Below are positions 1 to 64,000 of a DNA stretch of 64,000 nucleotides, in pieces; within the stretch, counting starts at the first letter, position 1; each line of letters begins with the position of its first letter. The notes beneath the pieces were generated by a model. The model made no database searches and was not told the DNA's origin. It saw only the letters and a list, made by a program, of their open reading frames with translations. The position numbers and the translations under genes were made by a program. The DNA lies in NCBI GenBank assembly GCA_036489885.1, contig DASXEW010000003.1, forward strand, positions 1,860,001-1,924,000, written 5' to 3'. This DNA comes from Candidatus Baltobacteraceae bacterium. GTDB lineage: Bacteria; Vulcanimicrobiota; Vulcanimicrobiia; Vulcanimicrobiales; Vulcanimicrobiaceae.

Positions 1-1
1 T

Positions 2-577
2 GTGGCACGCCATGCAGAAGGACGACTAACCTTGCGAGGTTTGACGATTGCCGCGATGGCCTGGATCGCATGGCTCAGTACAGGCCAGGCTCACCAGAGG
101 CGCTGTTTCATTCGCCTCAAGTTCTTGCTAATCGCGAGCTTCTTTCTGGCCTTCGTCACCGGCGTCAAATCCGATCGGGCATTTGCGCAGACCGTTGCAC
201 CTTGGGAAGAGAAGATATTGATGGATCACTGCCGCGACGGTAAGCAACTCGTGGCTCTTGAGCATGAGGCAGATACACATATCGGCAAGGATGATCCCAT
301 GGATACCTACAGCGCGCCGTTGAAGGCTGCGGCTAAATTGGCGTACGGTTGCGCGAGGACGACGAAGAATGAGTATGCTAAAGATTGGTACTCGTTCTCG
401 TTTGCAAACGATGCTTTTCGCGGCGTCACATCCGCTGATGAGGCTGAACGCGTTTGGCCGCCAATGATTAACATCCTAATCGTGTTGACGCACTCACCAC
501 ACCCGGATGTGCGGAAGGCTGCCCAAGAAACACTTAGTCTGGCGAAAGCGGCAGAGAACAAAGCTGGCATACATTGA
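2..577 (+). CDS. hypothetical secreted protein, 5' end uncertain
   Basis: I do not recognise this protein. The frame is open from the window edge, so the true start may lie outside. The visible GTG at 2 and an ATG at 56 are both possible. A hydrophobic stretch near residues 40-62 (LLIASFFLAFVTG) ending near a FAQ motif looks like a signal peptide, followed by a soluble domain of about 125 residues with two cysteines. It sits inside the decayed element that ends at the tRNA-Asp fragment near 2130, so it is probably element cargo. No partner genes or known motifs help assign a role. Confidence 0.45.
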   Translation: MARHAEGRLTLRGLTIAAMAWIAWLSTGQAHQRRCFIRLKFLLIASFFLAFVTGVKSDRAFAQTVAPWEEKILMDHCRDGKQLVALEHEADTHIGKDDPMDTYSAPLKAAAKLAYGCARTTKNEYAKDWYSFSFANDAFRGVTSADEAERVWPPMINILIVLTHSPHPDVRKAAQETLSLAKAAENKAGIH

Positions 578-703
578 AAATGCATGCGCGTTATCATACA
601 AAGATCGCGCCTAAGGCCTGACCCTCTTCGAAGGCCACTTTTCGTTCGCGGCACGCCCGTCTTGCATCGAGTTTCGCCGGTCGGCGCTCGACGTAGGCTC
701 TAA

Positions 704-1066
704 GGTTCACGCAGTCTGACGTTCAAGCCAACGAGGGTGTCATGCCGGCTTTCTTCGCTGCCGCGACGACCGTGAATCGTATCGCTGCGCTCCCTGTGTT
801 GCGGCACGAACGAAAGGCACGCGGGGTGATCAACCCCGTTCGTGTTCTGTTGGCGCGACGGAACCATGCTCGATAAAACGCGGCTGCGCATCGTTTGGCA
901 AGAAGCTCGGCAAACGCTGGGTCTTCCCGCCGATCTCCAACTCTACGCGCTCAAGACGTTAGGCAACTCGTTCGCTCTGGCGCGCGGCTGTAACGTCAGC
1001 GCTCAGGCGCACAAGATGGGCCACCGCTCGACGCGCATGGCGCAAACGGCTTACAGACCCTCCTCA
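704..1066 (+). pseudogene. decayed tyrosine recombinase (integrase) C-terminal remnant
   Basis: Broken pieces of a phage/ICE-type tyrosine integrase catalytic domain lie in shifting frames. Frame 704-772 gives a stretch resembling the segment around the K-x-R-x-x-x-x-P part of the fold. After stops at 773 and 827, the frame from 830 gives FCWRDGTML (compare F.TRDGTPL) and then MGHRSTRMAQTAYRP, matching the family's LGHSS...T..Y box with the presumed catalytic tyrosine. The upstream R-H-x-x-R box is corrupted (LKTLGNSFA). There is no N-terminal core-binding domain. It lies about 1 kb from a duplicated tRNA 3' end, the usual place for such an integrase. It is non-functional as it stands. Confidence 0.7.
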
Positions 1067-1268
1067 CTGACGAGCTACGAGAGACGGTCGATGTGTTCGA
1101 CCGAAAGCGAGCCACTCCGAGATAGAGCGAGAGTGTTCACAAAGTACGGAGCCTATCGTTGGTCGACGGGCTTGTTTTGGCTTGACCATGTCGAAACGCG
1201 CTACCCCGAGAGTAAGTATGGCATCGGTTTCGCGTTTCATGTTGGGGAGTGCGTGTGGGACGTACCGA

Positions 1269-1721
1269 CTATCGTTGCCGACCAAAAATCATAAGCGCGG
1301 CAAGTATCCCGAGCACGATGATCCACTGACTGTAGCGGTCCCAGAACCGACGGAGCCTGCTTTTATTACGCTCGTGTAGTCGTTGGTTGGCCTGGTTGTA
1401 TTCGATTGTAGGCGCGGGCGGGTAGGGGTTGATCCCGTAGTGTTTCATCACAAAGCGCTCCGCGTCGCCCTCGTTGTACAGCCAAGTATCAAGCCATGCA
1501 TCCTCTTTCGGGATGACCCGCCCGTTACGCCAGCCGCAATTATGTCCACCCGGAGCGTCGTGCGCATAAGGGTTATCGCAGCGCGGTGTTGTTTTCGCTA
1601 GCTCTTCGGCGCGCTTGCGGTCAGCTTCGAGCTTTATTTTGGCATCGGCCGTCAGGTACGCGACAATACGGTCCATGATGTCAAGGACCGGCGGTTCGTG
1701 GCTCCGTCTATCGCTACTCAT
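1269..1721 (-). CDS. small protein with C-terminal membrane anchor
   Basis: This 150-residue protein has no recognised family. The N-terminal two thirds are charged and soluble, with residues 30-45 likely helical (K/E/R-rich), then an aromatic, proline-rich middle (YGINPYPPAP) and a basic segment RNKSRLRRFW. It ends in one hydrophobic helix (WIIVLGILAALMIF) and RQR, so it is probably a tail-anchored inner-membrane protein with most of its mass in the cytoplasm. It lies inside the decayed element, antisense to the end of the integrase remnant. Cargo or phage origin is likely, but the function is unknown. Confidence 0.5.
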   Translation of the reverse strand: MSSDRRSHEPPVLDIMDRIVAYLTADAKIKLEADRKRAEELAKTTPRCDNPYAHDAPGGHNCGWRNGRVIPKEDAWLDTWLYNEGDAERFVMKHYGINPYPPAPTIEYNQANQRLHERNKSRLRRFWDRYSQWIIVLGILAALMIFGRQR

Positions 1722-1806
1722 GGGCGTAACCCGGCGTACCTCCGTCGCTTACAGCCCGATACCGTTGAGGCAGATCGCAGGCGCTCGCATCAACGCGGGT
1801 GCCTTT

Positions 1807-1941
1807 CTATGCGCCCATTATGATGTGAGCCAAGACTTCGCCGCTCACCGCGTCCTTGATTCCCTCGTAAACGACGTTATATCTAAAGGCGACATCCTTC
1901 GTGTCGGAGATCGACGCAAAGAACGTCTTGAACGTGGGCAT
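1807..1941 (-). CDS. 44-residue orphan protein
   Basis: A short frame starts at ATG 1941, preceded by a purine-rich GAGAGGCAGGCAG ribosome-site-like run, and ends in TAG at 1807. The translation begins MPTFKTFFASISDTKD and ends EVLAHIIMGA, with balanced composition and an amphipathic character rather than the Arg/Pro-rich look of an antisense frame. No family is recognised. It is the last possible gene of the element before the duplicated tRNA-Asp end, which is often where small excisionase-like genes sit, but no HTH motif is visible. It could be a chance frame. Confidence 0.35.
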   Translation of the reverse strand: MPTFKTFFASISDTKDVAFRYNVVYEGIKDAVSGEVLAHIIMGA

Positions 1942-2086
1942 GGTCTGCCTGCCTCTCAGCTACGCGCCGGTTAACAGCAGCGCGCCGAGTTTCCCCCAAA
2001 GTTTCCCCTTCGACGGTGCGTTTCTGGGGTATCTCATGCGGTTCCATGTGCCTATTTCGTGCGGGGCGTGCGGGGATTTCGCGTTC

Positions 2087-2130
2087 TGTCACGGCGGAGG
2101 TCGTGGGTTCGAGCCCCATCAGCGTCGCCA
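2087..2130 (+). other. tRNA-Asp 3' fragment, probable att site of an integrated element
   Basis: The sequence reads as the 3' part of a tRNA. The anticodon loop CT-GTC-AC (GTC = Asp, 2088-2090) is followed by the 3' anticodon strand GGCGG, variable loop AGGTC, T-stem GTGGG/CCCAT around TTCGAGC, acceptor 3' strand CAGCGTC, discriminator G and encoded CCA. No matching 5' half (acceptor, D-arm, 5' anticodon strand) precedes it. G73 agrees with tRNA-Asp identity. Duplication from anticodon loop to CCA is the classic att core of tyrosine integrases. The intact tRNA should lie to the left of the window. Confidence 0.8.
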
Positions 2131-2136
2131 GTTTCG

Positions 2137-2168
2137 AAAACCCGCCCGACGCACGCCGGGCGGGTTTT
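2137..2168 (+). terminator. intrinsic terminator after the tRNA-Asp end
   Basis: A perfect 12-bp stem (AAAACCCGCCCG at 2137-2148 pairing with CGGGCGGGTTTT at 2157-2168) closes an 8-nt loop and ends in a T tract. It starts 7 nt after the tRNA CCA, so it is most simply the original terminator of the tRNA-Asp transcription unit, left on the chromosome side of the insertion. Confidence 0.85.
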
Positions 2169-2188
2169 CTTGTGCGTCCGTTGCACCA

Positions 2189-2974
2189 ATGGACATGCGC
2201 AGGCTCGCGCTGTACGCGGTCGCAATCGTGCTCGTAGGCGCCGCAGCACCACGCGTTCCGTGGTTTACACCGTCGCAGGCGCTTAGCGCGCTCGTGCGTG
2301 ACGACCAGAGCGTTGCCGGTTGCATGCAGCAAGATGCAAAGAACCTCCGAGCCGGAATAACGGTCTCCGCAATCGCGTCAAATCCGAAGTTGGCGCTCGT
2401 TCAAGTGATGGCGTCGTGCGTTTGCGGCGCTCAGAATTGTCCTTTTTGGGTTTATCGCGTCGACGGCGGCAGCGCGAAGCGTCTCGTCGACGGGTTCGTG
2501 ATCGACGTCAGCATGGTTCCACGCTCCTCGGGACCGCCGGACATTGTCGCAGTCGCACACGACAGCGCGCTCGTCACGGACGGAACGCGGTACGCGTATC
2601 GTAATGGAACCTACGTCGCGGTCGACTCTTGGCGGAGCCGGGGCGACACGGGTGCGCGTAAGCCGATGTCCGTGGCGATCAAGTTCGTTCCCGGCACTTC
2701 TTCGACGCATCTCGCGGGTGCGGTATCCGTAGGATGGGGTGACGTCTACACATTTGCTGCCTCTGCGGGACAACGGCTAACGACTTCTTCCTTGCATCCC
2801 GCAAGCGACATCGATGTCGAACTTTTCCCCGAAAACAGACTGCCGGTTCACGTCCTGTTGAATGGCAAAGGCATCTTCTTACCGGCGACCGGCACGTATC
2901 AGTTGACGGTGGATCCGGCGACCGCTGGCTATGCCGACAGTGTGCACTACAGATTTACACTAGAGATTCAATAG
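2189..2974 (+). CDS. secreted protein with C-terminal PPC-like beta domain
   Basis: A protein of 261 residues starting at ATG 2189 (a second ATG is at 2195), placed after the terminator. The frame is open further upstream but that part runs through the tRNA fragment and is not coding. Residues 3-25 form a signal peptide (RRLALYAVAIVLVGAAA). The middle has a CVCGAQNC cysteine pair and a beta-rich stretch. The last 85 residues (YTFAASAGQRLT ... FLPATGTYQLTV) resemble bacterial pre-peptidase C-terminal (PPC) domains, which are secreted beta-sandwich modules. Exported, function unknown, no operon partners. Confidence 0.65.
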   Translation: MDMRRLALYAVAIVLVGAAAPRVPWFTPSQALSALVRDDQSVAGCMQQDAKNLRAGITVSAIASNPKLALVQVMASCVCGAQNCPFWVYRVDGGSAKRLVDGFVIDVSMVPRSSGPPDIVAVAHDSALVTDGTRYAYRNGTYVAVDSWRSRGDTGARKPMSVAIKFVPGTSSTHLAGAVSVGWGDVYTFAASAGQRLTTSSLHPASDIDVELFPENRLPVHVLLNGKGIFLPATGTYQLTVDPATAGYADSVHYRFTLEIQ

Positions 2975-3060
2975 CAGAAGCAACTGTCGACAGTACCTGT
3001 GTCGCAAGGTAAGCGTGTTCTCTGTCGGCGCATAGCATAAGCACGTTTCGGAGGTGGAAC

Positions 3061-3696
3061 GTGATGATTTCTAGAGTCACCGCCTTTTTCGCCATGCTCT
3101 TGTTTGTAGGATGTTTTGCAGGAACGTCGCTTGCGCAATCGCCGGCCGTTGTTCCTTCGACTGCACCAAGTCCTGATGTTGAGCCATCAGCGACCGAGGC
3201 TCCGGGAATACTCGTGCCTGGCGGTACAATTGTTGCAGTGTCGCTGACGGAACCCGTATCGTCGGCAACGGCAAAAGAAGGCGATCAAGTCGCAATCAAA
3301 GTCACCAAGGAAGTTGACGCTGGTGGCTGGCGTGTGATTCCGAAAGGGTCTCCGGGCCATGCAACTGTTGAGACAGTTGAAACCGCAGGTAGCAATGGAC
3401 ATGGTGGCCAGCTCGGCCTAGTTGTCGATTGGGTCTATAGCGAGGACGGCGGCAAGGTCAAACTATCGCCAAGCAATCACGCGAGCGAGAACGGACAACA
3501 GAAGGGCGCCGCCAGTACGGCGACGATCCTCAGCTACGTCCTACTCGGGCCGTTAGGTCTTTTTGCGCATAATTTCGTGCGCGGCCGGGACGCGACGATA
3601 GACACTAAGAAGGTTTTCCAAGTCTTCGTCGATCGTGATGTGCACGTCGTCACGACTGCCAAGGCCTCGGACGTCGGCGACCGTTTTGACAAATAG
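3061..3696 (+). CDS. conserved secreted protein
   Basis: A 211-residue protein with a strong ribosome site GGAGGTGG just upstream; GTG 3061 or ATG 3064 can serve as start. A signal peptide covers residues 1-26 (cleaved after SLAQ), then comes a Pro/Ser/Thr-rich linker to about residue 50. The core contains the pattern IVAVSLTEPVSSATAKEGD and VIPKGSPGHATVE, a beta-strand arrangement seen in envelope proteins of several soil phyla and faintly like the TrbI/VirB10 IPKGS motif. A hydrophobic segment (ILSYVLLGPLGLFAHNF) lies near residue 160. Probably periplasmic; role unknown. Confidence 0.65.
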   Translation: MMISRVTAFFAMLLFVGCFAGTSLAQSPAVVPSTAPSPDVEPSATEAPGILVPGGTIVAVSLTEPVSSATAKEGDQVAIKVTKEVDAGGWRVIPKGSPGHATVETVETAGSNGHGGQLGLVVDWVYSEDGGKVKLSPSNHASENGQQKGAASTATILSYVLLGPLGLFAHNFVRGRDATIDTKKVFQVFVDRDVHVVTTAKASDVGDRFDK

Positions 3697-3722
3697 CGTG
3701 AGCCACGGCAGCTGGCGTAGAG

Positions 3723-4003
3723 AATTGGCACGATGTTTTCATTGCCGAAGTCGGCGCGTCGGCGGCGCTGATCGGTATCCGTGGCTTCCGCCGCGCGCAG
3801 CCCAAGTGCTCATTACATTGATGGGGGTGCTCTTGACCTCGTCGATCGCGCTCGTTCCCGATCAGAGCCACATTGTGCTTGGCGTCGAGCTGATTCCAGT
3901 CAACGTGCTCATTTGACTCGCGTGTCTTTCACTTCACCCTGCTCGTGATGACGGCGGGATCGTTCGTCCTATTCCTCGCGCAGAACGGACTCTATATATA
4001 ATT
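3723..4003 (+). pseudogene. decayed multi-pass membrane protein gene
   Basis: Three fragments of one membrane protein lie in different frames. Frame 3723 reads NWHDVFIAEVGASAALIGI, frame 3784 reads LPPRAAQVLITLMGVLLTSS and then a LVPDQSHIVLGVE segment before a stop at 3914-3916, and a third frame after that ends near LFLAQNGLYI. As I recall it, an unnamed widespread membrane family has the order W.DFF...GASAALtGL, then LP.RA, then LVPGQ...LG.E, so the order here is native but with an internal deletion and a frameshift. It is non-coding as it stands. The region to 4020 holds nothing else I can see. Confidence 0.5.
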
Positions 4004-4022
4004 CGCTAACGTCCAAAATGAA

Positions 4023-4051
4023 AAGACCCGCCAGCAAAGCGGACGGGTCTT
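4023..4051 (-). terminator. intrinsic terminator of the lysine-rich peptide gene
   Basis: On the minus strand an 8-bp stem (AAGACCCG / CGGGTCTT, forward 4023-4030 with 4044-4051) is followed by TTTTCATTTT. It lies 22 nt past the stop codon at 4074, in the right direction to end the minus-strand transcription unit. Confidence 0.7.
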
Positions 4052-4073
4052 CGGGTAAAGAAAAGTCCGGTGG

Positions 4074-4127
4074 CTACTTCTTTTTCTTTTTTGTCGCTTT
4101 TTTCTTAGCTTTTTTCTTAGCTGCCAT
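4074..4127 (-). CDS. 17-residue lysine-rich peptide
   Basis: A complete mini-gene: ATG at 4127, 17 codons, TAG at 4074. The translation is MAAKKKAKKKATKKKKK, resembling the AAKKKA repeats of bacterial histone H1-like tails. A purine-rich ribosome site (AGGAAGGGGG) lies 12-13 nt before the ATG and an intrinsic terminator follows directly, which supports a real expressed unit. Eleven lysines in 17 residues would bind nucleic acid or acidic surfaces. The alternative is that it is the surviving tail of a longer basic protein, but no coding potential precedes the ATG in frame. Confidence 0.6.
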   Translation of the reverse strand: MAAKKKAKKKATKKKKK

Positions 4128-4198
4128 GATGTTTGAACACCCCCTTCCTGACGTGATATCGATTGGTGTCTATTTTGCCACGCTCACGTTCTGCTCCG

Positions 4199-4546
4199 CT
4201 ATCGCGGCGGTGACGGCGGAGCCGGGGGCGCGGGAGCTTGCGGTCCCTCTATGCGTGCGGGCGCGACTGTTGATACGCTTTCGTTCGGGGTCGGTGCCGC
4301 GGTGGGCGTTTCAGTTGACTCGGGTACGAGCGTCTGGCCGCCTGAGGGGACGGGCGTCATCGGAGCGAGGCTCTCCGCCGGCGTCGGGAGCGTCGTCGCA
4401 AAGGACGGCGAGGGAATCGGGATGAGCGTCGCGCTCGAAGGCAAGCCCCTGGGTGTGGGAACAGGCGAAGCGGACGGCGTTCCAGCCGGAATCGGCTTGC
4501 TGAGCATCACGCCGAAAAATGCAGCCGCGATGCAGACGGCAACCAT
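4199..4546 (-). CDS. Pro/Ser/Thr-rich membrane-anchored protein, start or frameshift unresolved
   Basis: From ATG 4546 the frame gives 115 residues: a hydrophobic helix (MVAVCIAAAFFGVML) then a low-complexity, disordered Pro/Ser/Thr/Ala tail ending PPAPPSPPR. The same frame is open upstream and adds a basic pre-anchor (IGIRRG), so the start may be earlier. A second frame begins at ATG 4707, overlapping the stop of the substrate-binding protein as TGATG, starts MKSFLIKYHFTT and stops after 43 codons near 4576. The two together look like one gene cut by a frameshift: soluble head, anchor, disordered tail. Function unknown. Confidence 0.45.
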   Translation of the reverse strand: MVAVCIAAAFFGVMLSKPIPAGTPSASPVPTPRGLPSSATLIPIPSPSFATTLPTPAESLAPMTPVPSGGQTLVPESTETPTAAPTPNESVSTVAPARIEGPQAPAPPAPPSPPR

Positions 4547-4706
4547 CGCGGCGATGATGATCCCGCGACGAATCCCTATGACCGGTACGCCGTCCCAGTC
4601 GTTTGCGAGTATCGATCGAAGAAGTCCGTGCGCCCGAGTGCTTCGACTGCCGACTGATCGAGCGCCGTTGCGGTCGTGAAGTGATACTTGATCAGGAAGC
4701 TCTTCA

Positions 4707-5672
4707 TCAATACCTCGAGACGAGGCGAACCTCGTTGAGCGGTGCCTTATAGGCAAGGATCCCTTCAGCCATGAACTCACGTTGGACGTCTTGGACGGTA
4801 GCAAGATCGATGCGCAGGTCGGGATAGAAGTCGTAGCGCGCGGACGCGCGGATGACCTCGATGGGCTGCTTCGTGTACTTTGCGTATGCGGCAAGCGCAT
4901 CCGGCGCAAAATAACTCGCACCTTGAAGCTCGGTCGCGGCTTTTCGACACGCAGCTATCGCCGTGTGAGCGAGGTCGATCTTATCGGTCAGACTCGGACC
5001 GAAGAAGATGCCGGAACCTGAGATACCGGCGGGCGGATAGCCGATCGTGCGCGCCAGGTTGTCGCGCGCAAAAGCTTCTGTGAACGGCGACGACGTGAAT
5101 ACGGCGTCGATCGCTTTGCGCTGGAGCGCGACGGCTTGATCCGGATTTGCGATGTTCACGCTGTCGATATCGTTCAGCGTCAATCCCGCGGGCCGTAAGA
5201 TGCGAGCGACATAGTAGGCCGACACGGCGCCTGCGCCGCCGATCCAACCGATCTTCTTACCGCGCAGCGCCGGGAGCGTTCGAATTCCGGACTGCCACAA
5301 GTCTTCGCGCACCATGAGGGCGCTGGGATGTCCCGCTTTGGGCTGGTAAGCGGTCGACGCGACGAAGCGCACGTTCAGATCGCGCGCGACGGCATTGTAG
5401 AAAGCAGCTGAGAGCGCGGCGGCAACCAGATCGATTCGCCCGGTGGCGGCCAGCGCCATCGCATCTTGCCCGGCGACGACCGGTGTGAGATCGACGTCGA
5501 AGCCTTCTTCTTTAAAATAGCCGCGCTCCGCGGCGACGAACACGGGCGCGAACAGCGTCGAGGGGACGTAGCCGATCTCGAGTCTTGTGGTCCCGGCGGC
5601 ACGCGCGGGGCGGGACGCCGCAGCGACAAACGATGTCGCAGCGCCGGACAGGAAGCGTCGGCGTGAGCTCAT
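4707..5672 (-). CDS. ABC transporter substrate-binding protein, SsuA/TauA/NMT1 type
   Basis: A 321-residue periplasmic binding protein. The start is ATG 5672, overlapping the permease stop as TAATG. The N-terminus is MSSRRRFLSGAATSFVAAAS, a twin-arginine-like signal. The mature part begins RLEIGYVPSTLFAPVFVAAE with the pattern ERGYFKEEGFDVDL, typical of the NMT1/THI5-like and SsuA/TauA families that bind sulfonates, nitrate, pyrimidine precursors or related anions. Permease and ATPase genes precede it in one operon. The ligand cannot be read from sequence. Given the sulfonate genes at 15-22 kb, a sulfonate ligand is attractive but is inference only. Confidence 0.85.
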   Translation of the reverse strand: MSSRRRFLSGAATSFVAAASRPARAAGTTRLEIGYVPSTLFAPVFVAAERGYFKEEGFDVDLTPVVAGQDAMALAATGRIDLVAAALSAAFYNAVARDLNVRFVASTAYQPKAGHPSALMVREDLWQSGIRTLPALRGKKIGWIGGAGAVSAYYVARILRPAGLTLNDIDSVNIANPDQAVALQRKAIDAVFTSSPFTEAFARDNLARTIGYPPAGISGSGIFFGPSLTDKIDLAHTAIAACRKAATELQGASYFAPDALAAYAKYTKQPIEVIRASARYDFYPDLRIDLATVQDVQREFMAEGILAYKAPLNEVRLVSRY

Positions 5673-6424
5673 TACCGCGGGCTTCGCCGCCAGGGGACGA
5701 AGACGTTCTCGAGCGCATTGCCGGCCAGCGTGAGCACGTAGCCGAGCAACGAGACCATCACGAGCGCCACGTACATACGCTCGACTTGAAGCGTCTGCCA
5801 TGCATTCCAGATTTGAAAACCGAGCCCGCTCTTGGCGGCAGTGAACTCCGCAGCGACGGCGAGTACGATCGCGATGCCGATCGAAAGTTTGATCCCGGCG
5901 AAGACGTTCGTTAAAGCTCCCGGCAGCAGTACGTTCATATAGTACGAGGTCCGTCGAATCTCGAACGAACGCGCAACGTCCAGATAGATGGGCTCGATCT
6001 GGCGGACACCGGCGGCCGTGTTGATCAGCATGATGAAGAAGACGCCGATCGCGACGATTGCGTACTTCGAACTTTCGCCGATCCCGAAGATTAGGAGAAT
6101 CAGCGGAAGAATCGCGATCTTCGGGATCGGGTAGAGTAACGCCACGATCGGTTCGAGGATTGCACGAGCTATCCGGTTGACGCCCATGAGGAGACCGATT
6201 GCAACACCGGGGATGCCGCCGATCAGGCAGCCGACGATTACGCGCTGTAGCGTCGTCCAGGTGTTCGAGACGAGCTCGCCGCTTTTCAAGAAATCGACGA
6301 AGTCGCCGACGATCGAGCTGGGCGCCGGAAAAAAGCGCGCATCGAGCAGGTGCACGCGTACGACGAACTCCCATAGTGCAAGCAGCGCGACCGGCGAGAC
6401 GAACCGAAAGATCCGCTCGATCAC
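5672..6424 (-). CDS. ABC transporter permease, SsuC/TauC type
   Basis: A 250-residue integral membrane protein with about six helices; residues 5-25 are the first. The conserved BPD_transp_1 region carries the EAA-type loop near FEIRRTSYYMNVLLPGAL. The pattern FPAPSSIVGDF near the N-terminus is characteristic of the SsuC/TauC/NrtB class. It overlaps the ATPase stop by 4 nt (ATGA) and shares its stop with the start of the binding-protein gene (TAATG), so all three are translationally coupled. It forms the membrane channel of the importer encoded at 4707-7188. Confidence 0.92.
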   Translation of the reverse strand: MIERIFRFVSPVALLALWEFVVRVHLLDARFFPAPSSIVGDFVDFLKSGELVSNTWTTLQRVIVGCLIGGIPGVAIGLLMGVNRIARAILEPIVALLYPIPKIAILPLILLIFGIGESSKYAIVAIGVFFIMLINTAAGVRQIEPIYLDVARSFEIRRTSYYMNVLLPGALTNVFAGIKLSIGIAIVLAVAAEFTAAKSGLGFQIWNAWQTLQVERMYVALVMVSLLGYVLTLAGNALENVFVPWRRSPR

Positions 6425-7188
6425 GTTGCGCGCTCTTGGCGTAGCAGATGCCAGATGTGCACCGAGAGCCGGCCGAACTCCGGATCGGCGCGCAGCTCGA
6501 TCGGATCGCGCGGACGCACGAACGGAACCGTCACGACTTCGCGGATCTGTCCAGGCTGCGCCGTCATGACGATGATCCGGTCCGAAAGCGCCAGCGCTTC
6601 TTCGATGCTGTGCGTGATGAAGAGAACGGTTTTACGGTCGCGTTCCCAAAGTGCAAGCAGCTCACCCGCCAGCAGGACGCGCGTTTGTTCATCGAGCGCG
6701 CCGAAGGGCTCGTCCATAAACAACACTTGCGGGTCGACTGCGAACGCGCGCGCAACCGCGCCGCGCTGTTTCATGCCGCCTGAGAGCTGATACGGGTAGG
6801 CGTCTTCGAAGCGCGTCAGGTTAACGAGATCGAGTTGTGCCGTAACGCGACGGCTGCGTTCGCCTGAATCGATGTCGAGCCGGTCAAATGCAAAGTCGAC
6901 GTTCTGGCGCAGCGTCATCCACGGGAAGAGCGAATATTCTTGGAAGACGGTCGCACACGGAAGCGCATCCGGACGATTGTGCGTCGCGTTGACGTCAACG
7001 CTTCCGGCCGTGGCTTGATCGAGACCGGCAGCGATACGCAACAACGTCGTTTTGCCGCAGCCGCTCGGTCCGACGATCGAAACGAACTCGCCGTCGCCAA
7101 CCTCGAAGTCGATACCCTCGAGCGCAACAGTGCCCGATGCAAAGACTTTACGCAATCCGTGGATTGCAATGCGTGGAAGTTCGGCCAC
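6421..7188 (-). CDS. ABC transporter ATP-binding protein, SsuB/TauB type
   Basis: A 255-residue ATPase and first gene of the importer operon. Walker A is GPSGCGKTT (about residues 40-48), signature motif LSGGMKQRGAVARAF, Walker B VLFMDEPFGALDE, with H-loop THSIEEAL. The DEPFGALDEQTR form and the Q-loop ATVFQEYSLFPW are typical of the nitrate/sulfonate/taurine group. It lies 53 nt downstream of tRNA-Phe on the same strand, behind a terminator. It hydrolyses ATP on the cytoplasmic face to drive uptake through the 5672-6424 permease. No alkanesulfonate monooxygenase gene is adjacent. Confidence 0.92.
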   Translation of the reverse strand: MAELPRIAIHGLRKVFASGTVALEGIDFEVGDGEFVSIVGPSGCGKTTLLRIAAGLDQATAGSVDVNATHNRPDALPCATVFQEYSLFPWMTLRQNVDFAFDRLDIDSGERSRRVTAQLDLVNLTRFEDAYPYQLSGGMKQRGAVARAFAVDPQVLFMDEPFGALDEQTRVLLAGELLALWERDRKTVLFITHSIEEALALSDRIIVMTAQPGQIREVVTVPFVRPRDPIELRADPEFGRLSVHIWHLLRQERAT

Positions 7189-7206
7189 GTCCGCGCGTTC
7201 AAAGAA

Positions 7207-7237
7207 AAAGGCTTGAAGTCATTTTCTTCAAGCCTTT
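7207..7237 (-). terminator. intrinsic terminator after tRNA-Phe
   Basis: A perfect 12-bp stem (AAAGGCTTGAAG at 7207-7218 with CTTCAAGCCTTT at 7226-7237, 7-nt loop), followed on the minus strand by a T-rich run. It starts 5 nt past the tRNA 3' end and separates tRNA-Phe from the ABC operon. Confidence 0.85.
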
Positions 7238-7241
7238 CACA

Positions 7242-7317
7242 TGGTGCCAAGGGCCAGAATCGAACTGGCGACACCGCACTTTTCAGGCGCGTGCTCTACC
7301 GACTGAGCTACCTTGGC
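7242..7317 (-). tRNA. tRNA-Phe (GAA)
   Basis: The minus strand folds as a complete 76-nt tRNA. Acceptor GCCAAGG pairs with CCTTGGC, discriminator A, encoded CCA. The D-arm is GCTC...GAGC, the anticodon stem CGCGC/GTGCG surrounds loop CTGAAAA with anticodon GAA, and the T-stem GCCAG/CTGGC surrounds TTCGATT. It has its own terminator downstream. Confidence 0.97.
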
Positions 7318-7404
7318 GAGGGCCGGTTCCGGTTCAACGCTGGGAGCGGAGAAATCCTGGAAAGGGCGCTTATCAGGCGGCAAGGAACCCTGCCCTCCCT
7401 CCGT

Positions 7405-8190
7405 ATGCGAGTCTTTCTCGTCGGCGCTATTTGCGTGGGAATCTTGCTCCATCTCACCACTCCAAGCAAGGCGCAAGCACCGCGGAACTCACTGGCGCAG
7501 CAATATGGCGTTGTCTTGCGCTCGTTCAATGCGAGCCTCACGCCGCCGGTTGCGATCGACATAGCGCAGCATGTTCTGCTGCTGGCATCCTATTATAGTC
7601 TGGATCCGCGACTGCTCGTCGCGATCGTCGGCGTCGAGTCCGGTTGGCATACACATGCCGTCTCGCCGTCGGGTGCGCAGGGGCTCGGACAACTCATGCC
7701 TGCAACCGCCGACGGTCTGTCCGTGCAAGCGTTCGAGAAATACGAGAACCTCGACGGCACCGCGCGTTACATTCGGCGTTTGCTCAACGAGTACGCGAAG
7801 CTTCCGCTCGAGCGTCGTTACTCGCTCGCAATTGCAGGTTACAATGCGGGCCCGGATGCGGTGCGGCGCTTCGGCGGCGTCCCACCTTACGCCGAAACGC
7901 AAGCCTATGTAGTTCACGTCCTCGGCCTATGGCGTCAGCTTCGAACCCAACTGCCCGCGTTTGCGCCGGCGATCCCGGTGCTCGTAAGGGCACACGCTCC
8001 CGCGATTGCCGTCAAGCATCTGGTACCGCCGGCAACGGCGACGACGAGCGTCAGCGTTGCAGCGTTCCCTCCGATCGACGCGCAAGCGCTCGGTGCGCGT
8101 GAGCGTCACGAGCTCGAAGGCGATGCGGTGTTGCCGCGGCCGAAAAAGACGATTGGGCGCTGGCTCGCGAGGGCCTTAGGAGTCCACTAG
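7405..8190 (+). CDS. lytic transglycosylase (SLT domain) with signal peptide
   Basis: 261 residues from ATG 7405; the frame is open much further upstream, but that part runs antisense through the tRNA and ATPase genes. Residues 1-25 form a signal peptide ending near SKAQA. The SLT domain covers about residues 50-170, with the catalytic glutamate in GVESGWHTHAVSPSGAQG, followed by GLGQLMPATA and the AGYNAGPDAV motif. It cleaves peptidoglycan glycan strands in the periplasm, leaving 1,6-anhydro ends. The C-terminal 80 residues are low-complexity Ala/Val/Pro with no known fold. No operon partner is evident. Confidence 0.9.
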   Translation: MRVFLVGAICVGILLHLTTPSKAQAPRNSLAQQYGVVLRSFNASLTPPVAIDIAQHVLLLASYYSLDPRLLVAIVGVESGWHTHAVSPSGAQGLGQLMPATADGLSVQAFEKYENLDGTARYIRRLLNEYAKLPLERRYSLAIAGYNAGPDAVRRFGGVPPYAETQAYVVHVLGLWRQLRTQLPAFAPAIPVLVRAHAPAIAVKHLVPPATATTSVSVAAFPPIDAQALGARERHELEGDAVLPRPKKTIGRWLARALGVH

Positions 8191-8214
8191 CTCGGCGCGA
8201 ATGCCGCCGGAGAG

Positions 8215-9423
8215 ATGAGACCACTCGAAGGCATCCGCGTTATCGAATGCGGGACGATCATCGCCGCACCGTATCTTGCGCTGATCCTCGGTGATTATGG
8301 CGCCGACGTCATCAAAGTCGAGCATCCGAAGGGCGACAACATGCGCGGCAACGGCCCGCGCGAGAACGGTGTCGGGCTCAACTTCAAATTCTACGGGCGC
8401 GACAAACGCAACATCGTGCTCGATCTCTCGAAGCCGGAAGGACAAGAGATTCTGCGCGGCCTCGCGCTCAAGAGCGACGTTCTCATTGAAAACTTCCGCC
8501 CCGGTGTCATGGAACGGTGGGGAATCGGATGGAACGATCTTCACGCGCTCCACCCGCGTCTCGTCATGGCGCGTATCACGGGATTCGGACAATTCGGGCC
8601 GTACGCGTCGCGCGCGGGCTTCGGCACGCTTGCCGAAGCGATGAGCGGATTTGCGCACATCAACGGCGATCCGGATGGTCCGCCGATGCTCCCCGCTTTT
8701 GGCATGGCAGACTCGATCGCCGCGCTCGCCGGCGCGTACGCCGTCATGCTCGCGCTCTATCATCGTGACACGCGCAATGCGGGCGGGCAGATGATCGACA
8801 TTTCACTCATCGAACCGATCTTTCATATCCTCGGTGCGCAGACGACGATTTTCCAGAAAACGGGCGAGATTCAATTTCGGAGCGGCAATCGCACCAAGAA
8901 CAACGCGCCGCGCAACATCTATCGCGCACGCGACGGACGCTGGGTCGCGATCTCGACGAGCGCCGACGTGATCGCGCGTCGCGTCATGCATCTCGTCGAA
9001 CATCCCGAAGTCATTGACGAGCCGTGGTTTGCGAGCGGCCGCACGCGCGCCGAGCACACCGAAGAGCTCGATGAGATGGTCGGTGGCTGGATTGCGCGGC
9101 GCGATGCGGACGATGTCATCAAGGCGTTTGAGGAAGCTGGAGCAGCCATCGCGCCGATCTACGACGTAGCGCAAGTACAAGCCGATCCGCAATATCAAGC
9201 GCTCGAAAGCATTGTTACGGTGCCGGATGAGGATCTCGGCGCCGTGCAAATGCAGAATCTGCTCTTTCGCATGAGCGAAACGCCCGGTGAAGTCCGCGCG
9301 GCCGGACGCCGAATCGGTCAAGACACCGACGAGGTTTTAAGGGAACTTTTAGGCCTGAGCGACGAGCGTCTTCGCAAGCTCTACGAATCCGGCATTACTG
9401 CGCCGGCAGAGGAGGTGGCATGA
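8215..9423 (+). CDS. CaiB/BaiF-type (family III) CoA-transferase
   Basis: 402 residues, full length for family III. The N-terminus LEGIRVIECGTIIAAPYLAL and the segment DYGADVIKVEHPKGDNMR are signatures. The conserved catalytic aspartate is in GMADSIAALAGAY. These enzymes move CoA between acyl-CoA and a free carboxylic acid through an aspartyl-CoA intermediate. The donor and acceptor cannot be inferred. It starts the coupled run with the DUF6457-like gene (4-nt ATGA overlap), ferredoxin-NrfD fusion, molybdopterin oxidoreductase and antiporter, so its acid substrate may feed the redox enzyme. Confidence 0.9.
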   Translation: MRPLEGIRVIECGTIIAAPYLALILGDYGADVIKVEHPKGDNMRGNGPRENGVGLNFKFYGRDKRNIVLDLSKPEGQEILRGLALKSDVLIENFRPGVMERWGIGWNDLHALHPRLVMARITGFGQFGPYASRAGFGTLAEAMSGFAHINGDPDGPPMLPAFGMADSIAALAGAYAVMLALYHRDTRNAGGQMIDISLIEPIFHILGAQTTIFQKTGEIQFRSGNRTKNNAPRNIYRARDGRWVAISTSADVIARRVMHLVEHPEVIDEPWFASGRTRAEHTEELDEMVGGWIARRDADDVIKAFEEAGAAIAPIYDVAQVQADPQYQALESIVTVPDEDLGAVQMQNLLFRMSETPGEVRAAGRRIGQDTDEVLRELLGLSDERLRKLYESGITAPAEEVA

Positions 9424-9713
9424 ATCCGTTTTTTCAGAAATTTGTTGCGATGCTCGTCGACGAGGCAAACGCACGCGGCGCCGGTATCGACGCTCCCACG
9501 ATGGACGACCGTACGGCAAAGGACCTGCTCGACCTCGCGCGCGTCGTTGCGCACTCGCAGGAGCGGCGCTTTGCACCGTTGGCATGCTACCTAGCCGGCG
9601 TCGCAATTGCGACGATACGCGTGAAGCAGCCACAGCTCGATATCGGCGATTATGTCAAAGCGCTTCGCGTTGCGCTTGAACCACAAGAGGACTCAGGTAG
9701 CAATCCCGTGTAG
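9420..9713 (+). CDS. DUF6457-like small protein
   Basis: 97 residues, all helical by composition. The core LLDLARVVAHSQERRFAPLACYLAG matches the DUF6457 pattern (LDLAR.VAH..ER..AP...FLAG), a family often found beside molybdenum-enzyme and cofactor genes. That fits here, where a molybdopterin oxidoreductase lies two genes downstream. It overlaps the CoA-transferase stop as ATGA and is followed 8 nt later by the ferredoxin-NrfD gene. Possibly an assembly or maturation factor, but no function is established. Confidence 0.6.
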   Translation: MNPFFQKFVAMLVDEANARGAGIDAPTMDDRTAKDLLDLARVVAHSQERRFAPLACYLAGVAIATIRVKQPQLDIGDYVKALRVALEPQEDSGSNPV

Positions 9714-9721
9714 GACGCGCA

Positions 9722-11242
9722 GTGGAGACGTCTCACCAACCGCGATATGCGAAGGTCATCGATCATACAAGGTGCATCGGATGTCACGCCTGTACGACGG
9801 CCTGTAAATCGGAAAATGACGTTCCGCTTTCCGTGACGCGTACGTACGTCAAGTCGGTCGACGTCGGAACGTTTCCAACCGCTCGGCGTGCCTTTCAGGT
9901 AACGCGCTGCAATCAGTGCGACGACGCGCCGTGCGTCGCAGCTTGTCCTACGACGGCGATGTATCGCCGGCCCGATGGAATCGTCGATTTCAATAAGTCG
10001 ATCTGCATCGGTTGTAAGGCCTGTATCGCGGCCTGCCCGTACGACGCCATCTTCATCAATCCGCGCGATCACTCGGCCGAGAAGTGCAACTTCTGTGCGC
10101 ATCGTCTTGACATGAACCTCGAGCCGGCTTGCGTCGTCGTCTGTCCGACCGAGGCGATTATCATCGGCGACATGGACGATCCAACGACCAAGGTTGCGCA
10201 AATCATCAACCGTCAGCCCGTCAATGTGCGCCGTCCGGAGAAGGAAACGCATCCGAAATTGTTCTATCGCGGCGCGCATCAAGCGACGCTCGATCCGATT
10301 GCAGCGAGACGTCCTCCGGGAGACCTCTACGCGTGGGCGACGCAGCCGCAGGGGCCAAACGAAATTGGTTCGGGTCATCCGGGGCCGCATGCGAATTCGT
10401 CGGCGGCCGCGCTGCTCTCGTACGATGTTTCGCACAAGGCGCCGTGGGATTGGCGCGTCAGCCTCTATACGTGGACGAAGAGTCTTGCTGCGGGCATCTA
10501 TCTTGCTGCGGTACTGGTTGCAATCTTCGGCGGGATCTCGTGGACGAGCGCGTTGATGCGCTGGGTTGTCCCGATTGGCTCCGGCGTCTTCCTTGGAATA
10601 ACCGGATTGGTGTTGATTGCGGATCTCGAGCATCCCGAGCGCTTCTATTTGATCTTCACCAAGCATCAGTGGCGAAGCTGGCTTGTGCGCGGCGCGTTCA
10701 TCATCGGCGGGTACTCGATCATCTTGCTCATTCATTTTCTCGCGAGCTTGAGCGGAAACGTCGTCATTCAACAGCGCGCCGCAATCGCGGGCGTTCCGCT
10801 CTCGCTCATGACCGCCGTCTACACCGGCTATCTCTTCGCGCAAGCCAAGGGGCGCGATCTATGGCAGAATCCGCTCTTGCCGCCGCATCTGTTCGTGCAG
10901 GCAATCCTCGCGGGCTCGTGCGTCCTCTCGGCGTTTTCGATCGCGCTCGATCTGCCCTCACGCGACGCGCTGTTGTGGCTCGTCTCGATTTCGGCGCTCG
11001 CGCAGTTGTTGTTCGTGCTGGCTGAGTTTACACTCGGACATCCGACTGCACACGCTCGGCTTGCCGCGCATCAGATGATCGCGGGCAAGTACGCACGCTG
11101 GTTCTGGCCCTCGATAGCCGGTATAGCCGTTGCAGTCTTCGCGCCCTGGGTGTGGTGGATTGCAATCTTCATCGCGCTCGTCGCGCTGTTCTTGTACGAG
11201 CACGCGTACGTGCAAGCCGGCCAATCGGTACCGTTGGCATGA
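9722..11242 (+). CDS. fused four-cluster ferredoxin and NrfD/PsrC-type quinone-reacting membrane subunit
   Basis: 506 residues from GTG 9722. Residues 1-160 are an NrfC/PsrB-type electron-transfer protein with four cysteine sets (CIGCHACTTAC, CNQCDDAPCVAAC, CIGCKACIAAC, CNFC...ACVVVC), enough for four [4Fe-4S] clusters. Residues 235-500 are 8-9 transmembrane helices of NrfD/PsrC type, including the segment ending HPERFYLIF. In most complexes these are two proteins; here they are one chain. It should pass electrons between the quinone pool and the molybdopterin subunit encoded next (4-nt overlap). No signal peptide, so the clusters are on the cytoplasmic side. Confidence 0.9.
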   Translation: METSHQPRYAKVIDHTRCIGCHACTTACKSENDVPLSVTRTYVKSVDVGTFPTARRAFQVTRCNQCDDAPCVAACPTTAMYRRPDGIVDFNKSICIGCKACIAACPYDAIFINPRDHSAEKCNFCAHRLDMNLEPACVVVCPTEAIIIGDMDDPTTKVAQIINRQPVNVRRPEKETHPKLFYRGAHQATLDPIAARRPPGDLYAWATQPQGPNEIGSGHPGPHANSSAAALLSYDVSHKAPWDWRVSLYTWTKSLAAGIYLAAVLVAIFGGISWTSALMRWVVPIGSGVFLGITGLVLIADLEHPERFYLIFTKHQWRSWLVRGAFIIGGYSIILLIHFLASLSGNVVIQQRAAIAGVPLSLMTAVYTGYLFAQAKGRDLWQNPLLPPHLFVQAILAGSCVLSAFSIALDLPSRDALLWLVSISALAQLLFVLAEFTLGHPTAHARLAAHQMIAGKYARWFWPSIAGIAVAVFAPWVWWIAIFIALVALFLYEHAYVQAGQSVPLA

Positions 11243-14082
11243 GCGACGAAACGTTCTATCAGGGCCCTAGCCGGACGCATCTGGCGTCGTTTCCACCCAA
11301 AGAGCGCTGGAACGACTGGGTCGAGATCGAGTCCAAGGCCTGGCCGCAGCGCGAAGAGCACCATTATTCGCTCGTTCCGACAACGTGCTTCAATTGCGAA
11401 TCGGCGTGCGGACTGCTGGCGTACATCGATAAAGAGACGGGCGAGATCCGCAAGTTTGAAGGCAATCCCGAACATCCGGGTTCGCGCGGACGAAATTGCG
11501 CAAAGGGCCCGGCAACGATCAATCAAGTCAAAGACGTTGATAGAATCGCGTTTCCGCTCAAGCGTGCCGGCGAACGTGGCGACGGTAAATGGGTGCAGGT
11601 TGGTTGGGATGAGGCGCTCGACGACATCGCCGCCCGCATTCGCCGTGCAATCGTCGAAGAGCGCGAGAACGAGATCATGTATCACGTGGGCCGTCCAGGC
11701 GAGGACGGTTACACCGAACGCGTCATGGGCGCATGGGGCATCGACGGACACAACTCCCACACGAATATCTGCAGCTCGGCAGCTCGCGCCGGCTATGCGT
11801 TCTGGATGGGTATCGATCGTCCCAGCCCCGATCACGCAAATGCGGACGTCATCTTCCTCATAAGCTCGCATCTCGAAGCCGGGCATTATTTCAATCCGCA
11901 CGCGCAGCGAATCATTGAGGCAAAGGCGGCCGGCGCGAAGATCATCGTATTCGACATTCGCCTATCGAACACGGCGACACACGCCGACCATTGGCTCGCC
12001 CCGCAACCTGGGAGCGAGGCCGCGATTCTGCTCGCCATGGCGCGCAATCTGGTCGAGACGGGACGCTACAATCGTGAGTTCGTGCGTCGCTGGTGGAACT
12101 GGGATGAATATCTTGCGAACGAGCGGCCGGAACTTCCGCGCACGTTCGAAAGCTTCGAGAAGGCGTTCCTCGAGCTGTATTCTGATTTCACGTTTGAGTA
12201 TGCGGCCCAAGAAGCCGGCGTCGCCATCGACCAGTTGCGCACGATTACTGATGTCGTCGCCGGCGCTGGTACGCGGCTGTCGAGCCACAATTGGCGCTCC
12301 GCAGCGGCCGGGCATCTTGGCGGTTGGCAAGTATCGCGCACGCTCTTCCTTTTAAATGCGCTCATGGGTGCAGTTGCGACCGAGGGCGGCGTCTATCCGA
12401 ATGCGTGGAACAAGTTCGTTCCGAAGCCCATTCACGCGACGCCGCATCCGAAGCGTTGGAACAACGTAACGTGGCCTGAGCAATATCCTCTAGCCTATCA
12501 CGAGATGTCGTTCTTGTTGCCGCATTTGCTGCGAGACCAGAACCGCAAACTCGACGTTTACTTCACGCGCGTCTACAACCCCGTTTGGACGAATCCGGAT
12601 GGTATGTCGTGGATCGAGATGTTCAAGGAGACCGGTCGAATCGGCTTGCACGTCGCGCTGACGCCGACGTGGAGCGAAACCGCGTATTTCGCGGACTACG
12701 TCTTACCGATGGGTCTCGGTCCGGAACGTCACGATATTCATTCGTACGAAACGCACGACGCCCAGTGGCTCGGATTCCGTCAACCCGTCGTACGGACGGC
12801 GCGCGAACGCGACGGCGAAAAATTCACCGACACCCGCGACGCCAACCCCGGTCAAGTTTGGGAAGAGAACGAGTTTTGGATCGAGATGTCGTGGCGCATC
12901 GATCCCGACGGCAAGCTCGGCATCCGCAAGTACTTCGAATCGAAGAAGAAGCCTGGAGAGAAGCTGACGCTCGATGAGTACTACGGTTTTATATTCGAGA
13001 ACTCTGTGCCCGGATTGCCGGAACGTGCCGCTGCAGAAAATTTGACGCCGCTTGCATTCATGCGTAAGTACGGGGCCTTCGAAGTTGCACGCAATATCGG
13101 TGCGCAGCACGAGATCTCCGTACCGCAAAGCGAGCTCGAAGACGTCGCGGTCTCGGAATTAGGGCGCGTCTACACGCGCGCCGCGAAGCCAGCGCCTGAA
13201 AACATCGTTCCGCTTCCCGCGCCCGACGACGATCCGGATGGACGCCGCCCCGTAGGCGTGCAGGTCGATGGTCAAATCCTGCGCGGCTGGCCGACGCCGA
13301 GCGGTAAGCTCGAATTCTATTCCTCGACGCTTGCGACATGGGGTTGGCGCGAATACGCGACGCCGCAGTACATCAAGAGTCACGTTCATCCCGATAACCT
13401 GAAGCCCGGGCAGATGGTGCTCAATCCGATTTTCCGTTTGCCGACGCAGATTCACACGCGCAGCGCAAATGCGAAATGGCTCGACGAGCTCGCGCACGTC
13501 AATCCGCTGTGGATCAATCCGATCGATGCAGAAAAGCTTGGCGGGATCACGACGGGCGATCTCGTCCGCATCACGACCGAGATCGGTTACTTCGTGCTCA
13601 AGGCGTGGGTGACGGAGGGGATTCGTCCGGGAGTCGTTGCTTGCAGTCACCACATGGGCCGTTGGAAGGTGGGTGAGACCGGTCAACGGCAGATGGCTGC
13701 GACGGTCGGTCTCGATCGAGACGAATCGCGCTGGAGCATGCGACGCAAAGCGGGCATCTCGCCATTTAAGTCGGACGATCCCGACACGCAGCGCATTTGG
13801 TGGACCGACGTCGGCGTTCATCAGAATCTGACATTCTGCGTGCAGCCAGACCCGATTTCGGGGATGCACTGTTGGCACCAAGCCGTTACCGTCGAGCGGG
13901 CGCAACCCGGCGACGCGTACGGCAACGTGTTCGTCGATACCGAAAAGAGTCGCGCGGCCTACACGAAATGGAAAGCGATGACGCGCCCCGCCAGCCGCTA
14001 TTCGCCCAACGCGACGCGACGCCCGTGGTGGTTCCTTCGTCCACTGCGTCCGAGCCGTAACGAATACAAACTCCCCGTTTGA
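11239..14082 (+). CDS. molybdopterin oxidoreductase catalytic subunit (DMSO-reductase superfamily)
   Basis: 947 residues from ATG 11239, which overlaps the previous stop (ATGA). Cys50, Cys53, Cys57 and Cys87 (CFNCESAC ... RGRNC) bind one [4Fe-4S] cluster. Cys178 in NICSSAARAGYAFW aligns with the Mo-ligand cysteine of NapA-type enzymes. The C-terminal dinucleotide-binding domain runs from about residue 730 (FRLPTQIHTRSANAKWLDE). There is no twin-arginine signal, so it is cytoplasmic, unlike PsrA or DmsA. With the fused ferredoxin-NrfD partner it makes a quinone-linked oxidoreductase. The substrate is unknown; sulfur oxyanion, nitrate-like and formate-like roles are all possible. Confidence 0.9.
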   Translation: MSDETFYQGPSRTHLASFPPKERWNDWVEIESKAWPQREEHHYSLVPTTCFNCESACGLLAYIDKETGEIRKFEGNPEHPGSRGRNCAKGPATINQVKDVDRIAFPLKRAGERGDGKWVQVGWDEALDDIAARIRRAIVEERENEIMYHVGRPGEDGYTERVMGAWGIDGHNSHTNICSSAARAGYAFWMGIDRPSPDHANADVIFLISSHLEAGHYFNPHAQRIIEAKAAGAKIIVFDIRLSNTATHADHWLAPQPGSEAAILLAMARNLVETGRYNREFVRRWWNWDEYLANERPELPRTFESFEKAFLELYSDFTFEYAAQEAGVAIDQLRTITDVVAGAGTRLSSHNWRSAAAGHLGGWQVSRTLFLLNALMGAVATEGGVYPNAWNKFVPKPIHATPHPKRWNNVTWPEQYPLAYHEMSFLLPHLLRDQNRKLDVYFTRVYNPVWTNPDGMSWIEMFKETGRIGLHVALTPTWSETAYFADYVLPMGLGPERHDIHSYETHDAQWLGFRQPVVRTARERDGEKFTDTRDANPGQVWEENEFWIEMSWRIDPDGKLGIRKYFESKKKPGEKLTLDEYYGFIFENSVPGLPERAAAENLTPLAFMRKYGAFEVARNIGAQHEISVPQSELEDVAVSELGRVYTRAAKPAPENIVPLPAPDDDPDGRRPVGVQVDGQILRGWPTPSGKLEFYSSTLATWGWREYATPQYIKSHVHPDNLKPGQMVLNPIFRLPTQIHTRSANAKWLDELAHVNPLWINPIDAEKLGGITTGDLVRITTEIGYFVLKAWVTEGIRPGVVACSHHMGRWKVGETGQRQMAATVGLDRDESRWSMRRKAGISPFKSDDPDTQRIWWTDVGVHQNLTFCVQPDPISGMHCWHQAVTVERAQPGDAYGNVFVDTEKSRAAYTKWKAMTRPASRYSPNATRRPWWFLRPLRPSRNEYKLPV

Positions 14083-15035
14083 AGTTCCCGGACGTTCTGG
14101 GATTCCTCGCGATCGGCTTTGTGCTCGGCGACGCGGGGTTGCGCGTCATTCATATTCCGCTGGCTTCACAGGCAAGCGGCGTCCTCATCGCGCTCGCGGC
14201 TTCCGTCATCTTGTACGATTGCGGACACGATCTCGACCGCGAGCATCTCGGCTCGGCGTGGCGCAGTCTGGTATTACTCGTCACCGTAGGCGTCGTCATT
14301 ACGGCGGGGCTCGCAGCGCTGGCATCGCACGTTGCCTTCGGGTGGGATTGGCCGACGGCCGTTCTCTTCGGGACCATCATTGCGGCGACGGATCCGGCCG
14401 CGGTGATTCCGATATTGCGGCAGTCCGGTGTTTCGCAGCGCATCAGCAATGTTGCGCAGGCAGAATCGGCGCTCAACGACGTGATCGGTGCGGTGTTGAC
14501 GATCTTTGCGCTCGCGATCGTGCAGAGAGGACATATGAACTCGGCTTCAGCCGTTTCCACCGTCGCCGTCACGCTGCTCTACGGCGCGGCATTCGTGGCG
14601 GGACTCGCACATCGCGGTGAGCGTCAACGGATCTTCTCTGCGCTTACGGTCGTCGCGCGATGCATCGTTTTTGTTCTCTTGGGCGCTGCGCTCAACCCCG
14701 GGACTGCGGCATTCCCGTTGGTTGCGACCGCACTTTTCGCAGCGGCGTTCATGCTGTTGATTCGACCGGCCGCGGTCTTCGCGTCGCTCTGGGCGGATCG
14801 TGTGCACCGCTGGGATCTGCGCGAGCTTCTGATGCTTTCGTGGGTGCGCGAGACGGGCGTCATGTCCGCCGCGCTAGCCGCGAACGTCGTGGCGCTCGCG
14901 GTCCCGAACGCAGAATCGATCGTCGCGAAGACGACGGCCGTCATCGTCGCAACGGTCGTCATTCAAGGGCTCACGACGGGAACGTTTGCGCGAGCGCTCG
15001 GTGTAGCTAGCGCGCCGCCCGCATCTGGAAAGTAA
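14079..15035 (+). CDS. CPA1-family cation/proton antiporter, short form
   Basis: 318 residues from TTG 14079, whose TTGA overlaps the stop of the molybdopterin gene. About ten hydrophobic helices. The motif ATDPAAVIPIL is the ion-binding TDP.AV box of NhaP/CPA1 antiporters, and ESALNDVIG is the second conserved acidic helix. The family is usually about 400 residues or more. The first helix here (VLGFLAIGFVLGD) matches the family's second or third, so the N-terminus is short. It would exchange Na+ or K+ for H+ in the inner membrane. Coupling to a quinone-linked redox complex is unusual. Confidence 0.8.
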   Translation: MKFPDVLGFLAIGFVLGDAGLRVIHIPLASQASGVLIALAASVILYDCGHDLDREHLGSAWRSLVLLVTVGVVITAGLAALASHVAFGWDWPTAVLFGTIIAATDPAAVIPILRQSGVSQRISNVAQAESALNDVIGAVLTIFALAIVQRGHMNSASAVSTVAVTLLYGAAFVAGLAHRGERQRIFSALTVVARCIVFVLLGAALNPGTAAFPLVATALFAAAFMLLIRPAAVFASLWADRVHRWDLRELLMLSWVRETGVMSAALAANVVALAVPNAESIVAKTTAVIVATVVIQGLTTGTFARALGVASAPPASGK

Positions 15036-15759
15036 AACGATCCGAGCGATAGAGACTGTGCCCGCACAGAATTGGGCGCTCGCCGCTCGTGTAGAAGGTG
15101 ACCTTACGGCTTAGCAACGCGTGTCCGCGTGCGACGCCGAGAATTTTGGCAACGCCGGCATCGGCGTTGATTGCGCCGACTTCCTGCTCAACGGAGGCAG
15201 CCTCCACGCCGCTCTCGCGCGCAATCGTAGCGAAGAGCGATTGCCGGCGCGCATCTTCGCGCGTAATGCCGCGGCTGCACCAGCCGGCAACATAGCGCAC
15301 ATCGTAGGCGCCCGGTTCGTCGTCAGCGACGCGGATGCGGCGCACGAGCACGACTTCGCTGCCTTGCGCCACTTGCAGTGCAGCGGCAACGTCCGGTTCG
15401 GCGGACACGCGGCGGAATGTGAGAATCTTGGCGAGCGGATCGAGATGCGGAAGATTCCAGTCTTGCATGAAGCGCTCGACGCCGTCGAGGTGCAGCGCGA
15501 GCCGCGCCTGCCGGACCAGAAACGTTCCGCGTCCCGGTACCCGCTTGACGACGCCGCGGCGCACCAGCTCGGCAATCGCATTGCGCGCCGTCATTCGACT
15601 CACACCGAAGCGCTCCATCAACGCCGCATCCGAGAGCAGACGCTGCTCGCCTTCAGGAAGCGTTTGCAAATCCTCAAGCAAGCGCAGCTTGATCTGCTCG
15701 TACAACGGCATGGGGCCGGTACGGTCGATGGGCTTGGGCCTGCTCGAAGGGTGAGCCAT
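15007..15759 (-). CDS. GntR-family (HutC subfamily) regulator
   Basis: 250 residues from ATG 15759. The N-terminal winged helix-turn-helix (residues 15-80: PLYEQIKLRLLEDL, then MERFGVSRMTARNAIAELVR) is followed by a UTRA ligand-binding domain to the end. UTRA domains bind small effectors and usually cause derepression. It diverges from the sulfoacetaldehyde dehydrogenase gene with 92 nt between starts, so it most likely controls the sulfonate operon and itself. Its 3' end overlaps the antiporter gene tail-to-tail by 29 nt. The effector is unknown; sulfoacetate or sulfoacetaldehyde would be logical. Confidence 0.88.
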   Translation of the reverse strand: MAHPSSRPKPIDRTGPMPLYEQIKLRLLEDLQTLPEGEQRLLSDAALMERFGVSRMTARNAIAELVRRGVVKRVPGRGTFLVRQARLALHLDGVERFMQDWNLPHLDPLAKILTFRRVSAEPDVAAALQVAQGSEVVLVRRIRVADDEPGAYDVRYVAGWCSRGITREDARRQSLFATIARESGVEAASVEQEVGAINADAGVAKILGVARGHALLSRKVTFYTSGERPILCGHSLYRSDRFTFQMRAAR

Positions 15760-15772
15760 ATGGAATCGCCTA

Positions 15773-15801
15773 TTGAACAAATGTACGGACAGGTCTAGAC
15801 T
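15773..15801 (+). promoter_or_regulatory. candidate sigma-70 promoter with overlapping operator palindrome
   Basis: TTGAAC (15773-15778), 17-nt spacer, TAGACT (15796-15801): four of six matches in each box. The palindrome GTCTAGAC (15793-15800) overlaps the -10 box, a sensible place for a GntR repressor. It faces the dehydrogenase gene at 15852, leaving a leader of about 45 nt. Read by eye only. Confidence 0.45.
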
Positions 15802-15851
15802 ATGGCTTAGCGCCGAGAGCGTCAAGAGGAATAGGGGTTCCAGCACCAACC

Positions 15852-17279
15852 ATGGCACTGGCAGTTGAACAACGTAGCGATGCGGCGACGATCGTTGCCA
15901 AGCTGATTGCGCGTGGGCGCGAAGCCCAGCTCGCGATTCGTGACTACACGCAAGAGCAAACGAATCAGCTTGTGACCGCGGTCGCATGGGCGTGTTACAA
16001 GCCCGAGAACGCCGAGCGCTTAGCGCGGCTTGCAATCGAAGATACGGGTCTTGGCCGTTACGAGCACAAGGTCATCAAAAATCAGCGCAAGACGTTCGGC
16101 ACGCTGCGCGACTTGCTCGATCCGGGCGCGATATCGGTCGGTGTCATGCGCGAGGATCGCGAGCTGGGACTAACGTTGATCGCAAAGCCGGTTGGTGTCG
16201 TCGCGGCGGTCTGCCCGTCGACGAATCCGTCCGCGACCCCGATCAACAAAACGATGATGATCATCAAGGGACGCAACGCGACGATTCTTGCGCCCTCGCC
16301 GAAAGGCGCGACCACATGCGAGCTCGTCGTAGAACTCGTGCACGAGCAACTGCGTAAGCTCGGCGCTCCCTTGGACCTCGTGCAGATGTTGCCGCAGCCG
16401 ATCTCAAAAGAGCTCACGCACGAGCTGATGCGGCAAGCCGACGTCGTGGTAGCGACCGGTTCGCAAAACAACGTTCGCGCAGCATATTCATCCGGGACAC
16501 CGGCGCTCGGCGTCGGCGCCGGAAACACACCGGCGATCATCGATGAGACGGCCGATCTCGATGATGCAGCAGCCAAGATCAAATTGAGCAAGTGTTTCGA
16601 CTACGCGACGAGCTGTTCGTCCGAGAACTCCGTTTTGATTCCGTCCGCCCGCTACGCGCAAACGATCGATGCGTTGCGGCGGCAAGGCGGCTACTTGCTT
16701 GATGCCAAGCAAAAAGCGCAGCTCGAAAAGGTAATGTTCCCCGGCGGCAAGCTTAGTCAGAAGATCGTTGCGCAATCACCGAAGACAATCGCGGAAGTTG
16801 CGGGCTTCGAAGATCCCGCGACACACACGGCTGAGTTCTTTATGGTCGAGGAGACCGGCGTAGGCGACGAGTTCCCATTCTCGGGCGAAAAGCTCTCGGT
16901 CGTGCTCACCGTGTACCGCTACGATACCTTCGACGACGCGGTCGATCTGGTCGGACGCATCTTGCGCTACAGCGGGATGGGTCACTCGGTAGCGATTCAT
17001 ACCAAAACCTCGGAGCGCGCGGCGCGTCTCGCCCACGAGCTCGACGTCGTTCGCGTTCTCGTCAATCAACCGCACAGTTTCAACAACGGCGGTGGATTCG
17101 ACAACGGTCTGAATTTCACGTTGACGATGGGCTGCGGTTCATGGGCAAAGAACAGCATCAGCGAAAATCTCTCGTACAAACACTTCCTCAACACGACACA
17201 TCTCGTGCGGCAAATCCCCGAACGTAAGCCGACTGAAGAAGCGCTGTTCGGTTCGTATTGGAAGCGCTTTGGTCGGTGA
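15852..17279 (+). CDS. sauS: CoA-acylating sulfoacetaldehyde dehydrogenase (SauS-like)
   Basis: 475 residues of the acylating aldehyde dehydrogenase family, with catalytic Cys255 in YATSCSSENS, the NAD-binding region near VGVVAAVCPSTNPSATPINK and the C-terminal NFTLTMGCGSW segment. SauS reduces sulfoacetyl-CoA with NAD(P)H to sulfoacetaldehyde. Plain acetaldehyde or propionaldehyde dehydrogenases share the fold, so the assignment rests on context: the same operon encodes an ADP-forming CoA ligase, sulfoacetaldehyde acetyltransferase and phosphate acetyltransferase. It is the first gene after the candidate promoter. No microcompartment targeting peptide or shell genes are present. Confidence 0.8.
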   Translation: MALAVEQRSDAATIVAKLIARGREAQLAIRDYTQEQTNQLVTAVAWACYKPENAERLARLAIEDTGLGRYEHKVIKNQRKTFGTLRDLLDPGAISVGVMREDRELGLTLIAKPVGVVAAVCPSTNPSATPINKTMMIIKGRNATILAPSPKGATTCELVVELVHEQLRKLGAPLDLVQMLPQPISKELTHELMRQADVVVATGSQNNVRAAYSSGTPALGVGAGNTPAIIDETADLDDAAAKIKLSKCFDYATSCSSENSVLIPSARYAQTIDALRRQGGYLLDAKQKAQLEKVMFPGGKLSQKIVAQSPKTIAEVAGFEDPATHTAEFFMVEETGVGDEFPFSGEKLSVVLTVYRYDTFDDAVDLVGRILRYSGMGHSVAIHTKTSERAARLAHELDVVRVLVNQPHSFNNGGGFDNGLNFTLTMGCGSWAKNSISENLSYKHFLNTTHLVRQIPERKPTEEALFGSYWKRFGR

Positions 17280-17340
17280 CGGACCGAGCGTAGTGGGATC
17301 GTGCATTAGCGACAGGGTTGTTGCGAGGTCGGCTTGGGGG

Positions 17341-17359
17341 CCCCATGCGCAGCATGGGG
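17341..17359 (+). promoter_or_regulatory. intra-operon hairpin before the ligase beta-subunit gene
   Basis: CCCCATGC (17341-17348) pairs perfectly with GCATGGGG (17352-17359) around a 3-nt loop, 31 nt before the GTG at 17391. GGGGCCCC overlaps its 5' edge. There is no T-run, so it is not a clean terminator. It could adjust RNA stability or translation between the dehydrogenase and ligase cistrons. Confidence 0.4.
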
Positions 17360-17390
17360 AGTGCGGAGCCTGGGGCGGAGCACCTTTGAA

Positions 17391-18515
17391 GTGAACGTCC
17401 CTGAATACATCGCGAAGTCGTTGCTTCGCGACGCGGGCATCGTCACGCCGGACGGCGAGGTGGCGCGTGATGCACGTGCTGCAGCCGACCACGCTCGCAA
17501 GCTCGGCGGACGTGTCGCAATCAAGGCGCAAATCCCGGCCGGCAAACGTGGCAAATCGGGCGGAATCGCTTTTGCTGAAACCCCGGAAGAAGCGGAGGCC
17601 AAGGCGGCGGCGCTCATCGGTCGCGAGGTAGCCGGACATCGCGTCGATGAGGTCTTGATCGAGTCCGCGGCCGACATCGAGCGCGAGCTTTACGTCGCGA
17701 TTCTCAACGACGGCTCGAGTCGCGGACCACTGCTGCTCTTTTCGCGCGAGGGCGGCATCGAGATCGAGGAGCAGGGCGAAACGATCGTTCGCCGGGCACT
17801 CGACGTTCGAACTGGTTTGGATGCCGCGACTGCGCGCGAGATCGCGGGCGACGACGCACTCGCAGAGCTGATGCAAAAGATGTACGAACGCTTCATCGCG
17901 CTCGACTGCGAGCTGCTCGAGATCAATCCGCTTGCGCGCGAGCGTTCCGGCCGTTATATCGCTCTCGATTGCAAGATGACGCTTGACGATTCGGCGCGCC
18001 CACGTCAAAAAGAGCTATTCGCGCGCATCGAGACTGCAACGGGTCCGCTCGGGACGACGCTCGAACAACGCGCGCGCGCCGCGAGTCTGTATTTTATCGA
18101 GCTGGACGGCGAGGTCGGCGTGCTTGCGAACGGCGCAGGCTTGACGATGACGACGCTGGATGCCGTACATCTGCACGGTGGAAAGCCGGCGAACTTCCTC
18201 GAGATCGGCGGCGAAGCTTACACGAAGGCAACGGTTGCGCTCGAGCTCGTTCTCTCGAACCCGCGTGTGCGTAGTGTTCTGGTCAATTTCTGCGGCGCGT
18301 TTGCGCGCACCGACGTTATGGCCGAGGGCGTCGCGCAGGCCTACGAAACGCTGCGGCCGAGCGTCCCGTTCTTCTTTTCGATTCACGGCACCGGAGAAGA
18401 GCGCGCGATCGAGATCGTTCGCGAGCGCTTAGGGATCGAGCCGTTCGCGCTGATGGATGACGCCGTCAAGGCCGCGATTGCTGCCGCGCGTGAGCCGGCG
18501 GGAGTACGCGCATGA
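17391..18515 (+). CDS. ADP-forming acyl-CoA ligase beta subunit (SucC fold, SauC-like)
   Basis: 374 residues. GTG 17391 is chosen because VNVPEYIAKSLLRDAGI matches the start of SucC (MNIHEYQAKEIL); the frame extends upstream without family similarity. It has an N-terminal ATP-grasp domain (IKAQIPAGKRGKSGG, EINPLA near residue 170) and a C-terminal ligase domain (ANFLEIGGEAYTKA). With the alpha subunit it would activate an organic acid with ATP and CoA. Between SauS and Xsc the expected substrate is sulfoacetate, replacing the single-chain AMP-forming SauT ligase. Malate or another dicarboxylate cannot be excluded. It overlaps the alpha gene by 4 nt. Confidence 0.82.
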   Translation: MNVPEYIAKSLLRDAGIVTPDGEVARDARAAADHARKLGGRVAIKAQIPAGKRGKSGGIAFAETPEEAEAKAAALIGREVAGHRVDEVLIESAADIERELYVAILNDGSSRGPLLLFSREGGIEIEEQGETIVRRALDVRTGLDAATAREIAGDDALAELMQKMYERFIALDCELLEINPLARERSGRYIALDCKMTLDDSARPRQKELFARIETATGPLGTTLEQRARAASLYFIELDGEVGVLANGAGLTMTTLDAVHLHGGKPANFLEIGGEAYTKATVALELVLSNPRVRSVLVNFCGAFARTDVMAEGVAQAYETLRPSVPFFFSIHGTGEERAIEIVRERLGIEPFALMDDAVKAAIAAAREPAGVRA

Positions 18516-19393
18516 TTCTGCGTCGGGATCAAACCGTGCTCGTTCAAGGCATCACGGGAAAACAAGCCTCCTTTTGGACCGAAAAAATGCTTGCTTGCGG
18601 AACGAGGATCGTTGCCGGCTCGAGCCCGGGAAAAGGCGGCAACAATGTATTCGGTATTCCGGTGTACGATTCGGCAGTCGCAGCCGCTGCAACGCACTCG
18701 ATCGACTGCACGGTGCTCTTCACGCCGCCGATGGCAACGAAGCTCGCAGTCTTCGATGCGCTCGAGGCTGGGATTCGCAATCTCGTCGTGCTGGCGGAGC
18801 ATGTTCCCGTGCACGACGTGATGGAGTTCGTTGCTGCCGCAAAAGGCGTTGGCGCGCAGCTCGTTGGTCCGAATACTGCTGGCGTCGTGACGCCCGGCGA
18901 ATGCGCGGTCGGCATCATGCCCGGCTTCGCGGAGAATATTTTTCAGCCAGGTTCGGTTGGTGTGATCTCGCGCAGCGGAAGTCTGGGCACGCTGATTTGC
19001 CTCGACATCGTGCGCGCCGGCTTCGGCGAATCGGCGTTTCTCGGCATCGGCGGCGATCCGGTGCTCGGGACGACGACCGCGGATGCATTGCGTATCTTCG
19101 ACGGCGACGCGAAAACCAAAGCTGTCGTCATCGTTGGCGAGCTTGGCGGCACAATGGAAGAAGAGGCCGCCGAATATGCTGCGCAAACAAAGATGTCGTC
19201 GCGCAAGCCGATCGTCGCGTTCATTGCGGGCCGCAGCGCGCCGCCCGGAAGACGAATGGGACATGCCGGCGCTATTGTTATAGGTTCGCGCGGAAGCGGT
19301 GAATCGAAAGTTCGGGCGCTGCGCGACGCAGGTGCAACGGTCCTTGATACACCATCCGACATAGGGTCGGTTCTTCGCAACGTTCTCTCGTGA
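18512..19393 (+). CDS. ADP-forming acyl-CoA ligase alpha subunit (SucD fold, SauD-like)
   Basis: 293 residues. The Rossmann CoA-binding domain includes VQGITGKQASFWTEKM and VLAEHVPVHDVMEF. The phosphohistidine is His251 in GRRMGHAGAI, the hallmark of SucD-type subunits, and the phosphate-binding stretch ISRSGSLGT is intact. The protein pairs with the 17391-18515 subunit through an ATGA overlap. It forms the acyl-phosphate and CoA thioester. A housekeeping succinyl-CoA synthetase would not normally sit next to xsc, so a catabolic role with sulfoacetate or a related acid is likely. Confidence 0.83.
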   Translation: MILRRDQTVLVQGITGKQASFWTEKMLACGTRIVAGSSPGKGGNNVFGIPVYDSAVAAAATHSIDCTVLFTPPMATKLAVFDALEAGIRNLVVLAEHVPVHDVMEFVAAAKGVGAQLVGPNTAGVVTPGECAVGIMPGFAENIFQPGSVGVISRSGSLGTLICLDIVRAGFGESAFLGIGGDPVLGTTTADALRIFDGDAKTKAVVIVGELGGTMEEEAAEYAAQTKMSSRKPIVAFIAGRSAPPGRRMGHAGAIVIGSRGSGESKVRALRDAGATVLDTPSDIGSVLRNVLS

Positions 19394-19404
19394 GAGGTAA
19401 CTAG

Positions 19405-21171
19405 ATGGCCATCGAAACTCGTCCCAAACCCGACGTCAAGTCCGCGGGCTACTCGCGGCCGCTCTCACGGATGACGCCGAGCGAAGCGTTCGTTGAAACG
19501 TTGCGTGCGGAAGGCGTCACGCTTGCACCGGGAATCGTCGGATCGGCGTACATGGATGCGCTCGATCTCTTCCCGGCAGCCGGCATTCGCTTCTTGCCCG
19601 TCGCGCACGAACAAAACGCCGTCCACATGGCCGACGGTTGGGGACGCATGACTGGGCGCCCGACGATCGCAATCGCGCAGAACGGTCCCGGCATCACGAA
19701 CTTCGTCACTGCTGTTGCGGCAGCGTATTGGGCGCACACGCCAATGGTCGTCGTAACGCCGTCTGTCGGTTCGGCGAGTACGGGTCTTGGTGGATTCCAA
19801 GAAGCCGAGCAGATGTCGATTTTCTCGAAGATGACAAAATGGCAAGTGCAGGTCAACCGGCCGGATCGTATGGCCGAGCTGTTGCGCCGCGCGTTCTATA
19901 TTGCGAAGGCCGAAAACGGCCCCGTACAAATCGACATTCCGCGCGATTATTTCTACGGTGAAGTCGAAACCGAGATCTATCCGTCACTCACCCTCGAGCG
20001 CGGCCAAGGTCCGGATGATGCCCTCGAGGCCGCCGCGCGGATGCTCGTCGAGGCAAAGAATCCGCTGATCGTGTGCGGCGGCGGCGTCGTGCAAGCCGGC
20101 GGCGGCGATGAAGCCCGCGCGCTCGCGGAATTTCTGTGCGTCCCTGTAGCCAACTCATATCTGCACAACGATTCCTTCCCGGCCGGTCACGAGCTGGCGG
20201 TAGGGCCGCTCGGCTATTGCGGTTCTAAAGCGGCAATGCAGCTGATTTCGGAAGCCGACGTCGTGCTGGCACTCGGATGCCGTCTGAATCCGTTCGGAAC
20301 GACGCCGCAATACGGCTTCGACTACTGGCCGAAAAATGCGAAGATCATTCAGATCGACGCGGATGCTCGTACGCTCGGTTTGACCAAGAAGATCGCGATC
20401 GGCATTTGCGCCGATGCAAAGGCGGCGGCGGGACGGCTGCTCGAGCACGCACGAAATCTCGACGGCGGACGCCGCCGCAACGAAGCGACGCTCAAAAAGA
20501 TTGCGGACGCGAAGAAATCCTGGACCGACGAGCTCGCGAAGCTCTCATCAAAGACCGGCGAGCCGATTAGTCCGCGTCACGCCCTCAAGCTCGTCACCGA
20601 AGCGCTTCCGAAGGATTGCGTTGTCACGACCGATATCGGCAACATCTCCTCGGTCTCGAACAGCTATCTGCGGTTTGATAATCCACGCCGCTTCCTGGCC
20701 GCGATGAGTTTTGGAAACTGCGGCTACTCGTATCCCACGGCGCTCGGCGCCAAGCTTGCGCGTCCGGACCTTCCGGTCGTCGCATTCATCGGCGACGGTG
20801 CCTGGGGAATGAGTCTTCCCGAAGTGATGACCGCGGTTCGCGAAAACATCCCTGTCGTTGCGATCGTGTGGAACAACGCGCAGTGGGGCGCCGAGAAGAA
20901 GAACCAGGTCGACTACTACGGTGACCGGTTCGTCGGCACCAATCTGAAGAATCCAGACTTCGCCGAAGTTGCGCGTGCGATGGGTGCGCAGGGCATCAAG
21001 GTCGATAAGGCGTCGGAGATCGGCAATGCGGTGAAAACCGCGGTTGACAGCGGTAAACCGACCGTTATCAATCTCGTGGTCGACTCCGTCGAGCTCGCCG
21101 AACCGTTCCGGCGCGATGCGCTCAAGAAGCCCGTTCGTATGCTCGATGTCTATAAACACCTTACGGGCTGA
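19405..21171 (+). CDS. xsc: sulfoacetaldehyde acetyltransferase (Xsc)
   Basis: 588 residues, a ThDP-dependent enzyme that converts sulfoacetaldehyde and phosphate to acetyl phosphate and sulfite. Recognised from near-identity of long stretches to known Xsc proteins, for example MTPSEAFVETLRAEGVT, FLPVAHEQNAVHMADG (catalytic Glu69), IPRDYFYGE, NSYLHNDSFPAGHE and GNISSVSNSYLRF. The ThDP-Mg motif GDGAWGMS...WNNAQWG is intact. Gene order ligase-ligase-xsc-pta fits complete dissimilation of a C2 sulfonate. The sulfite made must be exported or oxidised, and no sulfite dehydrogenase or TauE-like exporter is visible in this window. Confidence 0.93.
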   Translation: MAIETRPKPDVKSAGYSRPLSRMTPSEAFVETLRAEGVTLAPGIVGSAYMDALDLFPAAGIRFLPVAHEQNAVHMADGWGRMTGRPTIAIAQNGPGITNFVTAVAAAYWAHTPMVVVTPSVGSASTGLGGFQEAEQMSIFSKMTKWQVQVNRPDRMAELLRRAFYIAKAENGPVQIDIPRDYFYGEVETEIYPSLTLERGQGPDDALEAAARMLVEAKNPLIVCGGGVVQAGGGDEARALAEFLCVPVANSYLHNDSFPAGHELAVGPLGYCGSKAAMQLISEADVVLALGCRLNPFGTTPQYGFDYWPKNAKIIQIDADARTLGLTKKIAIGICADAKAAAGRLLEHARNLDGGRRRNEATLKKIADAKKSWTDELAKLSSKTGEPISPRHALKLVTEALPKDCVVTTDIGNISSVSNSYLRFDNPRRFLAAMSFGNCGYSYPTALGAKLARPDLPVVAFIGDGAWGMSLPEVMTAVRENIPVVAIVWNNAQWGAEKKNQVDYYGDRFVGTNLKNPDFAEVARAMGAQGIKVDKASEIGNAVKTAVDSGKPTVINLVVDSVELAEPFRRDALKKPVRMLDVYKHLTG

Positions 21172-22084
21172 GTTCGGGCATCTCGAAAATATGATGGCAG
21201 CCGTGCGCGCACGTAAATGTCCGCGCACGGTTGCGGTCGTTCAGCCGGTCAGCAGCTACGCGCTCGCTGCGGTACTGCGGGCAACGGAAGAAGGCTTCGT
21301 TCGTCCATTGCTGGTCGGCGATGAAACGCGGATTCGCAAGCTCGCGGCCGATGAAGGCTTGCGTCTTGACGATGCGCAGATCGTGGGTGCAGATACTGAC
21401 GCGGATGCTGCGGAGCGTGCCGTCGCCCTCGTTCGAAGCGGCGACGCCGAGATGCTGATGAAAGGGCACATTCACACCGACGATTTTCTTCGTCCGACGC
21501 TTAACCGCGAAGGCGGCTTGCGAACGGATCGGACGATGAGTCACATCTTCGTATGCTATCTGCCGCAACAGATCTATCCGAAGGCACTATTGGTGACCGA
21601 CGCCGCCTTTAACATCGCGCCGAACTTGGCGGCAAAACGCGCGATTGTCGAAAATGCAATCGCGCTCGCGCACGCGCTCGGCGTGGCTGTGCCGAAAGTC
21701 GCTGTGCTCGCCGCAACCGAAGAAGTAAATTCTGCGATGCCTGCGACGGTCGACGCACGTGCGCTGCGCGACATGAATCGCGGCGGTGAGATCACAGGCG
21801 CCATCGTCGACGGCCCGTTTGCGTTTGACAACGCGCTCTCTGCCAAAGCGGCGAAGACGAAAGGGATCGACTCTCCTGTTTGCGGCGATCCGGATATCCT
21901 CGTCGTGCCGACGATCGAAGCCGGCAACATGCTCTATAAGGAGATGGTGCACTTCTGCGGAGCGATTACGCCCGGAATCGTTCTCGGTGCTACAGCACCG
22001 ATTCTTCTCACGTCACGTGCTGATCCACTCGAAGCGCGGCTCGCATCTTGCGCGCTAGCCGCAGCCTATTTGGACGCTGCGTGA
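21146..22084 (+). CDS. pta: phosphate acetyltransferase (Pta/Ptb fold)
   Basis: 312 residues from ATG 21146, overlapping xsc by 26 nt; an alternative ATG lies at 21191. The PTA/PTB fold shows MLMKGHIHTDDFLRP, HIFVCYLP, LVTDAAFNIAPN and GDPDILVVPTIEAGNMLYK, closer to phosphate butyryltransferase than to the long Pta of enterics. It converts acetyl phosphate from Xsc plus CoA to acetyl-CoA, closing the sulfonate route. A compact Pta directly after xsc is the usual arrangement in taurine and sulfoacetate degraders, which supports the assignment. Confidence 0.88.
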   Translation: MSINTLRAEFGHLENMMAAVRARKCPRTVAVVQPVSSYALAAVLRATEEGFVRPLLVGDETRIRKLAADEGLRLDDAQIVGADTDADAAERAVALVRSGDAEMLMKGHIHTDDFLRPTLNREGGLRTDRTMSHIFVCYLPQQIYPKALLVTDAAFNIAPNLAAKRAIVENAIALAHALGVAVPKVAVLAATEEVNSAMPATVDARALRDMNRGGEITGAIVDGPFAFDNALSAKAAKTKGIDSPVCGDPDILVVPTIEAGNMLYKEMVHFCGAITPGIVLGATAPILLTSRADPLEARLASCALAAAYLDAA

Positions 22085-23343
22085 TTTCGCAGACGGACGA
22101 GACGCTCGCATTCGGCCCGATTGCGACGCTCCGCAGAGCGCTATGCGACGGGTTATTCTCTCCGGTTGAGCTCGTCGAACTCGTGCTGGCGCGTATCGAT
22201 CGCGACGAACCGCGCCTGAAGGCATGGGTGGAGATCGATCGGGATGCGGCGCTCGGCGCCGCACGCACGGCCGACCTGAGCGCGCCGCTTGGTGGAATTC
22301 CGTTCGGCGTCAAGGACGTCATCGATGTCCGCAACATGCCGACGCGCTTCGGCGCGAACATTTCGGCGCCACTGCCGCAACTCGACGCATGGTGCGTTGC
22401 GGCGGTACGGCGCGCAGGCGCCATCCCGCTCGGCAAGCTGCACACGACGCCGTTTGCTTACGCCGATCCGGCCCCAACCAAGAACGCGATCGAATCTACG
22501 TATTCGCCCGGAGGTTCGAGCTCGGGAAGCGGAGCTGCGGTCGGAGCGCATCAGATCCCGTTTGCCTTCGGAACGCAAACCGGCGGCTCAACCTTGCGTC
22601 CCGCAGCATTCAACGGCGTCGCCGGATTCAAGCCGACGTTCAGTGCGATTCCAACGACCGGAGTCGCGATGCTCGCGCCTACCTTTGATACGGTGGGAAT
22701 CATCGCGCGGACGGCGAGCGATCTTGCGGAGGTCTTCGCCGTCTACTATCCCGGTGCGCTCGATGCGGTGCCTCCACCCGCGCCGCGCATCATTGACGCG
22801 CTCGGCTATCGCATGGATATTTCCGGTTCGCAGGTTTGCGCAGCGATCGATCGGGCGCTCGAAGCGCTTGTGGCGGCCGGCGCGACGCGCACGAAACGCG
22901 CCCTACCGTCCGTAGTCGAGCAAGTAGAAAGTAATTGGCGCGCGATCGCTGCGTACGAAGCGTCCGCAGTATTGCCCCCGCTCATTGAGCGCGTCTCAGG
23001 CTATCCGCGTGCCGAGAAACTGATCGCCGAAGGGCTCGCGCAAGATGCGGCTTGCTATCGAAAGGCGCGCGACGTTCGTTCACAGATTGTGGGCGAGCTT
23101 TCGGCGCTTCTCTCTGAAGGTGATGTGATCGCCTTGCCGTCCGCCGGCGAAGTGCCGAAGTTCGGCTCGATGGGCGATGCGCATTTCTTGCGTCTGTGGT
23201 CGCTCGGCGGTTTTCCGTCGATCTCGATTCCGGTCGGATTCGATGCGACAGGTTTACCAATCGGTATGCAGCTCGTGGCAAAACGCGGCGACGACCTTAT
23301 GCTGCTAGCCATTGCGCGCTGGGCTGAGAATCAACTCACGTGA
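22081..23343 (+). CDS. amidase-signature family hydrolase
   Basis: 420 residues from GTG 22081 (GTGA overlap with the Pta stop). The Ser-cisSer-Lys triad is visible: Lys in FGVKDVIDV, then the serine-rich GGSSSGSGAAV and GTQTGGSTLRPAAFNG. Similar to AtzF/GatA-like small amidases but somewhat short (family 450-500). It hydrolyses an amide to acid and ammonia in the cytoplasm. Placed between pta and an amino-acid-type ABC importer with coupled overlaps on both sides, it may release the sulfonate pathway's entry acid from an imported amide. That link is inference. Confidence 0.85.
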   Translation: MISQTDETLAFGPIATLRRALCDGLFSPVELVELVLARIDRDEPRLKAWVEIDRDAALGAARTADLSAPLGGIPFGVKDVIDVRNMPTRFGANISAPLPQLDAWCVAAVRRAGAIPLGKLHTTPFAYADPAPTKNAIESTYSPGGSSSGSGAAVGAHQIPFAFGTQTGGSTLRPAAFNGVAGFKPTFSAIPTTGVAMLAPTFDTVGIIARTASDLAEVFAVYYPGALDAVPPPAPRIIDALGYRMDISGSQVCAAIDRALEALVAAGATRTKRALPSVVEQVESNWRAIAAYEASAVLPPLIERVSGYPRAEKLIAEGLAQDAACYRKARDVRSQIVGELSALLSEGDVIALPSAGEVPKFGSMGDAHFLRLWSLGGFPSISIPVGFDATGLPIGMQLVAKRGDDLMLLAIARWAENQLT

Positions 23344-24113
23344 GCCTGATTCAAGTCGAGGACGTCGAGAAGCGCTTCGATGCGAACGTGGTGTTGCGCG
23401 GCGTCAGTCTGCAGGTCGAACGTGGCGAAGTTCTTGTCGTCATCGGCCCGAGCGGCGGCGGTAAGAGCACGCTTCTGCGTTGTATCAATCTGCTGGAGCC
23501 GATTCAGCGCGGCCGCATCATCGTCGACGGGCAAGTCATCACGGACCCGGGCGTCAACGTCAACGCGGTGCGGCGCCAAGTCGGAATGGTCTTCCAACAC
23601 TTCAATCTCTTTCCGCATCTGCGCGTCATCGACAATCTTACACTCGCGCCGACGCAAGCGTTGCACCAACAAAAATCCGAAGCGAGTCAACGCGGTCGGG
23701 CGCTGCTCGAACGCGTCGGCTTGCGCGACAAAGCCGATAGCTATCCGCATCAGCTTTCCGGAGGCCAGCAACAACGCGTTGCCATCGCCCGGGCTCTCAT
23801 GATGGATCCGCGCGTCATGCTCTTCGATGAGGTTACGTCCGCCCTCGATCCGGAACTCGTCGGCGACGTCCTCGAAGTGATGCGCGATCTCGCAGAATCG
23901 GGGATGACGATGATTGTCGTGACGCACGAGATGCAATTCGCGCGCGAAGTCGGCGATCGACTGGTTTTGATCGCCGAAGGCGTGGTCGTTGAAGAAGGTA
24001 AGCCGCGCGAGATGCTCGATCGGCCGCAGCACGAACGAACGCGCCAGTTCTTACGACGGTTGCTGCGTTTTCACGATGCGGAGGGCGCTCCGGTCAGTCA
24101 AGGAGGCACATGA
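23340..24113 (+). CDS. polar amino acid-type ABC transporter ATPase (GlnQ-like)
   Basis: 257 residues from GTG 23340, overlapping the amidase stop. Walker A GPSGGGKST, Q-loop MVFQHFNLFPHLRV, signature LSGGQQQRVAIARAL, Walker B VMLFDEVTSALDPE and H-loop VVTHEMQFA are all those of the GlnQ/HisP group. It powers the importer made by the next three genes. The group also transports opines, ectoine and amino-acid-like zwitterions, so a taurine-like or amide substrate is possible. Confidence 0.93.
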   Translation: MSLIQVEDVEKRFDANVVLRGVSLQVERGEVLVVIGPSGGGKSTLLRCINLLEPIQRGRIIVDGQVITDPGVNVNAVRRQVGMVFQHFNLFPHLRVIDNLTLAPTQALHQQKSEASQRGRALLERVGLRDKADSYPHQLSGGQQQRVAIARALMMDPRVMLFDEVTSALDPELVGDVLEVMRDLAESGMTMIVVTHEMQFAREVGDRLVLIAEGVVVEEGKPREMLDRPQHERTRQFLRRLLRFHDAEGAPVSQGGT

Positions 24114-24976
24114 GAAAGCTATTTTGGTTATTGGCAATTCCTGTTTTACTCGTATCGGTCTCTTCCGGTTCAAGCGCTGCACCAACGAAGATGTCAGTTG
24201 CGGTTCCGGCAGAGCTCAGAGCCAAAGGGGTGCTAACGGTCGGCGTCAAGTGCGACTATCCGCCGTTCGGCTACGTCGACACCAGCGGAAACACGGTTGG
24301 CTATGACGTTGATTTCGCGCGTGAGCTCGCACAGCTTGCGCTCGGCAATCCGAATGCGGTGCAGACCCAGTGCGTCTCGAGCGCAGACCGAATTCCGTAC
24401 CTCACGACGCATCGGGTCGACATCGTTATTGCGACGCTGGGATACAACGCGGATCGCGCCCGCGTCATCGCGTTCTCGAAGCCGTACTTTTCGCAAACCG
24501 GCCGTGTGATCGTCACGAAAGCGTCCGGAATCAACGGCGTCAAGGACTTTGGCGGCAAGACCGTCCTCACGCTTAAGGGCACGCCGTACGGTAAGTGGTT
24601 CAACGATTGCCTTCCGAGCGCTAAGGTCACGGAATACGAGACGACGAGCCAAGCGCTGATTGCGCTCAAAGAAGGCCGCGGCGTCGGATATGCGGACGAC
24701 GATACGTTGTTGATCGGACTTGCCGGCAAGGATCCATCATTGACCGTCGTCGGCGCGCTCTACTCGAGCAAGTACGGCGTCGGCATGCGTCTCGACGACG
24801 ACGCAATGATCAAGTGGGTCGACGCTGCGATCACCAAGTTGCAATCCCAAGACTTCTTTTTCAGTCAGTTCAAGAAGTGGGTCCCCGACAAACACCTCCA
24901 GGATCTGTTCTCAGAGTCGATGCCGCGTCCGGGGCACGATCTCAACTATCCAGCAGGTCCCGTCGTTCACTGCTGA
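24110..24976 (+). CDS. polar amino acid-type ABC transporter substrate-binding protein
   Basis: 288 residues, ATGA overlap with the ATPase gene. The signal peptide is MRKLFWLLAIPVLLVSVSSG with cleavage near SSAA. The SBP_bac_3 fold begins LTVGVKCDYPPFGYVDTSGN, with FSKPYFSQTGRVIV and the hinge region ALIALKEGRGVGYADDDTL. It captures the ligand in the periplasm and delivers it to the 24983 and 25654 permeases. The Arg of the usual amino-acid carboxylate clamp cannot be placed with confidence by eye, so the ligand is open. Confidence 0.9.
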   Translation: MRKLFWLLAIPVLLVSVSSGSSAAPTKMSVAVPAELRAKGVLTVGVKCDYPPFGYVDTSGNTVGYDVDFARELAQLALGNPNAVQTQCVSSADRIPYLTTHRVDIVIATLGYNADRARVIAFSKPYFSQTGRVIVTKASGINGVKDFGGKTVLTLKGTPYGKWFNDCLPSAKVTEYETTSQALIALKEGRGVGYADDDTLLIGLAGKDPSLTVVGALYSSKYGVGMRLDDDAMIKWVDAAITKLQSQDFFFSQFKKWVPDKHLQDLFSESMPRPGHDLNYPAGPVVHC

Positions 24977-24982
24977 AGCCGG

Positions 24983-25657
24983 ATGAGCGGCTACACCTTC
25001 GATCCCGCGATCATCTGGCAGAATCTGCCCAATCTTTTGGGTGGACTGCTGTTGACGTTGGAGGTGAGCCTGATCGGCATCATCGGCGCGCTCGTCATCG
25101 GGATCGCGGGCGGCGCCGTACGAACCTTTGAGCTGCCCGTAGTCAGCGGCATCGTTCGGGTGTACGTCGAGTTCATCCGCAACACGCCGTTTCTCGTGCA
25201 GCTCTTTTTCCTGTATTTCGCCTTACCCGAGCTAGGGCTGCGTCTAAGCGGTTTCACGGTCGCGTGGGTGACGCTGATGATTCACGGCGGATCGTACAAC
25301 GTCGAGAACTTTCGCGCCGGCTTCACGTCGACTGCTGCGGGTTTCCGCGAAGGTGCGCGTGCACTCGGACTTTCTCCATGGCAAGCCTTTCGTTATGTGA
25401 CCTTCCCGATCGGAATTCGCACCGCAATGCCGTCGGTCACGAACACCTGCATCTCGGTGCTCAAAGGCTCGTCGCTGATGGTTGCGATCGGCTTTCCGGA
25501 GCTTACCGACAGAGCGGTCTCCATCGTCGGTCAAACATTTCGCGTCTACGAGATGTTCTTCACAATCGCCATCATCTATCTGGTCGTCGTTTGGGCGCTT
25601 TCGATCGTCATGCACTGGGCCGAGCGTCGCATGGCGATCCCGGGATTCAGCATTTGA
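24983..25657 (+). CDS. polar amino acid-type ABC transporter permease 1
   Basis: 224 residues, HisM/GlnP type, with about five helices. The N-terminus LPNLLGGLLLTLEVSLIGII is the typical first helix, VEFIRNTPFLVQLFFLYFAL is a family hallmark, and the EAA loop reads REGARALGLSPWQAFRYVTF. It forms a heterodimer with the permease at 25654, whose TTG start overlaps this stop codon. Confidence 0.92.
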   Translation: MSGYTFDPAIIWQNLPNLLGGLLLTLEVSLIGIIGALVIGIAGGAVRTFELPVVSGIVRVYVEFIRNTPFLVQLFFLYFALPELGLRLSGFTVAWVTLMIHGGSYNVENFRAGFTSTAAGFREGARALGLSPWQAFRYVTFPIGIRTAMPSVTNTCISVLKGSSLMVAIGFPELTDRAVSIVGQTFRVYEMFFTIAIIYLVVVWALSIVMHWAERRMAIPGFSI

Positions 25658-26316
25658 GCACCGACTGGGTAGGCCCCGTCGCCACGTACATGCTCGGCGG
25701 ATTGCGCACGACGATTGCGCTGTGCCTGATTACCGTGGTTGCGAGCACGCTCGTCGGCATCGTCCTCGGGACGCTCAGCGTGATTCGTTCGCTTCCGCTC
25801 GAGCTTGCATTGCGAGCGTATATCGAGTTTTGGCGCGGACTGCCCACCGTCGTCTCGCTGTTTTTTATTTTCTTTGCGCTGCCGACCATACACGTCTACG
25901 TGAACGCATTCATCGCCGCCGCGGTCGGGCTTACGCTCTGGGCCAGCGCGAACATCGCCGAGATCGTCCGCGGTGCGATTAAATCGATTCCCCGCGATCA
26001 ATTCACGGCCGGCGCTGCGCTCGGTCTCGGCTGGCTGAGCGTGATGCGCCTGATTATCTTGCCGCAGGCTCTGCGACGCATGATTCCACCGCTCGTCGGC
26101 ATGCTCGCCAATCTGATCCAGACCACGACGCTGGCTGCCGTTATCGGTGTGCTCGACGTCCTTGAAGCCGGCAAACAATCCGTCGAACGCTTGACTCTGC
26201 AGACCGGCAATCCGCACGCGATCGAAGTTTATGCCGCGATCCTCGTCGTCTTTTTCGCAATCTGTTTCCCGATCTCACAATATGCAAATTCCCTCGAGAA
26301 ACGTCTCGTCGTCTAA
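25654..26316 (+). CDS. polar amino acid-type ABC transporter permease 2
   Basis: 220 residues when started at TTG 25654, whose TTGA overlaps the previous stop; the upstream open frame is antisense-like and not coding. An ATG at 25690 is an alternative. Helices and motifs match permease 1: MLGGLRTTIALCLITVVAS, YIEFWRGLPTVVSLFFIFFA and the EAA loop AAALGLGWLSVMRLIILPQ. It completes the GlnQ-type importer. The aminotransferase gene starts 14 nt downstream, so both are probably on one message. Confidence 0.9.
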   Translation: MSTDWVGPVATYMLGGLRTTIALCLITVVASTLVGIVLGTLSVIRSLPLELALRAYIEFWRGLPTVVSLFFIFFALPTIHVYVNAFIAAAVGLTLWASANIAEIVRGAIKSIPRDQFTAGAALGLGWLSVMRLIILPQALRRMIPPLVGMLANLIQTTTLAAVIGVLDVLEAGKQSVERLTLQTGNPHAIEVYAAILVVFFAICFPISQYANSLEKRLVV

Positions 26317-26330
26317 ATAAGGAAAGATAC

Positions 26331-27653
26331 ATGCTTACCGATAGCCCCGCGAAGTCTCTCCCCGAAGCCGAGCTGCGCGAGCTCGCGCAAAAATACTCTC
26401 TGGCCCACCGTCCGGACCGATCGCCCAAAGAAGCGCCGATCTTGAACAAGGCCAAAGGTTCGGTCGTCACGGACATCAACGGCAAAGAGTATCTCGATTT
26501 TAATTCTGGCGAGATGTGCGCGGCGCTCGGACACAATCATCCGCGCATCGCGGCTGCGGTCGCGGAAGCCGCAGAGACGATCAGTAACTCGAGCAATACG
26601 TTCTACAGCGTCTACGAGATCATGCTGGCCGCAAAGATCGGTCAGATGTCGCCCGAGCCGCTCAAGAAGAGCGTCTTTCACGGCTCCGGCTGCGAATCGA
26701 TCGAAGCCGCGATGACGATGTCGAAAAAGGCCACCGACGGTTACGAGATCATGAGCCCGCACGCGAGCTATCACGGTCTCTCGGAGGTTCCGCGTTCGGT
26801 GACGCATGCCGGCTGGCGTAACAAGATCGGTCCGTTCGCGCCGGGCTCGTATGCGATGTTCGCACCGTACTGCTACCGGTGCCCAATCAATAAGACGTTC
26901 CCGGATTGCAAGCTTGCGTGCGTGGACGCCAGCTTCGAGCTGTTCGATGCCGAGTCGACCGGACATCAGGCCGCGGTGATCACCGAGCCGCTGTTCAGCG
27001 CGGGAGGCGTCATCTCGCCGCCGGCCGGTTGGATGAAACGCGTCGAAGAGAAGTGCGACGAACGCGGGATGCTACTCGTCCTGGACGAGGCGCAGACGGG
27101 TTTGGGGAAGCTCGGCTCGACGTATGCGTTCCAGCAAGAAGAGGGCAACGTCACGCCCGACATCGTCGCGATCTCGAAACACTTCGGCGGCGGCATCACG
27201 ATCAGCGCGGTGATTACCTCTGAAGACATCGAGCAGCGTTTAAGGAAGAACGGCTACCAGATCAATCACTCCCACGATGCCGACCCGCTCGCGTGCCGAG
27301 CCGGTATCGAGAGTCTGCAGATCATAGAAGACGAGAAGCTGGGAGAGCGCGCCAAGGAGATCGAGCGCTACTTCCAGGCCCATCTGCGCAAGCTCCAAGA
27401 CGAATTCGAAACGATCGGCGACGTCCGCGGGAAGGGCTTGATCCACGGGATCGAGTTCGTGAAGGACCGCGGGACGAAAGAACCGTGGTTTGTGGTGGGC
27501 GACAAACTTCGCCGGGCGTGCCTGACGAACGGCCTGTATTTTACGCTGAGGCGGAACGGCTCAGTCTTACGTTTCGTTCCACCATTCTCAACGACTAATG
27601 CCCAGCTCGACCAAGCTGCCGAAATCTTGCGGGACGCAATCAAGGCGCTCTAG
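26331..27653 (+). CDS. class III aminotransferase, dialkylglycine-decarboxylase-like
   Basis: 440 residues, fold-type I PLP enzyme. Asp252 in LVLDEAQTGLGKLG binds the pyridine nitrogen and Lys283 in AISKHFGGGI forms the Schiff base. Overall pattern (YLDFNSGEMCAALGHNHP, IGDVRGKGLIHGIEFVKD) is closest to dialkylglycine decarboxylase and related transaminases. Four cysteines (181, 184, 193, 197) form a CYRC...C...C set seen in some relatives. Behind a GlnQ-type importer and downstream of xsc, a role as an amine:pyruvate transaminase that supplies an aldehyde (as Tpa does for taurine) is possible, but it is not a clear Tpa. A ribosome site AAGGAA precedes the ATG. Confidence 0.85.
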   Translation: MLTDSPAKSLPEAELRELAQKYSLAHRPDRSPKEAPILNKAKGSVVTDINGKEYLDFNSGEMCAALGHNHPRIAAAVAEAAETISNSSNTFYSVYEIMLAAKIGQMSPEPLKKSVFHGSGCESIEAAMTMSKKATDGYEIMSPHASYHGLSEVPRSVTHAGWRNKIGPFAPGSYAMFAPYCYRCPINKTFPDCKLACVDASFELFDAESTGHQAAVITEPLFSAGGVISPPAGWMKRVEEKCDERGMLLVLDEAQTGLGKLGSTYAFQQEEGNVTPDIVAISKHFGGGITISAVITSEDIEQRLRKNGYQINHSHDADPLACRAGIESLQIIEDEKLGERAKEIERYFQAHLRKLQDEFETIGDVRGKGLIHGIEFVKDRGTKEPWFVVGDKLRRACLTNGLYFTLRRNGSVLRFVPPFSTTNAQLDQAAEILRDAIKAL

Positions 27654-27716
27654 AAACCCCGGCGCCGAAGCAGGCTTTGCGGGCGCGAAGTTTTCGGCCG
27701 ACCCATGTGCCGGCCT

Positions 27717-27730
27717 AGGAGGTGTTTGTG
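27717..27730 (+). promoter_or_regulatory. ribosome binding site that fixes the start at GTG 27728
   Basis: AGGAGG (27717-27722) lies 5 nt before GTG 27728. The in-frame GTG at 27722 is inside the Shine-Dalgarno sequence itself and is a poor candidate. Confidence 0.75.
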
Positions 27731-28987
27731 GAGGGACCCAAGTCCAAGTCACGTCGGGAATTCGTCAAGGCGGCTGCCATCACTGGCGGAGTCGTTCTAG
27801 GCGCTCCCCTCTTTATTCCCAAACGTTCGGAAGCGGCGGAGACGCTGACCATCGGCGTCAACGAAGAGCTGACGGGCGTGTACGCGTACCCCGCGAAGAA
27901 CGAAGTTCGCGGGATGCAGATGGCCGTCGACGATTGGAACAAAAAAGGCGGCGTTATCGGCCGACAGCTCAAACTGTTAGTCGAAGACAATGCGAATAAT
28001 CCCGGAACTGCAGTCGAAAAGGCGCGTAAGCTTTTTGAGGTCGACAAAGTTCCGGTGCTGATCGGAACGTTAAACAGCGCGAATTCGCAGGCCGTCAGCA
28101 ACGTGGCCTTCCAGGCCGGTAGGCCGTTCCTCGTCTCCGGCGGTCATACTGACAGTGTGACGGGAGCACAATGCCACTGGACGACGTTCCGCACGTGCCA
28201 CAGCACCTGGGCTGAAACGCACGCCACCGGTCTTTCGATCTCGAAGAAGTTCGGCAAGAAGTGGTACTACATCACGCCGGACTACGCGTTCGGGCACTCT
28301 CTGCTCGACGGCTACAAGGACATGGAAGCAAAGCTCGGCGTCCAGGTCGTAGGCAGTGATCTCACGCCCCTTGGTACGACCGATTTCAGTGCGTACTTAA
28401 CGAAGGTTCTTGCTGCGAAGCCGGACTGTCTGATCATCATGGTGCAAGGCGACGATCAGATCAATTGTCTCAAACAGGCGAATTCGTTCGGAATTCTCAA
28501 GCGTATCCCGGTTGCCGGACCTCAGGGCGAGCTCGAGCCGCTGTGGGGCGTGCCGAAGGAAGCGCAAGTCGGCTATTGGGGCGTCGAGTGGTACTACAAG
28601 AACGTCGGAAATAATAAGGAAGCACAATCGTTCGTGTCGCGCTACATGGCGCAGTTTCAAGAACCACCAACTGCGCGTAGCGCATTCGGGTACATCACCG
28701 TGGAGCGCATGGCGACCGCGATTCAGGAAGCCAAGGGTACGGATCCGGTAAAAGTGTGCAAACAGCTTTCCGGAATGACGTTCCATCCGCTCCAACAGGG
28801 AACGGGAACGTATCGAGCCGTCGATCATCAGCTCACGTGGCCGATGCTGTTCTGCGAGACTATCGCCGGCGGTCAATCCGATAATCCGAAAGACATCTTC
28901 AAGATGGTCGACGTTCAGCCGGGAGAGGCGATCGAACATCCGGTCTCAGAGCAGGAAAAGATCTGCAAGCTCACCTGGCCGGCATAA
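27728..28987 (+). CDS. branched-chain amino acid-type ABC transporter substrate-binding protein (LivK family)
   Basis: 419 residues from GTG 27728. The N-terminus SRREFVKAAAITGGVVLGAP is a twin-arginine-type signal. The mature protein starts LTIGVNEELTGVYAYPAKNE and has the type I periplasmic-binding fold of the Peripla_BP_6 family, with VLIGTLNSANSQAVSNVAFQ and YYITPDYAFGHSLLDGYK. Such proteins bind branched amino acids, amides, urea or aromatic acids. It is the first gene of a five-gene Liv-type importer; a strong palindrome separates it from the permease genes, probably allowing higher expression. Confidence 0.92.
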   Translation: MEGPKSKSRREFVKAAAITGGVVLGAPLFIPKRSEAAETLTIGVNEELTGVYAYPAKNEVRGMQMAVDDWNKKGGVIGRQLKLLVEDNANNPGTAVEKARKLFEVDKVPVLIGTLNSANSQAVSNVAFQAGRPFLVSGGHTDSVTGAQCHWTTFRTCHSTWAETHATGLSISKKFGKKWYYITPDYAFGHSLLDGYKDMEAKLGVQVVGSDLTPLGTTDFSAYLTKVLAAKPDCLIIMVQGDDQINCLKQANSFGILKRIPVAGPQGELEPLWGVPKEAQVGYWGVEWYYKNVGNNKEAQSFVSRYMAQFQEPPTARSAFGYITVERMATAIQEAKGTDPVKVCKQLSGMTFHPLQQGTGTYRAVDHQLTWPMLFCETIAGGQSDNPKDIFKMVDVQPGEAIEHPVSEQEKICKLTWPA

Positions 28988-29011
28988 GACTCAGGTAAAT
29001 CCACCCCTTAC

Positions 29012-29052
29012 CGTCATCCCGAGCACCCCACCAAGAGGCGCTCGGGATGACG
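29012..29052. repeat. REP-like palindrome between binding-protein and permease genes
   Basis: CGTCATCCCGAGC (29012-29024) and its exact reverse complement (29040-29052) flank a 15-nt loop: a perfect 13-bp hairpin. No T-run follows. The half-element GTCATCCCGAGC recurs at 32467-32478, so it is a dispersed repeat. Position between a binding-protein gene and its permeases parallels the REP elements that stabilise upstream mRNA in malEFG-type operons. Confidence 0.75.
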
Positions 29053-29073
29053 CATTCATATTAAAGGGACGTA

Positions 29074-29943
29074 ATGGAACGACTCATCCCCGAAATCGTT
29101 AACGGTATCGTCCTCGGCGCCTTTTACGCGATCATCGCCATCGGCTTATCGCTGATCATGAACCTTACCGGTACGGTCAATCTTGCGCATGGCTCGTTCC
29201 TGACACTCGCCGGTTATTTGGCATTCGTGCTCCTCCAGCGGGGAACGAACTTTTGGCTGGCGCTCGGAATTTCGGCGCTCTTAACCGTCGTCGTGGGCTT
29301 AATCGTTGAACGAACGTTGATCGCCCCGCTTTACAAGCGCATTCCGCTCTACAGTCTGCTGCTCACGTTCGGGCTCGCGTTGATCGCCGAAGAAGTCTTC
29401 CGGCTGATTTGGGGACCGCAGTCAGTTCCGTTTTCGACACCGGCGTCGCTTCAAGGTGCGACGATCATCGGCGACACTGTTCTGCCGACGTATCGTTTGG
29501 CTATTATGGCCGTCCTTGCGGTCGTTATGCTGCTGTTGCTGTTTTTCATGTATCGCACCCGGCAAGGTTTGCGGCTACGCGGCGCCGTGCTCAACCGGGA
29601 GATGATGGCGGCGCTCGGCATCAATACGCAAACGCTCTACATGATGAATTTCGGTTTAGGAATCTTCTTGGCGGCGGTCGCCGGAGTGCTCGCCTCCGGT
29701 TTGATCGGTCTCTCGCCCACGATGGGGAACGGTTTGCTGATGCCGGCGTTCATCACCGTCGTGATCGGCGGGATGGGCAGCCTTGCGGGGTGCTTAGTCG
29801 GAGGACTGCTGCTCGGCGTCGGCCAGAGTGTCACGACGCTCTATGCACCGGCTGCTTCCGAGATCGTCACGTACGTTCTCATGGCGGTGGTCCTGTTGAT
29901 TCGACCGCGAGGGCTCTTCGGTGAGGAGGGTCTGTTCGGATGA
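29074..29943 (+). CDS. branched-chain-type ABC permease (LivH family)
   Basis: 289 residues, about eight helices. The N-terminus IPEIVNGIVLGAFYAIIAIG, LSLIMNLTGTVNLAHGSFL and the ending FGEEGLFG are diagnostic for LivH. It is the first inner-membrane channel subunit of the importer; it overlaps the LivM-type gene by 4 nt. AAAGGGACGTA before the ATG is an adequate ribosome site. The 86-nt gap upstream holds the REP-like palindrome. Confidence 0.93.
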   Translation: MERLIPEIVNGIVLGAFYAIIAIGLSLIMNLTGTVNLAHGSFLTLAGYLAFVLLQRGTNFWLALGISALLTVVVGLIVERTLIAPLYKRIPLYSLLLTFGLALIAEEVFRLIWGPQSVPFSTPASLQGATIIGDTVLPTYRLAIMAVLAVVMLLLLFFMYRTRQGLRLRGAVLNREMMAALGINTQTLYMMNFGLGIFLAAVAGVLASGLIGLSPTMGNGLLMPAFITVVIGGMGSLAGCLVGGLLLGVGQSVTTLYAPAASEIVTYVLMAVVLLIRPRGLFGEEGLFG

Positions 29944-30950
29944 AGCGGACGCTCGATACTGTCGGCATGTCGATCCTTGCGATCGTGCTCTTGGGAATGC
30001 CGTTGTGGATGAATGTCATCAAGCTCAACGTTTCGCTTGGGACGTCGTTGCTGCTGTTCGGACTTGCAGCAGCGAGCGTCAACATTCTGGTCGGCTACAC
30101 GGGGTTCATGGCGTTCGGCAATGCTGCGTTCTTTGGTGTCGGTGCTTACGGCTCGGCGCTCTTCAGTCACTACATCCTGCCCGACAATATGATACTCGCG
30201 ACGATCGTCGGAGCCTTAACAGGAACGCTTTCCGCGTTCGTTCTGGCGCCGTTTCTGATCCGCCGGCGCGGCATCTATTTTGCGTTGCTGACCGTCGCCT
30301 TCGGGCAAGTATATTATTTTATCGCGTATCGCTGGAGCAATGTGACGGGCGGCGAAGACGGGTTCTCGATTTCGCGCCCGCATCTGTTTGGACCGCAAAC
30401 GAATCCGATGAACGGTCCGGAATACTATTATTACGTGCTGGTCGTCTTTGTTGCGGTAATGGTATTCCTGTGGTTCCTGGTTCGTTCTCCGTTCGGGTTA
30501 TCGCTTCGCGCGATCAGTCAGAATGAAGTCCGCGTGCGGTACCTCGCGATCAACAGCGATCGTCTGATCTTCAAGGCCCTGGTCATCTCGGGGATGGTGG
30601 CCGGCATCGCAGGCTCGTTGTATTCGATGTCGATCAACTTTGCGTACCCACTGCTGATGGACTGGCATCAATCCGGTGACTTCGTCATGATGACGATTCT
30701 CGGCGGTGCCGGTACGCTTTGGGGCCCGTTCATTGGCGCCATCATCTACACGCTCGCTGCAAACGTCTTGAGCAGCAAGACGGAGACGTGGCAGATCATG
30801 ATCGGCGCGCTATTCGTCATATGCGTATTGTTCTTCCCGAAAGGTATTCTCGGGTTTCTCTCGCGTCCGACCACGACGAGCGAAGATGTCGATACGGCGC
30901 CGAGTCGTCCTCGAACCGAACAAGCGCTCGCGCAGAGTGAGCAAGGATGA
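29940..30950 (+). CDS. branched-chain-type ABC permease (LivM family)
   Basis: 336 residues, 8-10 helices. Typical motifs are LNVSLGTSLLLFGLAAASVN, GYTGFMAFGNAAFFGVGAYG and RAISQNEVRVRYLAINSDR. The C-terminal 35 residues after the last helix are hydrophilic and charged. It pairs with the LivH-type subunit. ATGA overlaps at both ends couple it to its neighbours. Confidence 0.93.
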   Translation: MKRTLDTVGMSILAIVLLGMPLWMNVIKLNVSLGTSLLLFGLAAASVNILVGYTGFMAFGNAAFFGVGAYGSALFSHYILPDNMILATIVGALTGTLSAFVLAPFLIRRRGIYFALLTVAFGQVYYFIAYRWSNVTGGEDGFSISRPHLFGPQTNPMNGPEYYYYVLVVFVAVMVFLWFLVRSPFGLSLRAISQNEVRVRYLAINSDRLIFKALVISGMVAGIAGSLYSMSINFAYPLLMDWHQSGDFVMMTILGGAGTLWGPFIGAIIYTLAANVLSSKTETWQIMIGALFVICVLFFPKGILGFLSRPTTTSEDVDTAPSRPRTEQALAQSEQG

Positions 30951-31732
30951 CCGCAACTGCCGGCGGCGCGACGATGCTGCACGCGGAGAAAGTCTCGCTC
31001 TCGTTTGGCGGCGTACATGCCGTCGTCGAGGTCGATATCGACGTCCACGAACGCGAGATCTACGCGATCATAGGACCAAACGGAGCCGGAAAGACAAGCT
31101 TTTTCAACGCGCTGACGGGATTTTTTTTCCCCGAAGCGGGCCGCGTCAGCTTTCTCGGTGAGGATATCACGCGCAAGCCGAACTACGAGCGTATTGCACG
31201 TGGGATGAGCCGGACGTTTCAAACGCCGAGCATTTTCCCTGAGCTAACGGTGTACGAGAACGTAGCGCTCGGCGTCCACAGCAGGATGGGTATCGCGGGC
31301 AGCTTGCGCGGACTCGGTGCGCGCAAGAAAGAGACCGACGTACGCGTCGATGAACTGTTGGGCTTTGTCAATCTTCAGCGCTGGAAGGAGACGCAGGTCG
31401 CGTCGCTTTCGCACGGCAGTCAACGTCTGGTCGAGATTGCGGCGTGTCTTTCCGTTGACCCGAAGCTCGTACTCCTCGACGAACCGACGGCAGGTTTGGC
31501 GGAAGCGGATACGGCACGCGTAATGGAAGTCGTGCGCGATCTGCGCGATCGTCTCGGCCTCACCGTCGTCTTTGTCGAGCACAATATGCGCTTTGTTTCG
31601 AGTCTTGCCGACACGGTCATGGTGATGGATCGTGGCCGCGCTCTGCTCCGCGGCGGCCCCCAAGAAGTACTCAACGATTCTCGCGTGCGCGAGGCATATC
31701 TCGGCGCGGAAGAGGAGACCGCCGATGTCTGA
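30947..31732 (+). CDS. branched-chain-type ABC ATPase (LivG family)
   Basis: 261 residues. Walker A GPNGAGKTS, signature LSHGSQRLVEIAACL (a variant of LSYGQQR), Walker B LVLLDEPTAGLAEAD and the LivG-specific insert FQTPSIFPELTVYENVALG are present. One of two ATPases of the importer. It overlaps the LivF-type gene by 8 nt. Confidence 0.93.
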   Translation: MTATAGGATMLHAEKVSLSFGGVHAVVEVDIDVHEREIYAIIGPNGAGKTSFFNALTGFFFPEAGRVSFLGEDITRKPNYERIARGMSRTFQTPSIFPELTVYENVALGVHSRMGIAGSLRGLGARKKETDVRVDELLGFVNLQRWKETQVASLSHGSQRLVEIAACLSVDPKLVLLDEPTAGLAEADTARVMEVVRDLRDRLGLTVVFVEHNMRFVSSLADTVMVMDRGRALLRGGPQEVLNDSRVREAYLGAEEETADV

Positions 31733-32447
31733 TAGCGCGCCATTGCTTGAAGTCAACGACATCCAAACCTACTACGGGAAAAGCCACATTCTTCGTGGTG
31801 TGTCGCTGAAGGTTCAAAAAGGCGAGATCGTCACATTGCTAGGCCTGAACGGCGCCGGAAAGTCGACGACGATTCGCAGTATTCTCGGCCTAACACCGCC
31901 GCGCTCCGGTTCGGTCAAATTCAAAGGAACCGAAGTGAGTGGAATGCCGACATATCAGATCGCGAAGATGGGCATCGGGTACGTCCCTGAAGGACGGCTT
32001 ATGTTCGGTGCGCTCACTACCCTTGAGACGTTGCAGCTCGCCGAACGCGGCGGTAACGGTGAGGGCTGGACGATTGAACGCACCTTCGAACGTTTTCCGA
32101 AGCTCGTCGAGCTGCGTTCACGAAAATCGGGAAAGCTTTCAGGCGGCGAACAAGAGATGCTCGCGATCGGACGCGCGCTGGTCGGAAATCCCGACCTTAT
32201 CCTGATCGACGAACCTTCGCAGGGGCTCGCGCCCATCATCGTCCGTGAAGTCTATCGCATCATCGAGGATCTGCGTAACCACGGCGTCTCGATATTGCTC
32301 GTCGAGCAAAACGCGTTGATGGCGCTCAAGGCCGCACAACGCGCGTACGTGATCGACGATGGACGCATCGTGTATGAAGGTGCTGCTGCCGACCTGGGCG
32401 CGGATCGCGCTCGTGTCCGCGACCTCATGGGCCTCGCGACCGCATAA
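31725..32447 (+). CDS. branched-chain-type ABC ATPase (LivF family)
   Basis: 240 residues from ATG 31725; the open frame upstream overlaps livG-type sequence and lacks similarity. Motifs: LEVNDIQTYYGKSHILRGV, Walker A GLNGAGKST, the LivF hallmark YVPEGRLMFGALTTLE, signature LSGGEQEMLAIGRAL, Walker B LILIDEPSQGLAP. Last gene of a long plus-strand run that began at 15852. It is followed by a GC-rich hairpin before convergent genes. Confidence 0.94.
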   Translation: MSDSAPLLEVNDIQTYYGKSHILRGVSLKVQKGEIVTLLGLNGAGKSTTIRSILGLTPPRSGSVKFKGTEVSGMPTYQIAKMGIGYVPEGRLMFGALTTLETLQLAERGGNGEGWTIERTFERFPKLVELRSRKSGKLSGGEQEMLAIGRALVGNPDLILIDEPSQGLAPIIVREVYRIIEDLRNHGVSILLVEQNALMALKAAQRAYVIDDGRIVYEGAAADLGADRARVRDLMGLATA

Positions 32448-32465
32448 AGCTCGCCTTGCCTATTT

Positions 32466-32510
32466 GTCATCCCGAGCGTAACGCTCCGCGGGAGCGCGTA
32501 GTCGAGGGAC
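32466..32510. repeat. second copy of the GTCATCCCGAGC element with internal hairpin
   Basis: GTCATCCCGAGC (32466-32477) opens a 45-nt unit ending GTCGAGGGAC, whose inner part CGCTCC-GCG-GGAGCG (32482-32496) folds. The ends are near-complementary. It resembles dispersed TCATCCCGAG...GTCGAGGGA intergenic repeats and sits between convergent genes, where it may also end transcription from both sides. Confidence 0.55.
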
Positions 32511-32566
32511 CGCGTAATTGATTCGGTTAGTCCGACCGGGATTTGCTCCTAAACGGAAACGAAAGA

Positions 32567-33880
32567 CTACCAGTAAGCGAGCGCGTTAGCGTAGAGATCG
32601 CGCAACTGCTCGCGGGATGTCTCGCGCGGTGCGTTATTGATCAGGCCCTTTTGCGGAAACGATCCCTCGGTCAGCGATTCGAGATCGCTATTGTCGTAAC
32701 CGACCGCAGAGAGTCCGTTCGGGATTCCAGTCTGCTTCATAAGCGCGATGATCTGCTCGCTGATGACTTGACCCGCATCGTCGGGTCCGGCGCTGCGCAC
32801 ATCGGCACCGAGCTTTTCGGCCGCTTCCAAATGGCGCTCCGGACACGCCGGTGCCGTAAAGCGAAAGACCGACGGCGCGTTGAGAATGACCGACATCCCG
32901 TGCGGGACCATTGCTTCTTTGGGATCGTAGCCCGGAGCGCGGAAACTCTTGACGAGTCCGGACACCGCGTACGACATTCCATGCGGAAGATGGCAGCCTG
33001 CGTTGCCGAACGCGATTCCGGCGAGCATCGCCGCAAACATCATGCGCTCGCGCGCTTCGTCGTCGTTCGGATCGTGCACGGCACGAGCGATGTGCTGGCC
33101 GAGGATCGAGAGCGCGCTGATGCATCCGACGTCGCTGTACGGATTTGCGCCCTGAGAAAGCGGACGCGCTACGCCTTTCGCGACGCGCGCCCGGTGCGTG
33201 AACGGAAGCGCCGTGTACGATTCGAGCGCATGGCTGAGAACATCGAATCCGCTACAGGCTACGACCATCGGCGGCAGCGAGCGCGTGACGTCGGGGTCGA
33301 TGATGCCGAGCGTCGGGCGCAGCTCGCGCGCACGGATTCCGGTCTTCGCTTCCATTTCGAGATAATCGAAGATCGCGATGCCGGTGCACTCGCTTCCGGT
33401 TCCCGAGGTCGTCGGGCACGCAATGTGCGGGCGCAACGGGCCCGGTACCGGTTTCCCGGCGCCGATCGGTGCGTTGACGTAGTCCATGAATTCCGCGGGA
33501 TACGTTGCGTAGAGATCGGCTGCTTTGGTCGTATCGATCGTTGAACCGCCGCCGATCGAGATATAGCCGTCGAATTTTCCTCGGACGGCGAACGCGGCCG
33601 CTTTTTTGAACGAAACGTCGGTCGGCTCCACCGTTATATCGGTGTACGTCTCGGAATCGATCTTGGCTTCGCGCAGCGACGTAAGCGCCTTCTCGACGAA
33701 CTCTTGGCGGCGCAGAAACGGGTCGATGAAGACCGCGACGCGCGTCATGCCGAGTGCTTTGGCGGCTTCGCCGACCTCGGAGAGGACGCCACGTCCGTAT
33801 TTGATCCGTGCTCCGTCGACTTCGAAACCATAGTCGCCCGTCGCGGTCGGTGCATAGTGCTCGTGCTGGCAGCAAATCAT
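32567..33880 (-). CDS. iron-containing alcohol dehydrogenase, hydroxyacid-oxoacid transhydrogenase (HOT/ADHFE1) type
   Basis: 437 residues. Group III metal-dependent alcohol dehydrogenase with NAD site GGGSTIDTTKAAD and PTTSGTGSECTG, and metal ligands in GFDVLSHALESY, GNAGCHLPHGMSYAVSG and VPHGMSVILNAPSVF. The last motif and the overall length are characteristic of HOT, which oxidises 4-hydroxybutyrate-like hydroxyacids while reducing 2-oxoglutarate, with tightly bound cofactor. Last gene of the minus-strand operon headed by the GntR gene at 39977. It may handle a hydroxyacid or semialdehyde from the imported amino compound. Confidence 0.85.
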   Translation of the reverse strand: MICCQHEHYAPTATGDYGFEVDGARIKYGRGVLSEVGEAAKALGMTRVAVFIDPFLRRQEFVEKALTSLREAKIDSETYTDITVEPTDVSFKKAAAFAVRGKFDGYISIGGGSTIDTTKAADLYATYPAEFMDYVNAPIGAGKPVPGPLRPHIACPTTSGTGSECTGIAIFDYLEMEAKTGIRARELRPTLGIIDPDVTRSLPPMVVACSGFDVLSHALESYTALPFTHRARVAKGVARPLSQGANPYSDVGCISALSILGQHIARAVHDPNDDEARERMMFAAMLAGIAFGNAGCHLPHGMSYAVSGLVKSFRAPGYDPKEAMVPHGMSVILNAPSVFRFTAPACPERHLEAAEKLGADVRSAGPDDAGQVISEQIIALMKQTGIPNGLSAVGYDNSDLESLTEGSFPQKGLINNAPRETSREQLRDLYANALAYW

Positions 33881-33890
33881 GTCTGCCGCT

Positions 33891-35057
33891 TCATCCAGCC
33901 CGGTTTACGCTCCTGGATGCGTGCCCTTGACTAAGAATATCCGCCAAGCGATCGACATCCTGCACCGTATTGAACATGGCAAACGAGATGCGAATCCCAT
34001 TGCGAACCTGCGAGGCGCGCACATTATGTTGCGCAAGATGCTGGAGCCAAACGCCGGAATCCAGCGCCAGGACATAAATGTGCGAGCGATAGCGGCGTTC
34101 ACGTGGTCCGACGAGACCTATGCCCAGCGCGTCGAGGTGTCCGATCAATCGATCGCCGAGATCTAGGACGTGCTCGGCGATGGCAGGCACGCCGGCGCTC
34201 CGGATGAGGTCGATTGAGGCGTCGAGCGCATGAACGCCGGCGTGATTGTAGTTGCCAAGTTCGAAGCGTCGTGCCCCGTCGGCAAATTCAAACGGTCCCG
34301 GGCCGACGACGAGATCGGCCGGCGGATTCGCCAGCGAAGAGAGCGCGTAATATTCGGGCTCGAGGTTCGCCGCGAGCTCTTTGTCGCAATACAGTATGCC
34401 GATACCCTGCGGCGCCAGAAGACCTTTGTGCGCGCCGGCTGCGAACATCGCGATTCCGAGCTTCTTGACGTCGACGGGAAGAACACCGATCGACTGCATT
34501 CCATCGACGATAAGTTTGATGTCGCGTTCGCGGCAAAACGACGCGAGCCGTTCGAGATCATTACGCTGTCCACTGTGGAACATGACGTGCGATATGGAGA
34601 TTGCGCGCGTGCGTGCGTCGACGAATCGTTTGAACGTTTCAGCGTCGACCCACTTGCGCGATTCCGGGATGAGCCGCACCTCGAGACCCGCTTTGCGGCG
34701 GCCGAGCCAGGCGCATGTATTATTAGGATGCTCGCCCTCAACGAGGAGGACGTTGTCGCCGGGATCGTATCGCAGCGCGTGTGCAGCGATATTTAGGCCC
34801 TCGGACGTGTTCTTAGTGAAAGCGATCTCGGAAGAATCTGCGCCGAGCAGCTCGGCGATTTTCGCACGGACGCCGGCCAGGCGCTCGAGCCACACAGATT
34901 TTGGCCCAGCATTATAATGAGCTTCGTCGTAAAACGACATCAACCGTTCGCGCACGCTCCTTGCAAGCGGCGTCTGAAACGCTGAGTCGAGATACAGCAT
35001 GTGCTCCGTGACGGGGAACTCGCGACGGACGGCATCGACGTCGTAGGCGGTCATCAT
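33891..35057 (-). CDS. class V aminotransferase-fold enzyme (cysteine desulfurase / epimerase-like)
   Basis: 388 residues. Fold-type I PLP enzyme with the Schiff-base lysine in GAHKGLLAPQGIG and EIAFTKNTSEGLNIAAHAL, VEGEHPNNTCAW and VDGMQSIGVLPVDV as class V landmarks. No cysteine lies in the mobile loop where desulfurases have one, so sulfur transfer is unlikely; isopenicillin-N-epimerase-like or kynureninase-like lyases are nearer. It overlaps the ABC ATPase stop by 4 nt and precedes the transhydrogenase gene by 10 nt, so it most likely acts on the compound brought in by this importer. Confidence 0.8.
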   Translation of the reverse strand: MMTAYDVDAVRREFPVTEHMLYLDSAFQTPLARSVRERLMSFYDEAHYNAGPKSVWLERLAGVRAKIAELLGADSSEIAFTKNTSEGLNIAAHALRYDPGDNVLLVEGEHPNNTCAWLGRRKAGLEVRLIPESRKWVDAETFKRFVDARTRAISISHVMFHSGQRNDLERLASFCRERDIKLIVDGMQSIGVLPVDVKKLGIAMFAAGAHKGLLAPQGIGILYCDKELAANLEPEYYALSSLANPPADLVVGPGPFEFADGARRFELGNYNHAGVHALDASIDLIRSAGVPAIAEHVLDLGDRLIGHLDALGIGLVGPRERRYRSHIYVLALDSGVWLQHLAQHNVRASQVRNGIRISFAMFNTVQDVDRLADILSQGHASRSVNRAG

Positions 35058-35824
35058 GAGATCGCGGAAAATCGGCGCATGAACCGCTGGAGACGTTCGT
35101 CACGCGGGCGATCGATGAGATCGCGAGGTATTCCCTCCTCGACAATCGTCCCGTCGGCAAAGAACACCATTCGATCGGCGACGTCGCGCGCGAAGTGCAT
35201 CTCGTGCGTCACAACGAGCATCGTCATGCCCTCTTCGGCAAGACTTCGCATGACTTGCAGAACTTCGCCGACCAGCTCAGGGTCGAGCGCGGACGTAACC
35301 TCGTCGAACAGCATCAGGCTGGGGCTCATCGCGAGGGCACGCGCGATGGCGACGCGCTGCTGCTGCCCACCGGATAGGTTGGCGACGTGTTCGTGCGCCT
35401 TGTGTTCCAGACCAACTTTCGCAAGCAACTCGCGCCCGCGCGCGGTCGCATCCGGGTGCGACTCGCCTTTGACGTGAATAGGTCCAAGCGTGACGTTGTC
35501 GAGGGCTCGCAGGTGCGGAAACAAGTTGAACGATTGAAAGACCATGCCGACTCGCGTGCGCAACAGCTCGTTCTCACGCTCGCGGCGCTTGCGTCGATTT
35601 CCCTGGGCGTCGACCGTGTATCCAACGGATTCGCCGTCCACCTCGATCGTGCCGTGATCGTAGTCTTCCAAGATGTTGATGCAGCGCAGCATCGTGCTCT
35701 TACCCGAGCCGCTCGCTCCAATGATCGCGAGCACCTCGCCGCTCTCGACATCGAGATCGACCCCGCGCAAAACTTCGAGGTCTCCGAACGATTTGCGCAG
35801 CCCGCGGATGCGAAGCTTCGGCAT
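35054..35824 (-). CDS. amino-acid ABC transporter ATPase (GlnQ-like)
   Basis: 256 residues from ATG 35824, sharing TAATG with the permease stop. Walker A GASGSGKST, signature LSGGQQQRVAIARAL, Walker B LMLFDEVTSALDPE. An insert of about 20 residues with RRKRRERENELL before the Q-loop is typical of the HisP/ectoine-type branch. It drives the importer formed with 35824-37960. Confidence 0.93.
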   Translation of the reverse strand: MPKLRIRGLRKSFGDLEVLRGVDLDVESGEVLAIIGASGSGKSTMLRCINILEDYDHGTIEVDGESVGYTVDAQGNRRKRRERENELLRTRVGMVFQSFNLFPHLRALDNVTLGPIHVKGESHPDATARGRELLAKVGLEHKAHEHVANLSGGQQQRVAIARALAMSPSLMLFDEVTSALDPELVGEVLQVMRSLAEEGMTMLVVTHEMHFARDVADRMVFFADGTIVEEGIPRDLIDRPRDERLQRFMRRFSAIS

Positions 35825-36468
35825 TAGTGTTGGAATCCAAGCCGGCGTTCCGCCGAACGCGCCAAAGACGTCAGAGCGAAACAGATAACGAAATAGAGAA
35901 AGAGCGCAAACCCGTAGATTTGGAAGGGGGCGATCGTTCGTTGCGCGACCTCGGTGCTTGCCGTCGTGAGCTCCCAAGCGCTGATGACCGAGGCGTAGGA
36001 CGTTCCTTTGATGAGAATGATCGCAACGTTGATGAGCGGCGGGATGGCCGTACGTGAGGCGATTGGCAAGATGACCAGACGTACGCGCGCCCAAAAAGAA
36101 AGACCGATGCTCTTCCCGGCGTCGATCTGCCCTCGGGGAATCGCAATGACTGCGCCGCGCACGACCTCACTGATGAAGAACGTGAAATAGAGGCTCAACC
36201 CGATGACCGCGGTCGAGTACGGATCGATGTCGATTCGGATCAGCGGCAAGGAGAAGTAGATGAAGTACAGCACCACGAGGAGCGGGATTCCGCGCACCGA
36301 GTAGACGCCGATCTGATTCAGAATGACGATCGGCCAGAATCGAAACGCCGCGAGTACGCCGATTGCCGTCCCGAGTGCGAGGCTGATGCTGAGGCTGACA
36401 GCGGATAGCCACAGAGTGTTTCCGGCAGCCTTGAGCAAATATGGCGCATTCTCGATGATGACGTGCAT
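35824..36468 (-). CDS. amino-acid ABC transporter permease
   Basis: 214 residues, five helices, HisM/GlnP type. It carries YLLKAAGNTLWLSAVSLSIS, YSVRGIPLLVVLYFIYFSLP and the EAA loop AGKSIGLSFWARVRLVILP. Six nucleotides separate it from the upstream permease gene, and the two should form the heterodimeric channel. Confidence 0.92.
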   Translation of the reverse strand: MHVIIENAPYLLKAAGNTLWLSAVSLSISLALGTAIGVLAAFRFWPIVILNQIGVYSVRGIPLLVVLYFIYFSLPLIRIDIDPYSTAVIGLSLYFTFFISEVVRGAVIAIPRGQIDAGKSIGLSFWARVRLVILPIASRTAIPPLINVAIILIKGTSYASVISAWELTTASTEVAQRTIAPFQIYGFALFLYFVICFALTSLARSAERRLGFQH

Positions 36469-36474
36469 TGCGCT

Positions 36475-37131
36475 TTACTCCGCGAAGCGGAGTCGTTGCT
36501 CCAGCGCGCGCATGCCGACCGTGATCACGCCCGTGACCACCAAGTAGTAAATTGCGACGGCAACAAACGCAAGCGACGTGGCTGCGGTTTGTTCGGCCAG
36601 CGTCCGGGCTTGAAGTGTCAGCTCCATGACGGCAATCGTAGATGCGACTGAGGTGTCTTTCACGATCTGGACCAACTCGTTGCTGATCGCCGGAAGCGTT
36701 CGTACGACCGCAAGTGGCAGCGTCACGAGCCGCAGTGTTTTCCAGTAACCCATCCCAAGCGCTTTGGCTGCCTCTTTGTGCCTGCGGCTGACCGATTGAA
36801 ATCCGCCTCGATAAACTTCGGCGAAGAACGCCGCATGCTGCGTCGCGAGCGACAGTGCCGCGGCCTGGAAGGGTGATAACCGCAAACCTATCAGCGGTAG
36901 CCCGAAGAAAAAGAAGAACATCTGGACGAGTAGCGGCGTATCGCGAAGCACCTCGACATAGGCTGCAACAAGCCACCGAATCCACGTCCAACGCGAATTC
37001 CGTAGCAGCGCGAGTCCAAGTCCGGCGATTGCCGAGATCACGATCGCGATGATCGCAAGCTCGAGCGCCGTCCAGAGTCCCGGCAGCAGGCGTGGAAATA
37101 CGTACGCGAGCTGCCGGGCAAAGGCGTTCAA
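36475..37131 (-). CDS. amino-acid ABC transporter permease
   Basis: 218 residues, five helices, HisQ/GlnP type. Landmarks are LLPGLWTALELAIIAIVISA, VEVLRDTPLLVQMFFFFFGL and the EAA loop EAAKALGMGYWKTLRLVTL. It starts 1 nt after the binding-protein stop and is the partner of the 35824-36468 permease. Confidence 0.92.
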   Translation of the reverse strand: MNAFARQLAYVFPRLLPGLWTALELAIIAIVISAIAGLGLALLRNSRWTWIRWLVAAYVEVLRDTPLLVQMFFFFFGLPLIGLRLSPFQAAALSLATQHAAFFAEVYRGGFQSVSRRHKEAAKALGMGYWKTLRLVTLPLAVVRTLPAISNELVQIVKDTSVASTIAVMELTLQARTLAEQTAATSLAFVAVAIYYLVVTGVITVGMRALEQRLRFAE

Positions 37132-37132
37132 G

Positions 37133-37960
37133 TTATCTCTCGGGTGGAGCGTGCACGCCGAACCACTTCATGTAGACCTTGTCGTAGTCCGTGTACAGTG
37201 AACCGTGCCGCATCTCATGAACTAGCGTGTTGAGGTAAAGCCACCACTGGAAGTCGCCTTGTTTCATGAAGATGGCATTGTTATACGTCCCCTGCGTAAC
37301 ACCGGGAAGCATCCGCAGCTCATTTTCGTGTTGGCTGACGATCCATGCCAAGAACGGACGATCCGTGCATGCGGCTTGCGCTTGTCCGCTGAGGACGGCG
37401 GCGTATTGGGCGGCCTGCTGCGTAAGATAGATCGCTTTGGATTTCGGATAGAGCAGTTCGTGCCGTTTGTGGTCCGGATCGACGTTGAGGAACGCGATCG
37501 TGACCTTGGGATTGTTCAGGTCCGAGAAGCTATGGAGCGGTGAGTTCTTGCGAACCAGGCACCCGTTGCCCGAATCGATGTAGCCTTCCGTGAAGGCCGC
37601 CTGCAGAAGGCGCGCCGGATAGACCGTCGTCACCATAATGCCGAAGTCGGCCCGGCCGCTATTGACGGTCTCGAATCTACCGTCAAACGTCGTGCGGACG
37701 AATTCGATCTTGTTTTCGTCGTTGAAGAGCGCCTTTGCGATCAACTTGGCGATGTCGATGTCGAAGCCGGCGAGCTGGCCGTCCTTGTCGACAAATGCAA
37801 AGGGCGGCGAACCGGTCGTCGTCGCGACACGGACGGTTCCGCGTTGCTGGACCTCGGCGAGAAGCGATGCTGCTTGTGCGTTTACCGGACGGGCCTGCAT
37901 CGTGAATGGAGCCACGGCGAGCAACGAACAAGCAAGGAGCATACGAACAATTCTAGACAT
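37133..37960 (-). CDS. amino-acid ABC transporter substrate-binding protein
   Basis: 275 residues from ATG 37960, chosen for the AAGGAGGCG ribosome site just upstream. The signal peptide is SRIVRMLLACSLLAVAPFTM. SBP_bac_3 fold: VRVATTTGSPPFAFVDKDGQ, GFDIDIAKLIAKAL and RADFGIMVTTVYPARL. It has two cysteines (GNGCLVRK, QAACTDRP) that could form a disulfide. The ligand is unknown. It lies directly downstream of the SelA-fold enzyme gene. Confidence 0.9.
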   Translation of the reverse strand: MSRIVRMLLACSLLAVAPFTMQARPVNAQAASLLAEVQQRGTVRVATTTGSPPFAFVDKDGQLAGFDIDIAKLIAKALFNDENKIEFVRTTFDGRFETVNSGRADFGIMVTTVYPARLLQAAFTEGYIDSGNGCLVRKNSPLHSFSDLNNPKVTIAFLNVDPDHKRHELLYPKSKAIYLTQQAAQYAAVLSGQAQAACTDRPFLAWIVSQHENELRMLPGVTQGTYNNAIFMKQGDFQWWLYLNTLVHEMRHGSLYTDYDKVYMKWFGVHAPPER

Positions 37961-38001
37961 GCGGCGCCTCCTTCGGCGGAAAGTGCGTGGGTGAGAGTCG
38001 A

Positions 38002-39267
38002 TCAACCGAAATAGAGTGAGCTCAACGCTTGAGGCTTTGCGAGCATGCCCGCGAGCGCGTCCAGCGATTTGTCGACCGCGTCGACATAGGCCTGTGTTCC
38101 ACCGAAGCGCGAGAGCGTCTCGGGTGGAATGAACTTGACGAGCAGGTCGCCCGTGCCGGGCGGCACGCCGACAAAGTGTACGGTCAGCACACCGTAATTT
38201 TCCAAGAGCAACATGCAGAGTGCGGCCGTCGCCTCGAATGGAACGATCGGCGGCGTCGTCGTCCCGGCTCGCCGCATCGCGGTTTGCAGGATGTCTTCTC
38301 CGAGAAGTGCTCCGATGACGGGCGTTTCCGAAACGGTGTCCCCGAGGCGTGAGCGCAACGCCGCCGTTAGTCCTTTCGTGCACGCAACCAGCTCGCGAAC
38401 GCGCTCGGGCGTATACGATTCGAGCGTATGAACGATCGCGGGATAGAGCAGCGGGCGCACTTCCATTGCGAGTTCCCAGCTCCGCGCGCGGGCTTTTCCA
38501 ACCAAGTCGGCGCGACCGGCAAGTAACCCGAGACGTGGACCGCGCGTTCCGTATTTGTCGAGACCCGTCGCAACCGCATCGACACCCAGATCAAGAAGTC
38601 GTGGTTGATCGAAGATCGCCGGACCGACCCGGGCTCCGCCGGCGTCGTCTGCGTACACGGTGATGCCGCGCGCACGAGCCGCAGCGATGACGCGTTTGAT
38701 CTGATCGAGCTCGAGAATTTCGTAGGTGACGGCAAGGCGCGTCATGATGACGAGCGCGACGCGAGGTTGGCGCGCCAGCTCTTCCTCGAACTGCTGTGCA
38801 CCGACGGTGTCGATGAAGGTTCCACCGGCAAGATTCACCGCGCGAGGGACCGAGGGATGACTGTGACTTGCCGTAACTCCGATGACGACGTCGCCGGGCT
38901 TTACCGTTACCTGGGCAACTGCAATCGTGGCGCCGGTGAGGCGATTGAAGGCCGCCACATCGTGCTCAGGTGCTTTTCCGCCCAAGTGTTTGAACGTAGC
39001 ATCGCGCAGCCGATCCGCATAGAGAGACGGCGCCAGCTCGTCGGTGACGAATGCAAGCTCATCCGGCTCCATCGGGAGGCCGTGCTCGAGTCCCGTAAAG
39101 TTGTAAACCTTATCGAGACCGCGCGAACGGATGACGCGCCATGCGCGCTCGAGCTTTTTGAAGTCGGTCTCCGTGCTCGTCAGGATGCGGCCGCGTGCAT
39201 ACGGTAGCCCCGCCGCAAGCGGATTCCCAAAACGATCGGTTCGCTGGCTTGGAAGGTCCTTGATCAC
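38002..39267 (-). CDS. SelA-fold PLP-dependent enzyme of unknown specificity
   Basis: 421 residues from GTG 39267, overlapping the regulator stop as GTGA. Fold-type I PLP enzyme: VIGVTASHSHPSVPRAVNLA, the PLP aspartate in YADDAGGARVGPAIF and the Schiff-base lysine in ATGLDKYGTRGPRLG. The layout resembles the SelA / D-glucosaminate-6-phosphate ammonia-lyase group rather than transaminases. No selD or selB is nearby, so it is not selenocysteine synthase. Second gene of the GntR-headed operon that also carries an amino-acid importer; an ammonia-lyase or beta-elimination role on the imported compound is a reasonable guess. Confidence 0.7.
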   Translation of the reverse strand: MIKDLPSQRTDRFGNPLAAGLPYARGRILTSTETDFKKLERAWRVIRSRGLDKVYNFTGLEHGLPMEPDELAFVTDELAPSLYADRLRDATFKHLGGKAPEHDVAAFNRLTGATIAVAQVTVKPGDVVIGVTASHSHPSVPRAVNLAGGTFIDTVGAQQFEEELARQPRVALVIMTRLAVTYEILELDQIKRVIAAARARGITVYADDAGGARVGPAIFDQPRLLDLGVDAVATGLDKYGTRGPRLGLLAGRADLVGKARARSWELAMEVRPLLYPAIVHTLESYTPERVRELVACTKGLTAALRSRLGDTVSETPVIGALLGEDILQTAMRRAGTTTPPIVPFEATAALCMLLLENYGVLTVHFVGVPPGTGDLLVKFIPPETLSRFGGTQAYVDAVDKSLDALAGMLAKPQALSSLYFG

Positions 39268-39977
39268 TTGATTTTCCCTCTGTGAGTTGCTACGGAAAGC
39301 AATGGATAGTGGTCGTAGTGTTTGGTGACCGCCGCAACGGCGGCGGTGAGATCTTTGCGCCGAATGGCGTCGGCGATTGCCGCGTGCATGCGTAACGAGA
39401 TTTGCGCGGTGTGTGGTGTGTAGCGTTCGTGTAGGAGCCACTGATCGTTGCGATGGCGCTCGATCAGTTCGGCGACGGCGTTTAGCAAGAAGGGATTGTG
39501 TGCGGCTGCGGCCACCTCGAGATGGAAATCGAGCGTGGCCAGCAGGTAGTCTTTGAGTTCTCCCTTTTCCACCAGCGTCGAGAGTGCGCGCATCTTGCGG
39601 TTGAGTCTGGCCATATCGGCGCGCGTCGCCTTGCGCACCGCGAGGCGTACGCACGCGACCTCAAGCGCTTCGCGCGCTTCGAGCGTTTCGGCGATGCCGA
39701 TTCCGGCTAGCACGGTGCGCCGGTCGCGTTCGAAGTCGGGCTTAGGTGCGCTCGCAACATAACTGCCGTCCCCGACGCGCGTATCGATGTAGCCGGCGAG
39801 CTGTAGTGCGGCCAGCGCTTCGCGGACGGCCGCGCGGCTCACGCGATGGCTCGAGGCCAAGGTGCGCTCCGGAGGCAGACGCATCCCGATCGCCCACTCC
39901 CCCGAGCTGATGTACTGCAAGAGGCGATCGACGAGCTGGTGACTTTTCTTTGGGAGCGCGAGAGCCCGAGCTTCCAA
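39264..39977 (-). CDS. GntR-family (FadR subfamily) regulator
   Basis: 237 residues. N-terminal winged helix (LVDRLLQYISSGEWAIGMRL, then PPERTLASSHRVSRAAVREA) and C-terminal all-helical FCD domain with metal-ligand-like residues (DFHLEVAAAAHNPFL, RMHAAIADAI). It heads an eight-gene minus-strand operon. Two adjacent GGTNNNACC palindromes at 39997-40014, 20 nt upstream of its start, match the FadR-subfamily operator pattern, so it likely represses its own operon and possibly the divergent carboxylase operon. Confidence 0.9.
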   Translation of the reverse strand: MEARALALPKKSHQLVDRLLQYISSGEWAIGMRLPPERTLASSHRVSRAAVREALAALQLAGYIDTRVGDGSYVASAPKPDFERDRRTVLAGIGIAETLEAREALEVACVRLAVRKATRADMARLNRKMRALSTLVEKGELKDYLLATLDFHLEVAAAAHNPFLLNAVAELIERHRNDQWLLHERYTPHTAQISLRMHAAIADAIRRKDLTAAVAAVTKHYDHYPLLSVATHRGKIK

Positions 39978-39996
39978 TGGCCCACCCTATTCCACC

Positions 39997-40014
39997 GGTA
40001 TGACCGGTCAGACC
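39997..40014. promoter_or_regulatory. tandem GGTNNNACC operator sites for the FadR-type regulator
   Basis: GGTATGACC (39997-40005) and GGTCAGACC (40006-40014) lie edge to edge, followed by AATT. Read on the minus strand they give AATTGGTCTGACCGGTCATACC, close to the PdhR/FadR-type consensus TGGTNNNACCA. They lie between the regulator start and the BCCP gene, within 100 nt of both. Confidence 0.65.
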
Positions 40015-40094
40015 AATTTAGCCCGTGGTGCCGGTGCTGTCAAGACGCCGTTTGGAAGGGCTGCGGAATCTTTTGCGGGCATGGCTCGCATTCG

Positions 40095-40535
40095 ATGGCA
40101 GATCTGAACTACGACGATGTTCGCAAGATTCTCGCGATCCTCGACGCATCGACGCTCGACGAAGTGCACATCGAAATCGGCAATTTTAAGCTCGACGTGC
40201 GTCGTCGCGGCGCAAGCGCACCGCTGCCCGCGGCGCAAGCCAAGCCGCCGCCTGCGCCCGCGAAAGCGCCACCGAGCGTAGTGCTTGCGCCGGGGCAATT
40301 CGCACTCACCGCGCCGATGCTTGGAACACTTTATCGCGCTCCCTCGCCCGATGCGCCGCCATTCATACAAGTCGGTGGCGTTGTCTCGGCGGACGATACG
40401 CTTTGCATCATCGAAGTCATGAAGCTGATGAACACGATCAAAGCCGAGAAGCCGGGCCGCGTCGCCGCGATCGTCGCCGAAAACGGAACGCTCGTCGAGT
40501 TCGGCCAGACGCTGATCGTTTTCGATCCGCTGTGA
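40095..40535 (+). CDS. biotin carboxyl carrier protein (AccB-like)
   Basis: 146 residues from ATG 40095. The order is AccB-like: N-terminal helical segment (residues 1-37), Ala/Pro-rich linker (40-62), and a biotinyl domain ending in IVFDPL. Biotin would be attached to Lys110 in IEVMKLMN, the canonical site. First gene of a coupled set with biotin carboxylase (GTGA overlap) and a carboxyltransferase of the pyruvate-carboxylase type, so it serves that complex rather than, or as well as, fatty-acid synthesis. Confidence 0.92.
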   Translation: MADLNYDDVRKILAILDASTLDEVHIEIGNFKLDVRRRGASAPLPAAQAKPPPAPAKAPPSVVLAPGQFALTAPMLGTLYRAPSPDAPPFIQVGGVVSADDTLCIIEVMKLMNTIKAEKPGRVAAIVAENGTLVEFGQTLIVFDPL

Positions 40536-41887
40536 TCAAACGTGTTCTGGTTGCGAACCGCGGCGAGATCGCGGTGCGCGTGATCTCGAGTTGCCGCGCG
40601 CTCGGAATCGAAACCGTCGCCGTCTATTCGGACGCCGATCGCAGCGGACGTTGGCTTACGCTCGCCGATCGTGCGGTGTGCATCGGTCCCGCAACGGCAG
40701 CCAAGAGCTACCTCGCAGCGCCCGCACTCATCTCGGCGGCCCTCGGAACCGGCTGCGATGCAGTGCATCCGGGGTACGGCTTTCTCGCAGAGAATGCCGA
40801 GTTCGCACGCTTGTGCGAAGAGAACGCGATCAGCTTCATCGGTCCGGCACCTGACGCGATCGCGCAAATGGGGAACAAGATTGCCGCTCGCGCTATCGCG
40901 CGCAAAGCCGGCGTTCCGACGATTCCGGGCTCCGAGGGTCGTCTTGCAGGCATCGATGCGGCGCGGCGAATCGCGGATGAGGGCGGTTATCCGCTCTTGC
41001 TCAAGGCGGCGGCCGGTGGCGGCGGACGCGGAATGCGCGTCGTGAGGAGTGAACGCGAGCTCGGCGAGCGCTTTGCCGAAGCCGAATCCGAAGCGCGCGC
41101 GGCCTTTGGTGACGATGCGCTGTACGCGGAAAGATTTCTCGAAGGTGTCCGGCACATCGAAGTGCAGCTCGCAGGCGACGGCCGCGACGTGATTCATCTC
41201 GGCGAACGCGATTGCACGTTGCAACGGCGTTCGCAAAAGTTGATGGAAGAAGCGCCCAGCGTGGTGTTGGATTCGGAGGTGCGCGAGCAACTAACCTCGG
41301 CGGCCGTGGCACTCGGGAAGCGAATCAACTATCGCAGTCTCGGGACGATCGAATTCGTCTACGAGCCATCGAGTAAAGCGTTTTATTTCTTGGAGATGAA
41401 CACGCGAATTCAAGTCGAGCATCCTGTGACCGAGATGATAACGGGTCTCGATCTGGTCGCCGAGCAGCTGCGCATCGCGGGCGGCGAATCTCTCTCTTTG
41501 CAGCAAAACGACGTGCGGATGAGCGGGCACGCGATCGAATGCCGCATCAATGCCGAAGATCCCGAACGTGATTTTCGTCCTTCGCCCGCGGCGATCGAGG
41601 CTTGGGACCCGCCCTCGGGTGAGGGCATTCGGATCGATACCCACGCGTACGCCGGATACACGATTCCCCCGTTCTACGACTCGATGATCGCGAAGCTGAT
41701 CGTCTGGGGCGAAGATCGCGCGCAAGCGCTCGAACGAGCGCGCAGTGCGGTCGCTGGTTTCCGCATCGAGGGACCGCGTACGACGCTCGGTCTACACGCG
41801 AACTTGTTGCGCGATTCAAACGTCATAGCAAATCAGACCGATACGACGTGGGTCGAGCGCGAGTTCTTGAAAACGGCCGTCGCGTGA
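40532..41887 (+). CDS. biotin carboxylase (AccC-like)
   Basis: 451 residues from GTG 40532. ATP-grasp enzyme: IKRVLVANRGEIAVRVISS at the start, GCDAVHPGYGFLAENAEFA, the glycine-rich loop AAAGGGGRGMRVV and the catalytic stretch EMNTRIQVEHPVTEM. It carboxylates biotin on the carrier protein using ATP and bicarbonate. Length and motifs are full. It is coupled to both neighbours by 4-nt overlaps. Confidence 0.94.
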   Translation: MIKRVLVANRGEIAVRVISSCRALGIETVAVYSDADRSGRWLTLADRAVCIGPATAAKSYLAAPALISAALGTGCDAVHPGYGFLAENAEFARLCEENAISFIGPAPDAIAQMGNKIAARAIARKAGVPTIPGSEGRLAGIDAARRIADEGGYPLLLKAAAGGGGRGMRVVRSERELGERFAEAESEARAAFGDDALYAERFLEGVRHIEVQLAGDGRDVIHLGERDCTLQRRSQKLMEEAPSVVLDSEVREQLTSAAVALGKRINYRSLGTIEFVYEPSSKAFYFLEMNTRIQVEHPVTEMITGLDLVAEQLRIAGGESLSLQQNDVRMSGHAIECRINAEDPERDFRPSPAAIEAWDPPSGEGIRIDTHAYAGYTIPPFYDSMIAKLIVWGEDRAQALERARSAVAGFRIEGPRTTLGLHANLLRDSNVIANQTDTTWVEREFLKTAVA

Positions 41888-43314
41888 GAAGCATTAAATT
41901 TATCGACACGACGCTGCGCGACGCGCACCAGTGTTTGTGGTCGACGCGTATGACGACTGCGATGATGCTTCCGGTCGCGGACTATTTGGATCGCGCCGGC
42001 TTCGAAGCGATCGATTTGGAAGGCGGCGCCGTTTTCGACGTGTGCGTGCGCTTCCTGCGCGAAGACCCGTGGGAGCGGATGCGGATCATGAGCGAGGCGA
42101 TCACACGCACTCCGCTGATCATCATGACCCGCGGCCAGAGCCTGTACACCTTCGAGCTTTTCTCGGACGACGTCGTCGAGCTGAACGCCCAACGCATTGC
42201 AGCCAACGGCATCCGCTACCATACGCCCTACGACGCGCTCAACGATGTGCGCAACCTCGTCGTCTCGGTGCGCGCCGCCAAAGAGGCGGGACTCTATGTC
42301 GCAGCCGGCGTCGTCTACACGATCAGTCCGGTGCACACCGACGACTACTACGCCAAGAAAGCGCGTGAGATCGTCGCGCTCGGCGTCGATGCGCTGTATC
42401 TCAAGGATCCAAGTGGACTCCTGACGCCGGAGCGCGTCCGGACGCTCGTTCCGGCCTTGCGAGCGGCGATTGGAGCGCTTCCGCTGCAGCTCCACACGCA
42501 TTGTCTCACGGGTCTTGGACCGCTTGCCGCGCTCGAGGCGATTGGCTGCGGTGTCGACGCCGTGCACACGGCGACGTCAGTTCTCGCCAACGGCGCTTCG
42601 CAACCGTCGACGGAATGGGTTGCGAGCAACGCGCGGCGCATGGGATACGGCGTTGATCTCGATCTCGATTTGATCGAGCCCGTGCGCGAGCATTTCAAGT
42701 ACGTCGCCGAGCGCGAGGGCAAGCCGCTTGGCGAGGTTCTCGAGTACGACCCGTTTCACTACGAGCATCACGTTGCGGGCGGTATGATCTCGAATCTGCG
42801 CAGCCAACTGCGCGATATGGGAATGGAAATCAAGCTCGAAGCGATTCTCGCGGAGATGGCGCACGTCCGAAAGGATCTCGGCTATCCGATCATCGTGAGT
42901 CCGTTCGCGCAATTCGTCGCGACGCAGGCGACGCTCAACGTCATCGGCGGGGAGCGCTACAAGACGATTCCCGATGAAGTGCGACGTTACGTGCTCGGCT
43001 ACTACGGCGAGCTGGCCGCGCCCGTCGAGCCGAACCTCTACGATCGGATCACGGCCGGGGAACGTGTCGTCACCGAGCGCCCGGGCGACCTGCTGCCGCC
43101 GACCCTCGAGCGCATTCGTCGCGAGCGCGGGCCGTTCGACTCCGACGACGATCTGCTCTTGGCTGTGTTCTACAGTGCGGATCAATATGACGCGCTCAAA
43201 GCGGCGGGGCCGATTCAGCGAGCCTACGCCGTCGATCGAACGCCGCTACTCACACTTGTACGCGAGCTTTCGGGCCGCGACGACATTGCTTCTTTCCGTT
43301 TGGTGAAATCGTGA
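41884..43314 (+). CDS. carboxyltransferase subunit, pyruvate carboxylase B / oxaloacetate decarboxylase alpha type
   Basis: 476 residues from GTG 41884. HMGL-type TIM barrel: IDTTLRDAHQCLWSTRM, metal-binding LQLHTHCLTGLGPL, carbamylated-lysine segment DALYLKDPSGLLTPE, then the PYC_OADA helical domain. The biotinyl domain usually fused to such proteins is absent and supplied by the separate AccB-like protein. The acceptor could be pyruvate, but QC LW in place of the common QSLLAT, and the thiolase downstream, leave room for another substrate. The protein is cytoplasmic; no beta/gamma membrane subunits of a sodium pump are here. Confidence 0.85.
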   Translation: MRSIKFIDTTLRDAHQCLWSTRMTTAMMLPVADYLDRAGFEAIDLEGGAVFDVCVRFLREDPWERMRIMSEAITRTPLIIMTRGQSLYTFELFSDDVVELNAQRIAANGIRYHTPYDALNDVRNLVVSVRAAKEAGLYVAAGVVYTISPVHTDDYYAKKAREIVALGVDALYLKDPSGLLTPERVRTLVPALRAAIGALPLQLHTHCLTGLGPLAALEAIGCGVDAVHTATSVLANGASQPSTEWVASNARRMGYGVDLDLDLIEPVREHFKYVAEREGKPLGEVLEYDPFHYEHHVAGGMISNLRSQLRDMGMEIKLEAILAEMAHVRKDLGYPIIVSPFAQFVATQATLNVIGGERYKTIPDEVRRYVLGYYGELAAPVEPNLYDRITAGERVVTERPGDLLPPTLERIRRERGPFDSDDDLLLAVFYSADQYDALKAAGPIQRAYAVDRTPLLTLVRELSGRDDIASFRLVKS

Positions 43315-44459
43315 TCGAAATTCTTGGCGGCGTGCGAACGCCCATCGGCAAATTCGGCGGCGCGCTCCAGAAGCTCCGCGCCCGCGACATCGGCACGCAC
43401 GCGGTGCGCGAAACGATCGCTGCGACCGGCATCGCCGGAAGCGACGTCGATTTGGCGATCGTCGGACTCGCGCGTCAAGCCGGCAACGGGCCGAATCCGG
43501 GACGCTTGATGGCAGTCGGCGGTGGGCTGCCGCACACGACGCCTGCGTATACGGTGCAGCAAGCCTGTCTGTCGGGAATGCTTGCGGTGATCAACGGAAC
43601 GCAAGCCATCGAGACTGGCGCCGCGAGCGTCGTCTTGGCGGGTGGCGTCGAACACATGTCGAGCGTTCCCCATCTGTCGTTCGATACGCGCTGGGGTGCG
43701 CGCATGGGAACGTCCGAGCTGGTCGACGCCATGTTTGCCGACGGCTTCATCGATCCAATGTGCGGAAAACACATGGGCAAGTTGTGCGACGAGCTTGCAG
43801 CACGCTACGGGATCTCGCGCTCCGAACAAGATGCGTATGCGCTCGAGAGTCAGCAGCGCTGGGCAAAGGCAAACGCCGCGCGCGCGGACGCCGGAATAAT
43901 TTCGGGCCTCACGCCGCTGGGCGTCGACGAGAATCCGCGTCCGGATTCCGCGCTCGAAGCCCTCGCAAAACTCCGGCCGGCGTTCGATCCCGAAGGCACC
44001 GTGACGCCCGGTAATGCATGCGGTCTTGCCGACGGCGCTGCAGCCATCGTGTTTGCGTCTTCCGAAGCATCTCAGCGAATTGGCGCGAAACCGAAAGCGC
44101 GAATCATCGGGACGGCGATCGCAGCCATCGATCCCAAAGACTACGCGATTGCTCCGGTAGCCTCGACGCGCAAGCTGCTCGCGAAGCTCAACATGCGCAT
44201 CGATCAATTCGATTTCGTCGAGATCAACGAAGCGTTCGCCGCGCAGATGTTGGCCTGCATTCGGGATCTCGAGATCGACCGCGCACGCGTCAACGTTTGG
44301 GGTGGCGCAATTGCCGTCGGGCATCCGATCGGCATGTCGGGAATTCGCGTGTTGTTAAACGCCGTCCATCAGCTCGAGACATTGGGTGGACGTTACGCGC
44401 TTGCCGCGATCTGCGGCAATGGAGGCCAGGGGGCGAGCATCGCGCTCGAGCGCGTCTAG
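43311..44459 (+). CDS. thiolase (acetyl-CoA acyltransferase family)
   Basis: 382 residues from GTG 43311. Catalytic Cys86 in TVQQACLSGM, NEAFAAQ, GHPIGMSGIR and the second cysteine in AICGNGGQGAS are all present. It condenses or cleaves beta-ketoacyl-CoA. It overlaps the carboxyltransferase gene by 4 nt and is probably the last gene of the tightly coupled block. The set carboxylase + thiolase suggests conversion of a CoA ester or ketoacid to acetyl-CoA, but the exact pathway is not clear. Confidence 0.92.
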   Translation: MIEILGGVRTPIGKFGGALQKLRARDIGTHAVRETIAATGIAGSDVDLAIVGLARQAGNGPNPGRLMAVGGGLPHTTPAYTVQQACLSGMLAVINGTQAIETGAASVVLAGGVEHMSSVPHLSFDTRWGARMGTSELVDAMFADGFIDPMCGKHMGKLCDELAARYGISRSEQDAYALESQQRWAKANAARADAGIISGLTPLGVDENPRPDSALEALAKLRPAFDPEGTVTPGNACGLADGAAAIVFASSEASQRIGAKPKARIIGTAIAAIDPKDYAIAPVASTRKLLAKLNMRIDQFDFVEINEAFAAQMLACIRDLEIDRARVNVWGGAIAVGHPIGMSGIRVLLNAVHQLETLGGRYALAAICGNGGQGASIALERV

Positions 44460-44569
44460 CCTGCGAGCTCGACCCCTCGGGAGTGGTAGCTATCGGTAGC
44501 TTGGTCGTTAGACGAGGATAATCAGGGCCGGCCGGAAATGTCCGTACCGGTATAGCCGGGAGGGGAACC

Positions 44570-45898
44570 ATGGCAGTACGTTCGTCCGCTACAGGAACGA
44601 GTAATATTCGGCTCGTCGCATTGGCGAGCACGGTTGGCACCACGGTTGAGTGGTACGACTTCTTCCTGTACAACACGATGGCAGCGCTCGTGTTCAACAA
44701 GCTCTTCTTTCCGCAGTTCGATCCGGTTGTCGGAACGCTGCTCGCGTTCACCGCGTCGTTCGTCGGATTCATCGCTCGACCGATCGGTGCAGTCGTCTTC
44801 GGACACTTCGGCGATCGTATCGGACGAAAGAGCATGCTGATCCTGACGCTCTTGATCATGGGCGTCGGAACGTTCTTGATCGCGTTTCTGCCGACGTATA
44901 GTGCGATCGGAACCTCGGCTGCGATTCTACTGCTGATATTGCGCATGGTGCAAGGTTTCGGTCTGGGCGGAGAGTGGGGCGGCGCAGTCTTGATGTCCGC
45001 CGAGCACGCGTCGGACCGCGATCGCGGCTTCTACGCAAGCTGGCCGCAAATCGGGGTTCCCGCTGGTCTCGCACTCGGTACGACCGTTACCGCTCTTCTC
45101 TCGCACGGCTTGTCGTCGGATGATTTCTTGAACTACGGCTGGCGCATTGGTTTCGCGCTCAGCGCGGTGCTCGTTATCATCGGTATCTACATTCGTTTGC
45201 GGATCTTCGAGACGCCGCTCTTCCAGCAGGTGCAAGAGCAAAAGCAGATTGCGACGGTCCCGTTTGCGGAGCTATGGCGCGGCTATAGCCTAAACGTGAT
45301 CCTCGGCATGGGGATCCGCTACATCGAAGGCGTCGGCTTCAACATATACGCGGTGTTCGTTATCGCATACATGGCTGGAACGCTGAAGTATCCGCGCACC
45401 GACGTGCTCAACGCGGTAACGATTGCGGCGATCGTGATGATTTTCTTCATCCCGTTTTGGTCGCGGCTTTCAGATCGCATCGGGCGGCGCAAGGTTTTCG
45501 GCGCCGGCGTAATCGCAACGGGCATCCTTGCCTATCCGGCGTTTTGGCTGATGGGCCAAGGCGTGGGCTGGGCGTGGCTCGCGATCACAATTCCGTTCGG
45601 AATCGCATACGCGGCGATTTACGGACCGGAAGCGGCGCTCTTCAGTGAGCTGTTCGACACGCGCGTGCGTTACACGGGCATCTCGTTTGTCTATCAATTC
45701 TCAGGCATCTTCGCGAGCGGCTTAACGCCGATTATCGCGACGGCGCTGTTGAAGACGAGCGGTACTCCGTGGCTGGTCGCGGGCTATATGGTGATCGTCG
45801 CCGTGGTTAGCTTGGCATCGCTCCTGGCCATGCGCAAGTTCTACATGCCGGTTCCCTCAAGCGGCGACTCCGCCATCGCGGCGGCCGGCGCAGGCTAA
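44570..45898 (+). CDS. MFS transporter, metabolite:H+ symporter (MHS) type
   Basis: 442 residues, 12 helices. The MHS hallmarks TTVEWYDFFLYNTMAALVFN, GHFGDRIGRKSMLILTL and MVQGFGLGGEWGGAVL are clear. Members carry shikimate, 2-oxoglutarate, citrate, proline/betaine and similar acids with protons. GGGAGGGGAACC before the ATG is a strong ribosome site. The 110-nt gap upstream has no evident gene. It may import the acid used by the carboxylase-thiolase set. It converges with the SDR gene with a 4-nt overlap. Confidence 0.9.
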   Translation: MAVRSSATGTSNIRLVALASTVGTTVEWYDFFLYNTMAALVFNKLFFPQFDPVVGTLLAFTASFVGFIARPIGAVVFGHFGDRIGRKSMLILTLLIMGVGTFLIAFLPTYSAIGTSAAILLLILRMVQGFGLGGEWGGAVLMSAEHASDRDRGFYASWPQIGVPAGLALGTTVTALLSHGLSSDDFLNYGWRIGFALSAVLVIIGIYIRLRIFETPLFQQVQEQKQIATVPFAELWRGYSLNVILGMGIRYIEGVGFNIYAVFVIAYMAGTLKYPRTDVLNAVTIAAIVMIFFIPFWSRLSDRIGRRKVFGAGVIATGILAYPAFWLMGQGVGWAWLAITIPFGIAYAAIYGPEAALFSELFDTRVRYTGISFVYQFSGIFASGLTPIIATALLKTSGTPWLVAGYMVIVAVVSLASLLAMRKFYMPVPSSGDSAIAAAGAG

Positions 45899-46656
45899 GC
45901 GGTCAGCAAACCGCCGTCAATCACGACGATCGAGCCGTTGATGTACGCGGCGAGATCGGAGACGAGGAACAGCGTTAGGCCAGCAATCTCGGAAGGTTCA
46001 GCAATTCTTCCGGCCGGTATGCTGCGCTCGACACGCGCGCGGAGCTCGAGATTCGAGAAGCTATCCTGGGTCATTGGCGTCTGGGTGACCGCAGGCGCGA
46101 CGGCGTTCACGTTGATTCCGAGCGGTGCGTATTCGCGCGCGAATCCCTTGGTGAGAGCGATGACGGCGGCTTTGCTCGCGCCGTAAAGCACGTTCCCGAC
46201 CGATCCTCCGCCTTTGAACGCGGAGATCGAAGAAAGATTGACGATCTTTCCGTAGCGTTGTCCGCTCATCATATCGACGGCCGCTTTGCAGCACAAATAC
46301 ACGCCACCGACGTTGATGCGTGAGAGCACCTCCCAATCGGCGGGCGTCGAGTCTCCGAGCGTGCTCGTTCTCAGAATCCCGGCGCTGTTGACGAGCACGT
46401 CGAGACGCTTTTCGCGACTGCGAATGCGGCTGAAGACTTCTTGCACGGAGTTCGCGTCGCCGACGTCGAGACCGACCCCCTCGGCAGCCGCTCCATTAGA
46501 ACGCAGTGAATCAGCCGCGTCGGCGGCCCCGCTCGCATCCAAATCCGCGAGATAGACGCGGACGCCCTCGCTTGCTAGTGCCTGCGCGACGGCGCGTCCG
46601 ATTCCGTTCGCCGCGCCCGTGACCAGGGCGATCTTGCCACTCAGCCCGAGATCCAT
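45895..46656 (-). CDS. short-chain dehydrogenase/reductase (FabG-like)
   Basis: 253 residues, classical SDR. Cofactor motif TGAANGIG (residues 14-21), NSAG near residue 90, catalytic Ser in NLSSISAF and YGASK. The Asp in YLADLD after beta-2 favours NAD(H). The C-terminus SDLAAYINGSIVVIDGG is typical. Substrate unknown; related enzymes oxidise sugar alcohols or 3-hydroxyacyl compounds. Confidence 0.9.
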   Translation of the reverse strand: MDLGLSGKIALVTGAANGIGRAVAQALASEGVRVYLADLDASGAADAADSLRSNGAAAEGVGLDVGDANSVQEVFSRIRSREKRLDVLVNSAGILRTSTLGDSTPADWEVLSRINVGGVYLCCKAAVDMMSGQRYGKIVNLSSISAFKGGGSVGNVLYGASKAAVIALTKGFAREYAPLGINVNAVAPAVTQTPMTQDSFSNLELRARVERSIPAGRIAEPSEIAGLTLFLVSDLAAYINGSIVVIDGGLLTA

Positions 46657-46739
46657 GCTCGCGCTGTTCGTTCATTAAGCCCTCGCAAACCTCGGGTCCA
46701 TTAGAAGGAAGGAAACGACGGGACCCAGGAGCAGCGCTG

Positions 46740-47453
46740 GTGCGGTCTATAGCGGCGGTTTTGTTTGCATCTGTCGTGCTGCTCGCCGGGGCTCTTCCGG
46801 GCGGAACGTCGAGCGATATGACGCTGCAACGGCTTGCCGGCTACGTCGGATATCAGAACAGCACGTCGTCGTCCGTGACGATGGTTTCGATCTCGCATCC
46901 GTTCGATAGCGACGCGTACGCGTCGACGCAAGCGCAGTCGATTGCCGTCCTCGATTTTCCGGATGACTCGCGCGTGACGCTGGGCGGAAACAGCGTCATC
47001 CAGGTGCACGCCAACTTTTCGAAACGCAAGCACGTGCGCCGGCATCAGGATCCGATCGTATGGGAAGGCTCGGCGATTCGTCTTCCATCGGATGCCTCGA
47101 TCTTACGCTTCGATATTCATCAACCGTACGACGGCAACGAGCTATACGTCGTTTCGACGCGTTTCGCGCGGATCGCGATTCGTGGAACGACCGCGCTGCT
47201 CGCGGACAGCCTAAGCGGCGACATCCTCACGTGTCTTGACTGCGGTGCCGGCGATATCGTCGCCGACGTGGGTGGAAACGACTTCGCGATTCTCAACAAC
47301 GAAACGTTGCGCATTCGTGCCAACGGACGAGTGACGGTCGAAGAGACGAATCCGGTGATCTTGCAAGAATTCATCGACGCGGGGTTGTCGACATACATTC
47401 CGCGACCGCGACCGTCGCCCAAACCCCGCTTTCACTGGCCGATCAAGCTCTAG
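46740..47453 (+). CDS. secreted FecR-domain-like protein
   Basis: 237 residues from GTG 46740, with AGGAG upstream. Signal peptide MRSIAAVLFASVVLLAGAL. The middle (VLDFPDDSRVTLGGNSVIQV and YVVSTRFARIAIRGTTALL) has the beta pattern of FecR domains, which in Gram-negatives sense or bind in the periplasm, though no sigma factor or TonB receptor is nearby. The tail is proline/arginine-rich. It is followed 10 nt later by the GGDEF-EAL gene, so a link to signalling is possible. Confidence 0.65.
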   Translation: MRSIAAVLFASVVLLAGALPGGTSSDMTLQRLAGYVGYQNSTSSSVTMVSISHPFDSDAYASTQAQSIAVLDFPDDSRVTLGGNSVIQVHANFSKRKHVRRHQDPIVWEGSAIRLPSDASILRFDIHQPYDGNELYVVSTRFARIAIRGTTALLADSLSGDILTCLDCGAGDIVADVGGNDFAILNNETLRIRANGRVTVEETNPVILQEFIDAGLSTYIPRPRPSPKPRFHWPIKL

Positions 47454-47463
47454 GCGGGTAAGA

Positions 47464-49416
47464 ATGGCCTCAATTCCACTCGAGGCACCGTTGGCGCGGC
47501 TCCTTGCCGTAACGCGCGATATTCTTGAAGCAGAAGATCTCGACCGAGGTCTCGATTCGATTGCATCCGCCGTGCGCGATCTGTTTCATTTCAAATATGT
47601 TACGATCGTCGCCGCCGAGGATGCATCTGCGCCGATGCAACGCCGCGTCATGCAGGGTTGGCCCGAAAGCTTAACAGCGCAGCGCATCGGCGAACGCGTC
47701 GGACGCGACGAGATACGCGCCATCCTCAAGCGCGAATTCGAAGTCTTTGAATCTTGCTATTTCATTGCCGCCGAGACCGACACGCAGTGGTCGCGCTCGA
47801 TCTATTCGGGCGATCTTCCCGCGGATGCGCCGCGTCAGGCTCCGGAACGGTGGCACGAGCGCGATTCGCTAACGTTCGTGTTGCGCGACCGGTTGGGTGG
47901 AATGCTCGGGTACATGGGCGTCGACGGTCCGGAAGACGGCACGATTCCGCCACGCGATACCTTGCGCTCGATGCAGCTCTTCGTAAACTTGGTCGGGCTT
48001 GCGCTCGCAAACGCTCGCGCCCACGCGGCGGAAATCGAACGGCGGCGTTTGCTCGAGGCTAGTCATGCGCAGCTGCGTTATGAAGCCACGCACGACGGGC
48101 TCACGCGCCTTCCGAATCGCCAGCTTTTTGCCGAAGAGCTCGAAGCTACGCTGCGCGCGGGCACGATCGCCGGCCGAACCAACGCGGTTGCGTTCGTGGA
48201 TCTCGACGAGTTCAAAACGATCAATGATACGCTCGGACACTTGGCGGGTGACCTGGTTTTGCTGCGCGTTGCAGAGCGCCTACGCGCAACAACTTCGCGC
48301 AGCGACGTCGTGGCGCGGCTCGGCGGCGACGAGTTCGCCGTGCTGCTGCGCGATCGCAAAGACTCAGAAGAGATCCAAGATCAAGTCGATTCGATGATCA
48401 ACGAGATCATCCAACCAATCGAGCACGAGGACGGCAGAGTCTTTGCGTCCGCGAGTGTCGGCATCGCGATTCTCGAACAACGTCATGTAACGATCTCGGA
48501 TGTGCTGCGTGAAGCCGACGTCGCGATGTATGCTGCAAAGACGAGCGGACGGTCGCGCAAGGCACTGTTCGATGCCGAAATGCACTCGCAGTCCGCGCGC
48601 CGTTTGGGCTTGATCAGCGGTTTGCGTGATGCCGTCGACGGCACCCAATTCACGGTCGAGTATCAACCGATCGTTTCCTTGGACGATGGAACGATGGTCG
48701 GCGTCGAAGCTTTGATTCGATGGGCCCATGCAACGCTCGGCAAAGTCTCGCCTGGTGAGTTCATTCCACTTGCAGAGGAGGTCGGCACGATCGTTCCGAT
48801 CGGGCGCTTCGTTTTGGAAGAATCATGCCGGCGCTACGCGGAGTGGATGCGAATTCGGGAAGGGCGCCCGTTCTCGTTGCACGTGAACCTGAGCGTGCAA
48901 GAGATCTTACAACCTGACGTCGTGCCCTTCGTCGAGCACTTGTTACGCGAACGCGGGATTGAACCGGCCGAACTCACGATCGAGATCACGGAGCACGCAA
49001 TCTTGCGCAGCAGCAACTATGCGAACGCGGCGCTGGTCGGCTTACGCGGTTTGGGCGTCAAGCTCTGCATCGACGACTTTGGCACCGGCTATTCGTCGCT
49101 GCGCTATCTTCAAGAATTTCCGATCGACTCACTCAAGATCGATCGCTCCTTCATTCACGGAAGGAGCGGTGGTTTAGGAAGTGAGCCAATCGTCAAGATG
49201 TTGACACAACTAGCTGCGTCGTACGAGGTCGAAGTGATCGCGGAGGGTGTCGAACATCAACGGCAGGCCGACGCGCTCGTGCGACTCGGGTGTCGTCACG
49301 CGCAAGGTTTCCTATTCGCCGCCTCGCAGACACCCGAGCTGATTTCGAAGAAGCTAGCTGCTACGCAGCCCGCGCCGCAACAAGCTCGAGTTCGAGCGGG
49401 TCGTCGCTCTTCGTAA
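47464..49416 (+). CDS. GAF-GGDEF-EAL cyclic-di-GMP protein
   Basis: 650 residues. A GAF sensor covers about residues 10-190, GGDEF 205-370, EAL 385-630. The diguanylate cyclase motif GGDEF is intact (ARLGGDEFAVLL) with no RxxD inhibitory site just upstream. The EAL phosphodiesterase has all usual residues: GVEALIRW, NLSVQEI, TIEITEHAIL, CIDDFGTGYSSLRYL, LKIDRSFI, IAEGVEHQ. Both activities may therefore be present. There are no transmembrane helices, so the protein is cytoplasmic. Two double-PilZ proteins at 61974-63660 are possible receptors for the same messenger. Confidence 0.93.
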   Translation: MASIPLEAPLARLLAVTRDILEAEDLDRGLDSIASAVRDLFHFKYVTIVAAEDASAPMQRRVMQGWPESLTAQRIGERVGRDEIRAILKREFEVFESCYFIAAETDTQWSRSIYSGDLPADAPRQAPERWHERDSLTFVLRDRLGGMLGYMGVDGPEDGTIPPRDTLRSMQLFVNLVGLALANARAHAAEIERRRLLEASHAQLRYEATHDGLTRLPNRQLFAEELEATLRAGTIAGRTNAVAFVDLDEFKTINDTLGHLAGDLVLLRVAERLRATTSRSDVVARLGGDEFAVLLRDRKDSEEIQDQVDSMINEIIQPIEHEDGRVFASASVGIAILEQRHVTISDVLREADVAMYAAKTSGRSRKALFDAEMHSQSARRLGLISGLRDAVDGTQFTVEYQPIVSLDDGTMVGVEALIRWAHATLGKVSPGEFIPLAEEVGTIVPIGRFVLEESCRRYAEWMRIREGRPFSLHVNLSVQEILQPDVVPFVEHLLRERGIEPAELTIEITEHAILRSSNYANAALVGLRGLGVKLCIDDFGTGYSSLRYLQEFPIDSLKIDRSFIHGRSGGLGSEPIVKMLTQLAASYEVEVIAEGVEHQRQADALVRLGCRHAQGFLFAASQTPELISKKLAATQPAPQQARVRAGRRSS

Positions 49417-49443
49417 CTACACCTCAGTGGGTAGGTATAACTC

Positions 49444-51210
49444 GTGAAGCAGCGAGGGCGAAATCTTTTGGAGCGTGCGGCGACGGCGTTCCGCGCGGGC
49501 GACTTGACGGCAGCCAAGCGCTTCTGCGACGAGGTGCTGGCCGGCGCCGGCGGCGACTCCGAAGCGTTAAACATTTCGGGCGCGATTGCTTTTTCGCAGC
49601 GTGATTACCCCGAGGCGGAGCGTCTGTTCATTCTTGCCGCTGCATCTTCGAAAGAGAATCTTGCGGCACTCTTCAACCTCGGCAAAGTCCTCGAAGTGCA
49701 AAAACGCTTCGAAGAAGCTGCGAACGCATATCGCAAGATCTTGCGCGTGCAACCCGGAAATATCGAAACGCGCCTGCGCCTTGGGATCGCGCGCTACCAG
49801 CAGAATTCCTACGACGACGCGATCGACGTCTTTCAAGATGTCCTGCGTCGCGAGCCGGAAAACGCGACTGCCGCGCTGAGCCTGGGCGTCGCATTCAATA
49901 CGACGGGGCGTTACGAAGAATCGATCGTCGTTTTGCGTCGTCTCCTCGTGCGCGAGCCGGATCAAATCGAGGCGTATCACGCGCTCGGTGATTCGTTGAT
50001 CGCGCTACACCGTCCGGACGAAGCCGCGCGGGCTTGCGAATCAGTGCTCTCGCGCAATCCGAACGACGTGCTGGCGACGATCCTCATGGGACAAGCCGAG
50101 TGCGAGCGCAACGACTATACCGCCGCCGAGCGTTACTTCCGGCGTGCCGCATTACTCGACCCGAAACGGCACGAGGCCAACATGAATCTCGGCGTCCTCT
50201 TTCAACGCCTCGGCCGCATCAATGACGCGCTCTCGTGCGGGAAGATCGCGGTCGAGCTTGCGCCGCGGGACCCGCTCGCGCACGTGAACTACGGGATGGG
50301 ACTGTTGCTCGCGGGCGAGCTTGCAAAGGGCTGGCCGGAGGCCGAGTGGCGCCAGGCCGATCCGCACATGCGCGGCCATTTCCCTTATCGAGCGCGCCTT
50401 CCGATATGGACCGGCGAGCGGCTGAGCGGCAAGCTCTTGATCGCGCGCGAGCAAGGTCTGGGTGATTTCGTGATGGCGTCGCGGTTCTTTGCCGAGACTG
50501 CGGCTCGGACAAACGAGGTTGTGGTCGAGGTTCCGGCCGAGTTGATGCCGCTGTTCAAGGAACGGACCGACGTTCGCGTCGTCGCCGACCGTTGCGATCC
50601 CGCGATCCTGGAAACGTTCACCGCGCATTTGCCGGTGTGTAGTCTGCCTTTCGTCTTAGGTGTCAACGAAACGAACATTCCGGGGACGGTACCGTATCTT
50701 CTTGCGTCACACGAGCTTACCGCGCGTTTCAAGAAGCGTTTTGCGGAGCTCGGGGACGATCTGAAGATCGGTCTTGTTTGGGCGGGAAGTCCCGGCCATC
50801 TGCTGGACCGGTATCGCTCCGCGCCGGTCGCGCAATTTGCGGAACTGGCGGACGTCGAAGGCGTGCGCTGGATCAGTCTGCAGAAAGGCACGCACGAACC
50901 GTTGCAGGCGCTGCCGATCATCGATCTCGCTCCCGAGCTTACTGATTTTGGCGTCACTGCGGCGGCGATTTCCGCGCTGGATGTGATCGTCACCGTCGAC
51001 ACGGCGGTCGCACATGTCGCGGGAGCGCTCGGAAAGCCGGTTTGGCTTCTCAATGGTTTCGGCAGCTACTGGCTTTGGCAGCTGCGGCGTACCGATTCTC
51101 CGTGGTATCCGACGATGCGGTTATTCCGGCAACACGCACCCAATGATTGGAAAGGGTTGTTTCGCGAGCTTCGCGCCGAGCTGGAAGCTACGGAGCGAAT
51201 TCGAGCATAA
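49444..51210 (+). CDS. TPR-repeat protein with C-terminal glycosyltransferase-9-like domain
   Basis: 588 residues. About eight tetratricopeptide repeats run from residue 1 to 290, with units such as NLGKVLEVQKRFEEAANAYR and MNLGVLFQRLGRINDALSCG. The C-terminal 300 residues have a GT-B-like domain seen in GT9 and GT41 relatives: KIGLVWAGSPGHL, WISLQKG and DVIVTVDTAVAHVAGALGKP. The role is perhaps protein or surface glycosylation. It starts 27 nt after the GGDEF-EAL gene. Overlaps the convergent VOC gene by 23 nt. Confidence 0.85.
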   Translation: MKQRGRNLLERAATAFRAGDLTAAKRFCDEVLAGAGGDSEALNISGAIAFSQRDYPEAERLFILAAASSKENLAALFNLGKVLEVQKRFEEAANAYRKILRVQPGNIETRLRLGIARYQQNSYDDAIDVFQDVLRREPENATAALSLGVAFNTTGRYEESIVVLRRLLVREPDQIEAYHALGDSLIALHRPDEAARACESVLSRNPNDVLATILMGQAECERNDYTAAERYFRRAALLDPKRHEANMNLGVLFQRLGRINDALSCGKIAVELAPRDPLAHVNYGMGLLLAGELAKGWPEAEWRQADPHMRGHFPYRARLPIWTGERLSGKLLIAREQGLGDFVMASRFFAETAARTNEVVVEVPAELMPLFKERTDVRVVADRCDPAILETFTAHLPVCSLPFVLGVNETNIPGTVPYLLASHELTARFKKRFAELGDDLKIGLVWAGSPGHLLDRYRSAPVAQFAELADVEGVRWISLQKGTHEPLQALPIIDLAPELTDFGVTAAAISALDVIVTVDTAVAHVAGALGKPVWLLNGFGSYWLWQLRRTDSPWYPTMRLFRQHAPNDWKGLFRELRAELEATERIRA

Positions 51211-52033
51211 CGTTCAAAGCGGCTCCGGCCGGAACCAAAATACGTTCGTTGCCGATTTGCATCGTTGGGATCGACCCGGCGGAAAGCGCGGCAGCCGTGG
51301 TCGCAAGGCTCGAGGTCCGAATCGTCAGGCCCGCCATCGCTTCATCGCGACCCCCGAGGTCGGGCGCGGCGTCCCGAAATGCGTGCGCAATCTCGGCGCG
51401 CGGCATAATCTCGATGCGCGTGCCCTTCGCGCGCACGACGCAAGAATCGCCTTCGAGCGATGTCGCTGCTTCACCGAACATCGTCGCGAAGAGCGTACCG
51501 AGGCGATGCGGCTGCGCGGCTTGGACGATGACGCGCGCGATGTCGAGCGCGCCGTTATCGTGATGCTGCCACTCCGGTCGCCAGACAAGCTCGGGCGTGA
51601 AATGTTCGCAGAAGTAGAGGCGCGTTGATCCGAAGGCTCCCGGTTCAAAGCGTACCGTTCGAAAGCGCGCTTCCATTTGCGCGCCGTTGGGAAGACGAAC
51701 CGGCCGCGAAAACGTGAGCGGCGGTTGTGCCGGCAATCCTGCAGTCGCAAACGATGCGGTCAGCGTGTCGGCGTCGTTCGCCCGAAAGACAAGCCCATTC
51801 AAACCGAAGGGATAGCGCGAGAGCTCCGGACGCGCATTCGCGGCGCCGCCTTCCCAACCGAGTAGTTCCATGTAGTTCGTTTGGAAGACGGCCAGATGAT
51901 TGACCGAACCGAGCGTGTGGTAGCCACGCGCTGTAAGCGAAAAGCCGAGCCGTCGAAACAGCGTGACCGCGTCATCGACGCCATCGCGAACGTCAACGAC
52001 GACATGGTCGAGAATCGGCTCAGATTGGGACAT
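51188..52033 (-). CDS. VOC-superfamily (glyoxalase_3-like) protein
   Basis: 281 residues from ATG 52033; the longer open frame upstream is less likely because MSQSEPILDHVVVDVRD matches the family start. The first VOC module (DHVVVDVRDGVDDAVTLFRR, then LGSVNHLAVFQTNYMELLGW) and a second half with EHFTPELVWRPEWQHHDNGA fit a two-module glyoxalase_3 fold. Metal-binding His/Glu residues are plausible (His11, Glu in YMELLG). Function unknown. It diverges from the gamma-glutamyltransferase gene, 46 nt apart. Confidence 0.78.
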   Translation of the reverse strand: MSQSEPILDHVVVDVRDGVDDAVTLFRRLGFSLTARGYHTLGSVNHLAVFQTNYMELLGWEGGAANARPELSRYPFGLNGLVFRANDADTLTASFATAGLPAQPPLTFSRPVRLPNGAQMEARFRTVRFEPGAFGSTRLYFCEHFTPELVWRPEWQHHDNGALDIARVIVQAAQPHRLGTLFATMFGEAATSLEGDSCVVRAKGTRIEIMPRAEIAHAFRDAAPDLGGRDEAMAGLTIRTSSLATTAAALSAGSIPTMQIGNERILVPAGAALNVMLEFAP

Positions 52034-52079
52034 CGTCGAGAGGATATTGCTCCGAGCGATATGTAGGAGCCTTCGAGAG

Positions 52080-53678
52080 ATGAGTTTCGGTACGTCATTC
52101 GCCGTCACGACACGGCCGACGATCATGGGAAGAAACGCGGCACTTGTTGCGGGTCATCAGCTTGCCGCGCAAGCCGGCATGCGCATGTTGGAGGCCGGCG
52201 GCAACGCGATCGACGCCGCGATTGCGATAGCTGCTGCTGCGGCAGTGCTCAAGCCGGATGCATGCGCTCTTGGTAGCGATCTGTTCTTGCTCTTCGCGCA
52301 AGCCGGAACGAACGAAGTCTTTGCGCTCAATGCAAGCGGAGCGGCGCCCCGACTTGCAACGCGCGATGCGTTCCCGAACGGCATCGAACATCTGGGGTTG
52401 CGTGCTGCATCCGTCCCGGGAGCCGTCGACGGCTGGTACCGCGCGATCGCGCGCTTCGGCCGCCTAACGCTCGGCGAGGTTCTGGCTCCCGCGATCGAGC
52501 TTGCACGTAGCGCTCCGGTCTCGGCGCTGTTCGCCTCGACGCTGGCAAAGAACGAAGATACGTTGCGAGGCTTCCCGGAAACCTATCGTATCTACTATCC
52601 GAGCGGACGCGCTCCGCGCGCGGGCGAAGTTCTCGTTCAAACCGATCTTGCGCGTACGCTCGAAGCCATCGCGAGCGAAGGTCCACAGAGTTTTTATCGC
52701 GGCGCGTTCGCACAAGCGCTCGACAAATACGCGCAAGCGACCGGAGCCTTCTTGCGTGCCGATGATCTAGCCGGGTACGAAGCCGAATGGCGCGAGCCGC
52801 TGAGGTCGACATATCGTGGCTACGAGTTGATCGGGCAGCCGCCGGTTTCGGTCGGTCTCGCCGTACTCGAGGCGATGCAAATCCTCGAGCATTTCCCGGT
52901 TGCCGATCTCGAAGACTCGAGCGCAGAACGGATCCACTTCCAGGTGGAAGCGATGAAGATTGCGATGAGCGACGTGCGCGGTCATCTCGGCGATCCGGCA
53001 TTTGTTTCCGAACGCGCAGTCCCCGAATTGCTCGATCGCAGCCGTTCGGCACGACGCGCGAAGGAGATCGATCCGGCGCACGCGCGCAACTACGAACCTG
53101 CAAATCTCTTTGCGCGAGCAGGTTCCGACACGAGCTACGCCGCCGTCGTCGACGCGGATGGGAACGCGGTATCGCTGTTGCAGAGCGTCTATCACATATT
53201 CGGTTGCGGGGAAGTGATCCCGGGGACGGGGACCTTGCTCAACAACCGGATGACTGGTTTTTCACTCGATCCGGCTTCCCCCAATGCACTCGAGCCGGGC
53301 AAACGCACGATGCACACGCTGAACCCATTGCTCCTGCGCAAAGAAGGTCGTGCCGCAATCTGTCTAGGCACACCCGGTGGTCCAAGTCAGATCTACACGA
53401 ATATGGAGTTGTTGACGCGTTTGATCGACGACCGTCTCGAGCCGCAACGTGCGATCGATGCGCCACGCTGGTTTGTGACGCCCTCGGGCGACCTGAACGT
53501 CGAACGCAGCGTTCCTTCGGACGTACGCGCCGCTCTCGCAGCGCTCGGACATCGCGTCGTCGATTTCCCGGCTCACAGCGCGTCGTTCGGCGGAGCCGGC
53601 ATCATCGCGATCAACGCGGCGAACGTCCGCGAAGCCGCGGCCGATCCACGCCGCGAAACATACGCGCTGGGATGCTAG
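52080..53678 (+). CDS. gamma-glutamyltransferase family (Ntn hydrolase)
   Basis: 532 residues from ATG 52080. The precursor is cleaved to give an N-terminal threonine: Thr351 in SDTSYAAVVDADGNAV, aligned with E. coli Thr391. EAGGNAIDAAIAIAAAAAVL, the small-subunit motif GTPGGPSQIYTN and GFSLDPASPN are present. No signal peptide is visible, so the enzyme may be cytoplasmic, unlike the periplasmic classical form. It removes or moves gamma-glutamyl groups, or acts as an acylase. It overlaps the M20 hydrolase gene by 7 nt, which suggests stepwise amide breakdown. Confidence 0.9.
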   Translation: MSFGTSFAVTTRPTIMGRNAALVAGHQLAAQAGMRMLEAGGNAIDAAIAIAAAAAVLKPDACALGSDLFLLFAQAGTNEVFALNASGAAPRLATRDAFPNGIEHLGLRAASVPGAVDGWYRAIARFGRLTLGEVLAPAIELARSAPVSALFASTLAKNEDTLRGFPETYRIYYPSGRAPRAGEVLVQTDLARTLEAIASEGPQSFYRGAFAQALDKYAQATGAFLRADDLAGYEAEWREPLRSTYRGYELIGQPPVSVGLAVLEAMQILEHFPVADLEDSSAERIHFQVEAMKIAMSDVRGHLGDPAFVSERAVPELLDRSRSARRAKEIDPAHARNYEPANLFARAGSDTSYAAVVDADGNAVSLLQSVYHIFGCGEVIPGTGTLLNNRMTGFSLDPASPNALEPGKRTMHTLNPLLLRKEGRAAICLGTPGGPSQIYTNMELLTRLIDDRLEPQRAIDAPRWFVTPSGDLNVERSVPSDVRAALAALGHRVVDFPAHSASFGGAGIIAINAANVREAAADPRRETYALGC

Positions 53679-55006
53679 CGAGCCCACCACTTGGGGAGCT
53701 CAAGGCCAAGCTCGGGTCGATCATCGATGCACACGCGCAATCTTTGACCCATTTCGGCAACGATGTTTTTGCGCATCCGGAGATAGGTTTTCGCGAGGAA
53801 CGGACCTCTGCGCGGATTGCAGAGGCGCTACGGCGGCTCGATCTTACCGTCGAAGAGGGTTTGGCGCTGACCGGCGTGCGCGCGCGCTTGCGTCTTGGGA
53901 AACCCGGCCCGACGGTTTGCGTAATGGGCGAGCTCGACGGATTGCCGGTCCCCGGACATCCGAATGCCGATCCGGCGACGGGAGTCGCACACGCTTGCGG
54001 ACACAATGCGCAGCTCGCGCATCTTCTCGGCGTCGCAACCGCGCTCGTCGAAAGTGACGCAGCCGCGCATCTTGCCGGTGAGATCGTTTTTCTCGCGGTT
54101 CCCGCCGAAGAATACGTCGATTTGGAATGGCGCACCGATCTCGCGCGCCGCGGAAAGGTCGAGTTTCTCGGCGGCAAGCCCGAACTGCTGAAGGACGGCG
54201 TCTTCGATGACATCGACCTCGCAATGATGGTGCACGCGTCCGGCACGCCAAACGGCAATCTGCTTTCGACGACCTGGAACTACAATGGGTTTGTCGCGAA
54301 GCAAGCCCGCTTCATTGGACGAGCCGCTCACGCGGGCAATGCACCCTATCGCGGGATCAACGCGCTCAACGCGGCGGTGCTGGCGATGCAAGCCATGCAC
54401 ATGCAGCGCGAGACGTTTCGGGACGAGGACCACATACGCGTTCATCCGATCATTACGCGCGGCGGCGATGCAATCAACGTCGTTCCCGCCGACGTGCGCT
54501 TGGAGACGTTCGTTCGGGGTGCGTCGCTCGAAGCGATCGACGAGGCGGCGGAAAAAATCGATCGTTCCTTGCACGCGGGCGCCCTCGCGCTCGGGGCCGC
54601 CGTCGAGATACGAACGCTGTCGGGATATCTTCCGCTCTCCGTCAATCGCGAGCTTGGTGAGGTGTTTCGCGAAAATGCGGTCGAGCTGGTCGGATCCGCA
54701 CGCTATGGCGAGTCACCCACCAATTCGGCCTCGACAGATGCGGGCGACCTCTGTCACGTGATGCCGGTGCTCCATCCGAACCATGGGGGTTGCAGCGGCG
54801 CGAATCACACCGTCGATTTTCGGATCGTCGATCCGATCGATGCCTACATCACGCCCGCGAAGGCGATGGCGCACACGCTGGTGGACTTGTTGTCCGGCGA
54901 CGCGGAACGCGCGAAGAGCGTCATCGCCGGATTCAAACCGAAGCTCACGCGCGACGAATATCTTGCAAAGATGCGCGCGCTCAACAGGACGGAGCGGTTT
55001 CCCTAA
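53672..55006 (+). CDS. M20-family amidohydrolase (AbgB-like)
   Basis: 444 residues from ATG 53672. Metallopeptidase fold with HPEIGFREERTSARIAEAL, the metal site in GVAHACGHNAQLAHLLGVA and the glutamate base in AVPAEEYVD. The lid-domain motif GRAAHAGNAPYRGINALNAA and the region TDAGDLCHVMPVLHPN are typical of AbgB-like p-aminobenzoyl-glutamate or N-acyl-amino-acid hydrolases. Cytoplasmic. Coupled to the gamma-glutamyltransferase gene; the pair may process gamma-glutamyl or acyl amides. Confidence 0.9.
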   Translation: MLASPPLGELKAKLGSIIDAHAQSLTHFGNDVFAHPEIGFREERTSARIAEALRRLDLTVEEGLALTGVRARLRLGKPGPTVCVMGELDGLPVPGHPNADPATGVAHACGHNAQLAHLLGVATALVESDAAAHLAGEIVFLAVPAEEYVDLEWRTDLARRGKVEFLGGKPELLKDGVFDDIDLAMMVHASGTPNGNLLSTTWNYNGFVAKQARFIGRAAHAGNAPYRGINALNAAVLAMQAMHMQRETFRDEDHIRVHPIITRGGDAINVVPADVRLETFVRGASLEAIDEAAEKIDRSLHAGALALGAAVEIRTLSGYLPLSVNRELGEVFRENAVELVGSARYGESPTNSASTDAGDLCHVMPVLHPNHGGCSGANHTVDFRIVDPIDAYITPAKAMAHTLVDLLSGDAERAKSVIAGFKPKLTRDEYLAKMRALNRTERFP

Positions 55007-55881
55007 CCTTTCTTGCCGTTGCGCACATAGGTGTAGAGCGCAGTCCAGTCCTCACGGCCGCGCCCATCTTTACGTGCAGCATCATAAATCGGACGGGCCG
55101 CGGCTGCGGTCGGAACGTCGAGACCGACTTCACGCGCAAGATCGAGCGCCAGTCCGAGATCCTTATAGGCAAGATCGATTGCGAAGCCGGGTGTGCTATC
55201 GCCACGCAATACCTTGGCCGGATACGTCGTCGACATGTGGCCTTGCCCGGCAGTAGTCCCTAACATCACGGAGAGCGCGATATCGGGGTTCAAGCCGCTG
55301 CGTTCGGCCAGCGTCAGCGCCTCGGCCGTCGTCACATTGAGCGTAACCGACATGAAATTGTTGACGATCTTCATGCGCGAGCCCATGCCGGGCGGTCCGC
55401 AATGAATGATCGTATCACCCATTCGCTCGAGGATGGGACGCACGCGCTCGAGTGCAGCCGGCGTTGCGCCGGCCATGATCAGGAGCTTTCCGTCGGCTGC
55501 GTGTTGCGGTGAACGGCCGACGGGGGCATCGACCATCTCGATTCCGCGTTTCTGCAAGGCTGCGATAAAGCGGTCGGTTGCCGACGGCGCAATCGTACTC
55601 ATATCGATGTAGATGGCCGATTGCGGCAGCGTGCTTGCAATGCCGTTGGCACCGAGCAGCGCATCCTCTACCTGCGGCGAGTCGGGAACCATCGTGATCG
55701 CGACGTCGGCGTCACGCGCGGCCTCTGCCGGCGTCGCGGCCGCGACGGCGCCGTCGCCGACGAGTTTTGCTACAGCCTGGGGGTTTGTATCATACGCGCG
55801 TACCGCGTATCCGGCACGCACGAGATTGCGCGCCATCGGTCCGCCCATCGTACCGAGTCCGACGAATGCGATTTTCTGCAT
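55003..55881 (-). CDS. beta-hydroxyacid dehydrogenase with 3-sulfolactaldehyde reductase (YihU) signature
   Basis: 292 residues. NAD(P) site GLGTMGGPMARNL (residues 8-20) and catalytic Lys171. Between the two, DAPVGRSPQHAADG replaces the usual DAPVSGG of 3-hydroxyisobutyrate and tartronate-semialdehyde enzymes. Arg123, Asn174 and Ser178 occupy the same positions as the sulfonate-binding residues I recall for E. coli YihU, and the C-terminal KDLGLALDLAREVG to GRGREDW region also follows YihU. This points to reduction of 3-sulfolactaldehyde to 2,3-dihydroxypropanesulfonate, or another sulfonated aldehyde. No other sulfoglycolysis gene adjoins it, so specificity is unproven. Confidence 0.82.
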   Translation of the reverse strand: MQKIAFVGLGTMGGPMARNLVRAGYAVRAYDTNPQAVAKLVGDGAVAAATPAEAARDADVAITMVPDSPQVEDALLGANGIASTLPQSAIYIDMSTIAPSATDRFIAALQKRGIEMVDAPVGRSPQHAADGKLLIMAGATPAALERVRPILERMGDTIIHCGPPGMGSRMKIVNNFMSVTLNVTTAEALTLAERSGLNPDIALSVMLGTTAGQGHMSTTYPAKVLRGDSTPGFAIDLAYKDLGLALDLAREVGLDVPTAAAARPIYDAARKDGRGREDWTALYTYVRNGKKG

Positions 55882-55903
55882 GGTGCGGAGCTTTTTGCCG
55901 GAG

Positions 55904-56941
55904 TTATTGTGCCGCCTGCGGCGAGGGCAAGAAGCTCACGCCAAGCCCGCAGACACCTGCCCATACCAGCGCTCCGCCGAGTAAAGGAGGATCGAACCAA
56001 ACGCCTCCCGTCGCGAGCGTCACTACAAAATATGCACCGTAATACGCGACCGGGATGACGAAACCGAAGGCATGCAGCCACCGTCCCGCAAGCGGCAAGG
56101 TTGGGGAGCGCGCGATGATCGCGTCGGCTGTGATTCCGGCCGCAAGCGACATTACGATGTACGTGAGCAGCATCGGCGTATCGTTCGTGAGCGCGGCGGC
56201 GATGATGCAGTTACCGAGCACGAAGAAGATCGTCATTGCGCCGGGGCGCAGTCGAAATCGTGTCGCAAGCCAGACCGCAAAGAGCATAACGATCAGCGTT
56301 TGCAAGATGATTACCGCCACGCCAGTGCCGGTTTTGTATAAGAACAGCGTGGTGTTCGTGAAGTAGTCCGGTGAGTAGACAATGGCATCCGGCGGTGTGT
56401 ACATCCGCGCAGCCGACGGATCGAACGCGTATGCCATTCCGAGGTGCACGAACTCGATCCAGGTTGCCAGCGAGAAAATCAACGGCAGTTGGGACCACAG
56501 CGTCCGTAGATCGGAGCGCGATTCGAGCGCAGAGAGAATCGGGGCGCTCGTTACGGTAAGGACACCGATTCCAATAATCAGGTGCGTTGGACTCGTCACC
56601 GCGTCGACGCGGTCCTCGATACCAAAAATCGTATGCCAGATCAGATCGCCGACGCCCCCGATGAAGAAGATCGGGACGCCGACGAGCGCGATTTGATATG
56701 CCTTGGGGACGAGATTCCAGCCGTGAAAGCCCTGCGCGCGATTTCTGAGTGCCGCCACGCCCAGGACGGCTGCGCCCGCGACCATCGCGGCGTAGAAGAT
56801 TGCGTGATACGGCGTGAAGAAGGTCTCCACCGGAACGTGCAAATGCGCCCAGGAATCCCAAAGAAAACCACTGGCCAGCCAAAGGCCGATGACGCTGATC
56901 GCGAGATCCAGCGTCGCGTTGCGCGGCGGCGCAATCGACAT
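55904..56941 (-). CDS. polytopic membrane protein of unknown function
   Basis: 345 residues with about nine hydrophobic helices. Conserved-looking polar positions within helices include HLHVPVETFFTPYHAIFYAA, GVGDLIWHTIFGIEDRVDAV, SPTHLIIGIG and WIEFVHLGMAYAF; several His/Glu/Asp lie near the membrane and could bind a metal or proton. No transporter family is recognised. It starts on the minus strand just where a small plus-strand lipoprotein frame begins. It lies 22 nt upstream of the YihU-like reductase gene on the same strand and may be co-transcribed with it. Confidence 0.75.
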   Translation of the reverse strand: MSIAPPRNATLDLAISVIGLWLASGFLWDSWAHLHVPVETFFTPYHAIFYAAMVAGAAVLGVAALRNRAQGFHGWNLVPKAYQIALVGVPIFFIGGVGDLIWHTIFGIEDRVDAVTSPTHLIIGIGVLTVTSAPILSALESRSDLRTLWSQLPLIFSLATWIEFVHLGMAYAFDPSAARMYTPPDAIVYSPDYFTNTTLFLYKTGTGVAVIILQTLIVMLFAVWLATRFRLRPGAMTIFFVLGNCIIAAALTNDTPMLLTYIVMSLAAGITADAIIARSPTLPLAGRWLHAFGFVIPVAYYGAYFVVTLATGGVWFDPPLLGGALVWAGVCGLGVSFLPSPQAAQ

Positions 56942-57400
56942 GTCCCCAGCTACCGGCTAGGTAACTGGTTCTCCTGGCTCGCGATTGTGTGCATTGCAAC
57001 GAGCGGATGCGCATCGGGTGCGCCGCGCGTCCCTTCGAATGTCATCGTCGCCCCACAAGCACCGGCCGCTTGGCCGACGCCGATCGTCGCGGCGCCGAAC
57101 GCGCTGCCGCAAATTCAAGCGGTCCGGTTTTCGAGTCTCGACGTCGCGCTCGGCAACGATTGGAGCGGCGAGATCGTTGCGTCATCCAATACGGCGAGCA
57201 TCGAGATATTCACGAATCTCTTCGATTTCAGCGTTCCTCGGCCAACCGTCGGCCACTTTGCGTTTAGCTTTCATATGCTCGACGTTCCGCCGTTCTTCAT
57301 CCGAGCGTATCCGTTGCGCATCATTGCGCGCAACACCGCCGGGGTGAAAGTCGAAGAGATAGCGCCCTTCAGGATTCGAGGCCGGTCCAGTACGCCGTGA
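56942..57400 (+). CDS. putative small lipoprotein, start codon not found
   Basis: The frame from 56942 to 57400 gives a lipoprotein-like N-terminus (FSWLAIVCIATSGCAS, lipobox TSGC) and then 120 residues with proline-rich linker and beta-rich C-terminus (FAFSFHMLDVPPFFIRAYPL). No ATG, GTG or TTG lies at a sensible place: the only in-frame one near is GTG 56987, which would leave a very short signal. An ATG at 56940 is out of frame and ends after six codons. A one-base error or a real 5' frameshift could explain this. Function unknown. Confidence 0.5.
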   Translation, partial: VPSYRLGNWFSWLAIVCIATSGCASGAPRVPSNVIVAPQAPAAWPTPIVAAPNALPQIQAVRFSSLDVALGNDWSGEIVASSNTASIEIFTNLFDFSVPRPTVGHFAFSFHMLDVPPFFIRAYPLRIIARNTAGVKVEEIAPFRIRGRSSTP

Positions 57401-57416
57401 AGACGCTCGTTTTGGC

Positions 57417-58472
57417 TCAGAGCGCCGCGGCGATGGCTTTGCCGACGTCCTCGGTGCTGGCCGTTCCGCCGATGTCGCGTGTTCGCGGACCGCTTTGGAG
57501 CACTTTCTCGATCGCCTGCACGATCGCGTTCGCCGCATCGGGATAACCGAGATGCTCGAGCATCATCGCGCCCGACCAGATTTGACCGATCGGATTGGCG
57601 ATGCGCTTTCCGGCGATGTCGGGTGCCGATCCGTGCACCGGTTCGAACATCGATGGAAACTCGCGCTCCGGATTGAGATTCGCGGACGGCGCAATACCGA
57701 TCGTTCCGGTGACGGCAGGTCCGAGATCTGAAAGAATGTCGCCGAACAGATTCGAGCCGACGACGACATCGAACCAGTCAGGATGCTGAACGAAATGGGC
57801 GGTGAGGATGTCGACGTGATATTGATCGGTTTTCACGTCGGGATAATTCTGCGCCATCGCCCGCACGCGCTCGTCCCAGTACGGCATCGTAATCGTGATG
57901 CCATTCGATTTCGTTGCCGACGTCAGATGTTTTTTGGGCCGGCTGCGTGCAAGCTCGTACGAGAACCGCAAGATCCGGTCGACGCCGCGCCGCGTGAAGA
58001 CGGATTCTTGCACGACGAGCTCGTCGTCGGTGCCCTCGTTGAGACGTCCGCCGATCGATGAATATTCGCCCTCGTTGTTTTCACGCACGATCCAGAAGTC
58101 GATGTCGCCGGTCTTGCGGTTGGCGAGCGGTGATTCGATTCCGGGCATGAGACGGACGGGCCGCAAATTGGCATATTGCCGAAACGCGCGGCGGATCGGG
58201 ATGAGCAAGCCCCACAGCGAGACATGATCGGGGACGCTCGGCCATCCGACCGCGCCTAAGAAGATCGCGTCATGATGCGCGATGCGGGCCAGACCATCGT
58301 CCGGCATCATCTTGCCGGTCGCCGCGAAGACCTCGCAGCTCCACGGGAACGCGTCCCACTCGAACGTGATCCCGGCTTTCTTGGCCGCCTCGTCGACGAC
58401 GCGAATGCCCTCGGGGACAACTTCCTTGCCGATGCCGTCGCCGGCGATCGTCGCGATTCGGTACGATTTCAC
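57417..58472 (-). CDS. dmlA: D-malate / tartrate dehydrogenase (decarboxylating)
   Basis: 351 residues of the isocitrate/isopropylmalate dehydrogenase family. Matches DmlA/TtuC closely: IAGDGIGKEVVPEGIRV, GAVGWPSVPDHVSLWG, ANLRPVRLMPGIESPLANRK, RENNEGEYSS and SANLNPEREFPSMFEPVHGS. It oxidises D-malate to pyruvate and CO2, and can act on L-tartrate, with NAD+. It diverges from a GntR regulator at 58537, a likely control gene, in a 64-nt intergenic region. I did not find a matching tartrate or D-malate importer next to it. Confidence 0.93.
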   Translation of the reverse strand: MKSYRIATIAGDGIGKEVVPEGIRVVDEAAKKAGITFEWDAFPWSCEVFAATGKMMPDDGLARIAHHDAIFLGAVGWPSVPDHVSLWGLLIPIRRAFRQYANLRPVRLMPGIESPLANRKTGDIDFWIVRENNEGEYSSIGGRLNEGTDDELVVQESVFTRRGVDRILRFSYELARSRPKKHLTSATKSNGITITMPYWDERVRAMAQNYPDVKTDQYHVDILTAHFVQHPDWFDVVVGSNLFGDILSDLGPAVTGTIGIAPSANLNPEREFPSMFEPVHGSAPDIAGKRIANPIGQIWSGAMMLEHLGYPDAANAIVQAIEKVLQSGPRTRDIGGTASTEDVGKAIAAAL

Positions 58473-58536
58473 GCTACGCTTGTCGGCCTAGATACATAGT
58501 GTTCCCTCTTGCCTGGGGTTGTCTCGAGAATGTATT

Positions 58537-59319
58537 ATGACATCTGTCTTGGCCGAGAGGGGTTTCGCGCGCGCCAAGTTCGACGGTCCGGAGGCACTTT
58601 ACGTGCAGTTGGCCGAGGACTTGGCGAGCCGAATTAATAGCGGCGAATACGGCCCTCGCCGCCGTCTACCGGGCGAATTTGAGCTCGTGGATCGCTATGG
58701 GCTCAGCCGCGTTACCGTGCGGCAAGCGATGTCCGTCCTCGAACGGCGGGGACTCGTCATACGACGTCGCGGCGTCGGAACGTTCGTTGCATCGCCCAAA
58801 GTGCACCAAGATCTTGCCGAGCCGCTGCGCGGCTTTTACGACGGGCTCATCGCCAAGGGACTCAAGCCGGAATTTTCGCTGGTCGACTTCCGCAAGGTAA
58901 CGCCGAACGCGCAGATCGCCGCAAAACTTGGGACCGAGAGCGCCATGCTCGTGATGCGTTTGTACAAGCTTGACAACGCGCCGTTCGCCGTAACGAATAT
59001 TCACCTGCATTCCATCACGGCCGACGTTACGCGCGAAGAAATCTCGTCGATGCCTATCTATCGGATTTTGGAACGGCTGGGCCGGAAGATCGCCCGCGCT
59101 GATCTCACGATCCGCGCGCAGGCGGCCGGACACGGACCGGGACGTCTGCTGGAGATTGCTGCCGGAGAACCGGTTTTAATATTGGATCGCACCAGCTACG
59201 ATGAGAGCGATTCAGCCGTGGAAAACACCGTCTGCTATTTGCGTTCGGACGCCTACGAGTTCGGGCTGTCGATCGGTGGGAACATTCCGCTCTCGCAAAC
59301 AATTCGAACGTCACGGTGA
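58537..59319 (+). CDS. GntR-family (HutC subfamily) regulator
   Basis: 260 residues from ATG 58537; an upstream in-frame GTG at 58519 is possible. N-terminal winged helix (ALYVQLAEDLASRINSGEYG, then YGLSRVTVRQAMSVLERRG) and C-terminal UTRA domain (ADVTREEISSMPIYRILERL and DRTSYDESDSAVENTVCYLR). It diverges from dmlA and overlaps the P1-peptidase gene downstream as GTGA, so it probably regulates dmlA, the peptidase, or both. A specific operator could not be settled by eye. Confidence 0.9.
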   Translation: MTSVLAERGFARAKFDGPEALYVQLAEDLASRINSGEYGPRRRLPGEFELVDRYGLSRVTVRQAMSVLERRGLVIRRRGVGTFVASPKVHQDLAEPLRGFYDGLIAKGLKPEFSLVDFRKVTPNAQIAAKLGTESAMLVMRLYKLDNAPFAVTNIHLHSITADVTREEISSMPIYRILERLGRKIARADLTIRAQAAGHGPGRLLEIAAGEPVLILDRTSYDESDSAVENTVCYLRSDAYEFGLSIGGNIPLSQTIRTSR

Positions 59320-60374
59320 AAAGAAGGTCGTTTGTCGCGAGCGCTGCAACCGGCGCGATGGTTGCGGCATCGCTTGGCGATGCGCAGGCTTCATTTATGA
59401 TCGATCCACATAGCGCGATTACCGACGTCGAGGGGATTATGGTCGGGCATTTCACATCGACCGCACGGCCGACGGGATGTACCGTCGTGCTTGCGCCGCC
59501 CGGCGGCGCCGTCGGTGGCGTCGATGTGCGCGGGTCGGCGCCCGGGACGCGTGAAACGGATCTGCTCAATCCTGAAAATCTCGTCGATCGCGTCAATGCG
59601 ATTACGCTTGCCGGCGGCAGCGCATTCGGACTCGATGCCGCGAGCGGCGTCGTTCATTGGCTCGACGAGCACGGCATCGGCTTTGACGTGCGGATCGCAA
59701 AAGTACCGATCGTGCCTGCGGCGATTCTTTTCGATCTTGCCGTCGGCGATCCGAAAATTCGTCCTGATGCGGCTGCCGGCTATGCAGCTTGCGTTGCGGC
59801 GACGACGCAGCGACCTTCGGAGGGAAACGTCGGTGCCGGTGCAGGCGCGACCGTCGGTAAGCTGTTCGGATTCGACCGAGCAATGAAAAGCGGAATCGGA
59901 ACGGCCTCGGTTACGCTCGATGGTCTCGTCGTCGGCGCGATCGTCGCAGTGAACGCGATCGGCGACGTCATCGATCCGTCGAATGGAAAAGTCGTGGCGG
60001 GCGCTCGCACTGCCGATGGTAAAAAGAAGATCAACGCGGTTCAGACGATCCTGGGCGGCGAGGTTCCCCCGACGCTTGCCCCGGGGACGGCGACGACAAT
60101 CGGCGTCATCGCGACGAATGCCGATCTGACCAAGGCGCAAGCGCAGAAGATTGCACAGATGGCCCAGGATGGAATCGCGCGTGCGATCGTGCCCTCGCAC
60201 ACGATGTTCGACGGCGACACGATCTTCACGATGGCGACCGGCAGCGCCAAGAAAAGCGGAAATCCAACGCTGCTTGGACTCATGGCCGCCGAAGTTGTCG
60301 TTGCTTCGATTCTGCGCGCGGTTATGGCGGCGCGCAGCCTGCCGAACTTACCGTCAGTTCACGACGTGCGTTAG
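59316..60374 (+). CDS. P1-family (DmpA/S58) peptidase, exported
   Basis: 352 residues from GTG 59316. The N-terminus KRRSFVASAATGAMVAAS is a twin-arginine-like signal. The fold is the DmpA/BapA-type self-cleaving hydrolase: ITDVEGIMVGHFTSTARPTG, GGSAFGLDAASGVVHWL and the nucleophile region ATTIGVIATNADLTKAQAQ. The expected Ser/Thr nucleophile after self-cleavage lies in ATTIG. DmpA-type enzymes act on N-terminal amino acids or beta-peptides. Translationally coupled to a GntR gene, which is unusual for a peptidase and hints at a small-molecule inducer. Confidence 0.85.
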   Translation: MKRRSFVASAATGAMVAASLGDAQASFMIDPHSAITDVEGIMVGHFTSTARPTGCTVVLAPPGGAVGGVDVRGSAPGTRETDLLNPENLVDRVNAITLAGGSAFGLDAASGVVHWLDEHGIGFDVRIAKVPIVPAAILFDLAVGDPKIRPDAAAGYAACVAATTQRPSEGNVGAGAGATVGKLFGFDRAMKSGIGTASVTLDGLVVGAIVAVNAIGDVIDPSNGKVVAGARTADGKKKINAVQTILGGEVPPTLAPGTATTIGVIATNADLTKAQAQKIAQMAQDGIARAIVPSHTMFDGDTIFTMATGSAKKSGNPTLLGLMAAEVVVASILRAVMAARSLPNLPSVHDVR

Positions 60375-60841
60375 TCTTCGAGGAAGCGGGCGATCTCGGG
60401 TTGTGCGCGCAGCTCGCGCAACTCGTCGTCGTTGGGGAGTTGAGGATGGTCGCGTTCGCTAGGGACAAGACACAAGAATCCCATCGGTTCGTCGTCGCCG
60501 GCGCGAAATTGATGCCACGTCATCGGCGGTACGCGAAAGAGATCGAATTGGTGGATCGGATGGATCTCCGTTCCGAGCAGCGCTTCGCCGCCACCACGTA
60601 AGATCATGACGGCGTGAACGTGCTCGTGCCGTTCCAGGGTTGTATGTCCGCCGGCGCCGACCTCGAAATATCGCCACTGATAGCCAAGCTCGGCTTCTTC
60701 GAAGAGTACCGAGCGCGTTACGTCCTTGAACGGGGCGCTGCCCTCTTCTTTATATTGGAGTACGTCAACGCTCTGCCACCGGTAGTGCTCGCCCTCCGGG
60801 CGGAACGTCCGTGCGTGACGTGCCTCGCTCGTCTCTCTCAT
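60371..60841 (-). CDS. cupin-domain protein
   Basis: 156 residues from ATG 60841; the frame is open upstream but there overlaps the RuBisCO-like gene. One cupin barrel with metal motif 1 in GGHTTLERHEHVHAVMILRG (two His-x-His-type ligands and Glu) and motif 2 in HPIHQFDLFRVPPMTWHQFR. A metal-dependent isomerase, decarboxylase or sensor is possible. It overlaps the RuBisCO-like stop as ATGA, so the two are made together and may catalyse consecutive steps. Convergent with the P1-peptidase gene, 4-nt overlap. Confidence 0.85.
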   Translation of the reverse strand: MRETSEARHARTFRPEGEHYRWQSVDVLQYKEEGSAPFKDVTRSVLFEEAELGYQWRYFEVGAGGHTTLERHEHVHAVMILRGGGEALLGTEIHPIHQFDLFRVPPMTWHQFRAGDDEPMGFLCLVPSERDHPQLPNDDELRELRAQPEIARFLED

Positions 60842-61932
60842 ACGCCCTGCACAACCGCCCGGGCGAAGCTTCGGCTTCGTTCCGCAAGACGGTCCCCGGC
60901 CGAAAGCAAGCTGCCTCCGATCAGCAGCATAACCTCCGTGCCGTAGAACGCAATCATTTCCGGGACTCGCTCGACCGCCATGCCACCGGCCGGTACCGGC
61001 ATTGCGGGCCGAATCGTATGCCACGGTTCGCGGGCTGCCTGCGCGAGCGCTCGGCAGACGTCTGCACTGTAGGCGAATCGGCCGCCGTAGTTCGGATAGA
61101 TCGTCGCATCCGCGCCGAGCAGCCGGAAGAATTTTCCGAAGAGCCAGACCGGTGAGATGCGCGAAGCGCCGCCGAACGCCGGATGCGCGAGAATGACAAA
61201 GTCCGGGAACGTCGCCACGAATTCCGCGAACGTCCCCAGACCAATCAGCATCGGTGCAAGGAGCACGGCGCGTACCCCGCACTCTCGGGCGTGTTCCGCT
61301 TGCTCGAAGATGCGTCGCGGAGAGCCGACCAGACTGGGAGCGTAGATGACCGGCTTTCCCGTGGCGTCCGAGGCGCGCTCGGCCGCAGCATAACAGGCGC
61401 GGACACGTTCGGTGAACGGCGCGTAGGCTTGATCCGCGATGCCGTGGTCGTCCTTGATCACGTCGATCCCGGCGCGTCCGAAGGTTTCGCAGAGCTCCGC
61501 GAGCGCCTGGGGCGACGACCCCTGCGGTTTGAGGGCCGTACACGTCAGCGGACGCTTCGGTGCTTGGACGAGCGCGCGCAATCCGCTGATCCCGTGACGC
61601 GGTCCGCCGAAACGTTTGAGCAGCTCGGGCGGGAATGCGACGTCCTCGAGCTCGACGTCATCTTGCAGCGAGCAATTTCCGAAGAGCATATTGGTTAGCT
61701 GCGTCACATCTTCGCCCGTCGTCGCGGCGGCGATCTGCAAGGTGACGCGGTGTCGCTCTGCATCGAGCGGTTCGATCGACGCGACGCGCGCCACGATCGA
61801 ATCGCGAATCTTCGGATCGGCGACGGCTTCGAGCGGCATCTCGACGCTTTGCTCCAGCGCAAGCGCCGCCGCGCGTTTGTGGACCTCGTCCGCGCGAGAC
61901 GCGAGCAAATACGTCGCAGAAACCCAAGCCAT
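60838..61932 (-). CDS. RuBisCO-like protein (form IV)
   Basis: 364 residues. The TIM-barrel shows Lys135 in LKPQG (RuBisCO Lys175 position; Lys177 is Gln), Lys160 in IKDDHGIADQ (the carbamylated Lys201 position), Asp162 and His163 (Glu204 replaced by His), His250 in LAHPAFGG and the C-terminal phosphate-binding IGGSLL. These changes exclude CO2 fixation. The KDDH form belongs to the RLP groups tied to apionate, isoapionate or other sugar-acid catabolism rather than to methionine salvage (MtnW). It is coupled to a cupin gene. No MtnA/B/C/D gene is nearby. Confidence 0.88.
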   Translation of the reverse strand: MAWVSATYLLASRADEVHKRAAALALEQSVEMPLEAVADPKIRDSIVARVASIEPLDAERHRVTLQIAAATTGEDVTQLTNMLFGNCSLQDDVELEDVAFPPELLKRFGGPRHGISGLRALVQAPKRPLTCTALKPQGSSPQALAELCETFGRAGIDVIKDDHGIADQAYAPFTERVRACYAAAERASDATGKPVIYAPSLVGSPRRIFEQAEHARECGVRAVLLAPMLIGLGTFAEFVATFPDFVILAHPAFGGASRISPVWLFGKFFRLLGADATIYPNYGGRFAYSADVCRALAQAAREPWHTIRPAMPVPAGGMAVERVPEMIAFYGTEVMLLIGGSLLSAGDRLAERSRSFARAVVQGV

Positions 61933-61973
61933 ACCGCGAGGAGGCTTCGCACGGTGAGGAGTAGAGCCTCTCC

Positions 61974-62801
61974 ATGGCCGACGCAGAGAAGCAACGTACG
62001 GCGTTTCGTCTCGAAGTTAATGAAGATATCGTGATAACGCTTGACGGCATCGGTCGTTCGATGGGGGCAACGCTCGTCGATCTTTCCGAAGGCGGCTGCC
62101 GCGTACGTACGCGATTGTGCATTCCGTACTCGCAGCTCCAGTTCAAATGGAAAGGACCGAAAAGCCAGATCAAGCTTTACGGCGAGATGGTCGGCATTCG
62201 GATCACCGAGCAGAAGACGACGGAGTTCGGCGTGCGCTTCGAGATGCCGCAGAACGAGAAAGACATTCTCGTTCAAGAGCTCCACGAAATTCAGCGCCGC
62301 ATGGCCTTCAAGACCGAACCGACGGAGGGCGGCGACAGCGGTATCGGGCGCGCTAAGCGCAAAGCATATCGCGCGCCGATCCGTTTTCCCATCTCGTATA
62401 AAGTCAAGGGTGGAATGCACGAGCAAGTCGCGACCGCGGCCGATCTCTCGATCGGCGGCCTGATGCTGATTACGCCCGACGCGATTCCCGAAAATACGGA
62501 AGTCGAGCTTGACTTCGTGATGCCGGTCGAAGCGGTTGATTTGGGCGGCGAGCAACGCGAAGTCGTCGAGAATACACCTTTCGGGCAACGCAAAGTAAAG
62601 AAGCTTGTGCCCGTTCGCCCGTTCGAACCGATTCACTGTAAGGCAAAAGTGGTAAAACGCATCGGCGCGACGGCCGAAGGCACGTCGTACGGAACATCAT
62701 TTTTCGAGATGCCGGCATTCACGACCGAGGAGGTCGCACGGTTCGTGCACGCTTTCCAATTAACGCAGCTGCGTAAGGCCGCCGCTGCCGCCGACGCCTA
62801 G
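61974..62801 (+). CDS. double PilZ-domain protein
   Basis: 275 residues with two PilZ domains. Domain 1 (residues 5-105) has QRTAFR and LVDLSEGGCRV; domain 2 (120-265) has KRKAYRAPIRFP and AADLSIGGLML. Both keep the RxxxR and D/NxSxxG pattern for cyclic-di-GMP binding. No transmembrane segment. GGTGAGGAG before ATG is a good ribosome site. Next to a second protein of the same design (10 nt downstream). It could respond to c-di-GMP made or cleaved by the GGDEF-EAL protein at 47464. Confidence 0.88.
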   Translation: MADAEKQRTAFRLEVNEDIVITLDGIGRSMGATLVDLSEGGCRVRTRLCIPYSQLQFKWKGPKSQIKLYGEMVGIRITEQKTTEFGVRFEMPQNEKDILVQELHEIQRRMAFKTEPTEGGDSGIGRAKRKAYRAPIRFPISYKVKGGMHEQVATAADLSIGGLMLITPDAIPENTEVELDFVMPVEAVDLGGEQREVVENTPFGQRKVKKLVPVRPFEPIHCKAKVVKRIGATAEGTSYGTSFFEMPAFTTEEVARFVHAFQLTQLRKAAAAADA

Positions 62802-62811
62802 CTCAGCACCG

Positions 62812-63660
62812 ATGAGCGAACCTCGGCGCCAAGCCTTCCGGCTCGACGTCAACGCTGAGATTACCGTTCGTCTTGCGGATCTCGGCCGCGACCTCAAGCT
62901 GACGCTCGTCGACATCTCCGACGGTGGCGGTCGTTTACGTTCGACCACCAAACTTCCGCCGCACACGCGCGTCGCGTTTGCATGGATGGGACCGTCGCGC
63001 CAACCGATTCCGTTGAGCGGACGCGTCGTAGCCGTTCGCATGAGCGATCCGAAGACGGCCGAGTACGGCATTCAGTTCGACATGTCCGAAGCCGCCAAAG
63101 ACAAGCTTGCTCATGAGTTGGCCGAAGTGCAGCGCCGCAAAGCGTACAAGCCGGCCGATATGCCGGCGCATCAGATTGACGACGGCGATGTCGGCGGACG
63201 CGCGAAGCGGCAGGGTTACCGCGCTGCGGTCACGTTCAACGTCGTTGCGAAAGTCCCCAACAAAGACGGTCGTATCATCCCAGTGCGCGCGGAAGCGCTC
63301 GATCTTTCGATTGGCGGCATGCTGATTGCGATGCCGGGCGAATACGAGGAGGGTATCGAGACCGAGATTTCGTTCACGATGCCGGTCGGCGCCGTCGACA
63401 TGGGCGGCGAAGAAAAAGAAGTGATGGAACAAACGCCGTTCGGCGAGCGGCGCGTGAAGAAGCTCGTACCGGTTCGGCCGTTCGATCCGATCTCGTGCAA
63501 GGCAAAGATCGTGAAAAAAACCGGCAGCGCGCGCAACGGCGTGCCGACCTGGGGAATCGGATTCGCCGATCTCTCGGCATTTCTCAAAGAAGAGATCGCG
63601 CGTTTCGTCCACGCGCACCAGCTCTCTCAATTGCGCAAGGCCGCCGCGACCCAAGGTTAG
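62812..63660 (+). CDS. double PilZ-domain protein, paralogue of the preceding gene
   Basis: 282 residues, same architecture as its neighbour. Domain 1 begins EPRRQAFRLDVNAEITVRL and has LVDISDGGGRL; domain 2 has AKRQGYRAAVTFN and ALDLSIGGMLI. The second halves share MPVGAVDMGGEEKEV and FGERRVKKLVPVRPFDPI with near-identical stretches in the first protein, so this is a tandem duplication. The SDR gene starts at its last base. Confidence 0.88.
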   Translation: MSEPRRQAFRLDVNAEITVRLADLGRDLKLTLVDISDGGGRLRSTTKLPPHTRVAFAWMGPSRQPIPLSGRVVAVRMSDPKTAEYGIQFDMSEAAKDKLAHELAEVQRRKAYKPADMPAHQIDDGDVGGRAKRQGYRAAVTFNVVAKVPNKDGRIIPVRAEALDLSIGGMLIAMPGEYEEGIETEISFTMPVGAVDMGGEEKEVMEQTPFGERRVKKLVPVRPFDPISCKAKIVKKTGSARNGVPTWGIGFADLSAFLKEEIARFVHAHQLSQLRKAAATQG

Positions 63661-64000
63661 TGCGCGGGAAGACGCTGTTCATTACCGGTGCCAGCCGCGG
63701 CATCGGGCTTGCTATTGCGTTGCGCGCGGCGCGCGACGGCGCCAACATTGCGATCATCGCAAAGACGACCGAGCCCCATCCAAAGCTGCCCGGGACGATC
63801 TTTACGGCGGCCGATGAGATCGAGCATGCCGGCGGAAAAGCGCTCCCGCTCGTGTGCGATATTCGCTTCGAGGAACAGGTCGTAGCCGCCGTCGAGAAGA
63901 CCGTCGCACGTTTCGGTGGGATCGACGTCTGCGTCAACAACGCCAGCGCAATTGCGCTTACGCAAACCGTCGATACCGAGATGAAGCGCTACGACCTGAT
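63660..64000 (+). CDS. HSDL2-like short-chain dehydrogenase, cut by window end
   Basis: 113 residues visible from GTG 63660 (overlapping the previous TAG by one base), open at the window end. The pattern KTLFITGASRGIGLAIALRA, IIAKTTEPHPKLPGTIFTAA and VNNASAIALTQT matches HSDL2-type SDRs, which carry the TTxPHPKLPGT insert. The NAD(P)-binding TGASRGIG and NNAS are intact. The catalytic YxxxK lies beyond the window. Substrate unknown in bacteria; fatty-acyl metabolism is the usual suggestion. Confidence 0.9.
   Translation, partial: MRGKTLFITGASRGIGLAIALRAARDGANIAIIAKTTEPHPKLPGTIFTAADEIEHAGGKALPLVCDIRFEEQVVAAVEKTVARFGGIDVCVNNASAIALTQTVDTEMKRYDL

Follow-up and report, generated by a model that had tools for sequence, protein, structure and literature searches.

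The window, that is, the whole 64,000-nucleotide stretch of DNA analyzed here, carries a YihU-like gene with no sulfoquinovose gene near it, and the question raised by this locus is which aldehyde its product acts on and in which direction. The open reading frame (55003 to 55881, minus strand) starts with ATG and runs uninterrupted for 292 codons. Its 292-residue product, a putative NAD-dependent sulfolactaldehyde reductase/dihydroxypropanesulfonate dehydrogenase, scored 381.2 bits against NF012005, the NCBIfam equivalog model for sulfolactaldehyde 3-reductase (cut-off, 348). All other NCBIfam models of the family left it under their own cut-offs, for instance, the GarR/GlxR models TIGR01505 (256.5 versus 340.8), NF008592 (238.8 versus 397), and NF011633 (159.5 versus 451), the 3-hydroxyisobutyrate dehydrogenase (HIBADH) model TIGR01692 (230.3 versus 291.6), and NF043037 for the L-threonate dehydrogenase LtnD (201.8 versus 350). 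In a phmmer search of the PDB, the first match was Escherichia coli YihU (6SM7, 2e-88), compared with 9e-60 for tartronate semialdehyde reductase, and pairwise alignment with K-12 YihU (NP_418318, from NC_000913) gave 144 identities in 298 columns.

A preliminary description of this DNA had placed the YihU residues R123, K171, N174, and S178 at the same residue numbers in the window protein, and all four indeed coincide in the pairwise alignment with K-12 YihU. Sulfonate-binding roles are assigned to them here after that description and the YihU structures. K171 (codon 55369 to 55371), the catalytic lysine of the family, and N174 are found in all 90 aligned family members; being invariant across the whole superfamily sample, they are uninformative here. 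R123 (codon 55513 to 55515) lies in the segment DAPVGRS (residues 118 to 124; 55510 to 55530), which replaces the usual DAPVSGG, as had been noted, and S178, the YihU-clade residue, closes the motif NNFMS (55348 to 55362; N174 at 55360 to 55362, S178 at 55348 to 55350). R123 occurs in 72 and S178 in 33 of the 90 sequences, and 27 have both: 21 YihU proteins from sulfo-EMP operons, the proteins of loci L049, L069, L070, L071, and L104, and the window protein. In terms of sequence, then, the informative signature is R123 combined with S178, with the proviso that one or the other is missing from some YihU-clade members; R123 was present in none of the seven paralogues checked in the same genome. 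The dinucleotide-binding motif GLGTMG (residues 8 to 13; 55843 to 55860) occupies invariant or nearly invariant columns.

An AlphaFold model built with 42 homologues reached a pLDDT of 96 (47 from the single sequence). Its top Foldseek hit was 6SM7, and the first three hits by E value were all YihU structures. The YihU structures gave a TM-score of only 0.7 with an rmsd of 14, suggesting that the domains are arranged differently in the crystal, whereas GarR-type structures superpose as a whole on the model at a TM-score of 0.9. The fold is therefore not discriminating, and it is the sequence and the residues that separate the candidates. GarR/GlxR, LtnD, and HIBADH share the fold and the catalytic lysine with the window protein, but they form separate clades, and GarR has SGG in place of GRS and a glutamine in place of N175.

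The phylogeny was examined with IQ-TREE on 45 rows that included K-12 YihU, GarR, GlxR, LtnD, and six paralogues from the same genome. The window protein fell within an 18-row YihU clade (support, 98/96), with the Acidiphilium iwatense protein of locus L049 as its sister (support, 100/99; 57% identity), and GarR and GlxR formed a separate clade with two of the paralogues. A 90-row tree was concordant, with a 36-row YihU clade at a support of 97. The preliminary description had named grouping with glyoxylate/succinic semialdehyde reductases as the outcome that would speak against its assignment; with respect to the GarR, GlxR, and LtnD references in the tree, no such grouping was seen. Judged by its sequence, the window protein is most likely a true relative of E. 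coli YihU; its enzyme family is known, but the setting of its gene is unusual. Among 149 genomes of the phylum, only the genome of the window has a protein over the NF012005 cut-off, and the same holds at E values below 1e-70. Since the gene is the sole one of its kind there, it was probably acquired horizontally from another bacterium; its GC content (0.62) is like that of its surroundings (0.60), so the transfer would not be very recent.

It is improbable, in our estimate, that the enzyme is an ordinary β-hydroxyacid dehydrogenase whose substrate carries no sulfonate group (tartronate semialdehyde, γ-hydroxybutyrate, or 3-hydroxyisobutyrate), perhaps tied to a tartrate-dehydrogenase-like gene. 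The family is promiscuous, and a tartrate dehydrogenase family gene (57417 to 58472, minus strand; TIGR02089, 569 versus 470 bits) is found 1.5 kb upstream in the same orientation; however, the family-model scores and the tree both place the protein with YihU, the linkage is weak because a membrane-protein gene and an opposite-strand ORF stand between the two genes, and their association is not conserved in other genomes. The membrane-protein gene (55904 to 56941, minus strand) lies 22 bp upstream of the reductase gene, with which it may be co-transcribed; the 345-residue product has no Pfam or NCBIfam match. Apart from isolated weak matches, no conserved synteny with the window neighbors was found among 89 related loci. 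Further along, a gene for a RuBisCO-like protein of 364 residues (60838 to 61932, minus strand; PF00016) adjoins a cupin gene, and its best NCBIfam match is MtnW (167 versus 409 bits).

Other sulfonate genes are present in the window, as the preliminary description had pointed out. The sulfoacetaldehyde acetyltransferase gene xsc (19405 to 21171, plus strand; TIGR03457, 816.9 versus 676.4 bits) and the acylating sulfoacetaldehyde dehydrogenase gene sauS (15852 to 17279, plus strand; NF047625, 740 versus 600 bits) both scored above their cut-offs and lie 34 to 39 kb away, in agreement with the roughly 35 kb given earlier. Between them are two-subunit succinyl-CoA-ligase-like genes (17334 to 19393, plus strand) that, from their position, may encode a SauCD-like ADP-forming sulfoacetate-CoA ligase. 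With a phosphate acyltransferase-type gene, they form a single row (15852 to 22084, plus strand) that looks like a complete route from sulfoacetate to acetyl-CoA of the SauCD/SauS/Xsc kind. The importer described near 4.7 kb is likewise SsuABC-like (5672 to 7188, minus strand; permease, 5672 to 6424; ATPase, 6421 to 7188; substrate-binding protein-like frame at about 4.7 to 5.7 kb), with 46% (SsuB) and about 25% (SsuC) identity to the other SsuABC of the genome.

The preliminary description had suggested that the reductase may act on a different sulfonated aldehyde. Such a substrate could be sulfoacetaldehyde, reduced to isethionate in a side branch of the sauS/xsc cluster; with Xsc and SauS both encoded in the window, sulfoacetaldehyde is to be expected as an intermediate, and a sister clade of YihU-like proteins occurs with ComDE-like genes. 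We nevertheless regard this idea as quite improbable: 34 kb and many unrelated genes separate the reductase from sauS/xsc, and the active-site signature of the window protein, VGR(S/T), NNMS, and GxGH, is that of YihU and not that of the ComDE-linked sister clade (VGRLA, A178, NGQ). The YihU-type signature therefore makes the C3 pair of 3-sulfolactaldehyde (SLA) and 2,3-dihydroxypropane-1-sulfonate (DHPS) the best guess for the substrate, and the departure from YihU is likelier to be one of direction, namely, DHPS oxidation. A functional tie to xsc and sauS would require a step from sulfolactate to sulfopyruvate and the ComDE-like pair encoded elsewhere in the genome, on contig 1 at C1:86.5-87.6 kb (L153, C1:79000-95000, 7461 to 8599, minus strand). 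This two-subunit TPP enzyme scored 154.7 bits (cut-off, 221.5), and its ComD-like protein is 50% identical to the ComD-like proteins that accompany the sister clade in other bacteria. The pair adjoins succinate dehydrogenase genes. In the sister clade (L041, L043, L085, L088, L089, L091, and L107), ComDE-like TPP enzymes recur, several of the loci also having an aldehyde dehydrogenase.

The contexts of related genes in other bacteria bear on the direction. Within the 36-row YihU clade, 21 members lie inside sulfo-EMP operons and 15 outside, and 10 of these 15 have neighbors expected for DHPS/sulfolactate catabolism: TRAP importers, aldehyde dehydrogenases (ALDHs) of the SSADH/SLADH type, TauE exporters, or an enolase-superfamily gene. 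Another feature among the 15 is a GarD/SuyB-like gene 8 kb away in L086. The enolase-superfamily gene, referred to here as MR_MLE, encodes a protein like that of structure 3DDM. At the Acidiphilium iwatense locus (L049), MR_MLE and a GntR gene are divergent from the YihU-like gene, an ALDH gene, and an MFS transporter gene, and MR_MLE is likewise divergent from the YihU-like gene in a Deinococcales metagenome-assembled genome (L067) from another phylum, Deinococcota; the Deinococcales MR_MLE is just 31 to 39% identical to other MR_MLEs. At L042, L079, L086, L121, L070, and L143, YihU-clade or MR_MLE genes occur with an SDH-like flavoprotein, a two-subunit fumarase, and/or TauE, a pattern resembling the sulfofucose-induced “fumarate and tartrate” cluster of Paracoccus wurundjeri (PMC12421959). 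At L063, L066, L090, and L096 (Pararhizobium, SAR116, Rhodovarius), a DUF3604 protein of about 760 residues is encoded next to genes of the YihU family, and three of these loci also have TRAP importers.

The genome of the window has an MR_MLE of its own (C3:945360-946493), 54% identical to that of Acidiphilium and 970 kb from the window gene. It is divergent, across a 5-bp gap, from an SsuABC importer at C3:946.5-949 kb (L136, C3:936000-955900, 9358 to 13056), whose binding protein belongs to the SsuA family (139 bits, slightly below the cut-off of 163.5). The description of the reductase gene as stand-alone thus holds inside the window, where it has no sulfoquinovose gene beside it, but not for the genome as a whole, in which the homologue of its Acidiphilium neighbor adjoins SsuABC. 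At a distance of 970 kb, the YihU-like gene and MR_MLE need not act together. MR_MLE is found in 2 of the 149 genomes of the phylum, of which only that of the window also has a YihU-like gene; in the other (G004), it stands without a YihU-like gene and without sulfur context.

The catalytic set of MR_MLE (K167/K169, D197, E223, E250, and D273-H300) is conserved in all 10 homologues aligned, and the protein has the features of the mandelate-racemase subgroup (Lys-x-Lys, three acidic metal ligands, and an Asp-His dyad), the metal ligands being assigned after mandelate racemase. Among plasmids, the subfamily is discrete, with 16 records at 42 to 56% and nothing else down to an E value of 1e-45. 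Its neighbors vary. In Variovorax and Bradyrhizobium they are SsuABC, GntR, and a GMC alcohol dehydrogenase; in Shinella, Sinorhizobium, Neorhizobium, and Rhizobium, a sugar ABC importer, a kinase, a LacD-type aldolase, an SDR, and a TSUP exporter, with SSADH in most; in Sulfitobacter, TctABC, TauE, and fumarase/SDH-like genes; and in Paracoccus seriniphilus, GMC, TRAP, and SSADH. An IlvD-type dehydratase accompanied by TctABC is also found, in Salipiger together with an HpcH-type aldolase. No SuyB-like gene was detected in the MR_MLE neighborhoods examined by a probe that did detect such genes in L086 and L115. The upstream schemes thus differ (DHPS oxidation, sulfo-EMP-like, sulfo-ED-like, and direct import) and would converge at sulfolactate. 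Loss of sulfite from sulfolactate by β-elimination, once the C2 proton has been abstracted, would be ordinary chemistry for the enolase superfamily. Judging from these gene contexts, MR_MLE may be a sulfite-releasing sulfolactate lyase. It could instead be a sulfolactate racemase or a sulfosugar-acid dehydratase, because SfcF, a sulfosugar-acid dehydratase, shares its Pfam pair, PF13378/PF02746 (PMC12421959). Neither a published role for 3DDM nor an enolase-superfamily sulfolactate lyase was found in the openly accessible literature.

The relationship to SfcF also bears on direction. If MR_MLE were an SfcF-like dehydratase feeding an SLA-forming aldolase, the window enzyme could work reductively as YihU does, turning SLA derived from a sulfosugar into DHPS for export. 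The intact YihU signature, the shared Pfam pair, and an SDR gene that adjoins MR_MLE and the YihU-like gene in L067 are in keeping with this reading. It is rather unlikely, however, in view of the surrounding genes: neither the Acidiphilium locus nor the vicinity of the MR_MLE in this genome has an aldolase, lactonase, or sugar dehydrogenase gene, and the Salipiger MR_MLE is already accompanied by the IlvD-type dehydratase and the aldolase. Also against this reading, no homologue of YihS or YihQ was found in the genome by a search run without a positive control for either query, in line with the earlier remark that no sulfoquinovose gene is adjacent, and the window gene thus lies neither in a sulfo-EMP operon nor in a genome with recognizable YihS and YihQ. 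The SuyB/altronate dehydratase family (PF04295) is absent from the genome and was found in five control genomes; the histidinol-dehydrogenase family is represented by a single gene, with no second, HpsN-type paralogue. Consequently, a sulfo-EMP pathway, SuyAB, and an HpsN-type paralogue are all unsupported here.

The oxidative direction fits best because a YihU-clade enzyme, SsuABC, and MR_MLE occur in one genome that gave no match to the sulfoquinovose genes searched for. On sequence and gene-context evidence, we favor, with a probability of about 0.55, an NAD-dependent SLA/DHPS oxidoreductase of the YihU clade that works mainly oxidatively, with either MR_MLE or a sulfopyruvate/ComDE-like/Xsc route downstream. 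The window enzyme would interconvert SLA and DHPS, with the sulfonate held by R123, N174, and S178 and with K171 as the catalytic lysine. DHPS would be imported, possibly via the SsuABC at C3:946.5-949 kb, and oxidized to SLA by the window enzyme; one of the aldehyde dehydrogenases of the genome would then form sulfolactate, although the genome has no clear orthologue of the Acidiphilium ALDH among its several generic ALDHs (best, 37%). In the least certain step, MR_MLE would abstract the C2 proton of sulfolactate and by β-elimination yield pyruvate and sulfite. Alternatively, sulfolactate would be converted to sulfopyruvate, which the ComDE-like pair and the window Xsc would process further.

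There is precedent for such a direction. DhpA of Desulfovibrio sp. strain DF1, a YihU homologue that bears the annotation 3-hydroxyisobutyrate dehydrogenase, oxidizes DHPS to SLA with NAD+; the SSADH-like SlaB then forms sulfolactate, SuyAB releases sulfite, and an SsuA-type binding protein is induced (PMC6278857). YihU itself is reversible on DHPS (PMC6278857). The window enzyme would, like DhpA, act mainly in the oxidative direction in vivo, and the two proteins share the COG2084 family. DhpA is set apart by its published description: it is 27% identical to YihU (PMC6278857), whereas the window protein is about 50% identical, and strain DF1 uses SuyAB, of the family absent from the genome studied here. 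The parts of a DhpA-type set (a YihU-family DHPS dehydrogenase, an SLA dehydrogenase, and a sulfonate ABC importer) are present in this genome but unlinked, rather than in one locus. With E. coli YihU (6SM7/6SMY/6SMZ), which is its best structural hit, the window protein shares about 50% identity over the full length, the four residues, the GxGH loop, and the clade; it differs in lying outside a sulfo-EMP operon and in having closest relatives that come in part from non-sulfoglycolytic loci, and its direction is probably reversed. The DHPS dehydrogenases HpsN, HpsO, and HpsP of Roseobacteraceae and Cupriavidus (PMC11131964) carry out the step proposed here for the window enzyme, on the same substrate, but belong to different protein families. 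Similarly, SuyAB, the (R)-sulfolactate sulfolyase, catalyzes the reaction proposed from gene context for the 3DDM-like protein, sulfolactate to pyruvate and sulfite, but SuyAB is of the altronate-dehydratase type and the 3DDM-like protein of the mandelate-racemase type, two unrelated families.

Both DHPS and sulfolactate are organic sulfur compounds of environmental importance, and the literature cited here names no sulfolactate sulfolyase other than SuyAB. We raise, as a tentative idea only, that a C3-sulfonate route has gone unnoticed, in which a YihU-clade or GMC dehydrogenase and an ALDH make sulfolactate and MR_MLE, instead of SuyAB, splits it into sulfite and pyruvate. The dehydrogenase of such a route, with its genes scattered over the genome, would be the product of the window gene. 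If so, surveys limited to HpsN/O/P and SuyAB would miss DHPS degraders in several phyla, and a function would be gained for a branch of the enolase superfamily whose solved structure, 3DDM, is named in the PDB only as a “putative mandelate racemase/muconate lactonizing enzyme.” A protein that carries the equivalog label sulfolactaldehyde 3-reductase need not belong to sulfoglycolysis, and the main interest of the finding is the lead that it gives to a candidate enolase-superfamily sulfolactate lyase.
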